Origin: Acidobacteriota bacterium
Lineage (GTDB): Bacteria > Acidobacteriota > Terriglobia > Terriglobales > Acidobacteriaceae
Direction: 5' to 3'
NCBI GenBank assembly: GCA_025359885.1
Contig: JANYDG010000052.1
Coordinates: 1 to 52,562, forward strand
DNA length: 52,562 bases
Position 1 is the stretch's first letter. Each line of letters starts with the position of its first letter. This document shows positions 1-52,562 of the stretch, piece after piece. Made by a program: the position numbers and the translations under genes. Below the pieces are notes generated by a model, which ran no database searches, was not told the origin of the DNA, and saw only the letters and a program-made list of their open reading frames with translations.

Positions 1-534
1 GACGACATCCTGCAGGAGGCGGAGGTCGATGTTTTCTTTCATCTTTTCGCGCTGGAAGGTGTGGAATTCCTGAGCTGCGGAGACGAGGGATGAGTCAGAT
101 TCGGTGCTGGTTTTGCCGTCGCTGGCTTTGCGGAGATCGTCGGCGGTGGAGTCAGTAAAGCGGAGGATGACCTGGGTGAAATCCTGGTCGAACTCGGGCT
201 TTTTGGTGAGGATTTCGAGGCTGTGACGCTCGATGGAGGTGGGTGGGGTGAGATGAATGTGACCGGTGCCGCCGAAGATTGCGCCGGTGATTTTTCCATT
301 CACTTCACCGAAGAGGGCAAACTCGCCACTCGTGAAAGTAAAGGTGGCTGCGTCGCGCTGCAGGGTGAAGTTACTGACGGTAATGGTCACTGGGCCGGGA
401 AGCAGCGTGCGTAACTGGTGATAGAGAGGGTTGGTATTGGCGCGCTGCTGGGCGGTGAGCTCGCTAGTAAAGAGGCAAGAGACAGCTGCAAGAGTTACAA
501 CAGAGAGCAGGTTACGGGTAATCGAGATATTCAA
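1..534 (-). CDS. N-terminal part of a secreted M1-family-like metallopeptidase (partial, runs off the left edge)
   Basis: The minus strand is open from a TTG codon at 532-534 to the left edge without a stop, about 178 codons. An AAAGG ribosome-binding motif lies eight bases before the TTG, which decided the start. The first 28 or so residues form a signal peptide (positive start, hydrophobic LLSVVTLAAVSCLF, then a TAQQ cleavage region). The rest has beta-rich sequence such as GEFALFGEVNGKITGAIFGG followed by SLEILTKKPEFDQDFTQVIL, which resembles the non-catalytic N-terminal domain of acidobacterial M1-type aminopeptidases. The HEXXH active site is not in the window, so the family call is an inference from the N-terminal pattern. 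A shorter start is possible. Confidence 0.6.
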   Translation of the reverse strand, partial: MNISITRNLLSVVTLAAVSCLFTSELTAQQRANTNPLYHQLRTLLPGPVTITVSNFTLQRDAATFTFTSGEFALFGEVNGKITGAIFGGTGHIHLTPPTSIERHSLEILTKKPEFDQDFTQVILRFTDSTADDLRKASDGKTSTESDSSLVSAAQEFHTFQREKMKENIDLRLLQDVV

Positions 535-645
535 GGAACAAGCCTTTAGTGCGAGAGTGATGGGCAGAGCAAGTGTGTCACATTCTGTGATTTTGAACCA
601 GAACTGAATGCGTATTTAGAAAGGATTAAACAGCGCTAAGAGAGT

Positions 646-2367
646 CTATGATTCGCGGCGGCGTCTCTGGTGGGTGGAGGGTAGGTGGAGGTCTTCGCGG
701 TATTTTGCGACTGTACGGCGAGTGACCTGGATGCCTTTGGCCTGGAGCATAGCGGCGAGCTGGTCGTCGGTGAGGGGATGGCGGGTGTCTTCCTCTTCGA
801 TGAGCTTTTTGACCATCCGCTTGAGCACGACGAGAGGTGTATCGGCGCCCTCTGGACCGTTGGCACCCTCAGAGAAGAAGGCACGCAGTTCGATGACGCC
901 CTGGGGGGTGAAGGCATACTTGTTGGCAACGGCGCGGCTTACTGTGGAGGGGTGGACGCCGATCTCTTCGGCAACTTCTTTAATCATCATGGGGCGCAGG
1001 GCCTCGATACCGATGTCGAGGAACTCCTTCTGGCGACGGACAATGACCTCGCAAGTACGGAGGATGGTGCTTTTGCGCTGAGCGATGTTACGCATGAGCT
1101 GCATGGCGGAACGGAAGCGCTCTTTAACGTAATCCTTGACTTCCTTGTCGGTATTTTCAGCTACGAGCATACGGCGGTATCGCTGACTGAGGCGGAGGGT
1201 CGGCATGTCTTCTTCGTTCATGGCGACCATCCAGGTATCGCCGCGCTTGACGAAAGCGACGTCCGGCTCGATGAGACGGGTCTCTTCGCGGTTGTAACGA
1301 CGGCCGGGGCGCGGGTCAAGGGTGCGGATAAGATCGATCGCGGTGCTCACCTCACCGACTGGGCGACCGACGGCACGAGAGATCTCCTTGAGATCGCGTT
1401 TTTGCAGCATCATCAGGTGGTCGGCGACGATGAGCTTGGCCGTAGTAAAGGTCTGGCGACGGTCATCGAGTACTGCCTCGGCCTCGGCGCGGAGACTGTG
1501 ATGGGGGTTGAAGTCTTCGTCCACTGGATCCACCGGCAATTGGCTTGGTTCATGATCGACAGCAGCGAGAAAATGCATTTGTTCGGCAAGGACGTCCTTT
1601 TGGTCCTCGTTGCTTGCATGCGGGCGTACCGCAGACTGTTGTTCAAAGCCCTGTTCGGGTGGAATTTGGTCCGCCGCGCTGGAAGGGTGGCGAGCGAAAA
1701 CGATTTCAAGTTCGCGCAACTGGCCGTCGAGCTGAATGCGGAGGCAATCGCGGAGGTCCAGCGCGCCAACGCCCGCCGGGTCAAGATGCTGCAACAACTC
1801 AAGGGCTGCCTGCATGTGCTCGAGGCTACAGGCAGGTGATTCGCCCGGGGTGACGAAGACTTGGACGAGCTCATCCAGACTGGTTGAAAGATAGCCGTCT
1901 TCGTCAAGGTTGCCGATGAGGAATTCTGCTGCCTCATGGACATGCCGGTCGATACTCATGGAGCCGAGCTGCCAGAGCAGATGATCAGTGAGCGTGGTTG
2001 GCTGGGAGAGGAAATGCTCGAAGGAAGGCTTATCGAGCTCTTCGTACTCTTGGCTGGTCTTGAATCCAGGGTCGAGGTAGTCCTGAAAATAGGAGCCGAA
2101 GTCGATCTCTTCGAAGGGATCTTTTGGAGTAACTGGAGTTTCTTCGACGACCCGGTCACGCATTGCCTCACGGCCGCCAATCTCATCAAGGGTGGGAACC
2201 GTCTCGTCAATTTCTTCGAGTACTGGATTCTCGACCATTTCGGCGTTGATCATTTCGGTGAGTTCGAGCTTGTTCAGGGCGAGGACGCTCACCATCTGCA
2301 TCAGACCCGGAGTCAGGATCTGGCGTTGCGACACCTTCAGATTCAATCTCGGTTGCAACAGAGGCAT
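646..2367 (-). CDS. rpoN: RNA polymerase sigma-54 factor
   Basis: This is sigma-54, which directs core RNA polymerase to -24/-12 promoters and needs an AAA+ activator to open them. The 573-residue product begins with the region I pattern (LNLKVSQRQILTPGLMQMV) that contacts activators. A long acidic, Gln-rich linker follows, then the core-binding region. A helix-turn-helix (HPSTVSRAVANKYAF) lies near residues 460-480, and the RpoN box TRRTVAKYRE ends about 15 residues before the C-terminus. It is about 100 residues longer than the enterobacterial protein, mainly because of an acidic insertion around residues 200-300. It is the last gene of the lptB-rpoN arrangement, 132 bases after lptB. ATG start at 2365-2367. 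Confidence 0.97.
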   Translation of the reverse strand: MPLLQPRLNLKVSQRQILTPGLMQMVSVLALNKLELTEMINAEMVENPVLEEIDETVPTLDEIGGREAMRDRVVEETPVTPKDPFEEIDFGSYFQDYLDPGFKTSQEYEELDKPSFEHFLSQPTTLTDHLLWQLGSMSIDRHVHEAAEFLIGNLDEDGYLSTSLDELVQVFVTPGESPACSLEHMQAALELLQHLDPAGVGALDLRDCLRIQLDGQLRELEIVFARHPSSAADQIPPEQGFEQQSAVRPHASNEDQKDVLAEQMHFLAAVDHEPSQLPVDPVDEDFNPHHSLRAEAEAVLDDRRQTFTTAKLIVADHLMMLQKRDLKEISRAVGRPVGEVSTAIDLIRTLDPRPGRRYNREETRLIEPDVAFVKRGDTWMVAMNEEDMPTLRLSQRYRRMLVAENTDKEVKDYVKERFRSAMQLMRNIAQRKSTILRTCEVIVRRQKEFLDIGIEALRPMMIKEVAEEIGVHPSTVSRAVANKYAFTPQGVIELRAFFSEGANGPEGADTPLVVLKRMVKKLIEEEDTRHPLTDDQLAAMLQAKGIQVTRRTVAKYREDLHLPSTHQRRRRES

Positions 2368-2499
2368 ACGGTCAATTTACTCGTTCATTCCCCAACAGTG
2401 TAAATCTCTTGGGGGGCAGGCCCAAATGAAGTTGACCAGCTCCGGGACAGTTGTACCGGAATGGGCACAAACGTGCATCTATATTTTGTAAATTCTTTT

Positions 2500-3234
2500 C
2501 TAATCCAGAGAAAAGCCTTCACCTAGATAGACGCGTCGTACTTCTGGATCGTTGCCGAGCTGATGCGGGGTTCCGGTACGGAAGATCTTTCCTTCGGCAA
2601 TGATGTAGGCGCGGTCGGTAACGGAGAGGGTTTCGCGGACGTTGTGATCGGTGATGAGGATGCCGATCCCGCTTGATTTCAGGTCGAAGATGATTTTTTG
2701 CAGGTCGAGGACGGCGATGGGGTCGATGCCGCTGAAGGGTTCATCGAGGAGGAGGAAGCTGGGCTGGATGCAGAGGCAGCGGGCAATTTCGACGCGCCGT
2801 CGTTCGCCGCCGGAGAGGGCGTAGCCCTTGGTGGAGCGGATGTGGCGCAGATTGAGCTGCTGAATGAGGCGCTCGGTGCGGACGCGGCGCTCCTGGTCGG
2901 GAATGGGCTGGGCTTCGAGCACTGCCAGGATGTTGTCTTCGACGGTGAGTTTGCGGAAGACAGAGGGCTCCTGGGGCAGGTAGCTGATGCCGTGGTTGCG
3001 GGCGCGAAGATACATGGGGACGCGGGTGATGTCAGTTTCATCGACCAGAACGCGGCCTGACTCGGGGGCGACGAGGCCAACGATCATGTAAAAGCTGGTG
3101 GTTTTACCGGCGCCGTTGGGGCCCAGCAATCCCACCACTTCTCCGCGAGAGATGCTGATGCTGACGTCGCGTACGACCTGGCGACCGTTATAGGATTTGC
3201 CGATTCCCTCGGCGCTTAGTGTTTGCATTCCCAT
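2500..3234 (-). CDS. lptB: LPS export ABC transporter ATP-binding protein LptB
   Basis: LptB is the cytoplasmic ATPase of the LptB2FG complex, which extracts lipopolysaccharide from the inner membrane and drives it across the Lpt bridge. The 244 residues carry Walker A GPNGAGKT (38-45), the Q-loop region ([13 protein letters not shown]), the ABC signature [15 protein letters not shown], Walker [14 protein letters not shown] and the switch His in [10 protein letters not shown]. Length and the C-terminal YLGEGF tail match LptB. It sits 26 bases downstream of the giant LptC/LptA-like gene and upstream of rpoN, the classic lpt-rpoN order. A second ATG two codons in (3226-3228) is an equally good start. 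No permease genes (lptF/lptG) are seen here. Confidence 0.96.
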
Positions 3235-3260
3235 CCAGAGGATTTAAATTTGGTTTTTCC

Positions 3261-6023
3261 CTACTTGGGAGATTGTGTTTCGGTGACTGTTTTAGCGCCG
3301 TCGCCCACGACAGTGACGCTATCATCGCGGCTATGGAAAATCAACGCACTGCCTGAGACCGTGCCGCGGGTCTGGTCGGTAATACGGGGCGGGGCGGCAG
3401 CAGTGCCGGTCAGAGTAAAGGTGCCATCGTCACTTTGATAGACGAGGGTCTCGCCGATGCCATGTCGTCCCGGCCAATCGACTGTGACGTGGCCGCGTGC
3501 GGTCAATTGATCGACGGCGGCATTGACTGGCGAATTGACTGGCGAATTGGCGGTGCTATTCGCGGCGGAATCGGCAGGCGCACCGGAACCACCAGGGCCC
3601 GCCTTTGGATGCGCGCCTGCCGGCATCAGGCGAAGGTCTGCCTGCTGTGCCACGATGGTGGCTGCTACCCCATTTCCCGCGGTTCCAGTGCTGCTGGTGG
3701 TTTCGGCGGTCACGCTCCCGATGGTTCCGCCCCTGAACTGCGCGATCCGTTCGCCTTCGGAGTAATGAAGCTCGCCGCTGCGCAAGCGAATAAGGGACGG
3801 CGTTGCGGCGCGACCACTCGCCAAAGGCTTCGCCTCGGTGTTCCCGACCAGAACTGTTCGTACTGGTTTAGAGGACCCCCTGGCAGTCGCGGTGAGGGTC
3901 AGTTTTTGCCGGTTGAGGAGGATCAGCGGGGCAGAGATTGAGTTGGCTCCTTGCCAGAAACGCGGCTGGACGTTGGCGGAGCTGCGCGCAGATTCGTGAA
4001 AAATGACTTCGCCGGATTCGCGATGTAGTTCTGCTTCGGCGGCAATGGCATGGATGGGGCCGTTGGCCCCGGTGCCGCGGAGCAGGGTTGAGCCCGGGAG
4101 GGTAGTGATGGGCTGGCTGGGTTCGTGGTACGGGGGAGTTGGCGTCGCCGATGTGGCCCAACTTGCCTTTACATCTCCGTGAGCGTAGGCGTCGCCGGTG
4201 ACGCGGGAGAAATCAATTTTGAGAGCGCTCAACTGCAAACCGCCATTTTGAATGCGGGGAGCTCCTGAGAGATAGAGCACCTGGGTTTGACCATCGTAAT
4301 CTGCGCGGTCTGAGGTGGCACGCGTGTCGGGATCTGCCATTCGAGAGGAATTCGGCCTCGAGTGGGCAATGGGAGCGGTTTGTACGAAGACGACATGGCC
4401 GTACTGGACGATCGAGGCAATCTCGGAGGTGGCTGACAGGCCTGATGAGGGGTTTGCAGGTGTGTTGGAAGCCTTCGCGCCTGTCGGTGAGGCAAAGACT
4501 ACTTCGAGCCGATCGGAACTACTGGCCTGATGAGCGCCGTCTGCCGTTTGCTGTTCAAAGGCAGCGTTACCGGAAGCGGTGAGGCTTTTGAACTGGCCGC
4601 CTGACGCGAGTTCAGCGACGACCGAATTCGCCGAAAGCCTGGAGGTTGCCGCGGTTGGATCACCCACGGATTCAGAGGAGAGCACGACAGCGCCTAAGCC
4701 ATGGATGGTGCGGATTTCGCGGCGGGTACTGGCAAGGGCTGTGGCGGACGAATCACTACCTTGCCCGCCGGGTTGGTTGCCGGCAGAGGGGGGCTTGTTT
4801 GCATTGCGGACGGGCTCGAAAGACAAATCTGCAGTAGAGGATAGCCAGCTACGGTGCAGAAGTGTGGAGCCGCCTTTTGTGAGGGGGATGCGTTGCCTGC
4901 TATCGAAGACCACGCCTTTTTCAAGGTGAGCCTGTTGCAGCTGGCCTGATGGGTCAAAGCTGAGTTGGGCGGTGGGTGCGGAGCCATGCATCTCTCGGCC
5001 GGACTGAGTGACGTCAAGGCGCGTACCGCCCTCGAGAAGCCCCCGGCGGGGATGATTTTTTGTATCGAAGTCGAGGTTGCCGCGGGGTGCGGTGAGATGG
5101 CTTCCAGCAGCGGTGACCAGATCGACGCCGTTTGAGCCCTCCATGCGGGTCACTGAACCGTCTTCACTGAAGTGGATGAAGGCATTGCCAGACTGAAGGA
5201 TGGAGCCGGAGAACCCAGCCCTTGCCTGGGAGAGGGAGCAGACCTTTTGGCTGCGCTCAAACTCGGCGTGACCAGCCTGCAGGGTGACGGCACTGCCGGG
5301 GCGCTGGACGTGGAGATCGACGGAGTGGTCCAGAATGAGCTGGCCATTGCCGGAGTCGAAAGTGGCTCCGACAGAGCTGCCGCTTCCCTGCTGGAGCACA
5401 AAATCCACGCGCTGCGCGGTAGTGGCAATGCCACTGCGCTGGTCAAAGGAGAGGCCGCTGGTCTTGACGTGAATCTCGCCGCCTTTCTCCTGATTGGCAA
5501 CCTGAGTGGCAATGACAGGGATTTTTTCGAGCGCTTTGCCTGCTTTGGGCTGGAGGGCGGACTGCAAATCCTGAGGCTTGAGCTGTGCGATGGCGGGCTT
5601 TTCACCGGGACGTTTGATGGTGATTTCAACGGCCCCTGCGGCCTGGGCTAAGCCTGCGCCGGGATCATATTCAAACTCGCTGCCAGAGATGGTATCGGCG
5701 CTTTGGCCGTCTTCACCATAAAGGTCAATACGGACATCGTGGAGCAGGGTACGGCCGTCCTTTTTCATCTGAACGGCTTTGGCTGCGTGGATTTTGAAGA
5801 GAGTTTTGCCCTTGCGCGACTGCGTGTAGTTGACGCCGTCTGCCTGCTGCTGGATGTCGATGCCGAGGCGTTTGGGCAGGTCTTTGGTGAGGAAGTGACG
5901 ACGCCACTGACCTGCTGCCAGAAAAATGCCGATGGCAGCGACAATCAGCACTCCACCAACCAGGACGAGGGTGCGCAAGCGTTCGATGGTGAAGCGGAAC
6001 GACAATCGCTTCCGGATTGTCAT
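3261..6023 (-). CDS. Oversized LptC/LptA (OstA)-like LPS transport protein
   Basis: The 920-residue protein starts with a basic stretch and one membrane helix (about residues 18-38, LVLVGGVLIVAAIGIFLAAG), then an LptC-like periplasmic segment (GKTLFKIHAAKAVQMKKDG). Long beta-rich, low-complexity OstA-like stretches follow, in which phrases such as LSFDQRSG, LDFDTKN and LRSGELHYSEGERIAQFRGG recur. The C-terminal part (GTAAAPPRITDQTRGTVSGS) reads like the end of an LptA domain. LptC is normally about 190 residues and LptA about 180, so this one polypeptide could supply inner-membrane anchor and bridge together. Its ATG overlaps the upstream gene's stop by four bases, and lptB follows by 26 bases. 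The Lpt assignment is firm from context; the fused role is inferred. The C-terminal third contains a Ser-Pro-Val-Asn repeat linker. Confidence 0.8.
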   Translation of the reverse strand: MTIRKRLSFRFTIERLRTLVLVGGVLIVAAIGIFLAAGQWRRHFLTKDLPKRLGIDIQQQADGVNYTQSRKGKTLFKIHAAKAVQMKKDGRTLLHDVRIDLYGEDGQSADTISGSEFEYDPGAGLAQAAGAVEITIKRPGEKPAIAQLKPQDLQSALQPKAGKALEKIPVIATQVANQEKGGEIHVKTSGLSFDQRSGIATTAQRVDFVLQQGSGSSVGATFDSGNGQLILDHSVDLHVQRPGSAVTLQAGHAEFERSQKVCSLSQARAGFSGSILQSGNAFIHFSEDGSVTRMEGSNGVDLVTAAGSHLTAPRGNLDFDTKNHPRRGLLEGGTRLDVTQSGREMHGSAPTAQLSFDPSGQLQQAHLEKGVVFDSRQRIPLTKGGSTLLHRSWLSSTADLSFEPVRNANKPPSAGNQPGGQGSDSSATALASTRREIRTIHGLGAVVLSSESVGDPTAATSRLSANSVVAELASGGQFKSLTASGNAAFEQQTADGAHQASSSDRLEVVFASPTGAKASNTPANPSSGLSATSEIASIVQYGHVVFVQTAPIAHSRPNSSRMADPDTRATSDRADYDGQTQVLYLSGAPRIQNGGLQLSALKIDFSRVTGDAYAHGDVKASWATSATPTPPYHEPSQPITTLPGSTLLRGTGANGPIHAIAAEAELHRESGEVIFHESARSSANVQPRFWQGANSISAPLILLNRQKLTLTATARGSSKPVRTVLVGNTEAKPLASGRAATPSLIRLRSGELHYSEGERIAQFRGGTIGSVTAETTSSTGTAGNGVAATIVAQQADLRLMPAGAHPKAGPGGSGAPADSAANSTANSPVNSPVNAAVDQLTARGHVTVDWPGRHGIGETLVYQSDDGTFTLTGTAAAPPRITDQTRGTVSGSALIFHSRDDSVTVVGDGAKTVTETQSPK
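3522..3553. repeat. 12-bp in-frame tandem repeat in the LptC/LptA-like gene
   Basis: The unit ATTGACTGGCGA occurs twice in a row and is followed by a partial, diverging third copy. It encodes a Asn-Ser-Pro-Val type linker within the protein. The unit is a multiple of three, so copy-number change would alter linker length without breaking the frame. Confidence 0.7.
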
Positions 6024-6631
6024 TGCAGTCGATTCAGTCTTGCGACCAGACGCTGGGCGAGGCTTTCGCCCAATTCAGACCACATCAGGCGGGCTGAGGC
6101 TTCTGACTCTTTTTCGACGGCATTGGTCAGCTCGATGAGCTGTCGGACGTTCTCTTCAATGCAGCGGATGGCCTCTGGAGTGAGGGCTACATCTTCCTGG
6201 AGAAATGGCGCGTCGGAGCCAAAATCGATACGGATGTGCCCCTCCTGCTCATAGGCACCGTCGTCAAACTCGGGGCCGTATCCGATGACGCGGACGAGAC
6301 GGGGGGTGCGAACCCAGTTGGGATGCGTGCCTCCGTCCGGCTCCGGCTCCCAGAGGGTCCAGCCGATTTGGAACTCGTAGGCGTAGTCGGGGTGGAGCAG
6401 TTCGAGGGCTTCCTGAACGGCGATTTCGATTTGGCAGCCGTGCTCGCCGAGGCCGTAGACCTCCTGATAGGCGGCTGCTTCGCGCCAACTGACGGGCCAG
6501 GCTGTGGCTGAGAAGACTCCGGGCTCGCCACCGTGGCCGGCGAACTGCTGCAGAACCGCGACGAGCTTCTCCTCAAGAGAGGCCTGGCGGAGTTGGGGGT
6601 ACCAAAGACTTAAGGAAAAAGCGTCGGACAT
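6020..6631 (-). CDS. Conserved protein of unknown function upstream of the Lpt genes
   Basis: I do not recognise a family. The 203-residue soluble protein has no signal peptide or membrane segment. It is acidic, rich in Trp and Tyr (SLWYPQLRQASLEEKLV; YEFQIGWTLWEPEPDGGTHP), and ends in a charged helix. The ATG at 6629-6631 was chosen; a longer reading from a GTG at 6671-6673 adds 14 residues but has no better ribosome-binding site. Its stop overlaps the start of the LptC/LptA-like gene by four bases, so the two are probably co-translated. It may be a cytoplasmic partner or simply the first gene of the operon. Confidence 0.7.
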   Translation of the reverse strand: MSDAFSLSLWYPQLRQASLEEKLVAVLQQFAGHGGEPGVFSATAWPVSWREAAAYQEVYGLGEHGCQIEIAVQEALELLHPDYAYEFQIGWTLWEPEPDGGTHPNWVRTPRLVRVIGYGPEFDDGAYEQEGHIRIDFGSDAPFLQEDVALTPEAIRCIEENVRQLIELTNAVEKESEASARLMWSELGESLAQRLVARLNRLQ

Positions 6632-6739
6632 TCTAATCAGTTTAGACGCGAAACGAGGGCTTGAGGATTCCACAGTTGATGCGCAGGATGGGGAAATCCG
6701 CCGCCAACTAGGGGCTGCTCTTGATAGACTCCTCTCGAT

Positions 6740-7810
6740 ATGAATTCCTTACTCAATTTGAACCGCCTCAGCCTTTTGTCGTTTGCCGGTTTGCTCACCC
6801 TTTTGACCGCAGCGGTGACTGCACCGAGATTGCAGGCGCAGGGAGAATCTCCGCAGCAGTTTGCCGAGCTGGGCACCTGCAAACTGGAGAGCGGGCAGAC
6901 GATTCTCGGTTGCAGGCTGGGCTACCGGACGCTGGGCAAACTGAATGCCGAGGGGACAAACGCAATCCTGCTGCCGACGTGGTTTACAGGTACGAGCGAG
7001 CAATTGATGGGGGGCATACTCGGGGTGAGGGCGGCGGACCCGGAGAAATACTTCTTGATTTTTGTGGATGCGCTGGGGGATGGGATTTCCAGTTCGCCAT
7101 CGAATAGCAAGGCTCAGCCCCGGATGACTTTTCCGGCGTTCACGACGCGAGACATGGTCGAGACGGAGTATCGGCTGACGACGGAAGTGCTGCATTTAAA
7201 GCATTTGCATGCCGTCATGGGCATATCGATGGGTGGGATGCAGACCTTTGAGTGGATGGTCGATTATCCGGACTTCATGGATTTGGCGGTGCCGATTGTG
7301 GGTTCCACGCGGATGACGGGCTACGACCTGGCGTTGTGGCAGGCAGAGGAAGACGCGATTCGCGCCGACCCGGCGTGGCGCGGGGGCAGCTATGAGAAGA
7401 CGCCGGCGATGCCGGTCGTGGCGCTGTTGCACGACATGAACCTGACCACTCCAGCACATTACGCGCGGGAGTTTACGCGGGAGAAGTTTCCCGCGCACTA
7501 CGCGGCGTATGGGCTTGTGGGGGCAACGGAGTTTGACGCGAATGACCGGATTTATCAACTGGAGGCGATGATTCACCACGACGTGAGCCATGGGGGAAGC
7601 CTGGAAGAGGCGGCGAAGAAGGTGAAGGCGAAGGTGCTGGTCATTCCCTCGCAGCAGGATCATATGGTCAATCCCGGGCCGGCGATGGACTTTGCCAAGC
7701 TGCTGGGCGCAAAGATGTTGCTGCTGACCTCAGATTGCGGGCACGTGGCCTTTGGCTGCGAGGCGGAGCGGGTTGGGCCGGGGGTGGCGGAGTTTTTGGA
7801 GGGTAAGTAG
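6740..7810 (+). CDS. Secreted MetX-like alpha/beta-hydrolase (homoserine acetyltransferase family)
   Basis: This 356-residue protein belongs to the homoserine O-acetyltransferase branch of the alpha/beta-hydrolases. The nucleophile elbow is GISMGGMQ, the acid residue is in PSQQDHMVNPG, and the catalytic His is in SDCGHVAFGCE. Unlike biosynthetic MetX, it starts with a clear signal peptide (hydrophobic SLLSFAGLLTLLTAAVTAP, cleavage near LQAQG). It therefore probably works outside the cytoplasm as a hydrolase or acyltransferase of unknown substrate rather than in methionine synthesis. It stands alone on the plus strand, divergent from the Lpt block. Confidence 0.85.
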   Translation: MNSLLNLNRLSLLSFAGLLTLLTAAVTAPRLQAQGESPQQFAELGTCKLESGQTILGCRLGYRTLGKLNAEGTNAILLPTWFTGTSEQLMGGILGVRAADPEKYFLIFVDALGDGISSSPSNSKAQPRMTFPAFTTRDMVETEYRLTTEVLHLKHLHAVMGISMGGMQTFEWMVDYPDFMDLAVPIVGSTRMTGYDLALWQAEEDAIRADPAWRGGSYEKTPAMPVVALLHDMNLTTPAHYAREFTREKFPAHYAAYGLVGATEFDANDRIYQLEAMIHHDVSHGGSLEEAAKKVKAKVLVIPSQQDHMVNPGPAMDFAKLLGAKMLLLTSDCGHVAFGCEAERVGPGVAEFLEGK

Positions 7811-7897
7811 GGGCCTGGTTGAATGCTGTGCCGATTTTTCAATTTGATGCTGATTTATTGATTTGGCACGAAAGCTGGAAAAGCGCATACTTGAGCT

Positions 7898-8122
7898 ATG
7901 CGAACGACGATCAAACTCGATGAGGATGCTGGGGAGATTGTGCAGCTTTATGCGCGAGGGCATGGAATCTCAATCAGCAAGGCGATTTCAAACCTGGTTC
8001 TCGAAGCTGCGAACCCAAAGATGCGCACCCAGTACGAGGACGGAATTCCGGTTTTCGATATTCCACAGGGCAGAATCATTCTTGATGAGGAGATCCGTGC
8101 GGCTCTGGCGGAGGAGTTTTGA
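7898..8122 (+). CDS. VapB-type antitoxin (ribbon-helix-helix)
   Basis: The 74-residue protein opens with a ribbon-helix-helix DNA-binding segment (MRTTIKLDEDAGEIVQLYAR) followed by ISISKAISNLVLEA, then a C-terminal acidic tail (IILDEEIRAALAEEF) that would wrap the toxin. It lies directly upstream of a PIN-domain gene with overlapping stop and start codons, the standard type II toxin-antitoxin layout. Antitoxins of this type normally repress their own promoter together with the toxin. Confidence 0.87.
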   Translation: MRTTIKLDEDAGEIVQLYARGHGISISKAISNLVLEAANPKMRTQYEDGIPVFDIPQGRIILDEEIRAALAEEF

Positions 8123-8550
8123 CCCGATACCTGCTGGATGTGAATATTCTGCTCAGCCTGGTGTGGAAAGATCTCGATCACCATGCTTTGGTCAAGAGCT
8201 GGTTCGCCAGCTCCGGGCAACATCACTTTGCTACGTGTCCGATGACTCAGGCTGGATTTCTGCGCATCAGCAGCAGCCCCAGATTACTGCCTCACCCTGC
8301 GACGATGGCCGAGGGTTTTGACCTACTCTCGAAACTAACTCAAATGGCGGGGCATGAGTTCTGGCCTGCCGATCTGCCTCTGCGTGAGGCAACTATGTAC
8401 TGTTCAAACAAGCTCTTTGGGCCGGGCCAACTGACGGATGGCTACCTGCTTGGACTGGCAATTGGCCGCAGCGGTACGCTGGTGACGCTGGATCGCAGTA
8501 TAGGGCAGCTTGCCGGGACGGGATTTGCGCAGCATGTTCTGGTCCTGTAG
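8119..8550 (+). CDS. VapC-type PIN-domain toxin
   Basis: The 143-residue product is a PIN-domain endoribonuclease toxin. The first catalytic Asp is in YLLDVNILLSLVW, a middle motif is CPMTQAGFLRIS, and later acidic residues are in GQLTDGYLLGLA and TLDRSIG. In many PIN proteins the TQ position is Glu; Gln also occurs in this subgroup, as far as I recall. The start is a TTG at 8119-8121 that overlaps the antitoxin stop (TTGA). A strong GGAGGAG ribosome-binding motif inside the end of the antitoxin gene supports it. The next gene, glyS, is convergent. Confidence 0.87.
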   Translation: MTRYLLDVNILLSLVWKDLDHHALVKSWFASSGQHHFATCPMTQAGFLRISSSPRLLPHPATMAEGFDLLSKLTQMAGHEFWPADLPLREATMYCSNKLFGPGQLTDGYLLGLAIGRSGTLVTLDRSIGQLAGTGFAQHVLVL

Positions 8551-8568
8551 CTCGTAGCGCTCGTAGCT

Positions 8569-10656
8569 CTAACTCACAACGATTTCGCTGAAGTCGGCGA
8601 CGCCTGAGAAGCCCTCCAGTACGGACTGGATGAGGGCGAGGCGGGCGGCGCGGAGTTCTGGTTCAGGGGCCATGACCATGACGGCTTCAAAGAATGCGTC
8701 GACGGCGGGGCGGAGGGTGGCGATAGCTTCGAGGGCGGCGGTGTAGTTGCGCTGCTGGCGGAGGCTGGCGACCTGCCCGGCGAGCGAGGCTGAGGCGGCG
8801 AACAGTTGCCGCTCTTCTTGCCGGACCAATACGGATTCGGTCAGGCCGCCGGGGGTTTCGCCTTTTTCTGCGGCCTGCTTCAGAATGTTTTTGATGCGCT
8901 TGAAGGCTGCTGAAACGGCCACGAAGTCAGCGGATCCACGGACGGCGGTGAGGGCTTCGGCGCGGGCGATGGCGTCACGGACATCGTCGGAACCGGCGGC
9001 GAGGACTGCGGAGACGACGTCGTAGGCGAAGCCGCGAACATCTTTTAGATAGAAGCTGAGCCGCTCGGCGAGAAAGCTGCGTACGGCATCGGTTGCATCG
9101 CCGGCGGAGGAGACCACATCGCCGATGGCGAGTGGCAGGCTGGATTCAGCGAGGATTTTGATGATGGCGTTGGCGGCACGGCGCAGGGCGAAGGGGTCTT
9201 TGGAGCCTGTAGGCGCGTTGCCGATGCCGAACATTGCGGTGATGGTCTGGATGCGGTCGGCGAGGCCTAGGAGCTGGCCCTCAACGGTGGACGGAATCGC
9301 ATCGTCGGTTGAGGCCGGGGTGTACTGCGAGTAGATGGCTGCGGCAACGGTTTCGCCGAGGCCCTGGGCTTTAGCGTAGAGGCCCCCGATGATGCCCTGG
9401 AGCTCGGTGAATTCTTTGACAAGTTCGGCGGTGAGGTCGGTTTTGGCGAGTTCAGTGGCGGTGACAAGGGCAGCTTCGTCGAAGGAAATGCCTTTGGCCT
9501 TGACGGCAGCGGCGAGTGATTTCACGACCCGGAGGTTGCCTTCGGTTTTCCAGGCGTAGCTGCCGAGTTCCTTTTGGAAAGTAACGGACTTGAGCATTTC
9601 CACGCGGGCAGTGAGAGGAATCCTCTGGTCGGTTTCCCAGAAGAATTGGGCGTCTTTGAATCTGGAGCGGAGAACACGCTCGTTGCCGTGCCGGATAATT
9701 GCGCGGCCCTCTTCATCGACCTGGGTGTTAAGGACGGTGAGAAAGTGGGGAGCGAGCTTGCCAGCTTTGTCCTCCACGGCGAAGTACTTCTGGTGGTCAC
9801 GCATGACGGTGACAACGACTTCTTCAGGGAGGGCGAGGTATTCCTGCTCGAAGGTGCCGTAAAGGACGGTCGGCCACTCGGTGAGGTGGACGACGGTTTC
9901 GACCAACTCGTGGTCTTCGCGCCAGCGCGCGCCCTGGGTTTCGGCAATAGCGCGGGTGACGTGGTCTAAAGCTTTGCGAATCGTGTGGCGGCGGGCGGCT
10001 ACGTCGGCATCGACGAAGGCGGCGCGCAGGGCGTCGAGATAGGCGGCAGGAGTAGAGATGATGACTGGCGATGCGCCGTGAAGGATGCGATGGCCGCGAC
10101 TTGAATTTCCTGCGGCGATGCCGGCGATTTCGAGGGGGACGATTTCTGAATCCAGCAAGGCGACGACCCAGCGAACGGGGCGGACGGAGCGCTCGGGCTT
10201 GCCAGCGCGCCAATACATGTTTTTGGCCCAGTAGATGGAGAGCACTTCTTTGGGCAGATCGGCGGCGAGGAGTTCCGCAGTCGCACGGCCTTTGCGCTCG
10301 ACGGTGGCGCCGACGTACTCACCCTTGGGGTTGGTGATCTTGACGAGCGCGGTCACTTCGACGCCAGCCTTCTTGGCGAAGGCGATGGCCGCCGGGCCAG
10401 CGACATTATTGGGGAAGGCGATCTTCCACGAGGGGCCCGTGAGCTGGTCTTGAGAGTCAGGCTGAGACAGGGCCAGGCCCTCGACGCGAACAGCGAGGCG
10501 GCGCGGGGTGGAGCAGGTGGTCACGGTGCCTGCGGCGTCGAGGAGCCGTTCGCGGGTGAGTAATTCAGTGACGCGGCGGCCCAGCTCGGCTTCGGCCGCG
10601 GCAATCATGCGCGCGGGAATCTCTTCGAGGCCAATCTCCAATAAAAACTCTGCCAT
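8569..10656 (-). CDS. glyS: Glycyl-tRNA synthetase beta subunit
   Basis: GlyS is the large subunit of the bacterial alpha2beta2 glycyl-tRNA synthetase and handles tRNA recognition. The 695-residue protein begins MAEFLLEIGLEEIPARMI, the family's hallmark start. It carries TEWPTVLYGTFEQEYLALP, a KYFAVEDKAGKLAPHFLTV stretch and the HD-like segment, and a C-terminal anticodon-binding DALR-like domain. Length matches the family. It lies 82 bases downstream of glyQ, so the two are likely an operon. ATG at 10654-10656. Confidence 0.97.
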   Translation of the reverse strand: MAEFLLEIGLEEIPARMIAAAEAELGRRVTELLTRERLLDAAGTVTTCSTPRRLAVRVEGLALSQPDSQDQLTGPSWKIAFPNNVAGPAAIAFAKKAGVEVTALVKITNPKGEYVGATVERKGRATAELLAADLPKEVLSIYWAKNMYWRAGKPERSVRPVRWVVALLDSEIVPLEIAGIAAGNSSRGHRILHGASPVIISTPAAYLDALRAAFVDADVAARRHTIRKALDHVTRAIAETQGARWREDHELVETVVHLTEWPTVLYGTFEQEYLALPEEVVVTVMRDHQKYFAVEDKAGKLAPHFLTVLNTQVDEEGRAIIRHGNERVLRSRFKDAQFFWETDQRIPLTARVEMLKSVTFQKELGSYAWKTEGNLRVVKSLAAAVKAKGISFDEAALVTATELAKTDLTAELVKEFTELQGIIGGLYAKAQGLGETVAAAIYSQYTPASTDDAIPSTVEGQLLGLADRIQTITAMFGIGNAPTGSKDPFALRRAANAIIKILAESSLPLAIGDVVSSAGDATDAVRSFLAERLSFYLKDVRGFAYDVVSAVLAAGSDDVRDAIARAEALTAVRGSADFVAVSAAFKRIKNILKQAAEKGETPGGLTESVLVRQEERQLFAASASLAGQVASLRQQRNYTAALEAIATLRPAVDAFFEAVMVMAPEPELRAARLALIQSVLEGFSGVADFSEIVVS

Positions 10657-10712
10657 AACTTGACTTTCTTCCCTGGCTGGCGGGTTGGCCGGCCTGTTTG
10701 CTTTGCGGACTT

Positions 10713-10754
10713 ATGCGACGACGCTCATGCGACGACTTTCATGCAACGATTTGC
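10713..10754. repeat. Three tandem 14-bp copies at the 3' end of glyQ
   Basis: On the plus strand the units ATGCGACGACGCTC, ATGCGACGACTTTC and ATGCAACGATTTGC follow each other without gaps. The third contains the last codons and stop of glyQ on the minus strand. The other two look like downstream duplications of that end, each keeping a GCATGA stop. Confidence 0.75.
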
Positions 10755-11719
10755 TGCAATGCGTAAGCTCGGGCGACGCCGACGGCGAGGGTCCGGATGC
10801 GGGCGATGACGCCGACGCGCTCGGTGACGGAGATGGCTCCGCGGGCATCGAGCAGATTGAAGAGATTAGAGCACTTGAGCGCTAACTCGTAGGTGGCGAG
10901 GAGGGGGAATCGCTGTTTGTCGGTCACGCTTGCATGCTCGGCCTTGAGGAGTGCACCGGCCTGTTCGAGGAGGGACTGCGCTTCGGCTTCGTAGCGGTTG
11001 AAATGCTCCCAAAGCTTGTCGACGTCGGCGAATTCAAAGTTGTAGACGGAGAACTGGACCTCTTCTTCAAGGCGAACATCGCCATAGGTGACTTCGACGC
11101 TGGTTTCAGGATCGCGAGCCCAGACGATGTCGTAGATGGAGTTTGCGTCCTGGAGGAAGGCGCAGATGCGTTCCAGGCCGTAGGTGAGCTCGGCGCAGAT
11201 TGGGTCGAGATCGAGGCCGCCGCACTGCTGGAAGTAGGTGAACTGGGTGATTTCGAGGCCGTCAAGCATGACCTGCCAACCCACGCCCCAGGCACCGCCT
11301 GCGGGCCACTCCCAGTTATCCTCTTCAAACTTGATGTCGTGGCGGCTGAGGTCGATGCCGATGGCGGTGAGCGATTCCAGATAAAGCTCCTGCACGTTGA
11401 CCGGCGGCGGCTTGAGGATGAGCTGAAACTGGGTGTGCTTGAAGAGCCGGTTCGGGTTTTCGCCGTAGCGGCCGTCGGCGGGACGTCGCGAGGGCTGGGC
11501 GTAGCCGACGCGGTAGGGTTTGGGGCCGAGGACGCGGAGGAAGGTTTCGGGAGCCATGGTGCCTGCGCCTACCTCAACATCGTATGGCTGCTGCAGCACG
11601 CATCCGCGGGCAGCCCAGAAGCTCTGGAGACGGAAAAGCAGTTCCTGAAAGGTGAGCGGAACGGGACGGGAAGGAACGATAGCGGTTGCAGGGCCGACGT
11701 TGCTTTGAACTGAAGACAC
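10739..11719 (-). CDS. glyQ: Glycyl-tRNA synthetase alpha subunit
   Basis: GlyQ is the catalytic subunit that activates glycine with ATP. Its 326 residues include [19 protein letters not shown] at the start, the motif [18 protein letters not shown], and [14 protein letters not shown]. These are highly characteristic of the bacterial alpha subunit. The start used is GTG at 11717-11719, with a GAGAG-rich purine stretch upstream; the first 20 residues are a poorly conserved extension. It precedes glyS in the same direction. Its last codons lie in a 14-bp tandem repeat. Confidence 0.97.
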
Positions 11720-11784
11720 GAGGAACTCTCTCTCAAACGGGAAAAAGGCTTTCCCAATTCTACCCCACGGCTACTCAAGCACGG

Positions 11785-12522
11785 CTAGATGCGATTGAGT
11801 GCTTCTGCGGAGCGCAGACGGCGTTCGAGGTGGCGTTCGAGGGATTGTTGGGTAAAGCGGCGGAGGTCCTGGGCGCGGCGGCGGGGCCAGATTTCTGCGG
11901 TGAAGGCGGTGACCGGCGCGCGCAGGATGCGCTGGGAGAGTTGCCAGGAGTCAGCGGATAGCAGGCTGCCGACACCCTGCCGGTGCCGAGAGCAAAACAG
12001 ACCGTCTGCCTGGGGATGAAAGCTGGCCTCGCCGGGGGCGAAGCGCTCGCCGCAGGCAGTACAGCAGGCGAGGTCGGGCAGCCAGCCCATAAGGCGGGTC
12101 ATCCAGAGCGAGAAGTACGTAAGCGGCATCCAGGGCTGAGTGACCGAGGTTTCTTCGAGGACGGCGAGCATGAGGCGGAAGACCGTTTCCTGGGGATCGT
12201 GTTCCTGGAGGACTTCGTCGAGGACCTCGGCGTAAAAGCTGAGGACGGCGGCGCGGGTGTAATCGATGGGGGCGGAGAGGGGTGAGCGGAGGAGTTCGAG
12301 CTGGTCGAGGCGGACGAGCTCCTGGCGGGGACGCTCGACGAAGAAGGCGCGGGCAAGGGTCATGGCTTCGAGCGCACCGCCGAAACGCTTGCGGCTCTTG
12401 AGGGCTGATTTGGCGACGCCTTTGACCTTGCCGTAATCGCGGGTAAAGAAGCTGACGATGAGGTCGGCTTCATTCACAGGCCAGGTACGGAGGATCAGGG
12501 CGTCGGAGGCTAGGACGGTCAT
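11785..12522 (-). CDS. recO: DNA repair protein RecO
   Basis: RecO helps load RecA onto SSB-coated DNA with RecR/RecF. The 245-residue protein has the N-terminal OB-fold pattern (SDALILRTWPVNEADLIV, followed by a KVKGVAKSALKSRKRFGG loop) and a zinc site, CCTACGE together with GLFCSRH. The C-terminal helices end in a basic SLERHLERRLRS stretch. Length is normal. It is transcribed away from the toxin-antitoxin remnant and upstream of glyQ. Confidence 0.93.
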   Translation of the reverse strand: MTVLASDALILRTWPVNEADLIVSFFTRDYGKVKGVAKSALKSRKRFGGALEAMTLARAFFVERPRQELVRLDQLELLRSPLSAPIDYTRAAVLSFYAEVLDEVLQEHDPQETVFRLMLAVLEETSVTQPWMPLTYFSLWMTRLMGWLPDLACCTACGERFAPGEASFHPQADGLFCSRHRQGVGSLLSADSWQLSQRILRAPVTAFTAEIWPRRRAQDLRRFTQQSLERHLERRLRSAEALNRI

Positions 12523-12583
12523 GCTGAGACTATCTTCGCATTCTGCTCGCTCAATTGAGACTATTCGCTCATCCGAGTCGATC

Positions 12584-12613
12584 CCTTACCTTGTTCCTCA
12601 CCTCAAAGTAAGG
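12584..12613. promoter_or_regulatory. Candidate operator: imperfect inverted repeat before the antitoxin remnant
   Basis: CCTTACCTT (12584-12592) and AAAGTAAGG (12605-12613) are inverted repeats matching at eight of nine positions. They lie about 25 bases before the antitoxin start. Type II antitoxins of the AbrB/MazE kind usually bind such a palindrome in their own promoter. A clean -10/-35 pair is not obvious. Confidence 0.35.
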
Positions 12614-12638
12614 TACGTCTGTTTTCGAAGGAATTCCT

Positions 12639-12946
12639 ATGCCAGTCGCGACGATTACTTCGAAGGGCCAGATCACGATTCCGATTCAAGTCCAAAAAAG
12701 CCTGGCCTCAAAGCTTGAGACCAGATCAACTTTTTTGAAGATGGAGATAGTCAATACAGCTTCCAGCCCAAGACCGGCTCCATTACAGAGATGGAAGGAA
12801 TCCTTCAGCATCTCGGGCTACCACAACTGGGCTGCGCTCCCAGCACTGCAAAGATGGATCAGGCCGTACTTGACGCTGTTTCAACAGACTACCTGCGCTC
12901 CATCGGTGAGCCGGCTGATGAAGCTGGAAACGCGAAAACCTCATGA
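12639..12946 (+). pseudogene. AbrB/MazE-like antitoxin, broken by a frameshift and a nonsense codon
   Basis: The gene starts well: AAGGA ribosome-binding motif, ATG at 12639, and the SpoVT/AbrB swapped-hairpin start MPVATITSKGQITIPIQVQK. Near 12703-12704 the frame is lost; one inserted base would restore GLKA. In the new frame an in-frame TGA stands at 12716-12718, where a Gly (GGA) would be expected. After it the frame continues open as DQINFFEDGDSQYSFQPKTG, then a MEGILQHLGLPQLG stretch and LDAVSTDYLRSIGEPADEAG. It ends at a TGA at 12944-12946 that overlaps the toxin ATG in the usual ATGA way. The whole length of the old antitoxin is therefore recognisable but untranslatable in one piece. 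Sequencing error could explain one lesion, less easily two. Confidence 0.85.
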
Positions 12947-13338
12947 TCGCTCTGGACACGAACATTCTGGTTCGCTTTCTGACAAAGGACGACCCACCGC
13001 AATCGATTCTAGTCCGGGCGGTGATGCTTTCGCTTACGGCTCAGAATCCGGCGTGGGTCGGGCTGGCAGTCATGCAGCAGTTGGTCTGGGTCTTAACCAG
13101 CATCTTCGGCGCAAGCCGCTCAGACGTTGTCACAGTTTTGAAACTCTTCCTCACGAGAAAAGAACTTCTTCTGGAACAGTCCGACGTAGTTCGCCATTCG
13201 GTTCGAATCTACGAAGATCCAAAGGTAGAATTCAGCGATTGCCTGATTTCCGCCTCGGCCCAGGCAGCGGGATTTAAGCAAATCCTGACGTTTGATCAGC
13301 TGGCAGCCAAAACCGCGGGAATGACGCTGGTTCCCTGA
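12943..13338 (+). CDS. PIN-domain toxin, probably weakened (catalytic Glu replaced by Gln)
   Basis: The 131-residue product is a VapC-like PIN protein with the first Asp in MIALDTNILVRFL, a later Asp in FSDCLISASAQAAG and one in TFDQLAAKTAG. The usual second acidic residue, a Glu three residues before Trp in the VLAELVWVL-type motif, is Gln46 here (AVMQQLVWVL). The reading frame is complete, but its cognate antitoxin upstream is a pseudogene. An active toxin without antitoxin would be harmful, so the substitution suggests a tamed or inactive enzyme; this is an inference. The start overlaps the stop of the antitoxin remnant. Confidence 0.85.
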   Translation: MIALDTNILVRFLTKDDPPQSILVRAVMLSLTAQNPAWVGLAVMQQLVWVLTSIFGASRSDVVTVLKLFLTRKELLLEQSDVVRHSVRIYEDPKVEFSDCLISASAQAAGFKQILTFDQLAAKTAGMTLVP

Positions 13339-13380
13339 AAAACACAAACGCGCACCCCGAGTTTTCGGGCCGCGCGTTTG
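13337..13380 (-). terminator. Rho-independent terminator of the ferredoxin gene
   Basis: CAAACGCGC (13345-13353) and GCGCGTTTG (13372-13380) form a perfect nine-base stem. It is extended inward by CCCGA/TCGGG around a short GTTT loop, with two mispaired positions between. Read on the minus strand, the hairpin is followed by GTTTTTC, so it ends transcription from the ferredoxin gene. It may also block read-through from the toxin gene. Confidence 0.8.
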
Positions 13381-13399
13381 GAAATTCTGGGGCCGAAGA

Positions 13400-13660
13400 C
13401 TAGCGGCCGAAGTGGACGGCGTTCTTTTCCGTGAAGTGGGCCCACTTCTCGGGCAGATCGTCCTGGGCAAAGATGGCCGAGACGGGGCAAGCTGGAACAC
13501 ACGCGCCGCAGTCAATGCACTCGACGGGATCGATGAAGAGCTGGTCGGCGCCGTCATGATCGCCTTCGTCTTTTTTGGGGTGGATGCAATCGACGGGACA
13601 GGCGTCCACACAGGCGGTGTCCTTGGTGCCGATACAGGGTTCAGCGATTACGTATGCCAT
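13400..13660 (-). CDS. fdxA: Seven-iron ferredoxin
   Basis: An 86-residue electron-transfer protein with two Fe-S clusters. The N-terminal half AYVIAEPCIGTKDTACVDAC plus PVDCI has the 3Fe-4S/4Fe-4S ligand pattern, and ECIDCGACVPACPVSAIF supplies the second set. The conserved aromatic/acidic C-terminal half is shortened. The start is the ATG at 13658-13660, with GGAGAG eight bases upstream; a longer open frame upstream has no such support. It is monocistronic, with its own terminator downstream. Confidence 0.93.
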   Translation of the reverse strand: MAYVIAEPCIGTKDTACVDACPVDCIHPKKDEGDHDGADQLFIDPVECIDCGACVPACPVSAIFAQDDLPEKWAHFTEKNAVHFGR

Positions 13661-13821
13661 AAGCTTTGCTCTCCGGAAAGGTCGTGGTTCGGGTGCTGCA
13701 ACTCGCCCATAGTAGCACAACGGGCGGAGTGGTTGGCAGTGATGTGGCACCAGCAAACGTGTGTGAATGCCTGCGATACCAAAGGGCGATACGGATGGCC
13801 GGGCCGGAGTGAGGCGTCGTC

Positions 13822-14715
13822 TTACGGTTTCGCCTCTGCCGCAACCCGTGCTGCCCTTCGCGCAGCATAATCAGCCGGCGAGGGCAGCGGTGACAGATCG
13901 CGGCCGGCGAAAAGATCGGAGAAAAACCCGAGCAGTTCCCGATGAATCAGTCTGTTTGAGGCGAGAATTTCGCGGCTGTCGAGACGGCGGTAGGTGCCGT
14001 CAAAGCCGGTGGCCATGCCTCCTGCTTCTTCGACGAGCAGAAAACCCGCGGCTGTATCCCAGGGGTTGAGGTTGAACTCCCAGTAGGCGTCAATGCGCCC
14101 GGAGGCAGTATAGGCCAGGTCAAGCGCGGCAGAGCCAGCTCGGCGGACCCCGTGAGAGCGCAGGGTGAACTCCTGGTAGAAGTGGATATTGGGGTTTTCA
14201 TGGCGCTTGCGACTGGGAAAGCCGGTAGCAACGAGGGCCTCGCCCAACTCAGGTACTGACGAAACACGGATCAGCTTTCCGTTCAAATACGCACCTTTCC
14301 CCTGTTCTGCAACAAACAATTCATCGCGCATGGGGTCGTAAATGACGGCGGCCACAATTGGGCCGTCGTGCCCGGTGGCCAAGCCCGGCGAGCGGTGTTC
14401 GAGACCCATCGAAACGCAGAAATGCGGGAAGCCGTGGGCGAAGTTGGTGGTGCCATCGAGCGGATCGATATACCAGCGATACTCTGAGTCAAGCCGGTCG
14501 CGCGCGCCTTCTTCGCCATAAATCCCGTGCGCGGGAAAGGCCGTCAGGAGCGCCTCCTGCAGATAAGCCTCTACGGTTCGGTCAGCGATCGTGACCAGGT
14601 CCACGTCGCCTTTGTACTCGGTGACAACACCCTGGGTGAAGAACTCCCGCAGCTTCGCACCGGCGGCGCGGGCGATCTCGGCAGCCCTGGGCACCCACAT
14701 AAATTCAGGGTTCAT
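13822..14715 (-). CDS. suhB: Inositol monophosphatase family protein
   Basis: A 297-residue Mg-dependent sugar-phosphate phosphatase. The metal-binding motifs are GEEG (with the preceding AHGIY), YIDPLDGTTNFAHGFPHFCV, and the C-terminal NPWDTAAGFLLVEEAGG. These match the IMPase/SuhB/CysQ superfamily; the exact substrate (inositol-1-phosphate, PAP or another sugar phosphate) cannot be told from the sequence. Its ATG overlaps the Hfq-like gene's stop by four bases, implying translational coupling. The C-terminal tail is basic and Ala-rich. Confidence 0.9.
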   Translation of the reverse strand: MNPEFMWVPRAAEIARAAGAKLREFFTQGVVTEYKGDVDLVTIADRTVEAYLQEALLTAFPAHGIYGEEGARDRLDSEYRWYIDPLDGTTNFAHGFPHFCVSMGLEHRSPGLATGHDGPIVAAVIYDPMRDELFVAEQGKGAYLNGKLIRVSSVPELGEALVATGFPSRKRHENPNIHFYQEFTLRSHGVRRAGSAALDLAYTASGRIDAYWEFNLNPWDTAAGFLLVEEAGGMATGFDGTYRRLDSREILASNRLIHRELLGFFSDLFAGRDLSPLPSPADYAARRAARVAAEAKP

Positions 14716-15005
14716 GCGGTCTTCCCGTCGATTGAGACGCGGCGGCCCAAGCGGCGGCGTGTAAGCTCGGTGATGCTGCGGATTTGGTGCTTGTAGATGA
14801 AGAGATTGGGATGGCCTTCGCGGGTGACGCGGATCATACCATCGTCAAAGTATTCAATCCAGCCGTCAATGGTTTCACCATCCCGCAGTTGCACCTGGAC
14901 ACTGACCTGACGATCGCTGAGGGAGCGCAGGTAGAGCGCCTCCTGCCCGGTATCGCCCGGCGGCGGCGTACGACTTGGGCGAAGGTGCGAAAAGGGTGGA
15001 GTCAT
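14712..15005 (-). CDS. hfq: Hfq-like RNA chaperone
   Basis: The 97-residue protein has a proline-rich, probably disordered N-terminus of about 20 residues, then a complete Hfq/LSm fold. Sm1 reads YLRSLSDRQVSVQVQLRDG and IDGWIEYFDDGMI, and Sm2 is FIYKHQIRSI, keeping the YKH signature of the Hfq proximal RNA pocket. The conserved Gln before the first helix is also present (GQEALYL). Hfq pairs small RNAs with mRNAs. The context is unusual: it is packed against an IMPase gene rather than miaA/hflX. The basic TRRRLGRR tail may add RNA contacts. Confidence 0.85.
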   Translation of the reverse strand: MTPPFSHLRPSRTPPPGDTGQEALYLRSLSDRQVSVQVQLRDGETIDGWIEYFDDGMIRVTREGHPNLFIYKHQIRSITELTRRRLGRRVSIDGKTA

Positions 15006-15074
15006 GGCCTGATTGTAGTGCGAAGCTCAGGCTTGCGGAAGGGCTGTCAGCTATTTGATGCTTGCGAACCTTTT

Positions 15075-16070
15075 CTACCGCTCCGCCGGAGGAGCCGAGT
15101 CGTTGAAGTAGCCGCTTCGAAAGCGAATGTCAAAGGCATCTGTCGCTGCGCGGGGAATGGTGACCCGGATGCGATGAAAGCTGGTGCCTGGCATCTGATT
15201 GACCGGGTAGTAGCCGAGCAGATACTGCGTACGAAGGTCCTCCGAAAGCTGAGCAAACGCTTTATCGAGCCCGCCTGCGTTGGCGTAGAAATACTTGCCT
15301 CCGGTTTGCTCTGCGAGCGTGATGAGCGCATGTTCTCCGCCGGTATCGCGCCCTGCCGAGGCGGTAATGGGTACGTCGATGATGCTGTAGACCATGACTT
15401 CGCCTCGCTCGGCCTGCTCAAGAGCCTCGGCATAGGTCACGTTTTCGGCGGTGTCTCCTCCATCGGTCACCAGCACCAGGACCTTGCGCCCCGACTTGGG
15501 CTGCAAATTTTGCGAGGCTAGAAAAATCGCATCGTAGAGCGCGGTCGCCGGACCGCCGCGCAGGCTGCTGAGACCACGGTCGATGCGGCTGGCCTGGTTG
15601 GTAAAGCCTACGACTTGCCGCACCTGGGTTGAAAACTCCAAAAGACTGATCTGGTCCTGACTGCGCAGCAGGGCGTGGACAAATTTCCGGGCTGCCTCCT
15701 GCTCCAGGGGCAGGTCTTTGCGCACGCTACCGCTGGTATCAATGGCTAACACGAGATTCAGAGGGATCTCTGACTGGCGCTCGAATACGGCAATTCGCTG
15801 CGTGCGCCCGTCCTCTGAAATCTCAAAATCCTCCTTTGACAGGCCGCCTACAATTGCGCCGGTGGCATCGGTGACGTTGGTAAAGACGTTCACTAGCTTC
15901 ACATTGACGTGCAGGACAGGGATATTCGGATCGTTCTCGGGTGCATTTGCTGTAGCAGCAGTCTGTTGGCTGGAGATTTCTTGACTTCGCTGCGCAAAAG
16001 CACCCGCTGCACCGCTGGCAAGGATGCAAAGCGACAGAATGCCGAGCCAGCCTCGATGCAAGCGGTTCAT
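15075..16070 (-). CDS. Secreted VWFA-domain protein, Acidobacteria-type
   Basis: The 331-residue protein has an N-terminal signal peptide (LGILSLCILASGAAGAFAQ). A short beta-rich segment follows with VKLVNVFTNVTDATGAIVGG and LSKEDFEISEDGRTQRIAVF, then a von Willebrand A domain. MIDAS residues are DTSGS (near 110), a Thr in the middle and VTDGGDT. This layout matches the VWFA-related family (TIGR03436) that is abundant in Acidobacteria. The function is unknown; such domains usually mediate metal-dependent protein binding. Its ATG overlaps the stop of the MoaD-MoaE gene by four bases. Confidence 0.9.
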   Translation of the reverse strand: MNRLHRGWLGILSLCILASGAAGAFAQRSQEISSQQTAATANAPENDPNIPVLHVNVKLVNVFTNVTDATGAIVGGLSKEDFEISEDGRTQRIAVFERQSEIPLNLVLAIDTSGSVRKDLPLEQEAARKFVHALLRSQDQISLLEFSTQVRQVVGFTNQASRIDRGLSSLRGGPATALYDAIFLASQNLQPKSGRKVLVLVTDGGDTAENVTYAEALEQAERGEVMVYSIIDVPITASAGRDTGGEHALITLAEQTGGKYFYANAGGLDKAFAQLSEDLRTQYLLGYYPVNQMPGTSFHRIRVTIPRAATDAFDIRFRSGYFNDSAPPAER

Positions 16071-16816
16071 CGCGAACTACCCTCCACAGGCTTTTCAGCG
16101 GCCAGCAACTCCTGCGGAAATGGATCGCCGTCAGCCCAGACCGCGCCATCGACAAAAGTCTCCTTTTTCCAGATGGGAACAGTTTTCTTGAGCGTATCGA
16201 TGAGCCAGCGACTGGCATCATAAGCCGCCGCGCGATGAGCCGAAGCCACGATGATAAGCACGCTGGTTTCGCCAACAAACAGACGGCCCAGACGATGGAC
16301 GATGGTGACACCACGAATGCTGAACCGTTCAATTGCCTGCGCCGCCAGCTCAGCCATCTGCTTTGTAGCCATCTCTTCGTAGGATTCGTAATCGAGGTAG
16401 AGGGTGCGGCGACCGCGGGTGTTGTCGCGCACAATGCCGTCGAAAGCAATGACCGCGCCATCACTTCCCTGCTTGGCAGCGGCGAAAAGCGCATCAGCCA
16501 GGATCGGTTCACGCGTCAGGTAAGTGACAACAGTATCGGCTGACGCAGGGCGATCGTATTCGCCTCCAGACACAGGCGGCAGTAACCCAACGAGGTCACC
16601 ATCTTGCAAGCGATCGGCCCCGCGGGCGTATTCGGCATTGACGCTGACTGCAATACGTGGCAGCAGTTGCACCGCACCGGGCTCATGGCGCAAAGACTCG
16701 CCAAGCATCGCAAGCATGTCTGCCACCGTCGCCCCAGCAGGCAGTTCCAGGGCAGCCGTCGTGACCACATCTTTCAACACACCAAAGGGAAGAAGTTTGA
16801 CTCGCATGTTCTTCAA
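16067..16816 (-). CDS. Molybdopterin synthase, MoaD-MoaE fusion
   Basis: Molybdopterin synthase puts the dithiolene sulfurs on cyclic pyranopterin. Residues 1-85 form MoaD (MRVKLLPFGVLKDVV, ending LLPPVSGG) and residues 95-245 form MoaE (AFDGIVRDNTRG, LDYESYEEMA, HRLGRLFVGE, TVPIWKKETF with the catalytic Lys). MoaD needs a free C-terminal Gly-Gly for thiocarboxylation, but here Gly84-Gly85 is internal. The fused MoaX of Mycobacterium tuberculosis is reported to be cleaved after its Gly-Gly, so processing is likely here too. The TTG at 16814-16816 has AGAAGG seven bases upstream; an ATG three codons on is the alternative. It is divergent from the xanthine dehydrogenase operon, a Mo-cofactor user. 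Confidence 0.92.
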   Translation of the reverse strand: MKNMRVKLLPFGVLKDVVTTAALELPAGATVADMLAMLGESLRHEPGAVQLLPRIAVSVNAEYARGADRLQDGDLVGLLPPVSGGEYDRPASADTVVTYLTREPILADALFAAAKQGSDGAVIAFDGIVRDNTRGRRTLYLDYESYEEMATKQMAELAAQAIERFSIRGVTIVHRLGRLFVGETSVLIIVASAHRAAAYDASRWLIDTLKKTVPIWKKETFVDGAVWADGDPFPQELLAAEKPVEGSSR

Positions 16817-16930
16817 AAGAATACCTTCTCGTTGGACGCAAGTGGCGGCAATCTGTCTCTTTGCGCCTGAACCAACCGCTACGAAGACAATTTGCCCGTC
16901 ATAGTCATTCTTATTTCATCCAGTCTCCCT

Positions 16931-16958
16931 TTGAAACCGACGCGGCTGCGTGTATGCT
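16931..16958 (+). promoter_or_regulatory. Candidate promoter of the purine catabolism operon
   Basis: TTGAAA (16931-16936) and TATGCT (16953-16958) are separated by 16 bases and lie about 70 bases before the first xanthine dehydrogenase gene. The intergenic space is about 200 bases and serves divergent genes. No clear regulator operator is seen. Confidence 0.4.
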
Positions 16959-17026
16959 AACGCCAATTGGCGCTCATTTTCTCAGCTCACTTTGCACTCA
17001 CTTCGGCAAGCCCATCAAGAGGCCAC

Positions 17027-19300
17027 ATGAGATCAGGAACCCATCCCCGCGTTGTTGGTACGCCGCAACTCCGCAAAGAGGGTGTCGAAAAGGTGCAGGG
17101 TCGCACAAAATACATCGACGACCTGGAACGGGAAGGGATGTGGTACGGGGCCACGGTCCGAAGCACCATTTCTCGCGGGCGTGTTGTCGCAATCCACTAC
17201 GACCCGCGCATTGACTGGACGGAATTTGTCGTTGTCACAGCCGCGGACATACCAGGAAACAATCACATCCAGATGATTTCAGCCGACCAGCCATGTCTTG
17301 CAAACGGACACGTTAATCACTGCGACGAAGCTATTGTCCTGCTTGCTCACCCGGACAAGCGACGTTTGCCTGAAGCTTTGACTGCCATTCGAGTAGACTA
17401 CGAGCGCCTGCCGGCCGTGCTTTCGATAGAAGAGAGTGAGACCCAATTAGAAATTATCTGGGGACCGGATACCCATGAAGGCAATCTCTTTAAGCAGTTT
17501 TATGTAGAGAAGGGCGATGTTGATTCTGTCTGGGCCAACGCCTCGCATATTGTCGAGGGCGAATACCGGACAGGCGCGCAGGAGCACCTCTATATTGAAA
17601 ACAATGGAGCCATTGCCGAATTCAGCGAAGAAACCGGAGTTACAGTGTGGGGTTCCCTTCAATGCCCCTTCTACGTGCATAAGTCTTTAATGGCAGTTTT
17701 TAACTTACCCGCGGACAAGGTAAGAGTGATTCAAGTCGCCACTGGTGGAGCCTTCGGAGGCAAGGAGGACTATCCTTCAATCCTTGCAGCCCATGCAGGT
17801 CTTCTGGCAATGAAAGTCGGCCGCCCAATCAAACTAGTTTATGACCGCATGGAAGATCTTGCGGCGACAACGAAACGCCATCCTTCACGTACGCGGCACC
17901 GCACAGCCATCGATGAGAACGGCAAAATCCTCGCAATGGAAATCGACATCGCGACCGATGGAGGCGCCTATGCAACGCTTTCTTCGACCGTGCTTTCACG
18001 TGCAACCTTACACGCTACAGGGCCTTATGTGTGTCCCAACATTCGGATAACCGCCCGCGCGTGGGCCACGAATACCGTGCCCTGCGGAGCCTTTCGCGGC
18101 TTTGGCGCACCACAAACCATCTTTGCCATCGAAAGACACATCGAGCAACTGGCGCTCGCTGTAGGCCTGGACTCAGACGAAATTCGACGCCGCAACTTCC
18201 TGCATGACGGAGACTCCACTGCAACGCAGCAGGTGATGATTGAACCTGTAATCCTCGACAAACTCCTTGATCGTGCAATTGAAGTCAGTGAATTCCATGA
18301 GAAGCGGATTCAATTTTCCGGGGATAACCCATCCAGCCTGATTAAACGCGGGATAGGCCTTGCCGCGTTTTATCATGGCTCTGGATTCACCGGCTCGGGC
18401 GAACGCTATCTCAATTCGCTCGCAGGGATCGATGTAGCTCCAGACAACAAAGTGCGTGTACTGGTGTCGAGCACCGAATTTGGTCAGGGTACCAATACAA
18501 TCCTTGCGCAGATTGCGGCCGAGTCGCTGGGAATATCCTATGACGATGTCATAATGGCTCCTTGCGACACTGCAATCGTACCCAACAGCGGACCTACTGT
18601 CGCATCGCGAACATCGATGGTTGTGGGTAAACTCATCGAACGAGCGGGGAGCCAACTTATTGCGAGTCTCAAGTTGGAAGCAGGTCTTTTAGACTCATAT
18701 TCGACGCAAGATTTCTTCTCAGCCTGTGATCTTTACCGTGAACACAAAGGAAAAGTTGAATCTCTGAGCCGATACGAAGCTCCGCCGAACATCTATTGGA
18801 ACGACCAACTCTATCAAGGTGAAGCCTACCCCGCCTTTGCATGGGCCGTTTATGTCGCAGAAGTTGCAGTGGACACCACAACTTATTCCGCAGAAGTAAA
18901 CGCCTTTCATGCTGTGCAGGAAGTGGGAAGAGTCCTTAATCCCACTCTTGCCGCCGGGCAGATTGAGGGAGGCATCGCTCAAGGTATAGGTTACGCTCTT
19001 TATGAGAAAGTGCTATACAAAGACGGGCACATGTTCAACAACCAGATGACAAACTACATCATCCCGACAGCACAGGACATACCGCCGATCAATGTCTACT
19101 TTGAAGAGATACCCTTCGAGCATGGTGCCTACGGAGCAAAAGGCATTGGAGAATTACCCCATGACGGCCCAGCACCAGCTATTCTCAATGCAATTCAGAA
19201 TGCACTTGATCTAAGTTTTACTTCGATTCCTCTACTTCCCGAGGACATTTGCCTACGCATGACACAAGCTTCACATGCGATGTCACCGGTGTCCGCATGA
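17027..19300 (+). CDS. xdhA: Xanthine dehydrogenase, molybdopterin-binding subunit
   Basis: This is the large catalytic subunit that oxidises hypoxanthine and xanthine to urate. The 757 residues contain the aldehyde-oxidase a/b hammerhead (VQGRTKYIDDLE), the Mo-cofactor segments ATGGAFGGKEDYPS, CGAFRGFGAPQTIFAIE and STEFGQGTNTILAQIAAESLG, and the C-terminal GAKGIGELPHDGPAPA with the catalytic Glu. The ATG at 17027-17029 follows an AAGAGG motif; a TTG at 16967 would add 20 residues without conservation. It is the first gene of the operon, and its stop overlaps the Fe-S subunit start. Gene letters follow E. coli usage. No XdhC-type sulfuration chaperone is seen nearby. Confidence 0.93.
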   Translation: MRSGTHPRVVGTPQLRKEGVEKVQGRTKYIDDLEREGMWYGATVRSTISRGRVVAIHYDPRIDWTEFVVVTAADIPGNNHIQMISADQPCLANGHVNHCDEAIVLLAHPDKRRLPEALTAIRVDYERLPAVLSIEESETQLEIIWGPDTHEGNLFKQFYVEKGDVDSVWANASHIVEGEYRTGAQEHLYIENNGAIAEFSEETGVTVWGSLQCPFYVHKSLMAVFNLPADKVRVIQVATGGAFGGKEDYPSILAAHAGLLAMKVGRPIKLVYDRMEDLAATTKRHPSRTRHRTAIDENGKILAMEIDIATDGGAYATLSSTVLSRATLHATGPYVCPNIRITARAWATNTVPCGAFRGFGAPQTIFAIERHIEQLALAVGLDSDEIRRRNFLHDGDSTATQQVMIEPVILDKLLDRAIEVSEFHEKRIQFSGDNPSSLIKRGIGLAAFYHGSGFTGSGERYLNSLAGIDVAPDNKVRVLVSSTEFGQGTNTILAQIAAESLGISYDDVIMAPCDTAIVPNSGPTVASRTSMVVGKLIERAGSQLIASLKLEAGLLDSYSTQDFFSACDLYREHKGKVESLSRYEAPPNIYWNDQLYQGEAYPAFAWAVYVAEVAVDTTTYSAEVNAFHAVQEVGRVLNPTLAAGQIEGGIAQGIGYALYEKVLYKDGHMFNNQMTNYIIPTAQDIPPINVYFEEIPFEHGAYGAKGIGELPHDGPAPAILNAIQNALDLSFTSIPLLPEDICLRMTQASHAMSPVSA

Positions 19301-19800
19301 TTCACCCTTCGCATACGGTCCGCTTCACAGTGAACGGACAATCACGTTCAGTTGATGCTCCGCCGCTAAAACGGTTACTTGACGTGTTGCGCGAAGATCT
19401 CGCACTGACTGGCACCAAGGAAGGTTGCGGTGAGGGTGAGTGTGGATCTTGTTCGGTTCGCATCAACGGCGAACTCGTAAATAGTTGTCTAGTTCCAATC
19501 TTACAGGTCGAGGGGGCTTTTGTAGAAACAATCGAGGGGCTGTCTCAAGCCGATGTCATCGCTGAACTACACCCACTGCAGCAGGCCTTTCTCCAACGTG
19601 GCGGCGCGCAGTGTGGCATATGCACTCCGGGAATGCTTGTAGCTGCTGCACATCTTCTTTCACACACGCCAAACCCAACCCTTGAAGAAACTCGTGAGGC
19701 ACTGGCAGGCAATCTCTGCCGATGTACGGGTTACGTCAGGATATTTGAATCGATCCTTTCCCTGGCAGCGATGGAGGAACCAGCCGATCATGCGCGGTAA
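19297..19800 (+). CDS. xdhC: Xanthine dehydrogenase, 2Fe-2S subunit
   Basis: The small electron-transfer subunit, 167 residues. Cys44, Cys49 and Cys52 (GCGEGECGSC) with a later Cys form the plant-type cluster. QCGICTPGMLVAAAHLL and NLCRCTGYVRI hold the second, all-helical cluster next to the Mo centre. The ATG at 19297-19299 overlaps the preceding stop (ATGA). A longer frame from a TTG 48 bases earlier lies inside the large subunit gene and is unlikely. The order Mo, FeS, FAD is one of the usual three-subunit arrangements. Confidence 0.93.
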   Translation: MIHPSHTVRFTVNGQSRSVDAPPLKRLLDVLREDLALTGTKEGCGEGECGSCSVRINGELVNSCLVPILQVEGAFVETIEGLSQADVIAELHPLQQAFLQRGGAQCGICTPGMLVAAAHLLSHTPNPTLEETREALAGNLCRCTGYVRIFESILSLAAMEEPADHAR

Positions 19801-20668
19801 CCCTGCAACCCATCTATTCATTCGCCCTTCTAACCTCAACGGCATCCTTACATTACTTGCTTCAGAGCCGGGTCAGTGGACTCCTTTTGCTGGCGGTACT
19901 GAATTAATGGTTTCACATGCCGCTGGTCAACTCAGAGCTCAAAAACTGATTAATATCTGGGGTGTTCCAGAACTAAGCCGAATTGATATGGACGATAACT
20001 TTCTATCAATCGGAGGCGGCGTAACTTTCCGCCAGATTCGTGATCATGCAACAATCGCCTCTGAATTCCCCTTGCTTGCTCAAGCAGCTGGTTGGATTGG
20101 GTCCATTGCAAATCAAAGCCGCGCCACCCTTGCGGGCAACATCGTGAACGGCTCGCCAGCCGCCGATGCCCCCCCATCTCTGCTCGTCTATAACTCTGAA
20201 ATTGAACTCATCTCACAGCGCGGCGTACGACGTGTTCCCTACGCCAGCTTTCATGTAGGCTACAAGCAAAATATCCTCCGCATCGATGAACTTGTCTATG
20301 CGCTCCATCTGCCGCGACGCTTCACGACACATAACCACTATCTCCGCAAGGTGGGGGCACGTCGGGCAATGGCCATATCCAAGGTTGCGCTCGCCGCAAC
20401 AGCAGTTGTCAAGAACGACATATTTTTGGAGATACGACTAGCCGCGGCAAGCGTTGCCGACCGACCCGTGCGTTTGTTGATAACAGAAGCTGCTCTGGCT
20501 AATCAGCCATTGACTCATAAGACAATCGCGAATGCACGTATGGCCATCTACAACGAAGTGAAGCCCATCGACGACATCCGTTCGACAGCAGAATATCGGA
20601 GATGTGTAGCTGCCAATTTGTTGCAACAATTCATCATGCAATGCATTGCACGAGAGTATTCAAGATGA
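19790..20668 (+). CDS. xdhB: Xanthine dehydrogenase, FAD-binding subunit
   Basis: The 292-residue FAD subunit passes electrons from the Fe-S clusters to NAD or another acceptor. FAD-binding motifs are PFAGGTELMVSHAAG and SRATLAGNIVNGSPAADAPP. The C-terminal CO dehydrogenase flavoprotein-like domain is present (YLRKVGARRAMAISKVALA). The start is the ATG at 19790-19792, 11 bases inside the Fe-S gene, with GGAGG 12 bases upstream. A longer frame reading to 19682 has no conservation. The stop overlaps the next start. Confidence 0.9.
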   Translation: MRGNPATHLFIRPSNLNGILTLLASEPGQWTPFAGGTELMVSHAAGQLRAQKLINIWGVPELSRIDMDDNFLSIGGGVTFRQIRDHATIASEFPLLAQAAGWIGSIANQSRATLAGNIVNGSPAADAPPSLLVYNSEIELISQRGVRRVPYASFHVGYKQNILRIDELVYALHLPRRFTTHNHYLRKVGARRAMAISKVALAATAVVKNDIFLEIRLAAASVADRPVRLLITEAALANQPLTHKTIANARMAIYNEVKPIDDIRSTAEYRRCVAANLLQQFIMQCIAREYSR

Positions 20669-21174
20669 ACCTGACTCTCAAGGCATGGAATGATGCACCC
20701 AATGAAATCGCGATAGCTCCACTCCTCGATTGCTGCGCGTCACGCGAATGGGCACAACAACTCGTGTCAATGCGCCCCTTCCAGGATATGGAATGCCTGA
20801 TCAACGCCGCAAGCCAGGTCTGGGCGACGATGCAGGAAGCTGATTTGATGCAAGCTTTCCGGGCCCACCCGCGCATCGGCGAGCGCACACACACTCAGTC
20901 TACCGAGCAATTCATAACATGGTCACTCAAGGAACAGTCTTCAGCGAGCGATGTGGCAGAGGAAACGCTCCAAGCCTTGCGAAGTGGAAACATTCTCTAC
21001 GAGGAACAATTTGGTTTTACCTATATCGTCTGCGCAACGGGCAAATCAGCAGGTGATATGATCGACATTCTAAACTACCGATTAAGCAGCAACAGACAAA
21101 CGGAGTTGCTCGAGGCCGCCGAACAACAACGACAGATAACAGAGATTCGACTGCGAAAGTGGCTAAACATATGA
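20665..21174 (+). CDS. uraD: 2-oxo-4-hydroxy-4-carboxy-5-ureidoimidazoline (OHCU) decarboxylase
   Basis: The enzyme converts OHCU to (S)-allantoin, the last step of the urate-to-allantoin conversion. Its 169 residues show the family pattern MRPFQDMECLINAASQVW and then AFRAHPRIGERT, with the catalytic His. SLKEQSSAS follows, then FGFTYIVCATGKSAGDMIDI and EQQRQITEIRLRKWL. The ATG at 20665 overlaps the preceding TGA, and the gene's own TGA overlaps the next ATG. Confidence 0.93.
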   Translation: MNLTLKAWNDAPNEIAIAPLLDCCASREWAQQLVSMRPFQDMECLINAASQVWATMQEADLMQAFRAHPRIGERTHTQSTEQFITWSLKEQSSASDVAEETLQALRSGNILYEEQFGFTYIVCATGKSAGDMIDILNYRLSSNRQTELLEAAEQQRQITEIRLRKWLNI

Positions 21175-21500
21175 GCACCCTTTCGATACATGTTCTGGAT
21201 ACCGCACTTGGTAAGCCCGCCAGTGGTATTCACATTGTGCTTGAGCAGAGAGAACAATCAGGATGGCTGCCGATCGGTCGAGGATGTACTGACACCGATG
21301 GACGTTGCCGCAGTCTTTGCAACCAGATCGATTCTGGGACTTTTCGTCTGAACTTTGCAATGGAGGAATACTTCATCCGGCAGAATCGACAAAGCCTCTA
21401 TCCCGAGATAAGTATAACTTTCCGAGTGAATGGTGACGAACACTTTCATATTCCACTTTTAGTCAGCGACAACAGTTACACTACCTATCGAGGTAGTTGA
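21171..21500 (+). CDS. uraH: 5-hydroxyisourate hydrolase (transthyretin-like)
   Basis: It hydrolyses the uricase product 5-hydroxyisourate to OHCU. The 109-residue protein has the N-terminal LSIHVLDTALGKPASGI strand with the catalytic His, the DTDGRCRSL loop with the active-site Arg, and the C-terminal YRGS signature that completes the active site. The ATG at 21171-21173 overlaps the uraD stop. Confidence 0.95.
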   Translation: MSTLSIHVLDTALGKPASGIHIVLEQREQSGWLPIGRGCTDTDGRCRSLCNQIDSGTFRLNFAMEEYFIRQNRQSLYPEISITFRVNGDEHFHIPLLVSDNSYTTYRGS

Positions 21501-21520
21501 CTTGACAAGGAGATTGACGG

Positions 21521-22363
21521 ATGGCTTCTCTGGGACTTAATCGTTATGGCAAGGCGCGCGTGCGGGTAATGAAAGTAGTGCGGTACGACGATTTTCATGA
21601 AATGAAGGAGTGGAGCGTAAAAGTGCTGTTGCAAGGCAACTTTGAGACATGTTTCACTCAAGGGGAGAATCACAATATATTACCTACGGATACAATCAAG
21701 AATACGGTCTATTCCTTGGCCAGGGACTCCACATCGTCCACGCTCGAAGACTTTGCCACCGAACTTGTTGCCTATCTACTGGCCAACAATCCCCAGGTTT
21801 CACAAGCCGCCGTCGAAATAGAAGAGAAGAACTGGCGGCAATTGCTCATCGATGGTGAGCCCCATGCCACAACATATGCAATCGCTGGGCCGGAAGTGAA
21901 GACTACGGAGGTACTGGGAGAAAGAGGCTCAGCACTCAAGATAAGTTCCGGCATCGACGGCCTGGTAATTCTGAAAACGACAAAGTCTGCTTTCACGGGG
22001 TACATCAAAGACAAGTTCACAACTCTCCCTGAAAGTACTGATCGCATTTTTGCTACGCGCGCAACAATTACTTGGGAATATGACACTCTCCCAAGTGACT
22101 ATGAGAGAGCGAGGGCGTCAGCTATCGAATCACTCTTGAAGACATTTGCTGAGCACGACAGCCTGAGTGTGCAGCACACGTTGTATGACATGGGGGTTGC
22201 CCTGTTAGCAGCAGTGCCAGAAGCACAGCGTGTAAAACTAACAATGCCAAACCTTCATTGTCTTCCGGTTGATTTAAGCCGATTTGGGCAGAACAATCCA
22301 AACCAAATATTTGTCCCAACCGATGAACCACATGGCTACATTGAAGCTGTCATCGAGCGATAG
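21521..22363 (+). CDS. uox: Uricase (cofactor-free urate oxidase)
   Basis: It oxidises urate to 5-hydroxyisourate with O2. The 280-residue protein has the first T-fold motif YGKARVRVMKV (active-site Lys) and LPTDTIKNTVYSLARD (active-site Thr). SDRIFATRATITW-like and LHCLPVDLSRFGQNNPNQIF segments follow, the latter with the third catalytic His; the Lys-His-His/Tyr of many family members reads Leu-His-Cys here. A strong AAGGAG motif lies nine bases before the ATG. This gene has the only clear spacer in the middle of the operon (20 bases after uraH), and its own ribosome-binding site suggests higher expression. Confidence 0.92.
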   Translation: MASLGLNRYGKARVRVMKVVRYDDFHEMKEWSVKVLLQGNFETCFTQGENHNILPTDTIKNTVYSLARDSTSSTLEDFATELVAYLLANNPQVSQAAVEIEEKNWRQLLIDGEPHATTYAIAGPEVKTTEVLGERGSALKISSGIDGLVILKTTKSAFTGYIKDKFTTLPESTDRIFATRATITWEYDTLPSDYERARASAIESLLKTFAEHDSLSVQHTLYDMGVALLAAVPEAQRVKLTMPNLHCLPVDLSRFGQNNPNQIFVPTDEPHGYIEAVIER

Positions 22364-22373
22364 GTGAATAGAC

Positions 22374-23765
22374 ATGGCTCTGCTTATTCAAAACGGCGAG
22401 ATTGTTACCGCTGATTCTCGTTATTTCGCAGACATCTTCGTTGAGGATGAAACCATTACCCGAATCGGAAGTAACCTTGAGCTGCCCCCAGGAACTGAAG
22501 TCGTAGACGCCCGAGGATGCTTGATATGTCCTGGTTTCATCAATCCGCATGTACATATTTACTTGCCCTTCATGGCAACTTTCGCGAAAGATACTCACGA
22601 GACAGCGAGCATTGCGGCTCTGATGGGCGGCACCACCACTTTCATCGAAATGTGCTGCCCATCGCGGCTGGATCACGCGCTGGATAGTTATTATTTATGG
22701 AAAGAGAAGGCCCATAATCACAGCGCCTGCGACTATGCATTTCACATGGGAGTCACGCGTTGGAATGATGAAACCGAGTCACAATTGCGAAGGATTGTGG
22801 CAGACGGTACATCTTCATTCAAAGTATTCCTTGCGTACAAGAATTTTTTTGGCATTGAGGATACTGAGCTGTTTCAGACACTCCGACTTGGCAAAGAAAT
22901 GGGAGTCATCACGGCGGCCCATTGCGAGAATGCAGAAATTGTAAGCCGATTGCAGACTTATCTTCTGAGTGTTGGAAAAACAGGTCCCGAATGGCATGAA
23001 CCGAGCCGACCTGAAACAGTGGAAGCAGCGGGGACTCATCGCTTCGCAGCATTTGTAGAGTTAACCAAAGCTCAAGGATATGTGGTTCACCTTTCCTGCG
23101 CTCCGGCGCTTGAAGAGGCCGCACGCGCAAAGCAGCGCGGTGTGCGCCTTGCAATTGAGTCTGTGCTACCTCACTTTCTACTGGATAATAGTTTGACAGA
23201 GCAGCCTGGGGTTGAGGCAATGAAGTACGTGATGTCTCCACCACTACGAGACAGGAGAAATCATCGATCACTTTGGAACGGGCTTCGATCGGGAATTATT
23301 GATACTGTTGGCACAGACCATTGTCCTTTTGACCTAGCGCAGAAGGGGCTGGGCGAACTGGCTTTCACGGATATCCCTAACGGCATTCCCGGGATTGAGG
23401 AACGAGTCAGTCTGATGTACACACGCGGCGTTGTCACTGGCCAGATCGATATTCATCGCTTTGTAGATGCCTTGAGTACGCGAGCAGCAAAACTCTTTGG
23501 ACTCTTCCCTCGCAAAGGAACGATTGCGCCCGGCAGCGACGCTGACTTGGTTGTCTTCGACCCGACGTATCGTGGGATTATTTCTGTCAAGACGCAGCAT
23601 ACTCAAAATGACTACAACGCCTTCGAAGAGTTTGGCGTCAAAGGTCGTGCTTCTGTAGTGACGGTGCGCGGTAAGGTGCAAGTTCGCGACGGAGTCTTTG
23701 TCGGTGATCGGTTTCGGGGGCGCTTCCTGGCGCGCGAACCGATAGGAGATACACATGGTGAATAA
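22374..23765 (+). CDS. Cyclic amidohydrolase of the dihydropyrimidinase type, likely allantoinase
   Basis: A 463-residue metal-dependent amidohydrolase. Metal ligands are HVH (INPHVHIYLPF), the carboxylated Lys in SSFKVFLAYKNF, His in AHCEN, His in YVVHLSCAPAL, and Asp in GTDHCPFDLAQKG. The last motif, with IPNGIPGIEERVSLMYTRG and FPRKGTIAPGSDADLVVFDP, is closest to dihydropyrimidinases/hydantoinases, not classic AllB. Its place between uricase and allantoate amidohydrolase argues for allantoin ring opening. Hydantoin or dihydropyrimidine hydrolysis remains possible. The stop overlaps the next gene by 11 bases. Confidence 0.85.
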   Translation: MALLIQNGEIVTADSRYFADIFVEDETITRIGSNLELPPGTEVVDARGCLICPGFINPHVHIYLPFMATFAKDTHETASIAALMGGTTTFIEMCCPSRLDHALDSYYLWKEKAHNHSACDYAFHMGVTRWNDETESQLRRIVADGTSSFKVFLAYKNFFGIEDTELFQTLRLGKEMGVITAAHCENAEIVSRLQTYLLSVGKTGPEWHEPSRPETVEAAGTHRFAAFVELTKAQGYVVHLSCAPALEEAARAKQRGVRLAIESVLPHFLLDNSLTEQPGVEAMKYVMSPPLRDRRNHRSLWNGLRSGIIDTVGTDHCPFDLAQKGLGELAFTDIPNGIPGIEERVSLMYTRGVVTGQIDIHRFVDALSTRAAKLFGLFPRKGTIAPGSDADLVVFDPTYRGIISVKTQHTQNDYNAFEEFGVKGRASVVTVRGKVQVRDGVFVGDRFRGRFLAREPIGDTHGE

Positions 23766-25011
23766 CAGAAGTTTCGACCCACACGTGGCAGTTGAACTTT
23801 TGCGCGAGCTCCGCCATCTTACTGCCGATGAAAGCGGCGCCCAAAGGGTTGCATTTACGGAAACCTGGAGCGCAGCTCGTAATTGGTTTCAGAGCAAGCT
23901 TGTAGGCTTTCCGTTTGAGTATCATCGCGATGCTGCCGGAAATCACTGGGTTACTCTCAAAGGTATCTCTGACCGCGTGTTGATTATTGGTAGCCACCTG
24001 GATTCGGTACCCAATGGAGGATGGCTTGATGGAGCGCTGGGAGTTTTAGCGGGCTATGCTATTCTCTATCACTTCGCCATCTCGAAAGTAACTCCGGCGG
24101 TCACAATTCGTCTCGTAGACTGGGCAGATGAAGAGGGTGCCCGCTTCGGACGAAGCCTTTTCGGTTCTTCTGCATTTGCTGGGACTCATTCAATCGAGGC
24201 TGATCGAGGTCGGACAGACAAGACAGGCGTCAGCCTTGAGTCTGCTCTGGCTGAGATCGAAATTGACATCGATAAGATCGGCGAAGCTTCAAACGAGAGG
24301 GCTAACGCACGGGGTTACCTTGAATTACATATCGAGCAAGGTCCAGTGCTGGAGAAGCTGGGACTATCACTTGGTGCAGTCACTGGAACCAAGGGGGTTG
24401 AGCGTCATGTCATTGTTTTTCGGGGGCAGGAGGCGCATTCTGGGTCAACACCAATGACGCTTCGCCGCGATGCCCTTGCTGCCGCAGCAAAACTTGCGCT
24501 GGAGATTCGTCAGATCGCCATGAAACATGTAGATGCAGTTTGCACGATGGGTAGTTTGAAGACTTATCCGGGCATCGTAACCGCTGTCGTGGGGCGTGCC
24601 GAGGCAACACTTGATCAGCGCGACCTTGATGCCCATGTACTAGCGCATATGCTTCAGGAGGCAAAGACGGCAAGCGATCGATTTGCTGCGGAAGAAGGCT
24701 GCTCCGTGGAGTGGTGCCGTATCTGGAATATTGAGCCTTTGCCTTTCCATCCAGAACTGATTGAGTTATGCGAAGAAGCTATACGCGAAATAACCGGGGC
24801 CTCGTATCGTTTGCCATCGGGTCCATTGCATGATGCGGCCGAGGTGTCGCGTCTCGGAATTCCGACGGCGATGATGTTTGTGCAGTCTTTGGGGGGTATC
24901 AGCCATAACTGTATTGAAGATACCCGCGAGGCAGACTTACTGCTGGCCTTGCGAGCATTCCATCTACTGACTGTGAAGACTATCCTATGGATTGCATCTC
25001 AACCTGACTAA
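23755..25011 (+). CDS. allC: Allantoate amidohydrolase (M20/HyuC family)
   Basis: A 418-residue Zn/Mn-dependent hydrolase that releases ammonia from allantoate. Ligand motifs are GSHLDSVPNGGWLDGALGV, WADEEGARFG, ELHIEQGPVLE, and a C-terminal His in GGISHNCIEDT. The dimerisation-domain segment is GQEAHSGSTPMTLRRDA. The same fold serves N-carbamoyl amino-acid hydrolases; the operon favours allantoate. It is the last gene of the purine cluster; ureidoglycine and ureidoglycolate enzymes are not in the window. Confidence 0.9.
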   Translation: MVNNRSFDPHVAVELLRELRHLTADESGAQRVAFTETWSAARNWFQSKLVGFPFEYHRDAAGNHWVTLKGISDRVLIIGSHLDSVPNGGWLDGALGVLAGYAILYHFAISKVTPAVTIRLVDWADEEGARFGRSLFGSSAFAGTHSIEADRGRTDKTGVSLESALAEIEIDIDKIGEASNERANARGYLELHIEQGPVLEKLGLSLGAVTGTKGVERHVIVFRGQEAHSGSTPMTLRRDALAAAAKLALEIRQIAMKHVDAVCTMGSLKTYPGIVTAVVGRAEATLDQRDLDAHVLAHMLQEAKTASDRFAAEEGCSVEWCRIWNIEPLPFHPELIELCEEAIREITGASYRLPSGPLHDAAEVSRLGIPTAMMFVQSLGGISHNCIEDTREADLLLALRAFHLLTVKTILWIASQPD

Positions 25012-25295
25012 TCAGCACTGAGGCGATCGCCTGCGCGCACGCAGAGCTGTCGGCTTCGCTGAGAGAGTCTTTGTATCGCGTCAAGCTCAGCATCTTCGAT
25101 TGGTGTATTCGCGAATCGATCTGCTTGGAAATGCTCAGACCTAAGCAGTGGGGCGGAATCAGACAAGAGCACCGCAAAAATGTTGGGTATCAGCGCAATC
25201 ATCTGGCCGTCGAACCTGGCTGATCAGGCCGTGCTATGCCGCTTCAATCGAGTTTCCTGGTATGTGTTAGCTCCGTTACTGTGCCCGACTTGAGC
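25012..25295. other. Intergenic stretch between purine cluster and efflux module; no supportable gene
   Basis: Nothing certain is coded here. A perfect 12-bp palindrome AGGCGATCGCCT lies at 25021-25032, ten bases after the allC stop, but without a T-run it is a poor terminator. A 64-codon minus-strand frame from ATG at 25200-25202 to 25008 has plausible composition but no ribosome-binding site and no family I recognise; it could be a gene remnant. Confidence 0.5.
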
Positions 25296-25329
25296 CTTCA
25301 GGTCAGCTTAAGCCTTAGTCGTTGATAAT
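25296..25329 (+). promoter_or_regulatory. Candidate response-regulator box and -10 upstream of the regulator gene
   Basis: CTTCAG (25296-25301), five bases, CTTAAG (25307-25312), followed after 11 bases by a -10-like GATAAT (25324-25329). Tandem six-base half-sites with a five-base gap are typical of OmpR/PhoB-type regulators such as PmrA and QseB. The same arrangement recurs at 27554-27570. The box lies where a -35 element would be. Confidence 0.6.
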
Positions 25330-25335
25330 ACGTTC

Positions 25336-26067
25336 ATGCGGGTCCTGCTTATTGAAGACGAAGTTCGTCTGGCCGAAAACGTCGCCTCTGCCCTGCGCGA
25401 CGGTCCCGGATTTGCGGTGGATTGCGCCCGGGACGGTGAGATCGGCCTCGGGCTGGCGCGCAATCTCTGCTACGACCTCATCATCCTTGATTTGATGTTG
25501 CCCCGACTTGACGGACTTTCGGTGCTTAAGCGACTTCGCAGCCGGCAAGACCATACGCCGGTGCTGGTCGTTACCGCGCAGAGTGAAGTTGGCTCGACCA
25601 TCACACTGCTCAATTGTGGCGCGGACGACTACCTGAGCAAGCCATTTGACCTGGGTGAATTGCTGGCCCGCGCCAAGGCGCTGATCCGGCGTGGAAAAGG
25701 CGTAGCCCACCCCACCCTGCAGGCGGGCGAACTGGTGCTGAACACTCTCGAACAAACCGTGCTACGCGCTGGCAGCGAGATAACGCTGTCGCCAATGGAG
25801 TACCGCATTCTTGAGTACCTGATGCACAGGCCCCGAGTCATTGTCTCCAAGCAAGAGTTGCTTGAGCATTTATACGATTACAATTGGCAGCATCACTCCA
25901 ACGTGATCGAAGTGCACGTCTCGAATCTGCGTAAAAAGATCACCAGAACAGACGAAGCGCTGGCATCTGGGACAAGTATTGAAACGCTGCGCAACCGCGG
26001 CTATCGCCTATTGCTAAGCCGCACGCCGGGAACTTACGCAGACGACGGCAGGGACGGCGAAGCGTGA
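25336..26067 (+). CDS. OmpR/PhoB-type response regulator
   Basis: A 243-residue two-component regulator. The receiver domain has the acidic pocket Glu7-Asp8, phospho-acceptor Asp52 (IILDLMLPRLDG), Thr in VVTAQSEVG and Lys in YLSKPFDLGELLARA. A winged-helix DNA-binding domain follows (LSPMEYRILEYLMHRPRVI, then VHVSNLRKKI and RNRGYRLLL). Its stop overlaps the sensor kinase start by four bases (GTGA). A CTTCAG-N5-CTTAAG box in its own promoter suggests autoregulation. It probably controls the efflux genes that follow. Confidence 0.95.
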   Translation: MRVLLIEDEVRLAENVASALRDGPGFAVDCARDGEIGLGLARNLCYDLIILDLMLPRLDGLSVLKRLRSRQDHTPVLVVTAQSEVGSTITLLNCGADDYLSKPFDLGELLARAKALIRRGKGVAHPTLQAGELVLNTLEQTVLRAGSEITLSPMEYRILEYLMHRPRVIVSKQELLEHLYDYNWQHHSNVIEVHVSNLRKKITRTDEALASGTSIETLRNRGYRLLLSRTPGTYADDGRDGEA

Positions 26068-27530
26068 AAGCCTACTCTATCACCCGCCGCCTCATCATAA
26101 TGGTCCTGTTGGTTGAGCTGTGCTCGGCTGTTTGTGTAAGTGGTGTTGCGTACATTTATGAGCGACACGACCATTTTCGTGCGTTTGACATTCTTCTCAG
26201 TGGGCGCGCCGACTCAGTAGTGGGTGCGGTGCAAAGTTCCGACGACGCCCAGGATAGCCTGATGCTCGACGGGAGTGAGATCGATATTCCACATGACGAC
26301 ATTTACGATGTCCGCGACGCTACAAATCGGGTGCTGGGTCACTCTGCCGAGGTGGTCGACTTTGCCCAGGCCTTTCGGCCAAGCCCCAGCCGCGCCGACA
26401 AGATTGACCCGGACGGCGACGAGGCATCTTTCGGCAACGTCGAGTTCCACGGCAAGGCATATCGCGTCATCCGCGTCCTGGGTGTGAGGGTGATTGATCC
26501 AGGCGAAAAGGGGGGCATGAGACGAACTGTCGTTGTCTACTATGGCTCGCCAGTGCATCGAGTCTGGAAGGCAATCTACCGCGCAGTAACGTTCTACGCG
26601 CTCAGCAGCCTCGTCGTGCTGGCGGTAACGGGAGTACTTATGTCGTGGCTGCTCAATCGCGGGCTGGCGCCGCTGCGCGCACTGGCTTCGGGCGCGGCGG
26701 CAGTTTCAGTCACCTCGTGGACATTTGATGCGCCTGCGTCAGCGCGGATGACGCGTGAACTCTCTCCCCTCGTCAATGCTCTCGAAAGCCTGCTGCTCGG
26801 TTTGCAACAGTCCTTTGAACAACAAAGGCGATTCGTCGGCGATGCAGCTCACGAATTGAAGACAAGCGTAGCTGTTCTCAAATCCTCATTGCAATTGCTG
26901 GGGATGAAGCCACGCAGCCAACAGGAATACCACGCAGGACTGGAGCGCTGCCTGCTGGATTGCCAGCGGATGGAGCAGTTGGTTGCCCAGATGCTTACGC
27001 TGGCCCGCATCGAGGAGACAGACGCCAAGAGTGCCGGGGAGCATAGCTCCGATATCTATGCCTGCCTGCAAGATGTGAGCTCGCAACTTGTTACCATGGC
27101 CGAGGCCAATGAAATTCACCTCGTACTAGTTGGCGAAGACTCGTTGTACGCAGCGCTGGACCCCGGTCAATTGAAACTGTTATGCACAAATCTGCTCATG
27201 AATGCCATGCAGCATAGCCCTTCGGAGTCTGTCGTGACCGTCAAGGTTGGAAAGACTGACGGCTTTGCCGAGATTCGATTCTGCGATGCCGGCGACGGTA
27301 TTGACGCAGCAGATCTGCCGCGAATTTTCGAGCGCTTTTCTCGAAGCGACCCCTCTCGCAGCCGCAATACTGGTGGTACAGGCCTGGGCCTCGCTATTTG
27401 CAAAGCCATCACAGACAAATGTGGTGGAGCGATTAAGATCAGCAGTGAAATACGGAATGGTACCACCGTTCTCGTCCGCATTCCCCTTTCAAGACCAGGC
27501 CGGGTCGATGCGGTGCAACCGCTTTCATGA
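26064..27530 (+). CDS. Sensor histidine kinase
   Basis: A 488-residue membrane kinase. TM1 is near residues 9-32, a sensor domain of about 140 residues faces the periplasm, and TM2 is near 180-200 (YALSSLVVLAVTGVLMSWLL), followed by a HAMP-like segment. The H-box is FVGDAAHELKTSVAVL with the phospho-accepting His; the usual Pro after Thr is Ser. The N-box NLLMNAMQHSP, G1 DAGDGID, F-box FERFSRSD and G2 GGTGLGLAI are intact. GTG start inside the regulator's stop. The signal is unknown; an acidic loop rich in Asp could bind cations, which is speculation. Confidence 0.94.
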   Translation: MKAYSITRRLIIMVLLVELCSAVCVSGVAYIYERHDHFRAFDILLSGRADSVVGAVQSSDDAQDSLMLDGSEIDIPHDDIYDVRDATNRVLGHSAEVVDFAQAFRPSPSRADKIDPDGDEASFGNVEFHGKAYRVIRVLGVRVIDPGEKGGMRRTVVVYYGSPVHRVWKAIYRAVTFYALSSLVVLAVTGVLMSWLLNRGLAPLRALASGAAAVSVTSWTFDAPASARMTRELSPLVNALESLLLGLQQSFEQQRRFVGDAAHELKTSVAVLKSSLQLLGMKPRSQQEYHAGLERCLLDCQRMEQLVAQMLTLARIEETDAKSAGEHSSDIYACLQDVSSQLVTMAEANEIHLVLVGEDSLYAALDPGQLKLLCTNLLMNAMQHSPSESVVTVKVGKTDGFAEIRFCDAGDGIDAADLPRIFERFSRSDPSRSRNTGGTGLGLAICKAITDKCGGAIKISSEIRNGTTVLVRIPLSRPGRVDAVQPLS

Positions 27531-27553
27531 CAAAACAGTGAATGTGGAGAATT

Positions 27554-27586
27554 CTTCAGGCCGGCTTAAGCTTGAAGTGGAATAGT
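27554..27586 (+). promoter_or_regulatory. Second CTTCAG-N5-CTTAAG box, upstream of the efflux operon
   Basis: CTTCAG (27554-27559), five bases GCCGG, CTTAAG (27565-27570), then a -10-like AATAGT at 27581-27586, ten bases on. Sequence and spacing repeat the box before the regulator gene (25296-25312). It lies 24 bases after the kinase stop and about 60 bases before the propeller gene, a good site for direct activation of the pump operon by the regulator. Confidence 0.6.
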
Positions 27587-27631
27587 AAGGGGAACGGTGC
27601 AGAGCCCGACTAAACTGATTTGGAGAATTGC

Positions 27632-28681
27632 ATGACGATGAAGCAGATCTTTAACCAGCTGACCAGGTTCAGCATGGTTGCCGCTATGGCAGTAACAGCC
27701 ACGGTACCCGCAGTGATGACAGCGGCCGCACAAAAGCCTTATACGATTCAGGACAAGTGGACTGTCGGCGGCGAAGGCGGATGGGATTACCTGGCGGTCG
27801 ATTCCGCAACCCACCACCTCTTCGTTACGCACGGTGCCCGTGTCGAGGTGCTGGACCTGGCCAGCGGCAAACCAGTCGGCGCAATCACTGGACTCAAGGG
27901 CACGCATGGCGTCGCCTTTGACACCAATGGCAAGCTTGGCTACATCAGCGATGGACGCGCCAATGCTGTCGTCGTGTTTGACCGCACCAGCCTCGCCACT
28001 TTGGCGACGATTCCTGTGGGCATCAACCCAGATGGCATCCTCTTCGAGCCAGTGACCAGGACGGTCTGGACCTTCAACGGCGGCGGCAAGAATGCAACCG
28101 TGGTAGATTCCGCGACCCAGAAAGTGATTGGCACAGTAGCCCTCGCTGGCAAGCCCGAATTTCCCCAGGCGGACGGGGAGGGCAACATCTACGACAACAT
28201 TGAAGACAAGAATGAGATTGTTCGGATCGACGCCAAAGCTCAGAAGGTAACGGCCAGTTGGCCTGCCTGTGAATCTCCCTCGGGCCTTGCGATCGACTTG
28301 GCTGGCCACCGCCTCTTCGCAGTATGCGATGGCAAAAAGATGGCGGTCGTTGACTACAACACCGGCAAGCTGCTCGCCACGCCGGCTATCGGTGATGGCC
28401 CCGACGCCGTAAGCTACGATGCCAAACAAAAGCTGGTCTTCTCATCGAACGGCGAAGGTACGATGACCGTGATCGATGCCAGTGGCAGCGATTACAAGGC
28501 CATTCAGACTTTGTCGACACAAAAGAGTGCGCGCACCATGGCTTTTGACGAAGCTACAGGCCGGGCATTCCTCGTTGCAGCCAGGTTCGGCCCGCCGCCT
28601 GCGCCAACAGCAGCCAATCCCCGGCCCTGGCCCTCGGTTCTGCCCAACACGTTTGTGGTCCTTGTCGCGGGTCATGAATAG
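27632..28681 (+). CDS. Secreted YncE-like beta-propeller protein
   Basis: A 349-residue exported protein. After a signal peptide (SMVAAMAVTATVPAVMTAAA) come repeated blade motifs such as LAVDSATHHLFVTHGARVEVLDL, VAFDTNGKLGYISDGRANAVV and VSYDAKQKLVFSSNGEGTMTVIDA. These match the YVTN/YncE-type propeller. The ATG at 27632 has GGAG six bases upstream. It is the first gene of the efflux operon; the TolC-like gene begins inside its last codons. Its job is unknown: ligand binding, or a periplasmic assistant of the pump or sensor, are possibilities. Catalytic residues cannot be assigned. Confidence 0.87.
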   Translation: MTMKQIFNQLTRFSMVAAMAVTATVPAVMTAAAQKPYTIQDKWTVGGEGGWDYLAVDSATHHLFVTHGARVEVLDLASGKPVGAITGLKGTHGVAFDTNGKLGYISDGRANAVVVFDRTSLATLATIPVGINPDGILFEPVTRTVWTFNGGGKNATVVDSATQKVIGTVALAGKPEFPQADGEGNIYDNIEDKNEIVRIDAKAQKVTASWPACESPSGLAIDLAGHRLFAVCDGKKMAVVDYNTGKLLATPAIGDGPDAVSYDAKQKLVFSSNGEGTMTVIDASGSDYKAIQTLSTQKSARTMAFDEATGRAFLVAARFGPPPAPTAANPRPWPSVLPNTFVVLVAGHE

Positions 28682-30122
28682 GCTCGCCAACAATCTGAGA
28701 GGCAAAGGAGGCGTTCTTCTGAAGTGCGCCTCCCCGAGCCTCCCTACCCCCTTCTGCCTCACGTTGGGCGGTCTCGCTTGGTCGGGGATGGCCTTGTCAG
28801 CGCTGGCATTTTTTTGCACCGCGTCGTCGGCGCAAAGTGTCGAGGCTGTCGAGGCAGTTCCCCCCAACCTGGCCGTGCCCGCAACGACGGGCCAGATCAT
28901 CACCCTGGACGAAGCAATTGCGCGCGCCAGGATGAATGAACCCAATTTTGCCTCCGCTGTCGCCGCCGCCAAAGTTGCGAACCTCGACCATGCTCTGGCG
29001 CGTGCTGCTGTTCTTCCGAGCGTTGTGTACCATAACCAGTTTCTCTACACCGAACCCCATCATGCCAAGGGCCAGGATACCAACCAGCCTCCGCGATTCA
29101 TTGGAGGCAACGCAGTGCATGAATATACCAGCCAGGCAGTTGCGACGGAGACGATCGGCCTGCAGGGGATCACTGCAGTTGCCCGGGCATCGGCTGCCTC
29201 ATCGATTGCAAATGCAGGGCTTGAGATTGCGCGTCGCGGTCTCATTTCGACCGTCGTAACGCTTTACTACAGCGCGCTCGCGGCAGATCAAAAGCTCCTC
29301 GTCGCCCGGCGGGCTGCAGATGAGTCTGCCAATTTCATGACGCTCACGCAGCATCGCGAAGATGCGCGCGAATCAGCCCACGCCGACACCATCAAGGCCC
29401 AGTTGACCGACCAGCAGCGCAGACGCGACCTGTCCGACGCACAGTTGGCCAACGAAAAAGCGCACCTCGACCTCGCGGTTTTACTCTTTGATGACCCGCG
29501 AACCGTTTACACTCTGGTACCGTCTGCGCCAAACGAGTTGCCTGTTCGCATAGAAGCTGAGGCAGCTGCGGGGCGGCACAACCCTGACCTCGAAAGCGCA
29601 CTGGCGACGCTGCACGCCGCTTCCCTCGATGTTGTCGGAGCCCGAGCCGGCTACTTGCCCGACCTGAGCCTCAGCTTCAACTACGGCATCGACGCACAGC
29701 AATTTGCTATTCACGCGCCCGATGGCTCGCGGAATCTCGGCTATTCGGCATCAGCCACCCTCGACATTCCAGTCTGGGACTGGTTTTCAATCCACGACCG
29801 CGTCAAGCAAAAGACGAGTCTGCGTGAGGCTGCCCGCGTAACGCTGACCAATACGCAACGCACCCTCATCGCACAATTCAACGAGGTCTACAACGAAGCC
29901 AATGCCGCACACGACCAGTTGCAATCACTGGCCGATAGCGCGGCAACAGCTCGCGAGAGTCTTCGACTGACCCGGTTGCGCTACACTGCCGGGGAGGCCA
30001 CCGTGCTCGAAGTTGTTGACGCCCAGTCCTCCCTGACAGCCGCTGAAATTGCACGCGAAGACGGAAACGTCCGCTATCAGACGGCATTGGCCAACCTGCA
30101 AACTCTGACTGGAAACCGCTAG
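28674..30122 (+). CDS. TolC-family outer membrane efflux protein
   Basis: Outer-membrane channel of a tripartite pump, about 482 residues. After an N-terminal hydrophobic export signal (GLAWSGMALSALAFFCTASS) there are two related halves of the outer membrane efflux protein family. They are recognised by ITLDEAIARARMNEP near the start and RLRYTAGEATVLEVVDAQSS near the end, with long coiled-coil helices between. The ATG at 28674 overlaps the propeller gene's end. A longer frame reading upstream lies inside the propeller gene and is not credible. Confidence 0.92.
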   Translation: MNRLANNLRGKGGVLLKCASPSLPTPFCLTLGGLAWSGMALSALAFFCTASSAQSVEAVEAVPPNLAVPATTGQIITLDEAIARARMNEPNFASAVAAAKVANLDHALARAAVLPSVVYHNQFLYTEPHHAKGQDTNQPPRFIGGNAVHEYTSQAVATETIGLQGITAVARASAASSIANAGLEIARRGLISTVVTLYYSALAADQKLLVARRAADESANFMTLTQHREDARESAHADTIKAQLTDQQRRRDLSDAQLANEKAHLDLAVLLFDDPRTVYTLVPSAPNELPVRIEAEAAAGRHNPDLESALATLHAASLDVVGARAGYLPDLSLSFNYGIDAQQFAIHAPDGSRNLGYSASATLDIPVWDWFSIHDRVKQKTSLREAARVTLTNTQRTLIAQFNEVYNEANAAHDQLQSLADSAATARESLRLTRLRYTAGEATVLEVVDAQSSLTAAEIAREDGNVRYQTALANLQTLTGNR

Positions 30123-30125
30123 CCC

Positions 30126-31397
30126 ATGCTCACACCGCTCCGCCCAGCCTCCATTCACGTCCTGACTGCATGCGCGCTGCTGTTTGCCGTTGGCTGCCGC
30201 AAGGCAGAGGTCGCGCCGACACCGGAAGTTTCCGTTCAGGCTGCACAAGCCCATATTGGCGACATCTCTGAAGAGACTGATGCCGAGGCCACGCTTTCCC
30301 CACTAGCACAGGCTGCAATCGCCCCTAAAGTTACGGCACCAATCAAGCAGTTGCTGGTGCAGCGCGGGGCGAGGGTCAAGGCCGGGCAGCTCCTGCTCAC
30401 CCTTGAAGCAGCTGACCTGGCCGCCGCCGCTCTTGACAACCAGGGCACCTACACCGCTGCCAAGGCTGGCTACGAGACAGCCACCCACGCCTCAGTTCCC
30501 GAGGACTTCACCAGGGCGCAGCTTGATCTCACCCAGGCAAAGACCAATCTCGACCTGGCGCAAAGCATAGCCACAGCGCGAGCCCAGCTCTTCAAAGAGG
30601 GTGCAATCCCGGGTCGCGATCTGGATACTGCGAACGCTTCGCTGGTGCAGGCCCAGGCTGCCTATGACATTGCCAAGCTGCACTTCGAGGGGGTACAAAA
30701 GACCACCAACAAAGCTTCTCTTGAGGCAGCCAAAGGCCAACTTCAATCTGCCCAGGGAAAGCTTCAGGGTGCGCAGGCTCAGCTCAGCTACACTGAAATT
30801 CGCAGCCCCATCAATGGCGTTGTCACCGACCGCCCACTCTTTGCCGGGGAAACTGCCGCTGCGGGTGCGCCAGTAATCACGGTCATGGACACGTCGGCGC
30901 TGATTGCCAAGCTGCATATCTCTCAAATTCTCGCCCAGCAGCTTACAGTTGGCGCGGCCGCCACCATCTCCGTCCCGGGGATAGCCGATCCGATCGACGC
31001 CAAAATCTCCCTCATCAGCCCCGCTCTTGACCCTGGCAGCACCACCGTTGAGGTCTGGCTCCGTGCCGAAAACCCCAAAGCGACCTTAAAGGCTGGAACC
31101 CCCATTCATGCCACGATCACCGGACGGACTGCCTCGAAAGCGCTGATTATCCCGAGTTCAGCGTTGGTCACCGCGCCCGACAACAGTAAATTTGTGATGG
31201 TCATCGCCCCTGATTCCACGGCCCACAAGCATCCCGTCACCCTGGGCGTGGTCACCGATACGCAGGCCCAGGTCCTCTCCGGGATCACCGCAGCTGATAC
31301 GGTCATCACCGTGGGCGGATATGCGCTCGATGAAGGAACCAAGGTAAAAATCGGAGCCGCAGACGACAAGGGTGTCAAAGGCGGAGACGACAAATGA
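30126..31397 (+). CDS. RND efflux periplasmic adaptor lipoprotein (HlyD/MFP family)
   Basis: A 423-residue adaptor that joins the inner-membrane pump to the TolC-like channel. The lipobox LLFAVGC gives lipid attachment at about Cys24. It has barrel-sandwich lipoyl halves (KVTAPIKQLLVQRGARVKAG and YTEIRSPINGVVTDRPLF), an extended alpha-helical hairpin rich in Ala/Gln between them, and a C-terminal beta-barrel (GTPIHATITGR). It is three bases after the TolC-like gene and overlaps the pump gene start by four bases. Confidence 0.94.
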   Translation: MLTPLRPASIHVLTACALLFAVGCRKAEVAPTPEVSVQAAQAHIGDISEETDAEATLSPLAQAAIAPKVTAPIKQLLVQRGARVKAGQLLLTLEAADLAAAALDNQGTYTAAKAGYETATHASVPEDFTRAQLDLTQAKTNLDLAQSIATARAQLFKEGAIPGRDLDTANASLVQAQAAYDIAKLHFEGVQKTTNKASLEAAKGQLQSAQGKLQGAQAQLSYTEIRSPINGVVTDRPLFAGETAAAGAPVITVMDTSALIAKLHISQILAQQLTVGAAATISVPGIADPIDAKISLISPALDPGSTTVEVWLRAENPKATLKAGTPIHATITGRTASKALIIPSSALVTAPDNSKFVMVIAPDSTAHKHPVTLGVVTDTQAQVLSGITAADTVITVGGYALDEGTKVKIGAADDKGVKGGDDK

Positions 31398-34300
31398 CTT
31401 CGCCCACGCCAACGCCTGAACACCACCGGCCTTTCTGGCTGCAGCACATCTCGCACACGATCTTCTTCTTCCTGGTGGCTCTGACCCTGGGCGGCGCCTA
31501 TGCTGCATTCCAGGTGCCCATCGCGGTTTTTCCGGATACCAACTTTCCGCGGGTTGTGATCGGCATCGAAAACGGCGTAATGCCCGTTGAGCAGATGCAA
31601 GTGGCTATCACCAAGCCAGTCGAGGATGCCGTCAACTCCGTCCCCGGCCTGCGAACTGTTCGCAGCACCACAAGCCGCGGCTCGGCCGAAGTCAGCCTCT
31701 TCTTTGATTGGAATGCGGATATGTTCCACACGCTGCAACTGGTGGATGCAGCGCTATCAAAAGTGCAGCAGACCCTTCCCTCGACCGCACGTATTACGAC
31801 CAATCGCCTGACATTTGCGACATTCCCCATCCTCGGATACGCCCTTACAGCCGATGACCGGGGAGCCAATACCGCTTCGCAGACACGTCTTTGGGAAATC
31901 GCGACCTACGACCTCAAGCCGCCGCTCAACCGGGTTGAAGGCGTAAGCACCGTCACTGTGCAGGGCGGCAAGGTTCCTGAGTACCACGTCATTCCTAATC
32001 TGTCGCGGCTCCAGGCCTCGGGTATCACTCTCACTGACCTGGTCAACGGCATCCAGTCCTCGAATATTATCGACTCGCCCGGCCTCTATGAAGCCGACCA
32101 TCAGCTTATCCTCGGCCTCATCGGGTCACAGGCGCACTCCGCCGAGGACCTGGCCGCGCTGGTCATCAAGACCACGCCCGCTGGTGCCCCTATCCGTGTG
32201 GCCGATGTCGCGCAGGTCGAGTCGGCATCGCTTCCCGTCTACACCGCCGTTACCTCCAATGGAAAACCCTCCGTCCTCCTGAATATCGCCCGCCAGCCTT
32301 CATCGAACACCGTGCAGGTCGCCAACGCGGTCGCTGCCAAAGTTGCGAACCTGCAACCCAGTCTCCCCGCTGGCGTGCACCTGGTTCCCTTCTATGACCA
32401 GTCACAACTGGTTCGCGAATCGATCGCCAGCGTCCGCGACGCCATTCTCATCGGCCTCGGACTTGCCTGCCTCATCCTTTTTCTCTTCCTCCATGACTGG
32501 CGTTCCTCGGTGGTTGCGGGGCTGGTCATCCCGGTCACCGTCGCCGTAACGATCCTCTTTCTCTGGCTCACCGGGGAATCCTTCAACTTGATGACGCTGG
32601 GAGGCCTCGCCGCCGCTATTGGACTCGTGATCGACGACGCCATCGTCGTGGTCGAAAACATCGTCGTCCATCGCGATGCTGGCGAAAACCGAATCCATGC
32701 TGTCCGCAAGGCGCTCAGCGAAATCACCCTGCCTCTGGTCGGTTCCACGATTACACCAGTCGTTGTCTTCTTGCCGCTCATTGCAGTCACCGGCGTCACC
32801 GGCAGCTTCTTTCGCGCGCTGGCCATCACCATGACCGCCGCACTGCTCACCTCCCTGATGCTGGCACTCACCTGGACCCCGGCGTTGTCTCTCTTCCTGT
32901 TGCGGACCAAACACGAAACCAGTGAAAGTTGCGGGCCAGACTCGAAAGCGACCCACATCCCTACAGGAAAGTTCATGAGCCGCGTACTCTCAGCCCATGC
33001 CAGTGCGCTTCATTGGGCGCTGGCCCGGCCCACCATGGTTGGTTTGCTCTGCCTGGGGCTCGTTTTAGGCGCTTACTTCGGCTATTCCGCTCTCGGCTCT
33101 GATCTGCTTCCAGCGATGGATGAGGGCGCCTTCATCCTCGACTACACCATGCCCGCCGGCAGTTCACTCACGGAAACCGAACGCGTACTCCAGCACGTGG
33201 AACGGATTCTTCACGAAACTCCAGAAGTCGATGTCACCTCGCGCAGGACTGGCCTGCAGATGGGCCTTGCCGCAGTCACCGAAGCAAATTATGGTGACTT
33301 CACTGTACGCCTCAAAGCCAAACGCTCCCGCCCGATCGACGAAATCATGGCCGATGTGCGCAGCGAAATCAAAAAGACCGAGCCCGAGCTGGACATCGAG
33401 TTTACCCAGGTTCTTCAGGACATGATTGGAGATCTCTCAAACGCTCCTGAGCCAATCCAGATCAAGCTTTTTTGCAACGACCAGGGAGTGCTCAACGCAC
33501 TCGGCCCCAAGGTTCAGGATGCCATCGGGAAGATTCCCGGCGTAGTCGATACCCAGAACGGCATCGACAACACAATCAGCGGGCCAGCGACAATCTTCAA
33601 CGTAAGCCCTCTTGCTGATAGTTTTGGCTTCACCCCTGCAGAAATTGCCCAGGACGCCACTGCAATTCTGGATGGCCTTCCGACCGCTGACCCCCTCATC
33701 GTCAATGGACGACCCTATACGATTCGTGTCCGGCTTCCGGAGTCGAATCGAGCGTCGTTGAACACCATTCAGAATACTGTCTTCAACTCGTCAAGCGGGC
33801 ATACGGCGACCCTGGGCTCACTCGCACAGATCACGCAGTTGCCGCCGCAAAACGAGATCAGGCGCGAAAACCTGCAGCAGCTCATCGTAGTTACCGGCCG
33901 ACTTGAAGGTTCGGATCTGGGTACCGCGATGACCAGGGTTCGGGCAACCGTTGAGGGACTTCATCTACCCTCCAACATCCGCGTTGAATACGGCGGTACC
34001 TATGAAGAGCAGCAAAAGTCATTCCGCGACCTCCTTCGCGTTCTCATCATGGCCTTGATTCTGGTCTTTGGCGTGTTGCTGGCGGAGTTCCGCAATTTTT
34101 CTGCACCCGTAGCCATCCTCACCAGCTCGATCTTGTCGATTGCCGGGGTGGTGCTCGCGCTGCTTGTAACCAATACGAGCTTCAATGTCGCCAGTTTCAT
34201 GGGCGTAATCATGGTGATCGGGATTGTCGCCAAAAACGGCATTCTCCTTCTTGACGCCGATGAACGCCTGCGCGCAGCCGGTCTGCCTCCTGTCGAAGCC

Positions 34301-34534
34301 ATGCTGCAGGCTGCCCAGCGCCGGCTCCGGCCCATCCTGATGACCGCCATTGCAGCAGTTTGCGGTATGTTGCCACTCGCATTTGCACTAGGCGCGGGCT
34401 CGCAAATGCTGCAACCGCTCGCGATTGCCGTCATTGGAGGCATCTTCCTGTCAGTCGGGCTGTCGCTCATCGTCACGCCCGTGGTCTACCACCTGCTCAC
34501 CAGCCGCCGGAAGCACCGCACCGAAACTGCCTGA
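31394..34534 (+). CDS. RND-family efflux transporter
   Basis: A 1046-residue proton-driven pump with the usual two-fold layout: one TM helix, a large periplasmic loop, TM2-6, and the same again. The proton-relay pair of TM4 is in GLVIDDAIVVVENI and the TM10 Lys is in IVAKNGILLLD. The porter-domain start VPIAVFPDTNFPRVVI resembles HAE/HME pumps; substrate class cannot be told. It is the last gene of the regulator-kinase-propeller-TolC-adaptor-pump series and is followed by a strong terminator. Confidence 0.95.
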   Translation: MTSPTPTPEHHRPFWLQHISHTIFFFLVALTLGGAYAAFQVPIAVFPDTNFPRVVIGIENGVMPVEQMQVAITKPVEDAVNSVPGLRTVRSTTSRGSAEVSLFFDWNADMFHTLQLVDAALSKVQQTLPSTARITTNRLTFATFPILGYALTADDRGANTASQTRLWEIATYDLKPPLNRVEGVSTVTVQGGKVPEYHVIPNLSRLQASGITLTDLVNGIQSSNIIDSPGLYEADHQLILGLIGSQAHSAEDLAALVIKTTPAGAPIRVADVAQVESASLPVYTAVTSNGKPSVLLNIARQPSSNTVQVANAVAAKVANLQPSLPAGVHLVPFYDQSQLVRESIASVRDAILIGLGLACLILFLFLHDWRSSVVAGLVIPVTVAVTILFLWLTGESFNLMTLGGLAAAIGLVIDDAIVVVENIVVHRDAGENRIHAVRKALSEITLPLVGSTITPVVVFLPLIAVTGVTGSFFRALAITMTAALLTSLMLALTWTPALSLFLLRTKHETSESCGPDSKATHIPTGKFMSRVLSAHASALHWALARPTMVGLLCLGLVLGAYFGYSALGSDLLPAMDEGAFILDYTMPAGSSLTETERVLQHVERILHETPEVDVTSRRTGLQMGLAAVTEANYGDFTVRLKAKRSRPIDEIMADVRSEIKKTEPELDIEFTQVLQDMIGDLSNAPEPIQIKLFCNDQGVLNALGPKVQDAIGKIPGVVDTQNGIDNTISGPATIFNVSPLADSFGFTPAEIAQDATAILDGLPTADPLIVNGRPYTIRVRLPESNRASLNTIQNTVFNSSSGHTATLGSLAQITQLPPQNEIRRENLQQLIVVTGRLEGSDLGTAMTRVRATVEGLHLPSNIRVEYGGTYEEQQKSFRDLLRVLIMALILVFGVLLAEFRNFSAPVAILTSSILSIAGVVLALLVTNTSFNVASFMGVIMVIGIVAKNGILLLDADERLRAAGLPPVEAMLQAAQRRLRPILMTAIAAVCGMLPLAFALGAGSQMLQPLAIAVIGGIFLSVGLSLIVTPVVYHLLTSRRKHRTETA

Positions 34535-34555
34535 CTCTGAATCACTCACGCATTT

Positions 34556-34598
34556 TCAGGAAGGCTACAGAGCGAAAAACGTTGCTTTCCTGATTTTT
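34556..34598 (+). terminator. Rho-independent terminator after the RND pump gene
   Basis: TCAGGAAGGC (34556-34565) pairs with GCTTTCCTGA (34584-34593) over ten positions with one G-U wobble, closing an 18-base loop. A run of Ts follows directly (34594-34598). It lies 22 bases after the stop and faces the convergent hut operon. Confidence 0.85.
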
Positions 34599-34635
34599 CA
34601 TTAGGAAAAATTCAGCATCGCCAAAGCGAGAGCCT

Positions 34636-35778
34636 TCACGAAACCCCTGAAAATGCCTTGGCGTTGTCGGCAAATAGCTTCGCAAGCACCTGGGACCATG
34701 CGTCAAGCTCAGCCACTGGCACACACTCGCGGTCACTATGCGCGGTGCGCATGTCGCCCGGGCCAATCACGACTACCTCGTCGGCAATCCGCGCAACTCG
34801 GCTCGCCTCAGAACCAAAGCTGATTCCCGTGGGTTTCGCCGGCAGTAACTGCGCCAACTGACGACGCAGCGGGCCCGAATGCGCAGGCGAAAAGCCAGCC
34901 TCATCCCGGAGACCATCCACTGCAATCACAATGTGCGGCTGCTGGGCCTCAGCATAAACAGCCAGTTCGCGCAGACGCATCAATACAGACCCCGGCTCAT
35001 CTTCCGGCACTGCCCGCCACTCCACCAAAAACGTGCAGCGGCCTGCGACGATATTCTTCGCCGACCCGCCCTCAATTGTGCCGATATTGACCGTCGTCCG
35101 GGGCGGATCAAAGAGCTCGTCGGCTGCTCCACCAAGGCTCAGCGCATCTTCAATCAGAGCAATCAGCCGCGCCGCCGCAGAAATTGCTGACACTCCCTGC
35201 CCCGGGAACGCTGAATGAGCCTCGCGGCCCATCACCGTGACCCGCGCCAAACCATACCCTTTCCCTGCAACTCCAGGATGCAGCGAGGTCGGCTCTGAAA
35301 TGATTGCCGAGCCAACGCGCAGATGGATGCCGGCCAGCAAACGGTCCATTCCCTTGCAGCCAACCTCTTCATCCGCTGTGAGCATCAGCAATACATCCGA
35401 CGCCGGGGCCACAGAAACCGCCTCCAGGAAGCAAGCCAGCGCACCCTTCACATCACAGGACCCACATCCATGCAAGTTCCCGTCGCGCTCCTCGAGCCGC
35501 AGCGCACCATCCCACGCAGCAGCAAACGGCACCGTGTCGGTATGGCAGACAAACGCCACAGCGAAGTGCTCCGGCAGCTCTCCTGCTCCTGAAGCAGGTC
35601 GGAGCCACGCCAACAGGTTCGCCTTTTTCACGCCAGCCTCATCCGTATACGGCAGAACTTGAATCAGCCACCCAAGCGGCCCAAGAAATTCAGAGACCCA
35701 CTGAATCAGCGGCAAATTCGAGACCGTAGACGGAGTCGGAATCGCGACCAGCTCCCGCAAAATCTCCTCTGCCCTCAT
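34636..35778 (-). CDS. M20-family metallopeptidase-like hydrolase, last gene of the hut operon
   Basis: A 380-residue M20 dizinc amidohydrolase. Ligand motifs are FVCHTDTVPF, GCGSCDVKGALA, LTADEEVG, SEPTSL and TAHSDRECVP, and GREAHSAFPGQG marks the dimerisation domain. These are the ArgE/DapE/acetylornithine deacetylase pattern, which removes acyl groups from amino acids. The ATG at 35776-35778 overlaps the hutI stop. Because no hutG is present, N-formylglutamate is a plausible substrate; the alternative is arginine biosynthesis. The tie to hut rests on context only. Confidence 0.88.
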   Translation of the reverse strand: MRAEEILRELVAIPTPSTVSNLPLIQWVSEFLGPLGWLIQVLPYTDEAGVKKANLLAWLRPASGAGELPEHFAVAFVCHTDTVPFAAAWDGALRLEERDGNLHGCGSCDVKGALACFLEAVSVAPASDVLLMLTADEEVGCKGMDRLLAGIHLRVGSAIISEPTSLHPGVAGKGYGLARVTVMGREAHSAFPGQGVSAISAAARLIALIEDALSLGGAADELFDPPRTTVNIGTIEGGSAKNIVAGRCTFLVEWRAVPEDEPGSVLMRLRELAVYAEAQQPHIVIAVDGLRDEAGFSPAHSGPLRRQLAQLLPAKPTGISFGSEASRVARIADEVVVIGPGDMRTAHSDRECVPVAELDAWSQVLAKLFADNAKAFSGVS

Positions 35779-37049
35779 TGAGAAACCTCGACTCCAGCAA
35801 TAAATACCCGAATCCTGACGGGCGCAGCAACGTTGTAAGCCAGTTCGCGATAGTCCTTGCACTCATGGACGAGAAAGTCCGCCGCCTTGCCCACCTCCAG
35901 CGATCCGACCTCGTCGCCCAATCCGAGGCTGTATGCCGCGTTCACCGTCGCCGCCACCAACGCCTCCGACGGCAGCATTCGCATCGCAATGCAGCTCAGG
36001 GCCATCGAAAACAGCATGGAAGGCGCAGGCGAAGACCCAGGATTGAAGTCCGTCGCCACCACCACCGGCAGGCCCATTTCGATCATCTGCCGGGCCGGCG
36101 GATACTGCGACCGACCCAGGCAGAAAACCGATGCTGGCAGCAGCACAGGTTGCACACCGGCTGCCTTCAAGTGCGAAAGCGTCTCCGTGGTCACCGTTTC
36201 TAGATGATCCACCGTCGCCGCGCCAAGCTCTGCTCCCAGGGCTGCGCCCGTGCCAGGGCGAAACTGCTCGGCGTGAATCCGCAGCCCCAGGCCATAGCGC
36301 TTCGCCGATTCAAGCACCCGCCGGGTCTCCGCAACGGTAAAGGCGTGGTCGTCACAGAATACGTCGCAATACCGCGCCAGCCGCGGATTCCCGTTGTGCC
36401 CCGCCACCTCTGGAATCAACTCATCGGCAATCCAGGCCAGGTACTCGCCGCGCCGATCAGCCATTTCGCGTGGCACCGTATGCGCCGCCAGCAGCGTCGG
36501 AACCATCCGCACCGGCCCTTCGGCCGCGAGTTGGGCGATCACCCGCAGCATCCTCAACTCCGTCTCACGGTTCAGCCCGTAGCCTGACTTGGCTTCAAGC
36601 GTCGTCGTGCCGCCGCGAAGCATCCAGTCGCGGTGCCGGCGCGCCTGCACCAGCAGCTCGTCCTCGGTCGCGGCCCGCGTCAGTGCCACCGTTGACTGGA
36701 TTCCGCCGCCAGCAGCCGCAAGTTCCTGATACGTCGCGCCGGCGATACGCTGTTCAAACTCAGCAGCGCGATTGCCCGCAAAAACCAGGTGCGTATGCGC
36801 ATCCACAAACCCCGGCGTCACCAAATGCCCGCCAGCGTCAATCACCGCGGTTTGCGAATCCGTCAGCGAACGCAATTCAGCGTAAGCGCCAACCGCCGTC
36901 ACGCGCCCATCCTCAACCAACAGCGCGGCATCCCGCAGCAGCCCAAGCTCACGCATCTCCACGCCAACCCGAGCCCGCGCGGGCCCAGCCAGCGTCACCA
37001 ACTGCCCGATATTCACTAAAAATACTGCGCTCAGCACACCCTCCAGCAA
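35775..37049 (-). CDS. hutI: Imidazolonepropionase
   Basis: The third histidine-degradation enzyme; it opens imidazolone propionate to N-formimino-L-glutamate. The 424-residue amidohydrolase has VTPGFVDAHTHLVFAG (metal His residues), TTLEAKSGYGLNRETELRML, LRIHAEQF, and VVVATDFNPGSSP with the metal Asp, all typical of HutI. The start is uncertain: TTG at 37047-37049 (used), or a GTG at 37014-37016 giving MNIGQLVTLAG. The upstream region is inside a CCCTATT-type repeat. Its stop overlaps the M20 gene's start. Confidence 0.94.
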   Translation of the reverse strand: MLEGVLSAVFLVNIGQLVTLAGPARARVGVEMRELGLLRDAALLVEDGRVTAVGAYAELRSLTDSQTAVIDAGGHLVTPGFVDAHTHLVFAGNRAAEFEQRIAGATYQELAAAGGGIQSTVALTRAATEDELLVQARRHRDWMLRGGTTTLEAKSGYGLNRETELRMLRVIAQLAAEGPVRMVPTLLAAHTVPREMADRRGEYLAWIADELIPEVAGHNGNPRLARYCDVFCDDHAFTVAETRRVLESAKRYGLGLRIHAEQFRPGTGAALGAELGAATVDHLETVTTETLSHLKAAGVQPVLLPASVFCLGRSQYPPARQMIEMGLPVVVATDFNPGSSPAPSMLFSMALSCIAMRMLPSEALVAATVNAAYSLGLGDEVGSLEVGKAADFLVHECKDYRELAYNVAAPVRIRVFIAGVEVSQ

Positions 37050-37060
37050 CTTCGATTCGC

Positions 37061-37090
37061 TCTTCCCTATTCCCTATTCCCTCGTCCCTG
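37061..37090. repeat. CCCTATT-type heptamer repeats at the end of hutU
   Basis: Plus-strand TTCCCTATTCCCTATTCCCT then CGTCCCTGG. On the minus strand these copies encode the last residues of HutU (GNRE) and its TAG stop. A related array lies at 45697-45720. Confidence 0.6.
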
Positions 37091-38767
37091 GCCTTTAAGC
37101 ATCGGCATCTTGATCTGCTTCTCCTGCGCCGTGCGCTGGGCAAGCTCGTAGCCAGCGTCCGCGTGCCGCACCACCCCGAGCCCGGGATCGTTATTCAGCA
37201 CCCGGCTCAGCCTCAGTCGCGCATTCTCAGTACCATCAGCCACCGTCACCTGGCCGGCATGCAGTGAATATCCCATCCCGACACCACCGCCATGATGAAA
37301 ACTCACCCAGCTCGCCCCGCTCGCGGTATTCAGCAGAGCATTCAGAATCGGCCAATCCGCAACCGCGTCTGAGCCGTCAAGCATCCGCTCGGTTTCCCGA
37401 TAAGGGCTTGCGACCGACCCGGTATCCAGATGATCGCGGCCAATGGCGACGGGCGCAGACAATTCGCCCTTGCGCACGAGTTCGTTCAGAGCAAGACCCA
37501 TCTCAGCTCGCTCGCCGTAGCTCAACCAACAGATCCGCGCAGGCAACCCCTGAAAAGCAAACCGCCCTCGCGCCAACCGCATCCATCGCGTCAAAATTTC
37601 GTTTCCTGGAAACAAATCGAGCGCCAACCGGTCCGTTCGTTCAATATCTGCGGGGTCGCCCGACAAAGCCACCCACCGAAACGGCCCATTCCCCTCGCAA
37701 AATAGAGGACGAATATACTCCGGCACAAAGCCGGGAATCTTGAACGCGTCAATGCACCCTGCATCCGCCGCGAACCGTCGGATATTGTTGCCGTAGTCAA
37801 ACGCCACAGCCCCAGCCATCTGCAGATCGAGCATCGCGTTCACGTGAATCGCCATCGACGCCGTTGATAGCCGCGTATACTCAGCCTCATCACGCGCTCG
37901 CAGTTCGGCCGCCTGCGCCATCGTATAGCCTACGGGCACATACCCGTTCAGCGGGTCGTGCGCACTGGTCTGGTCAGTCACCACGTCGACGACAACGCCT
38001 CGCCTGACCAGTTCCGGCAGCACTTCGGCGCAGTTGCCTACCAGCCCAACCGAGAGCGCTCGGCCCTCCCGTTTTGCTGCCTCGCATAGCGCCAATGCCT
38101 CGTCGAGAGTTTCGCTCAGAACATCGCAGTAGCGGTCAGCCACGCGTCGCTCAATGCGCGTCCTGTCCACGTCAATCGCCAGGACAACGCCGTCATTCAG
38201 CGTCACCGCCAGCGGCTGCGCACCACCCATACCGCCTACGCCGCCCGTGACTACAAGCCGGCCACGCAGCGTCCCACCAAAATGAATATCAGCCAGCGAA
38301 GCGAACGTCTGGAAGGTACCCTGCACAATCCCCTGCGTGCCAATATAAATCCAGCTCCCGGCCGTCATCTGCCCATACATCATCAGGCCCTTGCGGTCGA
38401 GTTCGTGAAAGTGCTCCCAGTTTGCCCACTTCCCTACCAGATTCGAGTTCGCAAGAATCACGCGTGGTGCCATGTCGTGCGTCGGAAAAACCGCCACCGG
38501 CTTGCCCGACTGCACCAGCAACGTCTCTTCATTGCCGAGATTCTTGAGTTCACGCACAATTGCGTGGTAGCTCTCCCAGTTGCGCGCCGCTTTACCGATC
38601 CCGCCATAAACGACCAGGTCCTCCGGTCGCTCAGCGACTTCGGGGTCGAGATTGTTCATCAGGCAGCGCAGTGCACCCTCTTGCTGCCAGCCCTTGCAAT
38701 TCAGCTTGCTGCCACGCGGCGCGCGAATCGAGCGATTCGCTCCAACCTTCTCTGCCAAAATCGTCAT
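37067..38767 (-). CDS. hutU: Urocanate hydratase (urocanase)
   Basis: The NAD-dependent enzyme that hydrates urocanate to imidazolone propionate. The 566 residues match the family throughout: [70 protein letters not shown] and [15 protein letters not shown]. The segment [14 protein letters not shown] carries the catalytic Cys. A GGAG motif seven bases before the ATG supports the start. Its last residues run into a CCCTATT-type repeat array. Confidence 0.97.
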
Positions 38768-38776
38768 CCGCTTCTC

Positions 38777-40201
38777 CTAAATTGAACTTTCCAAATACCG
38801 GCGCTGCAGGTCGCGATAGCGCGCTTTAATCTCATCGCCGTGCTGGTGGTGCCCATTTTCAAGAATCATTCGCCCCTGCACCACCACCTCCCTCACAGCG
38901 CCCTTTGAAAACGCGAATACAGCCTGCGCCTCCAGCGACTCCGGGTCGACGCCGAGCAGGGACGAATCCCACAAATCGACGGTGAAAAAATCCGCCGGCT
39001 CACCCACTGCAAGCCTTCCTCCAGTCAAACCGAGCGCGGCGTAGCCGTTCGCTGAAGCCGCCCGAAACAGTCCAGCACCGATCAAATCACGCGTTACCCA
39101 CCCATCCCGCGCCGCTCCATCCAATATTCCCCTTTGCCGATCTCGCAAACGCAGGTGATACTCCAGTTGTCGCGCGTCTTCCAGAATGTCTATCTGTGCC
39201 TGACTATCCGTCCCCAGAACCACCGGAATCCCCAGCTTCGCGGCCACGTCTGCCGGGAAAATGCCATCACCCAGGTTGCGCTCCGTCGTCGGGCACGAAC
39301 AAATCGTCGTCCCTGCGGCAGCAACCGCACAATACTCCGATTCCGTCACATGAATCGCGTGTACCAGAGTCGTCTTTTCAGTCAACATCCCATGCTCGGT
39401 CAACAACGAGACCGGCGTCGCTCCGTACTCCGCCACGCAAGCCTCGTTCTCTCCAACCTGTTCAGAAATATGAAGATGCAGCGGCAACCGCCCCTCGGCC
39501 GCCCTGGCAATCTGCTTCAAATCCTCCAACGGAACAGCCCGAATGCTGTGCGGAGCGGCCCCAACCGTCACGCCTTGTACACCCGTATACGAGGCGACAA
39601 GCGACTGTAGATTGCGCAGGTATTCGCCAGGTAATTCGTAAAACCGCCGCTGTCCCGCATGCGGTTCTCGCTCAAATCCGGCGCGAAAGTACGCCGTCCG
39701 CAGCAGGCAAATCCTCAGCCCGACAGACTGCGCCGCGGATATCACCTGTTTGCTGAGAAGATTTGGATCCGCATAACCATTCCCATCAAAGTCTCGATGT
39801 ATGTAATGAAATTCTCCAACGACTGTAATCCCTGCGGCCACCATCTCCAGAAAAGTCGCGCGCGCTACATCGTACAAATCCTCCGGCGCGCAAAATGCAG
39901 CAGCCTTGTACATCTGCTCCCGCCAGGTCCAGAAAGTGTCTCCACCGGCTGCCCGACCGCCTGTTCTCGATTCCGCCCGCCCCCGAAATAGCCGCTGAAA
40001 AGTATGGGAATGTGCGTTTGCCAGCCCGGGCAGCAGCGCCCGCCCCGGCAGCGGAACAATCGCCGCTCCCTGCGGCACAACATCCCGAGTCACCACTTTG
40101 GCTACATGGCCACCATCATCCACTAAAAGGCCAAGTCCGGCGTGTGCCCGGCCATCGGCGATCAACATGTCAGGCAAGTAAAAGACAGGCAAAGGAATCA
40201 C
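38777..40201 (-). CDS. hutF: Formimidoylglutamate deiminase
   Basis: HutF releases ammonia from formiminoglutamate and leaves N-formylglutamate. The 474-residue amidohydrolase has LPGLANAHSHTFQRLFRGR, VGEFHYIHRD, PLHLHISEQ, and GTDSQAQIDILEDARQLEYH, typical of the family. The start read is a GTG at 40199-40201; an ATG 33 bases further in is possible. It opens the hutF-hutU-hutI-M20 operon, nine bases before hutU. Its presence shows that histidine is degraded through formylglutamate, which needs a deformylase. Confidence 0.94.
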   Translation of the reverse strand: MIPLPVFYLPDMLIADGRAHAGLGLLVDDGGHVAKVVTRDVVPQGAAIVPLPGRALLPGLANAHSHTFQRLFRGRAESRTGGRAAGGDTFWTWREQMYKAAAFCAPEDLYDVARATFLEMVAAGITVVGEFHYIHRDFDGNGYADPNLLSKQVISAAQSVGLRICLLRTAYFRAGFEREPHAGQRRFYELPGEYLRNLQSLVASYTGVQGVTVGAAPHSIRAVPLEDLKQIARAAEGRLPLHLHISEQVGENEACVAEYGATPVSLLTEHGMLTEKTTLVHAIHVTESEYCAVAAAGTTICSCPTTERNLGDGIFPADVAAKLGIPVVLGTDSQAQIDILEDARQLEYHLRLRDRQRGILDGAARDGWVTRDLIGAGLFRAASANGYAALGLTGGRLAVGEPADFFTVDLWDSSLLGVDPESLEAQAVFAFSKGAVREVVVQGRMILENGHHQHGDEIKARYRDLQRRYLESSI

Positions 40202-40248
40202 TCCCTACACTGCCTCTCATCCTAGCCCCACAACCCACAAATCTAAAG

Positions 40249-41097
40249 TCAGGAAGCACGCTCATGTACATTGCGTACCGTGGATTGCCCTTGTATCCCA
40301 GCCGGTTGCAATAGAATCCACGGAACTGAACCAATTCGGGGTACTTCTTCCACCACCGAGTTCCGGTCCGTGGTTTCGCCAAAGGATAAGCTTTCTGTAA
40401 CCGATTCCATGCTCGGCAGTCTGGCCGCAGCAACCCGGGAAGAGGGCTGCGATTGCAGGATGGGAAGGTGCAGGCGCGCATTTTGTGGATGCCCATAAAC
40501 CCTGCAAAATCCTGGAAAGCAGCACACAAGTGCGGTCATTCCCAGTGTGCCCATGTCGGTCCAGAGCGTGGCTCGCTCCATGTACTCCAGCGAAATGCGT
40601 ATCTTGTCCGGCGTCACCACGCCTTTGAAGTAGCGGATCGGATCCGGAGCCTTTTCTAGCAGACTCGCTTCGCACCGGTACTTCAGCGATGCGGGGTCCG
40701 TCATTCCAGGCCTGGCCCTCAAAAGAAGCCTGTAGTAGAACTGAAATTCCACCGTCAAATCAGGGATCACGGGCCGCGGACCCACCAAGCTCATCTCGCC
40801 GCGTAGCACATTCCATAACTGAGGTAACTCGTCGAGTTTGCTCCAGCGCAGCCATCTACCTACACGAGTGATCCGCGCATCGGGGCCCAGCGTAAAGGGC
40901 AGTCCTCCTTCAGCATGAGCCATCGTTCTGAATTTAAGAATTCTGAAAGTCTTGAATCCCCGCCCCATGCGCACCTGACGAAACAGCGCGGGCCCCGGAG
41001 AAGTGGCGCGAACAATCACCGCCACTGCGGCCATAATTGGCAAAAAAAACAGCAAGAGAGCAGTCGAAACCGCCAAATCGATACCACGCTTGACCAC
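40249..41097 (-). CDS. Undecaprenyl-phosphate sugar phosphotransferase (bacterial sugar transferase)
   Basis: A 282-residue priming glycosyl-phosphate transferase of the WcaJ/PglC type for exopolysaccharide or O-antigen. Motifs are RGIDLAVSTALLLFFLP (re-entrant membrane helix), GPALFRQVRMGRGFKTFRIL, KFRTM, KLDELPQLWNVLRGEMSLVG and RPGMTDPASLKY. The C-terminal 80 residues after VCCFPGFCRVYG are unlike the family and look disordered. It stands alone; start GTG at 41095-41097. Confidence 0.9.
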   Translation of the reverse strand: MVKRGIDLAVSTALLLFFLPIMAAVAVIVRATSPGPALFRQVRMGRGFKTFRILKFRTMAHAEGGLPFTLGPDARITRVGRWLRWSKLDELPQLWNVLRGEMSLVGPRPVIPDLTVEFQFYYRLLLRARPGMTDPASLKYRCEASLLEKAPDPIRYFKGVVTPDKIRISLEYMERATLWTDMGTLGMTALVCCFPGFCRVYGHPQNARLHLPILQSQPSSRVAAARLPSMESVTESLSFGETTDRNSVVEEVPRIGSVPWILLQPAGIQGQSTVRNVHERAS

Positions 41098-41487
41098 GGT
41101 CCCCCCGGCGCAACTCAGAGTTTGGGACTGCCAGGGTCAGACAAATCTGCCCGAACCCGTCAACGTGGGAGACTTCTGTCAACTGCGGCTCCCGGGGTAT
41201 CTACCCGGAAAAGTTATATCCTCAGCCAGATTGAGTTTTTGATCTCTCTTGGCTGAAATTCCGCAAGCCAGACTCCACTTCCACCTTGATGTCAACGCAC
41301 TAAACCCGCACAGCGGTTCTCATTGGGGATACATGGATCAATGCGATAAGAAAACACCTAGACTCTTTCCTTGTCAAGCAAGAAACTCCGTTAACTTAAA
41401 ATAAATGTCAAAAATGAAGTTCGTGCTCCCAGGAACAGCCAGGACCATCCTCACCGTGCCTCTTTCAGCGAAGCATCAAGCAAGCAA
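41098..41487. other. Intergenic stretch without a gene I can support
   Basis: This region lies between the sugar transferase start and the atp terminator. It is AT-richer near 41350-41410 (ACTTAAAATAAATG) and would hold the promoter of the sugar transferase on the minus strand. No RNA gene, repeat or conserved frame was found. Confidence 0.5.
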
Positions 41488-41519
41488 ATGCCCCACCTGC
41501 TCGAAAGCAGACGGGGCAT
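41482..41519 (-). terminator. Terminator of the atpZ-atpI-atpB-atpE operon
   Basis: ATGCCCC (41488-41494) pairs with GGGGCAT (41513-41519), and inside it CTGCT with AGCAG around a CGAA loop, with an AC/AC internal gap. On the minus strand the hairpin is followed by TTTGCTTGCTTG, a weak T-rich tail. It lies 27 bases after the atpE stop. Confidence 0.7.
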
Positions 41520-41545
41520 CGAAGACAACTGGAAATTCCGCCGAA

Positions 41546-41845
41546 CTACTTGATCTTGGCGAAGATGATGACCAGTGTGAACAGCGTGAGCGATTCGATA
41601 AAGGCGAGACCGAGAACGAGCAACAATTGAATGCCAGCGCGCGCGCCTGGATTCCGAGCCAGGGCTTCAACTGCACTGCCGGTTGCCTTGCCCTGGCCGA
41701 GCCCGCAAAGACCCGCAGCGAGTGCGATTCCAAGACCGGCACCAATCGGGGCCAGGTCCACTACGCCAGTTCCACTCTGAGCAAATGCCGGAACGGCAAA
41801 GCACAAAACCGAGAGCGTCATCAGTACAAATTGAAGCTTCTTCAT
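41546..41845 (-). CDS. atpE: F0 ATP synthase subunit c with an N-terminal signal-like extension
   Basis: The 99-residue rotor subunit. The first 23 residues look like a cleavable signal (MKKLQFVLMTLSVLCFAVPA, then FAQ). Helix 1 contains GLCGLGQGKATGSAVE and the loop is ALARNPGA. Helix 2 holds the ion-binding Glu84 in AFIESLTLFTLVI. The pair Gln51 and Glu84-Ser85 matches positions that bind Na+ in known sodium-type rings, but other ligand positions do not; coupling ion unresolved. The ATG has an AGGAG motif seven bases upstream. Longer in-frame readings extend into noncoding DNA. Confidence 0.94.
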   Translation of the reverse strand: MKKLQFVLMTLSVLCFAVPAFAQSGTGVVDLAPIGAGLGIALAAGLCGLGQGKATGSAVEALARNPGARAGIQLLLVLGLAFIESLTLFTLVIIFAKIK

Positions 41846-41969
41846 GTATTTCTCCTGCTTCACAAAATTGATCGCCAGTGGGTGGTTGAGGCTCACCGTG
41901 CTGGCCCCCTCACACTTGCGACCATCCGTTGCTCCAGGGCAGAAGCCTCCCCAGCGGAATCTTAAATTT

Positions 41970-42013
41970 AGTGTGGAGTGTACTTGTGAGCGGCGTTTTT
42001 CGCACTCCACACT
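41970..42013. repeat. Eleven-base-pair palindromic element between atpB and atpE
   Basis: AGTGTGGAGTG (41970-41980) and CACTCCACACT (42003-42013) are perfect inverted repeats with a 22-base loop that includes GTTTTT. In the atp operon transcript this would form a hairpin in the atpB-atpE spacer, about 14 bases after the atpB stop. Confidence 0.75.
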
Positions 42014-42026
42014 TCACACTAGCTTC

Positions 42027-42761
42027 CTAGTGCTCGTGCGCCACAGCCTGCGATAGATAAATCATCGCCAGCAGCATGAACACAAACGCCTGGATCACCG
42101 AAACCATCAAGTGCAACCCGAGAAAAATGACCGGAACACCCAGCGGCACCAGCGAAAAGAACACCAGCGTAACCAGCCCCCCGGCGAACATGTTCGCGTA
42201 GAGACGAATCGTCAGCGACATCACGCGGGCGCAATGCGAAATAATCTCAATAGGAAACAGCAGCCAGGAAATCCACCAGATTGGCCCGGCAAAGTGGCCC
42301 AGGTAGCCAATCACACCCTGCTCACGGAATCCGTGGAAGTTGTAATAGGCAAATGTCAGCAGCGCAATGCCCAGCGGGACAACCGGCGATTCAGTCGGTG
42401 CCGGAACGCCCGGAATCAGGCCAATCAGATTACACGAAAGGACGAACAGAAAGATCACGGTGACAAACGCCTGAAAGCGCTGATATCCGTGGCCGATAAT
42501 CTGCTCTGCCTGGCCACCGGTAAATTCGTGAATCAGCTCGGCAAACTGCTGCACCGGCGCAGGCTTTTCCACGCTCAGCGAGGCGCGTACAACCAGGAAA
42601 AACCCGATCAGAATCACTGCAACCAGCAACTCCAGCGCGAAAGCATCAGAAATCGGCGCAGCCGCATCGGCCGGGTGCACGCCCACAGCACCAAGAAGCG
42701 CCGAAACCGGCCCGCCAAAAAACCCATTCAGAACCCGCGTAAGTCCAAGCGATTCAACCAT
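42027..42761 (-). CDS. atpB: F0 ATP synthase subunit a
   Basis: The 244-residue stator membrane subunit with the essential Arg in SLTIRLYANMFAGGLV, the helix-5 QAFVFMLLAMIYLSQA, and FLFVLSCNLIGLIPG and LGHFAGPIWWISWLLFPIE stretches. It is one of the F0 genes. It sits between the atpI-like gene and atpE; F1 genes (atpH, atpA, atpG, atpD, atpC) and atpF are not in the window, so the operon is split, as in other acidobacteria by recollection. Confidence 0.96.
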   Translation of the reverse strand: MVESLGLTRVLNGFFGGPVSALLGAVGVHPADAAAPISDAFALELLVAVILIGFFLVVRASLSVEKPAPVQQFAELIHEFTGGQAEQIIGHGYQRFQAFVTVIFLFVLSCNLIGLIPGVPAPTESPVVPLGIALLTFAYYNFHGFREQGVIGYLGHFAGPIWWISWLLFPIEIISHCARVMSLTIRLYANMFAGGLVTLVFFSLVPLGVPVIFLGLHLMVSVIQAFVFMLLAMIYLSQAVAHEH

Positions 42762-42800
42762 CTGTGTCTAATCTTTCCCCTGCAGAAATCGTCTTTTTAC

Positions 42801-43241
42801 TCAACTGCGCAACAACCGAAGCGCCTCCCAGACCAGCCCAACCACGGCTAAGCACAGTCCGCAAACCAGCACGATCGGCGAGCCTTGGAAACACTTCAGG
42901 CTACCATAAATCACCCCGGCAAAGAGAATCAGCCGTACCATAAACAGCCCAACAACCGTCACGGCTCCGCCCGGAGACTTCTGCTGGTCCAGTTTGGCAT
43001 TGAAGAGGCGAATCAGTCGCCCCCACTCCCAGATACTCGCCGCCGAAATCCCCGCGCCCACCGCAAACAACGCGCCACTACCCCACCCCAGCGCCAGCCA
43101 CAAAAAGATCGCAATCACCAGGCCCAACACCGCCGTCACCTGGATCGCCCGCCCAAACAAAGCCGCTAAATCCGCGTCCGTCATCTCAACAAGCGGGTGC
43201 ACTGGCGGTGCTGGTGGAATGGAATTCACAGAGTTTTCCAT
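42801..43241 (-). CDS. atpI: ATP synthase subunit I-like protein
   Basis: A 146-residue membrane protein with a proline-rich N-terminus (MENSVNSIPPAPPVHPLVE) and four hydrophobic segments. Its start overlaps the preceding atpZ stop by one base (TAATG), and it precedes atpB by 39 bases. The hydrophobic pattern and position are those of AtpI; the sequence is only weakly conserved. AtpI-like proteins help c-ring assembly or Mg2+ supply. A longer open frame upstream lacks support. Confidence 0.75.
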   Translation of the reverse strand: MENSVNSIPPAPPVHPLVEMTDADLAALFGRAIQVTAVLGLVIAIFLWLALGWGSGALFAVGAGISAASIWEWGRLIRLFNAKLDQQKSPGGAVTVVGLFMVRLILFAGVIYGSLKCFQGSPIVLVCGLCLAVVGLVWEALRLLRS

Positions 43242-43531
43242 TACTTGCCGCTCCGATTCGCAGGCGGTGCGCCAGCCGCCAGCGCCATCCTTACCACGCT
43301 TACCATGCCAGCCGCCATGCCTAGGATCAGCCCCGCAATCGTCGCCCAGTGCCAGTGAAAGTGGTGATCCACCCACCACCCGGCTCCCCAGCCAATCAGC
43401 AGCGCACACGGCAACACAAAGGCAATCTGCATCAGCCGTTCAGCCTGCACCAGCGTTGCCAGCCCGCCCTTGTCAGCGGGGCGGCTCCCAGCCTGGTTCT
43501 TGTCTTCGGGGATAGGATTGTGAAACGGCAT
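43241..43531 (-). CDS. atpZ: AtpZ/AtpI-family protein
   Basis: A 96-residue protein with a short charged start (MPFHNPIPEDKNQAG) and two membrane helices (LMQIAFVLPCALLIGWGAGWW and IAGLILGMAAGMVSVV) joined by an HHFHWHW loop. This two-helix layout at the head of an F0 operon is typical of AtpZ, which pairs with AtpI in supporting ATP synthase assembly. It is first in the cluster, divergent from lysS. Confidence 0.8.
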   Translation of the reverse strand: MPFHNPIPEDKNQAGSRPADKGGLATLVQAERLMQIAFVLPCALLIGWGAGWWVDHHFHWHWATIAGLILGMAAGMVSVVRMALAAGAPPANRSGK

Positions 43532-43640
43532 CTTCCCAATTCTATACAGTCACCGCCCCCTTTTCTGGCAACCCGTCCCAATCCGAACAACGTTATACTG
43601 ACCCTTGTAGTTCATCGAATCAGCAACTCAAGGAAACCCC

Positions 43641-45278
43641 GTGTTCGATTCCGAATTTGAGCGCAATCTATTTGAACTGCGCCAGCAAAAACTAAGAGAC
43701 ATTACGGAGCTCGGCCAGTCGGCCTATCCCAATCAATACAACGCCACCCACACCATTGCCGCCGTGCGCGGCACATGGGGCGAGACGACTGCTGAAGAGC
43801 TCAATGGCACTCCTGAAGCGCCGGCACCGCACATCCAGGTCTCCGTCGCCGGACGCATCATGGCTATTCGCGCCCAGGGCAAGGCCGGCTTTGCCACGCT
43901 GCAACAGGGCGGCCTGCGCCTGCAGATTTATGTGCGCCTCGACGCCGTGGGCGAACAGGGCTTTGCGATCTACAAGCTCCTCGACATGGGCGACCACGTC
44001 GGGGTTACCGGGTATCTCTTCCGCACCCGCACCGGAGAGCTGTCAATCCATGTCGATACCCTGACCTTCCTGGCCAAAGCCATGCTCGCAATGCCCGAGA
44101 AGTTCCATGGACTCTCCGACGTCGAGCTCCGCTACCGCCAGCGCTACGTCGATCTCTTCACCAACCTCGACTCCCGCGAAGTCTTCGTCAAGCGAGCCAA
44201 AATCCTCAAGGCTATCCGCAGCTTTTTTGATGCGCGCGACTATCTCGAAGTCGAAACCCCCATGATGCAGCCCATCGCCGGTGGAGCCGCCGCGCGCCCC
44301 TTCAAGACCCACCACAACGCCCTCGACACCGACCTTTACCTGCGCATAGCCCCTGAGCTTTACCTGAAGCGCCTGGTCGTCGGCGGCCTCGACCGCGTCT
44401 ACGAAATCAATCGCAACTTCCGCAACGAGGGCGTCAGCACTCAGCACAATCCAGAATTCACCATGCTGGAGTTCTACCAGGCCTACGCCAACTATCACGA
44501 CCTGATGCAGCTCACCGAAGAGCTCATCGCCTCCGTCGCGCAGCAGGTCAACGGCACGACAATTGTCGAATTCAACGGCAACACCATCGACCTCGCCCAG
44601 TGGCAGCGTCTCACCATGAAGGAAGCAATCTTGCAGTACTGGCCGGTCGAGATTGCCGGCCGGCCGGCCGCGTCTGATTTCGCCGACCAGGCTGCCCTCC
44701 TCCGCTGGCTCGAGCGAACCATTGAAATCCTCGAAGTGCCTGCGACCCACTCTTCAGAGGGCGCCCCGAACGAAGCTCGATTCATTGCCCACCTCGACGA
44801 CGTCATCACCCGCTTCCGCAACAACCTCCTCGGCGGCGTGGCCACAGGCAAAAATGTCTATGAACTCTTCGAGCTGGTCGCCGAACCCAAGATCGTCCAG
44901 CCGACCATCATTTACGACTACCCGACCGAGGTTTCCCCGCTGTCCAAGGCCAAGCCCGATGATCCAGCAAACGTCGAGCGCTTCGAATTCTTCATTGGTG
45001 GCTTTGAAGTCGGCAACGCCTTCAGCGAGTTGAACGACCCCGTCGAGCAGCAACTGCGCTTTGAAGACCAGCTCGCCCAGCGCGCCGACGGCGACGATGA
45101 AGCGCACCAGATGGACGGAGACTATGTCCGCGCCCTCTCCTACGGCCTGCCTCCCACGGCTGGTGAAGGCATCGGCATTGACCGCCTCACCATGCTGCTC
45201 ACCGGCAGCCGATCCATCCGCGACGTCATCCTCTTCCCCCTCATGCGCCCTGAAAGGCAAGTCGAAGCAGCCGAGTAA
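43641..45278 (+). CDS. lysS: Lysyl-tRNA synthetase (class II)
   Basis: A 545-residue class II enzyme: N-terminal OB fold ([20 protein letters not shown]), motif 1 region ([21 protein letters not shown]), motif 2 [20 protein letters not shown] and motif 3 [20 protein letters not shown]. It charges tRNA-Lys. Start GTG at 43641 with AAGGA seven bases upstream. It is about 40 residues longer than E. coli LysS, mostly by an insertion near residues 330-370. The region before it contains a TATACT (43594-43599) that could be a -10. Confidence 0.97.
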
Positions 45279-45280
45279 TT

Positions 45281-45301
45281 CCGCATCAACCAAAAATGCG
45301 G
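45281..45301 (+). terminator. Weak hairpin after lysS
   Basis: CCGCAT (45281-45286) pairs with ATGCGG (45296-45301) around a nine-base A-rich loop, two bases after the lysS stop. There is no T-run after it, so termination is uncertain. Confidence 0.3.
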
Positions 45302-45624
45302 TTGCCCCATCTCTCGCCTTTGAGTGTCAAGTCTCGGGACATGGGCTTCACAAAAACTCCGTGATCCATGGCTCGGCTTTTGCCGTTGGTCTTGCCCCTG
45401 CCGTTTTCGTCTTTCATTCCCCAAAGAGAATCTGCTGCTGCCTTGGCGTGCAGGCCGTCCTTCCCAAACAGAATCCAGCTCCGATGCAGAGAATTAACCC
45501 GGACTCAGGCACAATAGAAAATGCATCTCGATTTCAGAACTGAAAGCACCCGTATGGCAACCGCAACCCGTCTCATGCCCATGGCTCAAATATTGCAGAT
45601 TGCGATAGAATTTCGCTTCCAACA

Positions 45625-45641
45625 CCCCCCCCTCCCCCCCC
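45625..45641. repeat. C8-T-C8 homopolymer tract
   Basis: Eight Cs, one T, eight Cs in a noncoding gap, followed by further T and C runs. Slippage or sequencing error is likely in such a tract. Confidence 0.7.
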
Positions 45642-45696
45642 TGTTTTCCCCCTTTCTTCGCCACTCGACGACGAGTTCTTCCCATTCGGCTAATCT

Positions 45697-45720
45697 CTAT
45701 TCCCTGTTCCCTGTTCCCTG
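45697..45720. repeat. CCCTGTT-type heptamer array before the YmdB gene
   Basis: CTATTCCCTGTTCCCTGTTCCCTG: three tandem copies of a seven-base unit, 15 bases before the ATG. It is closely related to the array at the end of hutU (37061-37090), in the same orientation on the plus strand. Confidence 0.6.
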
Positions 45721-45735
45721 CGCCGTGAGGCGCCC

Positions 45736-46545
45736 ATGAAAATCCTCTTCGTTGGAGACATCTTTGGTTCAGCCGGCCGACGAATCGTGCGCGAGCATCT
45801 CGCCCATGTTCGCAAAAGCCATGAAATCGACCTCACCATCATCAATGGAGAAAACGCTGCGGGCGGTTTTGGCATCACGCCCAGTCTTGCTGAGGAGCTT
45901 TTTGACCTCGGCGCAGACGTCATCACCACCGGCAATCATGTATGGGACAAGCGTGAACTGATCGAGTACATGAAGTCGGTTCCGGCCGATAGCCACGACC
46001 GCCCTCGCCGCATTCTGCGCCCCGCCAACCTGCAGCACGGCCTGCCCGGCTACGGCTATTACGAGGGTTCCATGGCAGACGGCCAGACCTATGCAGTCAT
46101 TGACCTCATGGGTCGCGTGTTCATGAACGGCACCAATGACCCGTTTCACAAGGTCGATCAGATTCTGGCAGAAATTGCCAAATCCAGCGCTGCCAAAATC
46201 ATCTTTGTGGACTTTCACGCCGAGGCCACGAGTGAAAAAGTGGCTATGGGCTGGCACCTCGATGGGCGCGTCACTGCTGTCATTGGCACCCACACACACA
46301 TTCCAACGGCCGATGAGCGGGTGCTGCCGGGTGGCACTGCCTACCAGACCGATGTCGGCATGAGCGGACCGTACGACTCAGTCATCGGTGTCGAAAAAGA
46401 GCTGGTCCTTAACCGCTTTCTAACCGGAATGCCGGGTAAGTTTGAAGCGGCAACCGGTAACCCAAAAATGTGCGCAGCCATCATCAGCTGCGACCCAATG
46501 ACCGGCAAAGCCTATAAGATTCAGCGCCTTGCGCTGGGGGAATAG
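45736..46545 (+). CDS. ymdB: YmdB-type metallophosphoesterase (2',3'-cyclic nucleotide phosphodiesterase family)
   Basis: A 269-residue calcineurin-like enzyme with GDIFGSAGRRIV, INGENAAGGFGITPS, TTGNHVWDKRELI, VDFHAEATSEKVAMGWHLDG, GTHTHIPTADERVLPGGTAY and TDVGMSGPYDSVIG. This set defines the TIGR00282 family represented by Bacillus YmdB. It is reported to act on cyclic nucleotides and RNA processing. Members here lack a known partner. It lies 23 bases before the DinB gene; the two may be an operon. Confidence 0.93.
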   Translation: MKILFVGDIFGSAGRRIVREHLAHVRKSHEIDLTIINGENAAGGFGITPSLAEELFDLGADVITTGNHVWDKRELIEYMKSVPADSHDRPRRILRPANLQHGLPGYGYYEGSMADGQTYAVIDLMGRVFMNGTNDPFHKVDQILAEIAKSSAAKIIFVDFHAEATSEKVAMGWHLDGRVTAVIGTHTHIPTADERVLPGGTAYQTDVGMSGPYDSVIGVEKELVLNRFLTGMPGKFEAATGNPKMCAAIISCDPMTGKAYKIQRLALGE

Positions 46546-46568
46546 CCTTCTCGCTCCTGGAAACTGCC

Positions 46569-47120
46569 ATGCCCGAACACCAACACAACCTCTCTGAAAC
46601 CGTGGCCCTTCTCACCCGTACCCCGGCAGTGCTCGATGCCCTCCTGCGCGGCCAACCTGCAATCTGGACTCAATGCAACGAAGGCGAAGGTACCTGGAGC
46701 GCATCGGATGTCCTGGGCCACCTCATCGAGGGTGAACGAACTGACTGGCTTCCACGCGCCAAAATGATTCTCGAATCCGGCGAAAGCGAGACCTTCAAAC
46801 CGTTTGACCGCCTCGCACAGATGCGGAAACCCAACACAGGAACGGTCGATCAGCTTCTCGATGAATTCGCCAGCCTCCGCTCCTCAAACCTGCGCGCACT
46901 GGCAGCCTTGAATCTGCAGTCTGAAGACCTGTCCCTATGCGGCCAGCACCCGACCTTCGGCACCGTTACCCTCTCCCAGTTACTCGCGACCTGGGCGATG
47001 CACGACCTGACCCATCTGCACCAACTCACCCGTATCCTTGCCAGCCAATACCGCGAAACCGTTGGCCCGTGGAGCAGGTTCCTGGGCGTGATGCATTGCA
47101 ACGGCCACAGCACTGACTAG
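46569..47120 (+). CDS. DinB-family protein
   Basis: A 183-residue four-helix-bundle protein of the DinB/YfiT superfamily. Putative metal His residues are in DVLGHLIEGE and AMHDLTHLHQ. Such proteins bind Ni or Zn; some are thiol-dependent transferases, but this one cannot be assigned. It is 23 bases after the YmdB gene and followed by a terminator. Confidence 0.85.
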   Translation: MPEHQHNLSETVALLTRTPAVLDALLRGQPAIWTQCNEGEGTWSASDVLGHLIEGERTDWLPRAKMILESGESETFKPFDRLAQMRKPNTGTVDQLLDEFASLRSSNLRALAALNLQSEDLSLCGQHPTFGTVTLSQLLATWAMHDLTHLHQLTRILASQYRETVGPWSRFLGVMHCNGHSTD

Positions 47121-47133
47121 CTAAACGCGGAAG

Positions 47134-47158
47134 AGCCCGGCTTATCGCCAGGCTTTTC
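47134..47158 (+). terminator. Rho-independent terminator after the DinB gene
   Basis: AGCCCGGC (47134-47141) pairs with GCCAGGCT (47147-47154) with one mismatch around a TTATC loop, followed by TTTC. It lies 13 bases after the stop. Confidence 0.7.
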
Positions 47159-47182
47159 ACACTTCACGCTGCACACTTGTTC

Positions 47183-47362
47183 TTACAACTTTTCGTAAAA
47201 TTCGCAGGCCGAGCAGGAGATGTAAACTCCGCCGGGGATGCCGCGTTCACGGTCTTTGACCCGCTTCACAATGCGGGTGGGTTTTGCACACTTGGGACAG
47301 TCGGTTGATTTCGACGTGTCCATCGCTTTCTTGCGGTCGCCTGTTTTTGCAATTTTAGCCAT
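47183..47362 (-). CDS. Small zinc-ribbon protein
   Basis: A 59-residue basic protein with two Cys pairs, CPKCAKPTRIVKRVKDRERG and CSACEFYEKL, forming a zinc ribbon. The N-terminus is Lys-rich. The ATG at 47360-47362 has AGGA four bases upstream; a longer frame to 47446 is less likely. It may bind nucleic acid or be a small accessory factor; no function is known. Confidence 0.75.
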   Translation of the reverse strand: MAKIAKTGDRKKAMDTSKSTDCPKCAKPTRIVKRVKDRERGIPGGVYISCSACEFYEKL

Positions 47363-47617
47363 GGATCCTGATTTCTCTCCTTGAAGATTGTCTCTGCTCA
47401 CACGGCCCTTTGCAGGCGCGGCTTCAACGTCGCGGCCAAGGCTCACGTTCCAGGGGTTAGCCCGGAATTCACATCAGTTCAAACTCTCAGGTGGGATGCA
47501 CCGGGACTTGCACTGGCAGAAGGAACTTGTCGACTCGCTTTGGTCAGTTTACATGACCGAGGCGTCAGGGTCGAATCAACGCATCCCAGACGGTTGCAGT
47601 CGAAGTTGGACATGAGA

Positions 47618-48919
47618 TTACTGGGGCGGTGGGGTGTCAGCCGGAACTGCGGACTTGGGCGCAACAGGCTGGGGTGCTTCATCAGCAGGTGGTGCAGGTG
47701 CCGGATGGGCCGGCACTGTATTGGCCGGATCCTTCGTCGTGTCCTTGGGGAAGATCACTGGCTTCATGGTTCGTTCGCGATTGCCTCCGGGCAAGGCACC
47801 GTCATTGTCCTTGTCCTGGGGCAGGGTCTCACCCTGGCCGCGCAGGGTTGGCGGGGCCGTTGGAGCCTGTGTGTCGGAGTCGCGATGCACGTCGCCGAGT
47901 TGAATCGTGTGGGTGTCATGTGCTGAGGCATCGGCCAATACCGGCCGCCCCTCAGTGGTCATCATGCCTTCAACTTCGTCTTTGGTAAAAATCTCGAGGG
48001 GCTGGCCAAGTTTGGCGACCTCGACGCGGATCACACGGTTTCCGTTGACGCGGACGAAATTCACATCCTGAGGCGGGTGCCCGTAGATCCATTCCTCAAA
48101 GGGCATCTGACCATCCATCTCGCGGGACTTGGCCTCGGGCTGGCCTAGGGCAAACAGGACCATGTCTGTTGTCATACCGACCATGACGTGGTGATTGAGG
48201 ATGGCGTCCTTCAGACGGGGCGGCAACGTATCGGTATACGCCTGCACCGGCGTCTTCATGTCAAAGGAGATGAGCGGGCTGAGCAGCGCTTTGAGTTGTG
48301 CAGGCGTCACTTCCGGCACAAATTTAGAGAAAGCCAGTGTAATGCGGGCACCGGCAGGCTCCTCACCGTCGTCCTGGACAACGTTATGCATCTGTTGGCT
48401 TGAGCCGATCTGGATATGCCGCAGAAAATCATGGTGGTGCTCAGGGCCGCCGTTGATGTCGATGACGATGCGGTCACGGTCAATCTTGATGTTCGATAGC
48501 ACCACCCGGTCACCGGGTTTGACGGAGAGTCCTTTTTCTGTAATTTCGCTGATATAGCCTTCGCCTGACGGAGTCAGCTTGCCATTGGCAACGAGCGACA
48601 GGCCCTTTTTGCCTTTGGGCAGAGGGCGCATGGCAAAGCCTTGCTCGGCGACCAGCGTGCGCAGAATCTCCTGATGACCACGAGCATCGATCTGGGCAGT
48701 CGGAAGAGAAACATTCGTTGGCTTGATCTGGGCGTATCGACGATCAATGCTGACGCCGGTGGTGTTTGCCGAATCAATGGTGATTGCCTGAGCAGGAGCC
48801 CACTGGGTCAGCCCGCACAAAAGTGCTGCACAGCCGAGAATACTGACCGCGCTCGAAGTCCAATTGCCTTGCATCGGGTTGGAAAGTGGCCGCGCCATAG
48901 GGGGAGAACTCCGCTGCAT
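47618..48919 (-). CDS. Exported protein with BamE/SmpA-like segment
   Basis: A 433-residue exported protein. It has an N-terminal signal peptide (SILGCAALLCGLTQWAPAQA) and a domain with LVANGKLTPSGEGYISEITE. A stretch resembling a BamE/SmpA-like beta fold follows (VMVGMTTDMVLFALGQPEAK, EEWIYGHPPQDVNFVRVNGN). The C-terminal 100 residues are Pro/Ala/Asp-rich and disordered. No close named family is recognised. The start is uncertain: ATG at 48917-48919, or the in-frame ATG seven codons later (48896-48898). The likely location is envelope-associated. Confidence 0.75.
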   Translation of the reverse strand: MQRSSPPMARPLSNPMQGNWTSSAVSILGCAALLCGLTQWAPAQAITIDSANTTGVSIDRRYAQIKPTNVSLPTAQIDARGHQEILRTLVAEQGFAMRPLPKGKKGLSLVANGKLTPSGEGYISEITEKGLSVKPGDRVVLSNIKIDRDRIVIDINGGPEHHHDFLRHIQIGSSQQMHNVVQDDGEEPAGARITLAFSKFVPEVTPAQLKALLSPLISFDMKTPVQAYTDTLPPRLKDAILNHHVMVGMTTDMVLFALGQPEAKSREMDGQMPFEEWIYGHPPQDVNFVRVNGNRVIRVEVAKLGQPLEIFTKDEVEGMMTTEGRPVLADASAHDTHTIQLGDVHRDSDTQAPTAPPTLRGQGETLPQDKDNDGALPGGNRERTMKPVIFPKDTTKDPANTVPAHPAPAPPADEAPQPVAPKSAVPADTPPPQ

Positions 48920-49042
48920 TCACCTTGAGCCAAAGCTTAGCCCTGTTCAAGTGAAATGTGCAAGTCGGGCTAAACTGGCTTCCATAATGGCAAATAAATC
49001 AGGTGTGCCGTTAACGCAAATCTCGGCCTCTTGTGGAAGAGT

Positions 49043-50056
49043 CTATTCCCGATTCAAGTCGATAGCGACGGGCGGCGGCGGCGCGACGGGCAAAATCTGA
49101 ACGAGTGGCTTGATCTCAGGCGCCTCGGGGCGGGTGGCAGCCTCGTGCTGGCGGCGGGCAGCTGCGTCCATGTCTACCGCCAGGCCAGCAGGTTCAAGTA
49201 CCGGCGCGTTGTAGATGAAGTCGAGTTCGCGCGTGACCGGATACAGGAAGGGGATGGAGATCAGCAATACTGCAAAGGAGAACCAGCTTCCGTCGAGACC
49301 AAACCCGGCGCCCGTAAGCGCAAATGAACCCATCGGATCGCCCTGCACCACCGGTGAATGGCTGGTGACACCGTAAATCGGCAGGCCAAACAGCAGCGCT
49401 CGCGAAGCCACCCAACCAAAGTGCAACCCCCAGGGCAGCCAGAGAGCGCGGGTGCGCAGGTAGGCCAGTGCGAGCAGCAACCCGAGAGCGATGCTGACGC
49501 CCATGCTCGCTCTGCCTGCGCCGGCAAGTCCGGCGTGCAAAATTCCGTAGAGTACGGCAAACAGCAGCGAGGCTGGCAGCTCGCCAATGGAGCGAATGGC
49601 AGCCTGAAATGGATATCCGCGAAAGGCCACCTGCATGGCCAGGGTGGCAAGGGAAAAATAGGCGATTTCGACCGCCAGCCAGCCAAAAGCGCCGAGGCTC
49701 CAGGCAAAACGAAGAGAAATGCCGCCGAAGACCATCAGCGGCAGCACGCAGGCCACGGCGACGGCCCAGCCAAAGGCAACTCCTACGCCAACTTCACCAA
49801 GCCAGCCAGCACGCGTATCCAGCCCCTGCTGGCTGATCGGCTTCAATTGACGGTCAAGCACCAAGCCAAAACCGGCATAGCCAAAGAGCAGCAGAAAGGC
49901 GAACATGGCTTGCTCGACTAGCGGCATCCAATCCTCTGAAACCAGGCCGCGAGCACCATGGGCTGCGAGCACTCGCGCCAGAAAGAAATACAGCGCAGCC
50001 AGGATGAAACGCCCAAACATGCGAACTGGGCCGGCTGGTTTGGAGGCGGTCAGCAT
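49043..50056 (-). CDS. CPBP-family (Abi) membrane protein, motif-1 glutamates absent
   Basis: A 337-residue multi-helix membrane protein of the CPBP/CAAX-type protease family. Motif 2 is FAVLYGILHAG with His and motif 3 is LPWGLHFGWVASR with His. Motif 1, normally EExxxRG, reads AMQVAFRGYPFQ (Met141, Gln142), so the metal-binding/catalytic Glu pair is gone while the FRGYPFQ part stays. It is probably a proteolytically inactive relative, or an enzyme with a different nucleophile. It is four bases downstream of accA; the C-terminus is cytoplasmic and Pro-rich. Confidence 0.87.
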   Translation of the reverse strand: MLTASKPAGPVRMFGRFILAALYFFLARVLAAHGARGLVSEDWMPLVEQAMFAFLLLFGYAGFGLVLDRQLKPISQQGLDTRAGWLGEVGVGVAFGWAVAVACVLPLMVFGGISLRFAWSLGAFGWLAVEIAYFSLATLAMQVAFRGYPFQAAIRSIGELPASLLFAVLYGILHAGLAGAGRASMGVSIALGLLLALAYLRTRALWLPWGLHFGWVASRALLFGLPIYGVTSHSPVVQGDPMGSFALTGAGFGLDGSWFSFAVLLISIPFLYPVTRELDFIYNAPVLEPAGLAVDMDAAARRQHEAATRPEAPEIKPLVQILPVAPPPPVAIDLNRE

Positions 50057-50059
50057 CGC

Positions 50060-50929
50060 TCAGCCCTCCGTGTAGAACTGGGCGATATTGCGAAATTTAG
50101 CTTGCCGCTCAGCGAGGCGCTTTGTCGTCGAGAGCGCATTCAGTTGCTTCAAATGGAAGAGCAGGCACGAATCGAGCAGCGCAAAAGCTCCTTCACGATC
50201 CTCATGCGCACCGCCCTGGGGCTCAGGAACGATGTCATCGACACAGCCTAGTTCTTTCACTTCCCGGGCCGTGATGCGCATGGCCTCAGCTGCCCGCTCC
50301 TTGTTGGCCGCATCGCGCCACATGATGGCGGCACACGCCTCAGGAGTGATGACGAAGTAAAGCGCGTTTTCAAGAATCAGCACCCGGTCAGTGACGGCGA
50401 GCGCGAGCGCCCCGCCAGAGCCGCCCTCACCGGAGATGATGGAGATAGTCGGCACCTTGAGCTTGGCCATTTCAATCAGATTCCGGGCAATGGCCTCAGC
50501 CTGGCCGCGCTCTTTTGCGCCGAGGTCGGGAAATGCGCCGGGCAGGTCAATGAAGGTGATGATAGGCCGGTTGAATTTTTCGGCGATCTTCATTGCGCGC
50601 AAGGCCTTGCGGTATCCCTCGGGGTTCGGCATGCCAAAGTTGCGGCGAACACGCTCTTTGGTTGAGCCGCCCTTGCGATTGCCGATCACCAGCACTTCAT
50701 GACCATGGAAACGGGCCATGCCACAGGCGATGGCTTCATCGTCGCCGAAGGCACGGTCGCCGTGAATCTCGCTGAAATCGGTAAAAAGCCGTTCGATGAA
50801 GTCCATGGGATAGGGGCGCTTAGGGTGCCGTGCGCGCTCGACTTTGGTCCATGCTGATGAAGACGCCTGCGAGTCAATACTAATTGCTTGGCCGACGGCT
50901 GGCGCGGTGCTTGGGTAGGTTTCGCTCAT
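50060..50929 (-). CDS. accA: Acetyl-CoA carboxylase carboxyltransferase subunit alpha
   Basis: The alpha half of the carboxyltransferase that makes malonyl-CoA. The 289-residue product has AWTKVERARHPKRPYPMDFI, HGDRAFGDDEAI, TKERVRRNFGMPNPEGYRKA, ITFIDLPGAFPDLGAKERGQ, and ISGEGGSGGALALAVTDRVL, all characteristic of AccA. The zinc-ribbon beta subunit gene accD is elsewhere. The start is ATG at 50927-50929 (SETYPSTAPAV); an upstream in-frame ATG at 50945-50947 adds six residues. Confidence 0.95.
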   Translation of the reverse strand: MSETYPSTAPAVGQAISIDSQASSSAWTKVERARHPKRPYPMDFIERLFTDFSEIHGDRAFGDDEAIACGMARFHGHEVLVIGNRKGGSTKERVRRNFGMPNPEGYRKALRAMKIAEKFNRPIITFIDLPGAFPDLGAKERGQAEAIARNLIEMAKLKVPTISIISGEGGSGGALALAVTDRVLILENALYFVITPEACAAIMWRDAANKERAAEAMRITAREVKELGCVDDIVPEPQGGAHEDREGAFALLDSCLLFHLKQLNALSTTKRLAERQAKFRNIAQFYTEG

Positions 50930-51027
50930 GAGGGGTAGGCAACACATCCGGGTCAGACTGGAACCCGGTCCAAGACGATTCTACGGGCATGAGGCGAAAG
51001 CGACAAATCTTTCACAATGGATTGGAT

Positions 51028-52005
51028 TCACCAGAGCACAACATCGCCCAAAACTGCGTCGATGCGGGTGAGGGCTTCGGCGGGCAGCGCGATGCCACTG
51101 GCGGCGACGCTCGGGGCGAGCTGTTCGGGCCGTGAAGCTCCGACGATCGCCGATGAGACCTCAGGGCGTCGCAGGACCCACGCCAGGGCCATTTGACTCA
51201 TCGTGAGGCCGAGGTCGGCGGCAATGGGCGCGAGTTGTGCTACAGCGGCCAGCAGATGGTCTGAGCGGAACTGGCGCCCCTTTGTCTCCATCGTGATATT
51301 CATGGCAGGGTTCGCGGCGCGGCTGCCCTCCGGCGGAGGCTGGCCGGGCTTGTACTTGCCGGTGAGCACGCCCTGGGCCAGCGGCGAATAGACGATGTTT
51401 CCCACTCCATGCTGGGAGCAGGCAGCAAAGACGGCTGCCTCAGGCTTGCGCCAGAGCATCGAATACTGCGGCTGGCTGCTGGTCATGGGAGTCCAGCCGC
51501 GGGCGGTGGAAATTTCAGCGGCGGCGATGACTTTGTCGGCTGGCCACTCGCTGACGCCGATGGCGCGTACTTTGCCAGACTGGACGGCGCGGTCCAGCGC
51601 TTCGAGCGTCTCCTCCAGTGGAGTCTCCTTGTCGTAGCGGTGGCACTGGTAGAGGTCAATATAGTCTGTGCCGAGGCGCCCAAGAGAGCGGTCAAGCTGT
51701 TTGACGACCTGCGCGGCTGAGCAGCCCTTGTCCGGCTCGTCGCCCACCTGATTGAAAAGTTTGGTGGCGATCAGGTACTCGTCGCGGGATTTGGACGACC
51801 TGCGGAGCGCTTCGCCGAGACAGCGCTCCGCCTCGCCCTCGCCGTACTGATTGGCCGTATCAAAGAGAGTGATCCCATGGTCGAGTGCGGCGTGGACGCA
51901 GACAATAGCCTGACTGCGCTCGACACCTCCGGCGACAGTGAGCCACGTGCCAAAGCTGATCTCCGAAACGGTGAGCGGACCTTGGCCGAGCTGGCGGTAG
52001 TTCAT
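51028..52005 (-). CDS. Aldo/keto reductase (Kv-beta/YghZ-like)
   Basis: A 325-residue NADPH-dependent oxidoreductase with the AKR active site: Asp and Tyr in FDTANQYGEGEAE, Lys in IATKLF and His in YQCHRYD. NADPH-binding pieces near the C-terminus read WVLRRPEVSSAIVGASRPEQ. The pattern is closest to the AKR6/7-type family. Substrate unknown. It is transcribed after the dnaE gene and before accA. Confidence 0.92.
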   Translation of the reverse strand: MNYRQLGQGPLTVSEISFGTWLTVAGGVERSQAIVCVHAALDHGITLFDTANQYGEGEAERCLGEALRRSSKSRDEYLIATKLFNQVGDEPDKGCSAAQVVKQLDRSLGRLGTDYIDLYQCHRYDKETPLEETLEALDRAVQSGKVRAIGVSEWPADKVIAAAEISTARGWTPMTSSQPQYSMLWRKPEAAVFAACSQHGVGNIVYSPLAQGVLTGKYKPGQPPPEGSRAANPAMNITMETKGRQFRSDHLLAAVAQLAPIAADLGLTMSQMALAWVLRRPEVSSAIVGASRPEQLAPSVAASGIALPAEALTRIDAVLGDVVLW

Positions 52006-52060
52006 TCAATCCCCTCAATCAAAACTTGAATCGGCGGAATTGCAGCTTGCCCGTAGATGC

Positions 52061-52562
52061 CTAACTCAGCACCTGCACCGCGCCACGACCAAGAAACTCT
52101 TCAATTGACTCGACCCAGCCGCGGTCGGCTGCGACTTTCATCCCAGCCGGTTCGAGTATAACTTCGTAATTGCCTTTCTTTTGCAGATGCATCAAGAGTT
52201 TGCCGGGGCCGGGGGCAGCTTCGATCTTGTCTTTCAGCGCGGCAAACATCTCTTCGCTCGCAATGTCCAGGTTCAGCCGCAGTCGAATCGCCGCTGGCAG
52301 GCGCACCTGCACATCGTCGAGAGGCTGCAGGCCGCTAATGGCCAGCTTGGGCGCGGATTCCTCTTCGCCAATCAGCGTGCCGCGCACCAGCACGGCGGCT
52401 TCCGTCTTGAGCTGGTCAGCGAGCTTTTCGTAGTCCTTGGCAAAGCAGATTACTTCGATCTTGCCGTAGGAGTCTTCAATGTGACCCTGCGCGTACATCT
52501 TATCGTTGCGCTTGCTCTTGGCTGCACGCATGCCGACGAAGACGCCGGCAATCGAGATTTCG
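52061..52562 (-). CDS. dnaE: DNA polymerase III alpha subunit, C-terminal part (partial)
   Basis: The minus-strand frame is open to the right edge. It begins at the window edge with ISIAGVFVGMRAAKSKRN and includes the OB-fold segment MYAQGHIEDSYGKIEVICFA, with a C-terminal tail typical of DnaE (LLMHLQKKGNYEVILEPA). Polymerase catalytic regions lie outside. The stop is at 52061-52063. Confidence 0.9.
   Translation of the reverse strand, partial: EISIAGVFVGMRAAKSKRNDKMYAQGHIEDSYGKIEVICFAKDYEKLADQLKTEAAVLVRGTLIGEEESAPKLAISGLQPLDDVQVRLPAAIRLRLNLDIASEEMFAALKDKIEAAPGPGKLLMHLQKKGNYEVILEPAGMKVAADRGWVESIEEFLGRGAVQVLS

Follow-up and report, generated by a model that had tools for sequence, protein, structure and literature searches.

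A tandem box shared by a two-component regulator gene and a beta-propeller-RND pump operon in Acidobacteriaceae is a predicted operator of the regulator

BqsR, the response regulator of the BqsRS (CarRS) system of Pseudomonas aeruginosa, is an activator whose operator is TTAAG-N6-TTAAG. The promoter that was analysed in detail has its downstream pentamer overlapping the -35 element, and spacers of 5 or 7 bases drop the output of the operator to less than 10% (PMC4682146). The gene of the sensor BqsS has genes for PepSY proteins as neighbours (PMC12714742). The boxes given for PmrA of Salmonella have the form CTTAAG-N5-XTTAAT (PMC3973317), and the crystal structure of PmrA on DNA shows base readout by Asn188 and Asn196, with Arg210 inserted into the minor groove (PMC4660055). 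QseBC of E. coli, whose regulator is of the same superfamily as the one studied here, has CTTAAC-N5-CTTAAG between ygiW and qseB. The CusR box is an inverted repeat.

The window, that is, the whole stretch of 52,562 bases that was analysed, contains a response regulator gene of the OmpR/PhoB type (25336-26067, 243 aa, called from profile matches) and a sensor histidine kinase gene (26064-27530) whose GTG start overlaps the regulator stop. The following gene encodes a YVTN-type beta-propeller protein (27632-28681) with a TIGR02276 repeat score of 37.9 bits (cut-off 27.85) and a signal-like N terminus; GGAGA at 27622-27626 is its possible ribosome-binding site. It is the first gene of a predicted pump operon, which continues with a TolC-family outer-membrane channel (28674-30122; PF02321, 149.3 bits, cut-off 22), an RND periplasmic adaptor (30126-31397; TIGR01730, 188.2 bits, cut-off 94.9) and an RND permease (31394-34534; PF00873, 741.1 bits, cut-off 28). 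Neighbouring genes from propeller to permease are joined by overlaps or by gaps of a few bases, as read from the sequence, which is the form of an operon; the tolC start, which overlaps the propeller stop, was itself picked from the sequence reading. All of these genes, including the regulator and the kinase, are on the + strand. Just upstream of the regulator, positions 16967-25011 hold genes which we take, from the list of open reading frames, to be xanthine dehydrogenase-like, hydantoinase-like and allantoate-amidohydrolase-like. A regulator-kinase pair adjoining an RND operon is a likeness to CusRS and CzcRS, and CusS is among the structural matches of the window sensor. Membership of the regulator in the CusR/CzcR heavy-metal family was considered and rejected, with a TIGR01387 score of 168.9 bits against a cut-off of 279.2. 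The best NCBIfam match of the kinase is a heavy-metal kinase model at 195.3 bits, below its cut-off of 292.55. For the permease, drug-type models score above the CusA/CzcA models, yet both cut-offs are missed.

Two boxes on the + strand frame the regulator and kinase genes. Box 1 (CTTCAG-GTCAG-CTTAAG, 25296-25312) is a predicted tandem operator in the regulator promoter, based on its sequence and its conservation in the genus. Box 2 (CTTCAG-GCCGG-CTTAAG, 27554-27570) is a predicted tandem operator before the propeller-pump operon, based on its sequence and on relatives. The initial annotation had described these two boxes as having identical half-sites and identical five-base spacers; the positions, the strand and the half-sites are as described, whereas the spacers share their length and 3/5 of their letters. 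The lone CTTAAG at 25525-25530, which it had set aside, is indeed within the regulator coding sequence and has no partner at N5. Read as pentamers, the window boxes are TTCAG-N6-TTAAG, with the head-to-tail arrangement and the 6-base gap of the BqsR operator as published. The spacing and the downstream pentamer are identical to that operator, and the upstream pentamer is one base off TTAAG. The half-site length and the N5 gap are also those given for PmrA (BasR), although the first half-site in the window is CTTCAG. The box is most likely a BqsR/PmrA-type tandem operator of the regulator, as judged from its sequence. The earlier assignment to the form bound by OmpR/PhoB-type regulators such as PmrA and QseB is supported; the regulator passes neither the PmrA nor the QseB family cut-off, and apart from the one changed base the geometry is also that of the BqsR operator. 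As a PmrA family member the regulator scores 169.8 bits against a cut-off of 330, and as a QseB family member 140.5 bits against 345.

The exact form CTTCAG-N5-CTTAAG occurs twice in the window and not once in 100 dinucleotide shuffles. The looser pattern CTTMAG-N5-CTTMAG has 5 matches in the 4.2 Mb of the window's own genome, and its reversed control also has 5. Summed over 15 genomes of the genus there are 50 matches versus 40 in the reversed control. Since these counts are close to those of the reversed control, the pattern alone means little and its placement is the non-random part: only two of the five matches have the exact form, and these are boxes 1 and 2, which are 2.3 kb apart on the same strand and each ahead of a gene start. 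The genome scan that had been proposed for the box thus bears out a non-random placement but not a genome-wide enrichment.

The regulator was searched in 61 genomes (its own and 60 relatives), with 42 matches at E<=1e-40, and the regulator promoter was read in 30 loci, 11 from the genus and 11 at order level (f2). Absence of the box at orthologous loci had been named in advance as the outcome that would count against the reading. The box is present before the regulator in 11/11 genus loci (9 strict, 2 one base off), 40 and once 39 bases ahead of the start codon, and GATAAT follows in 11/11, placed 11 bases past the box and 6 (once 5) before the start. A strict box was found in 0/11 order-level loci, and the box thins out with phylogenetic distance. 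The arrangement box-N10..12-GATAAT-N6-start occurs in 8/250 family genomes, every time at the regulator gene, with no match for its reversed control in the same 250 genomes. A weight matrix built from 14 boxes of the first loci was then applied to 40 other family loci, which were hand-picked, mostly from the upper part of the list, out of 126 genomes with a regulator match. In the 100 bases ahead of the regulator, 21/40 of these held-out loci reach a score of at least 14, against 0/2280 random 100-base stretches of the same loci; the remaining 19/40 score below 14. Named records with the next closest regulators after G011 include Paracidobacterium, Edaphobacter, Granulicella and Terriglobus. 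Four genus genomes (G004, G005, G009 and G012) have no regulator match. In G012 the start of the regulator is present with the box and GATAAT intact and the gene is cut short: the regulator promoter, the box and about 28 codons stand directly ahead of tolC-adaptor-RND (G012:C448 545-1023, L181). Neither the remainder of the regulator nor the kinase is present at this locus, which may be a deletion or a misassembly.

The presence of a box at the end of the kinase gene goes with the genes that lie beyond it. In the held-out loci a kinase-end box (score of at least 14, from -60 to +200) is found in 20/38, compared to 0.09% of 2280 random 260-base stretches; G194 and G205 were dropped from this count for a truncated kinase gene or kinase flank. 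A narrower version, taking only the sequence downstream of the kinase stop, finds the box in 8/39 loci. If a target is taken to be a propeller, tolC or PepSY-like gene in the same orientation as the kinase and at most 500 bases past it, the kinase-end box is present in 20/22 loci with a target and in 0/16 without one (Fisher p = 7e-9, uncorrected for shared ancestry, which the box counts across loci ignore throughout). A second set consisted of 12 of the 13 held-out loci in which the permease faces the other way, plus G033; G194 was left out since its contig ends too soon. In this set the relocated tolC has its own box, scoring at least 14 within about 300 bases, in 11/13 loci, and the other two score 11.3 and 9.2. 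By comparison of the sequences, the box appears to belong to the target gene and to move with the pump through rearrangements. It could be argued that box 2 is a by-product of the 3' end of the kinase gene and box 1 a coincidence, as the second box does overlap the end of the kinase gene in some relatives. This explanation has almost no probability: the place of the box shifts between -32 and +165 relative to the kinase stop, the box is missing from all the loci that lack a target gene after the kinase, and the family-wide pattern, the held-out loci, the dependence on a target and the relocated tolC genes all contradict it.

The regulator is an OmpR/PhoB response regulator, with a receiver domain (PF00072, 94.7 bits, cut-off 30.2) and a winged-helix DNA-binding domain (PF00486, 77.5 bits, cut-off 26.2). 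The boxes have the form of an OmpR/PhoB site, in sequence form only, in that tandem direct half-sites 11 bases apart replace the -35 element. The equivalents of PmrA Asn188, Asn196 and Arg210 are N189, N197 and R219 in the window regulator, and they are kept in 56, 53 and 56 of 56 aligned proteins. The alignment includes the window protein and was made via E. coli BasR, with numbering one lower than in PMC4660055. A difference from PmrA is His195, which is Ser196 in 56/56 aligned regulators, and QseB has His at the position of N197. Among solved structures the DNA-binding domain matches a CarR (9yfa) best, a further likeness to BqsRS (CarRS). The three exceptions at N197 (G018, G023 and G025) carry N197G together with H194Y in the recognition helix. 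In the boxes of G018 and G025 the first half-site contains TTAAG, and in that of G023 it does not, which may be a lead. In the kinase, residues 1-269 are confidently modelled as an alpha/beta periplasmic sensor. Unlike BqsS/CarS, the window kinase has no periplasmic ExxE motif in residues 34-185, whereas the motif is present in 18/48 aligned kinases.

Each box is followed by a -10-like element at the distance that had been noted earlier. The -10 element GATAAT (25324-25329, + strand) begins after 11 bases from box 1 and ends 6 bases before the ATG at 25336. After box 2 there is an extended -10-like element, TGGAATAGT (27578-27586, + strand), whose hexamer AATAGT (27581-27586) is 10 bases past the box. 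The hexamer is poor (4/6) and has TGG ahead of it in the manner of an extended -10; TGGAATA is found at the same distance from the box in G011, G010 and G003. In the E. coli pmrR promoter CTTAAG-GTTCA-CTTAAT is followed by CATACT 10 bases on, the same distance as at box 2, and pmrR is activated by PmrA. Among 41 regulator-side and 36 kinase-end boxes scoring at least 12, training loci included, -10-like hexamers (at least 4/6) at offset 10 or 11 were counted in 27/41 and 18/36, respectively, and in the held-out loci only in 15/27 and 12/22. Offsets of 5|6, 15|16 or 20|21 give at most 5. The best TTGACA match at the right distance is below the shuffled level and none is conserved; the place of a would-be -35 falls mainly in the variable spacer of the box, and the box consensus is asymmetric, CTTCAG then CTTAAG. 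Since the box stands where a -35 would be, it most likely represents the layout of a class II activator, so that the sequence suggests an activating role. The covered -35 position could also be read as repression, with the regulator bound over the -35 and blocking polymerase until the kinase signals. This is improbable, because without a -35 hidden under the box there is little to repress, and BqsR activates from its known operator of the same geometry in the promoter described (PMC4682146). The regulator message looks leaderless, since there is no room for a leader and no visible ribosome-binding site. An in-silico survey puts leaderless genes at 9.7-19.4% in the three Acidobacteria that it covers (PMC3160421).

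The analysis makes it very probable that the boxes are operators of the regulator at 25336, which would activate its own gene and, separately, the propeller-tolC-adaptor-RND operon. The kinase of 26064 would phosphorylate the regulator, and the phosphorylated regulator would occupy the two half-sites as a head-to-tail dimer. With the half-sites in the place of the -35, the regulator would recruit RNA polymerase to the -10 element 10-11 bases downstream. At its own gene, transcription would start at or next to the start codon and give an mRNA with no leader, while the pump operon would be activated from a leadered promoter. The control of the regulator over itself and the pump operon, which had been predicted from the two boxes, is supported by conserved boxes at orthologous loci. 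Its pump part is refined: box 2 does stand before the operon, the first gene there is that of the beta-propeller protein, and a third box occurs elsewhere in the genome. The mechanism itself would be an ordinary one and is well supported by the comparison of loci.

These boxes might instead serve another member of the OmpR/PhoB family that prefers the same half-site, with the neighbouring regulator as a mere target. Two genomes are consistent with this: G012 keeps the box despite its truncated regulator gene, and G005 has a weak box (score 14.1) and no regulator match. PepSY-like loci point the same way, as the box is present at 4/12 of them in genomes that have no close regulator. Such a regulator is nevertheless quite improbable. 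The box is on the regulator's own promoter throughout the genus loci, the contact residues of the regulator fit the half-site, and none of the stretches before 12 other response-regulator genes of the own genome (G000) and G011 has the box (best score 9.9; six weaker partial matches were left out of this control). Among G000-G024, six genomes with no regulator at 1e-60 (G017, G019-G022 and G024) have no box scoring at least 14 before the best propeller and tolC genes found in them. G009, also with no regulator match, has no box, and its propeller gene is cut by the contig end. G012 and G004, where the box is before a PepSY-like gene, have boxes, and both genomes are incomplete.

Operator control by the regulator may extend to further genes. 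The third box of the own genome (CTTAAG-CCAGG-CTTAAT, G000:C61:5003-5019, - strand) precedes a propeller paralogue (L186), and no relative of the regulator or the kinase was found at E<=1e-4 on this 15 kb contig. Orthologues of the paralogue, searched in 41 genomes at E<=1e-80, have the box in 4/4 genus genomes where they were found and in 0/3 others. PepSY-like genes were found in 43/250 genomes, and in 15/30 of the loci read a box is present no more than about 170 bases upstream. "PepSY-like" is a weak call, with Pfam PepSY_like below its cut-off in G002 and G016 and above it in G051. In G016 and G051 the box lies between the kinase and a PepSY-like gene downstream of it. The box is present in 11/18 PepSY-like loci with a regulator (E<=1e-60) versus the 4/12 without one (p = 0.26); regulator presence does not predict the box at these genes. 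Boxes before PepSY-like genes in some relatives are a likeness to BqsR, given the PepSY proteins described beside BqsS. Unlike BqsRS, the targets here include an RND pump and beta-propeller proteins, and a search of the window's own genome with the PepSY-like query gave no match at E<=1e-10, a threshold that distant PepSY proteins would escape. In G010 (G010:C1:2554549-2554603, L171) two divergent boxes are 21 bases apart, about 3 kb from the contig end, and one of them faces a propeller gene fragment.

Taken across the family, the box recurs at the predicted promoters of regulator, propeller and tolC genes, and roughly half of the PepSY-like genes read also have it. The sequences define a predicted new regulon with an operator of a known kind. 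Among the papers listed, titles and abstract openings point to none on a two-component operator or regulon from acidobacteria, passages of two Granulicella papers gave none either, and little regulatory work was found for this phylum. The operator is predictable base by base and natural rearrangements serve as its controls. The box offers a testable operator, a handle on the beta-propeller protein and a route to finding the signal via the two promoters. A broader and rather speculative view is that the box defines an envelope regulon of Acidobacteriaceae that is mobile: the RND pump, several beta-propeller proteins and PepSY-like targets would be plug-in units shifted around the genome with their own copies of the operator, the kinase would receive periplasmic feedback from the secreted propeller and PepSY-like proteins, and the regulator message would be leaderless. 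If so, the regulator would still be translated when ordinary initiation is limited.

TTCAG-type tandem sites also occur in another phylum. Three Shapirobacteria loci (L302, L303 and L313) have such sites at -38 upstream of a regulator homologue, with scores of 10.8, 15.8 and 11.1, and TATAAT-like elements come next, close to the start codon, in a layout like that of the window.
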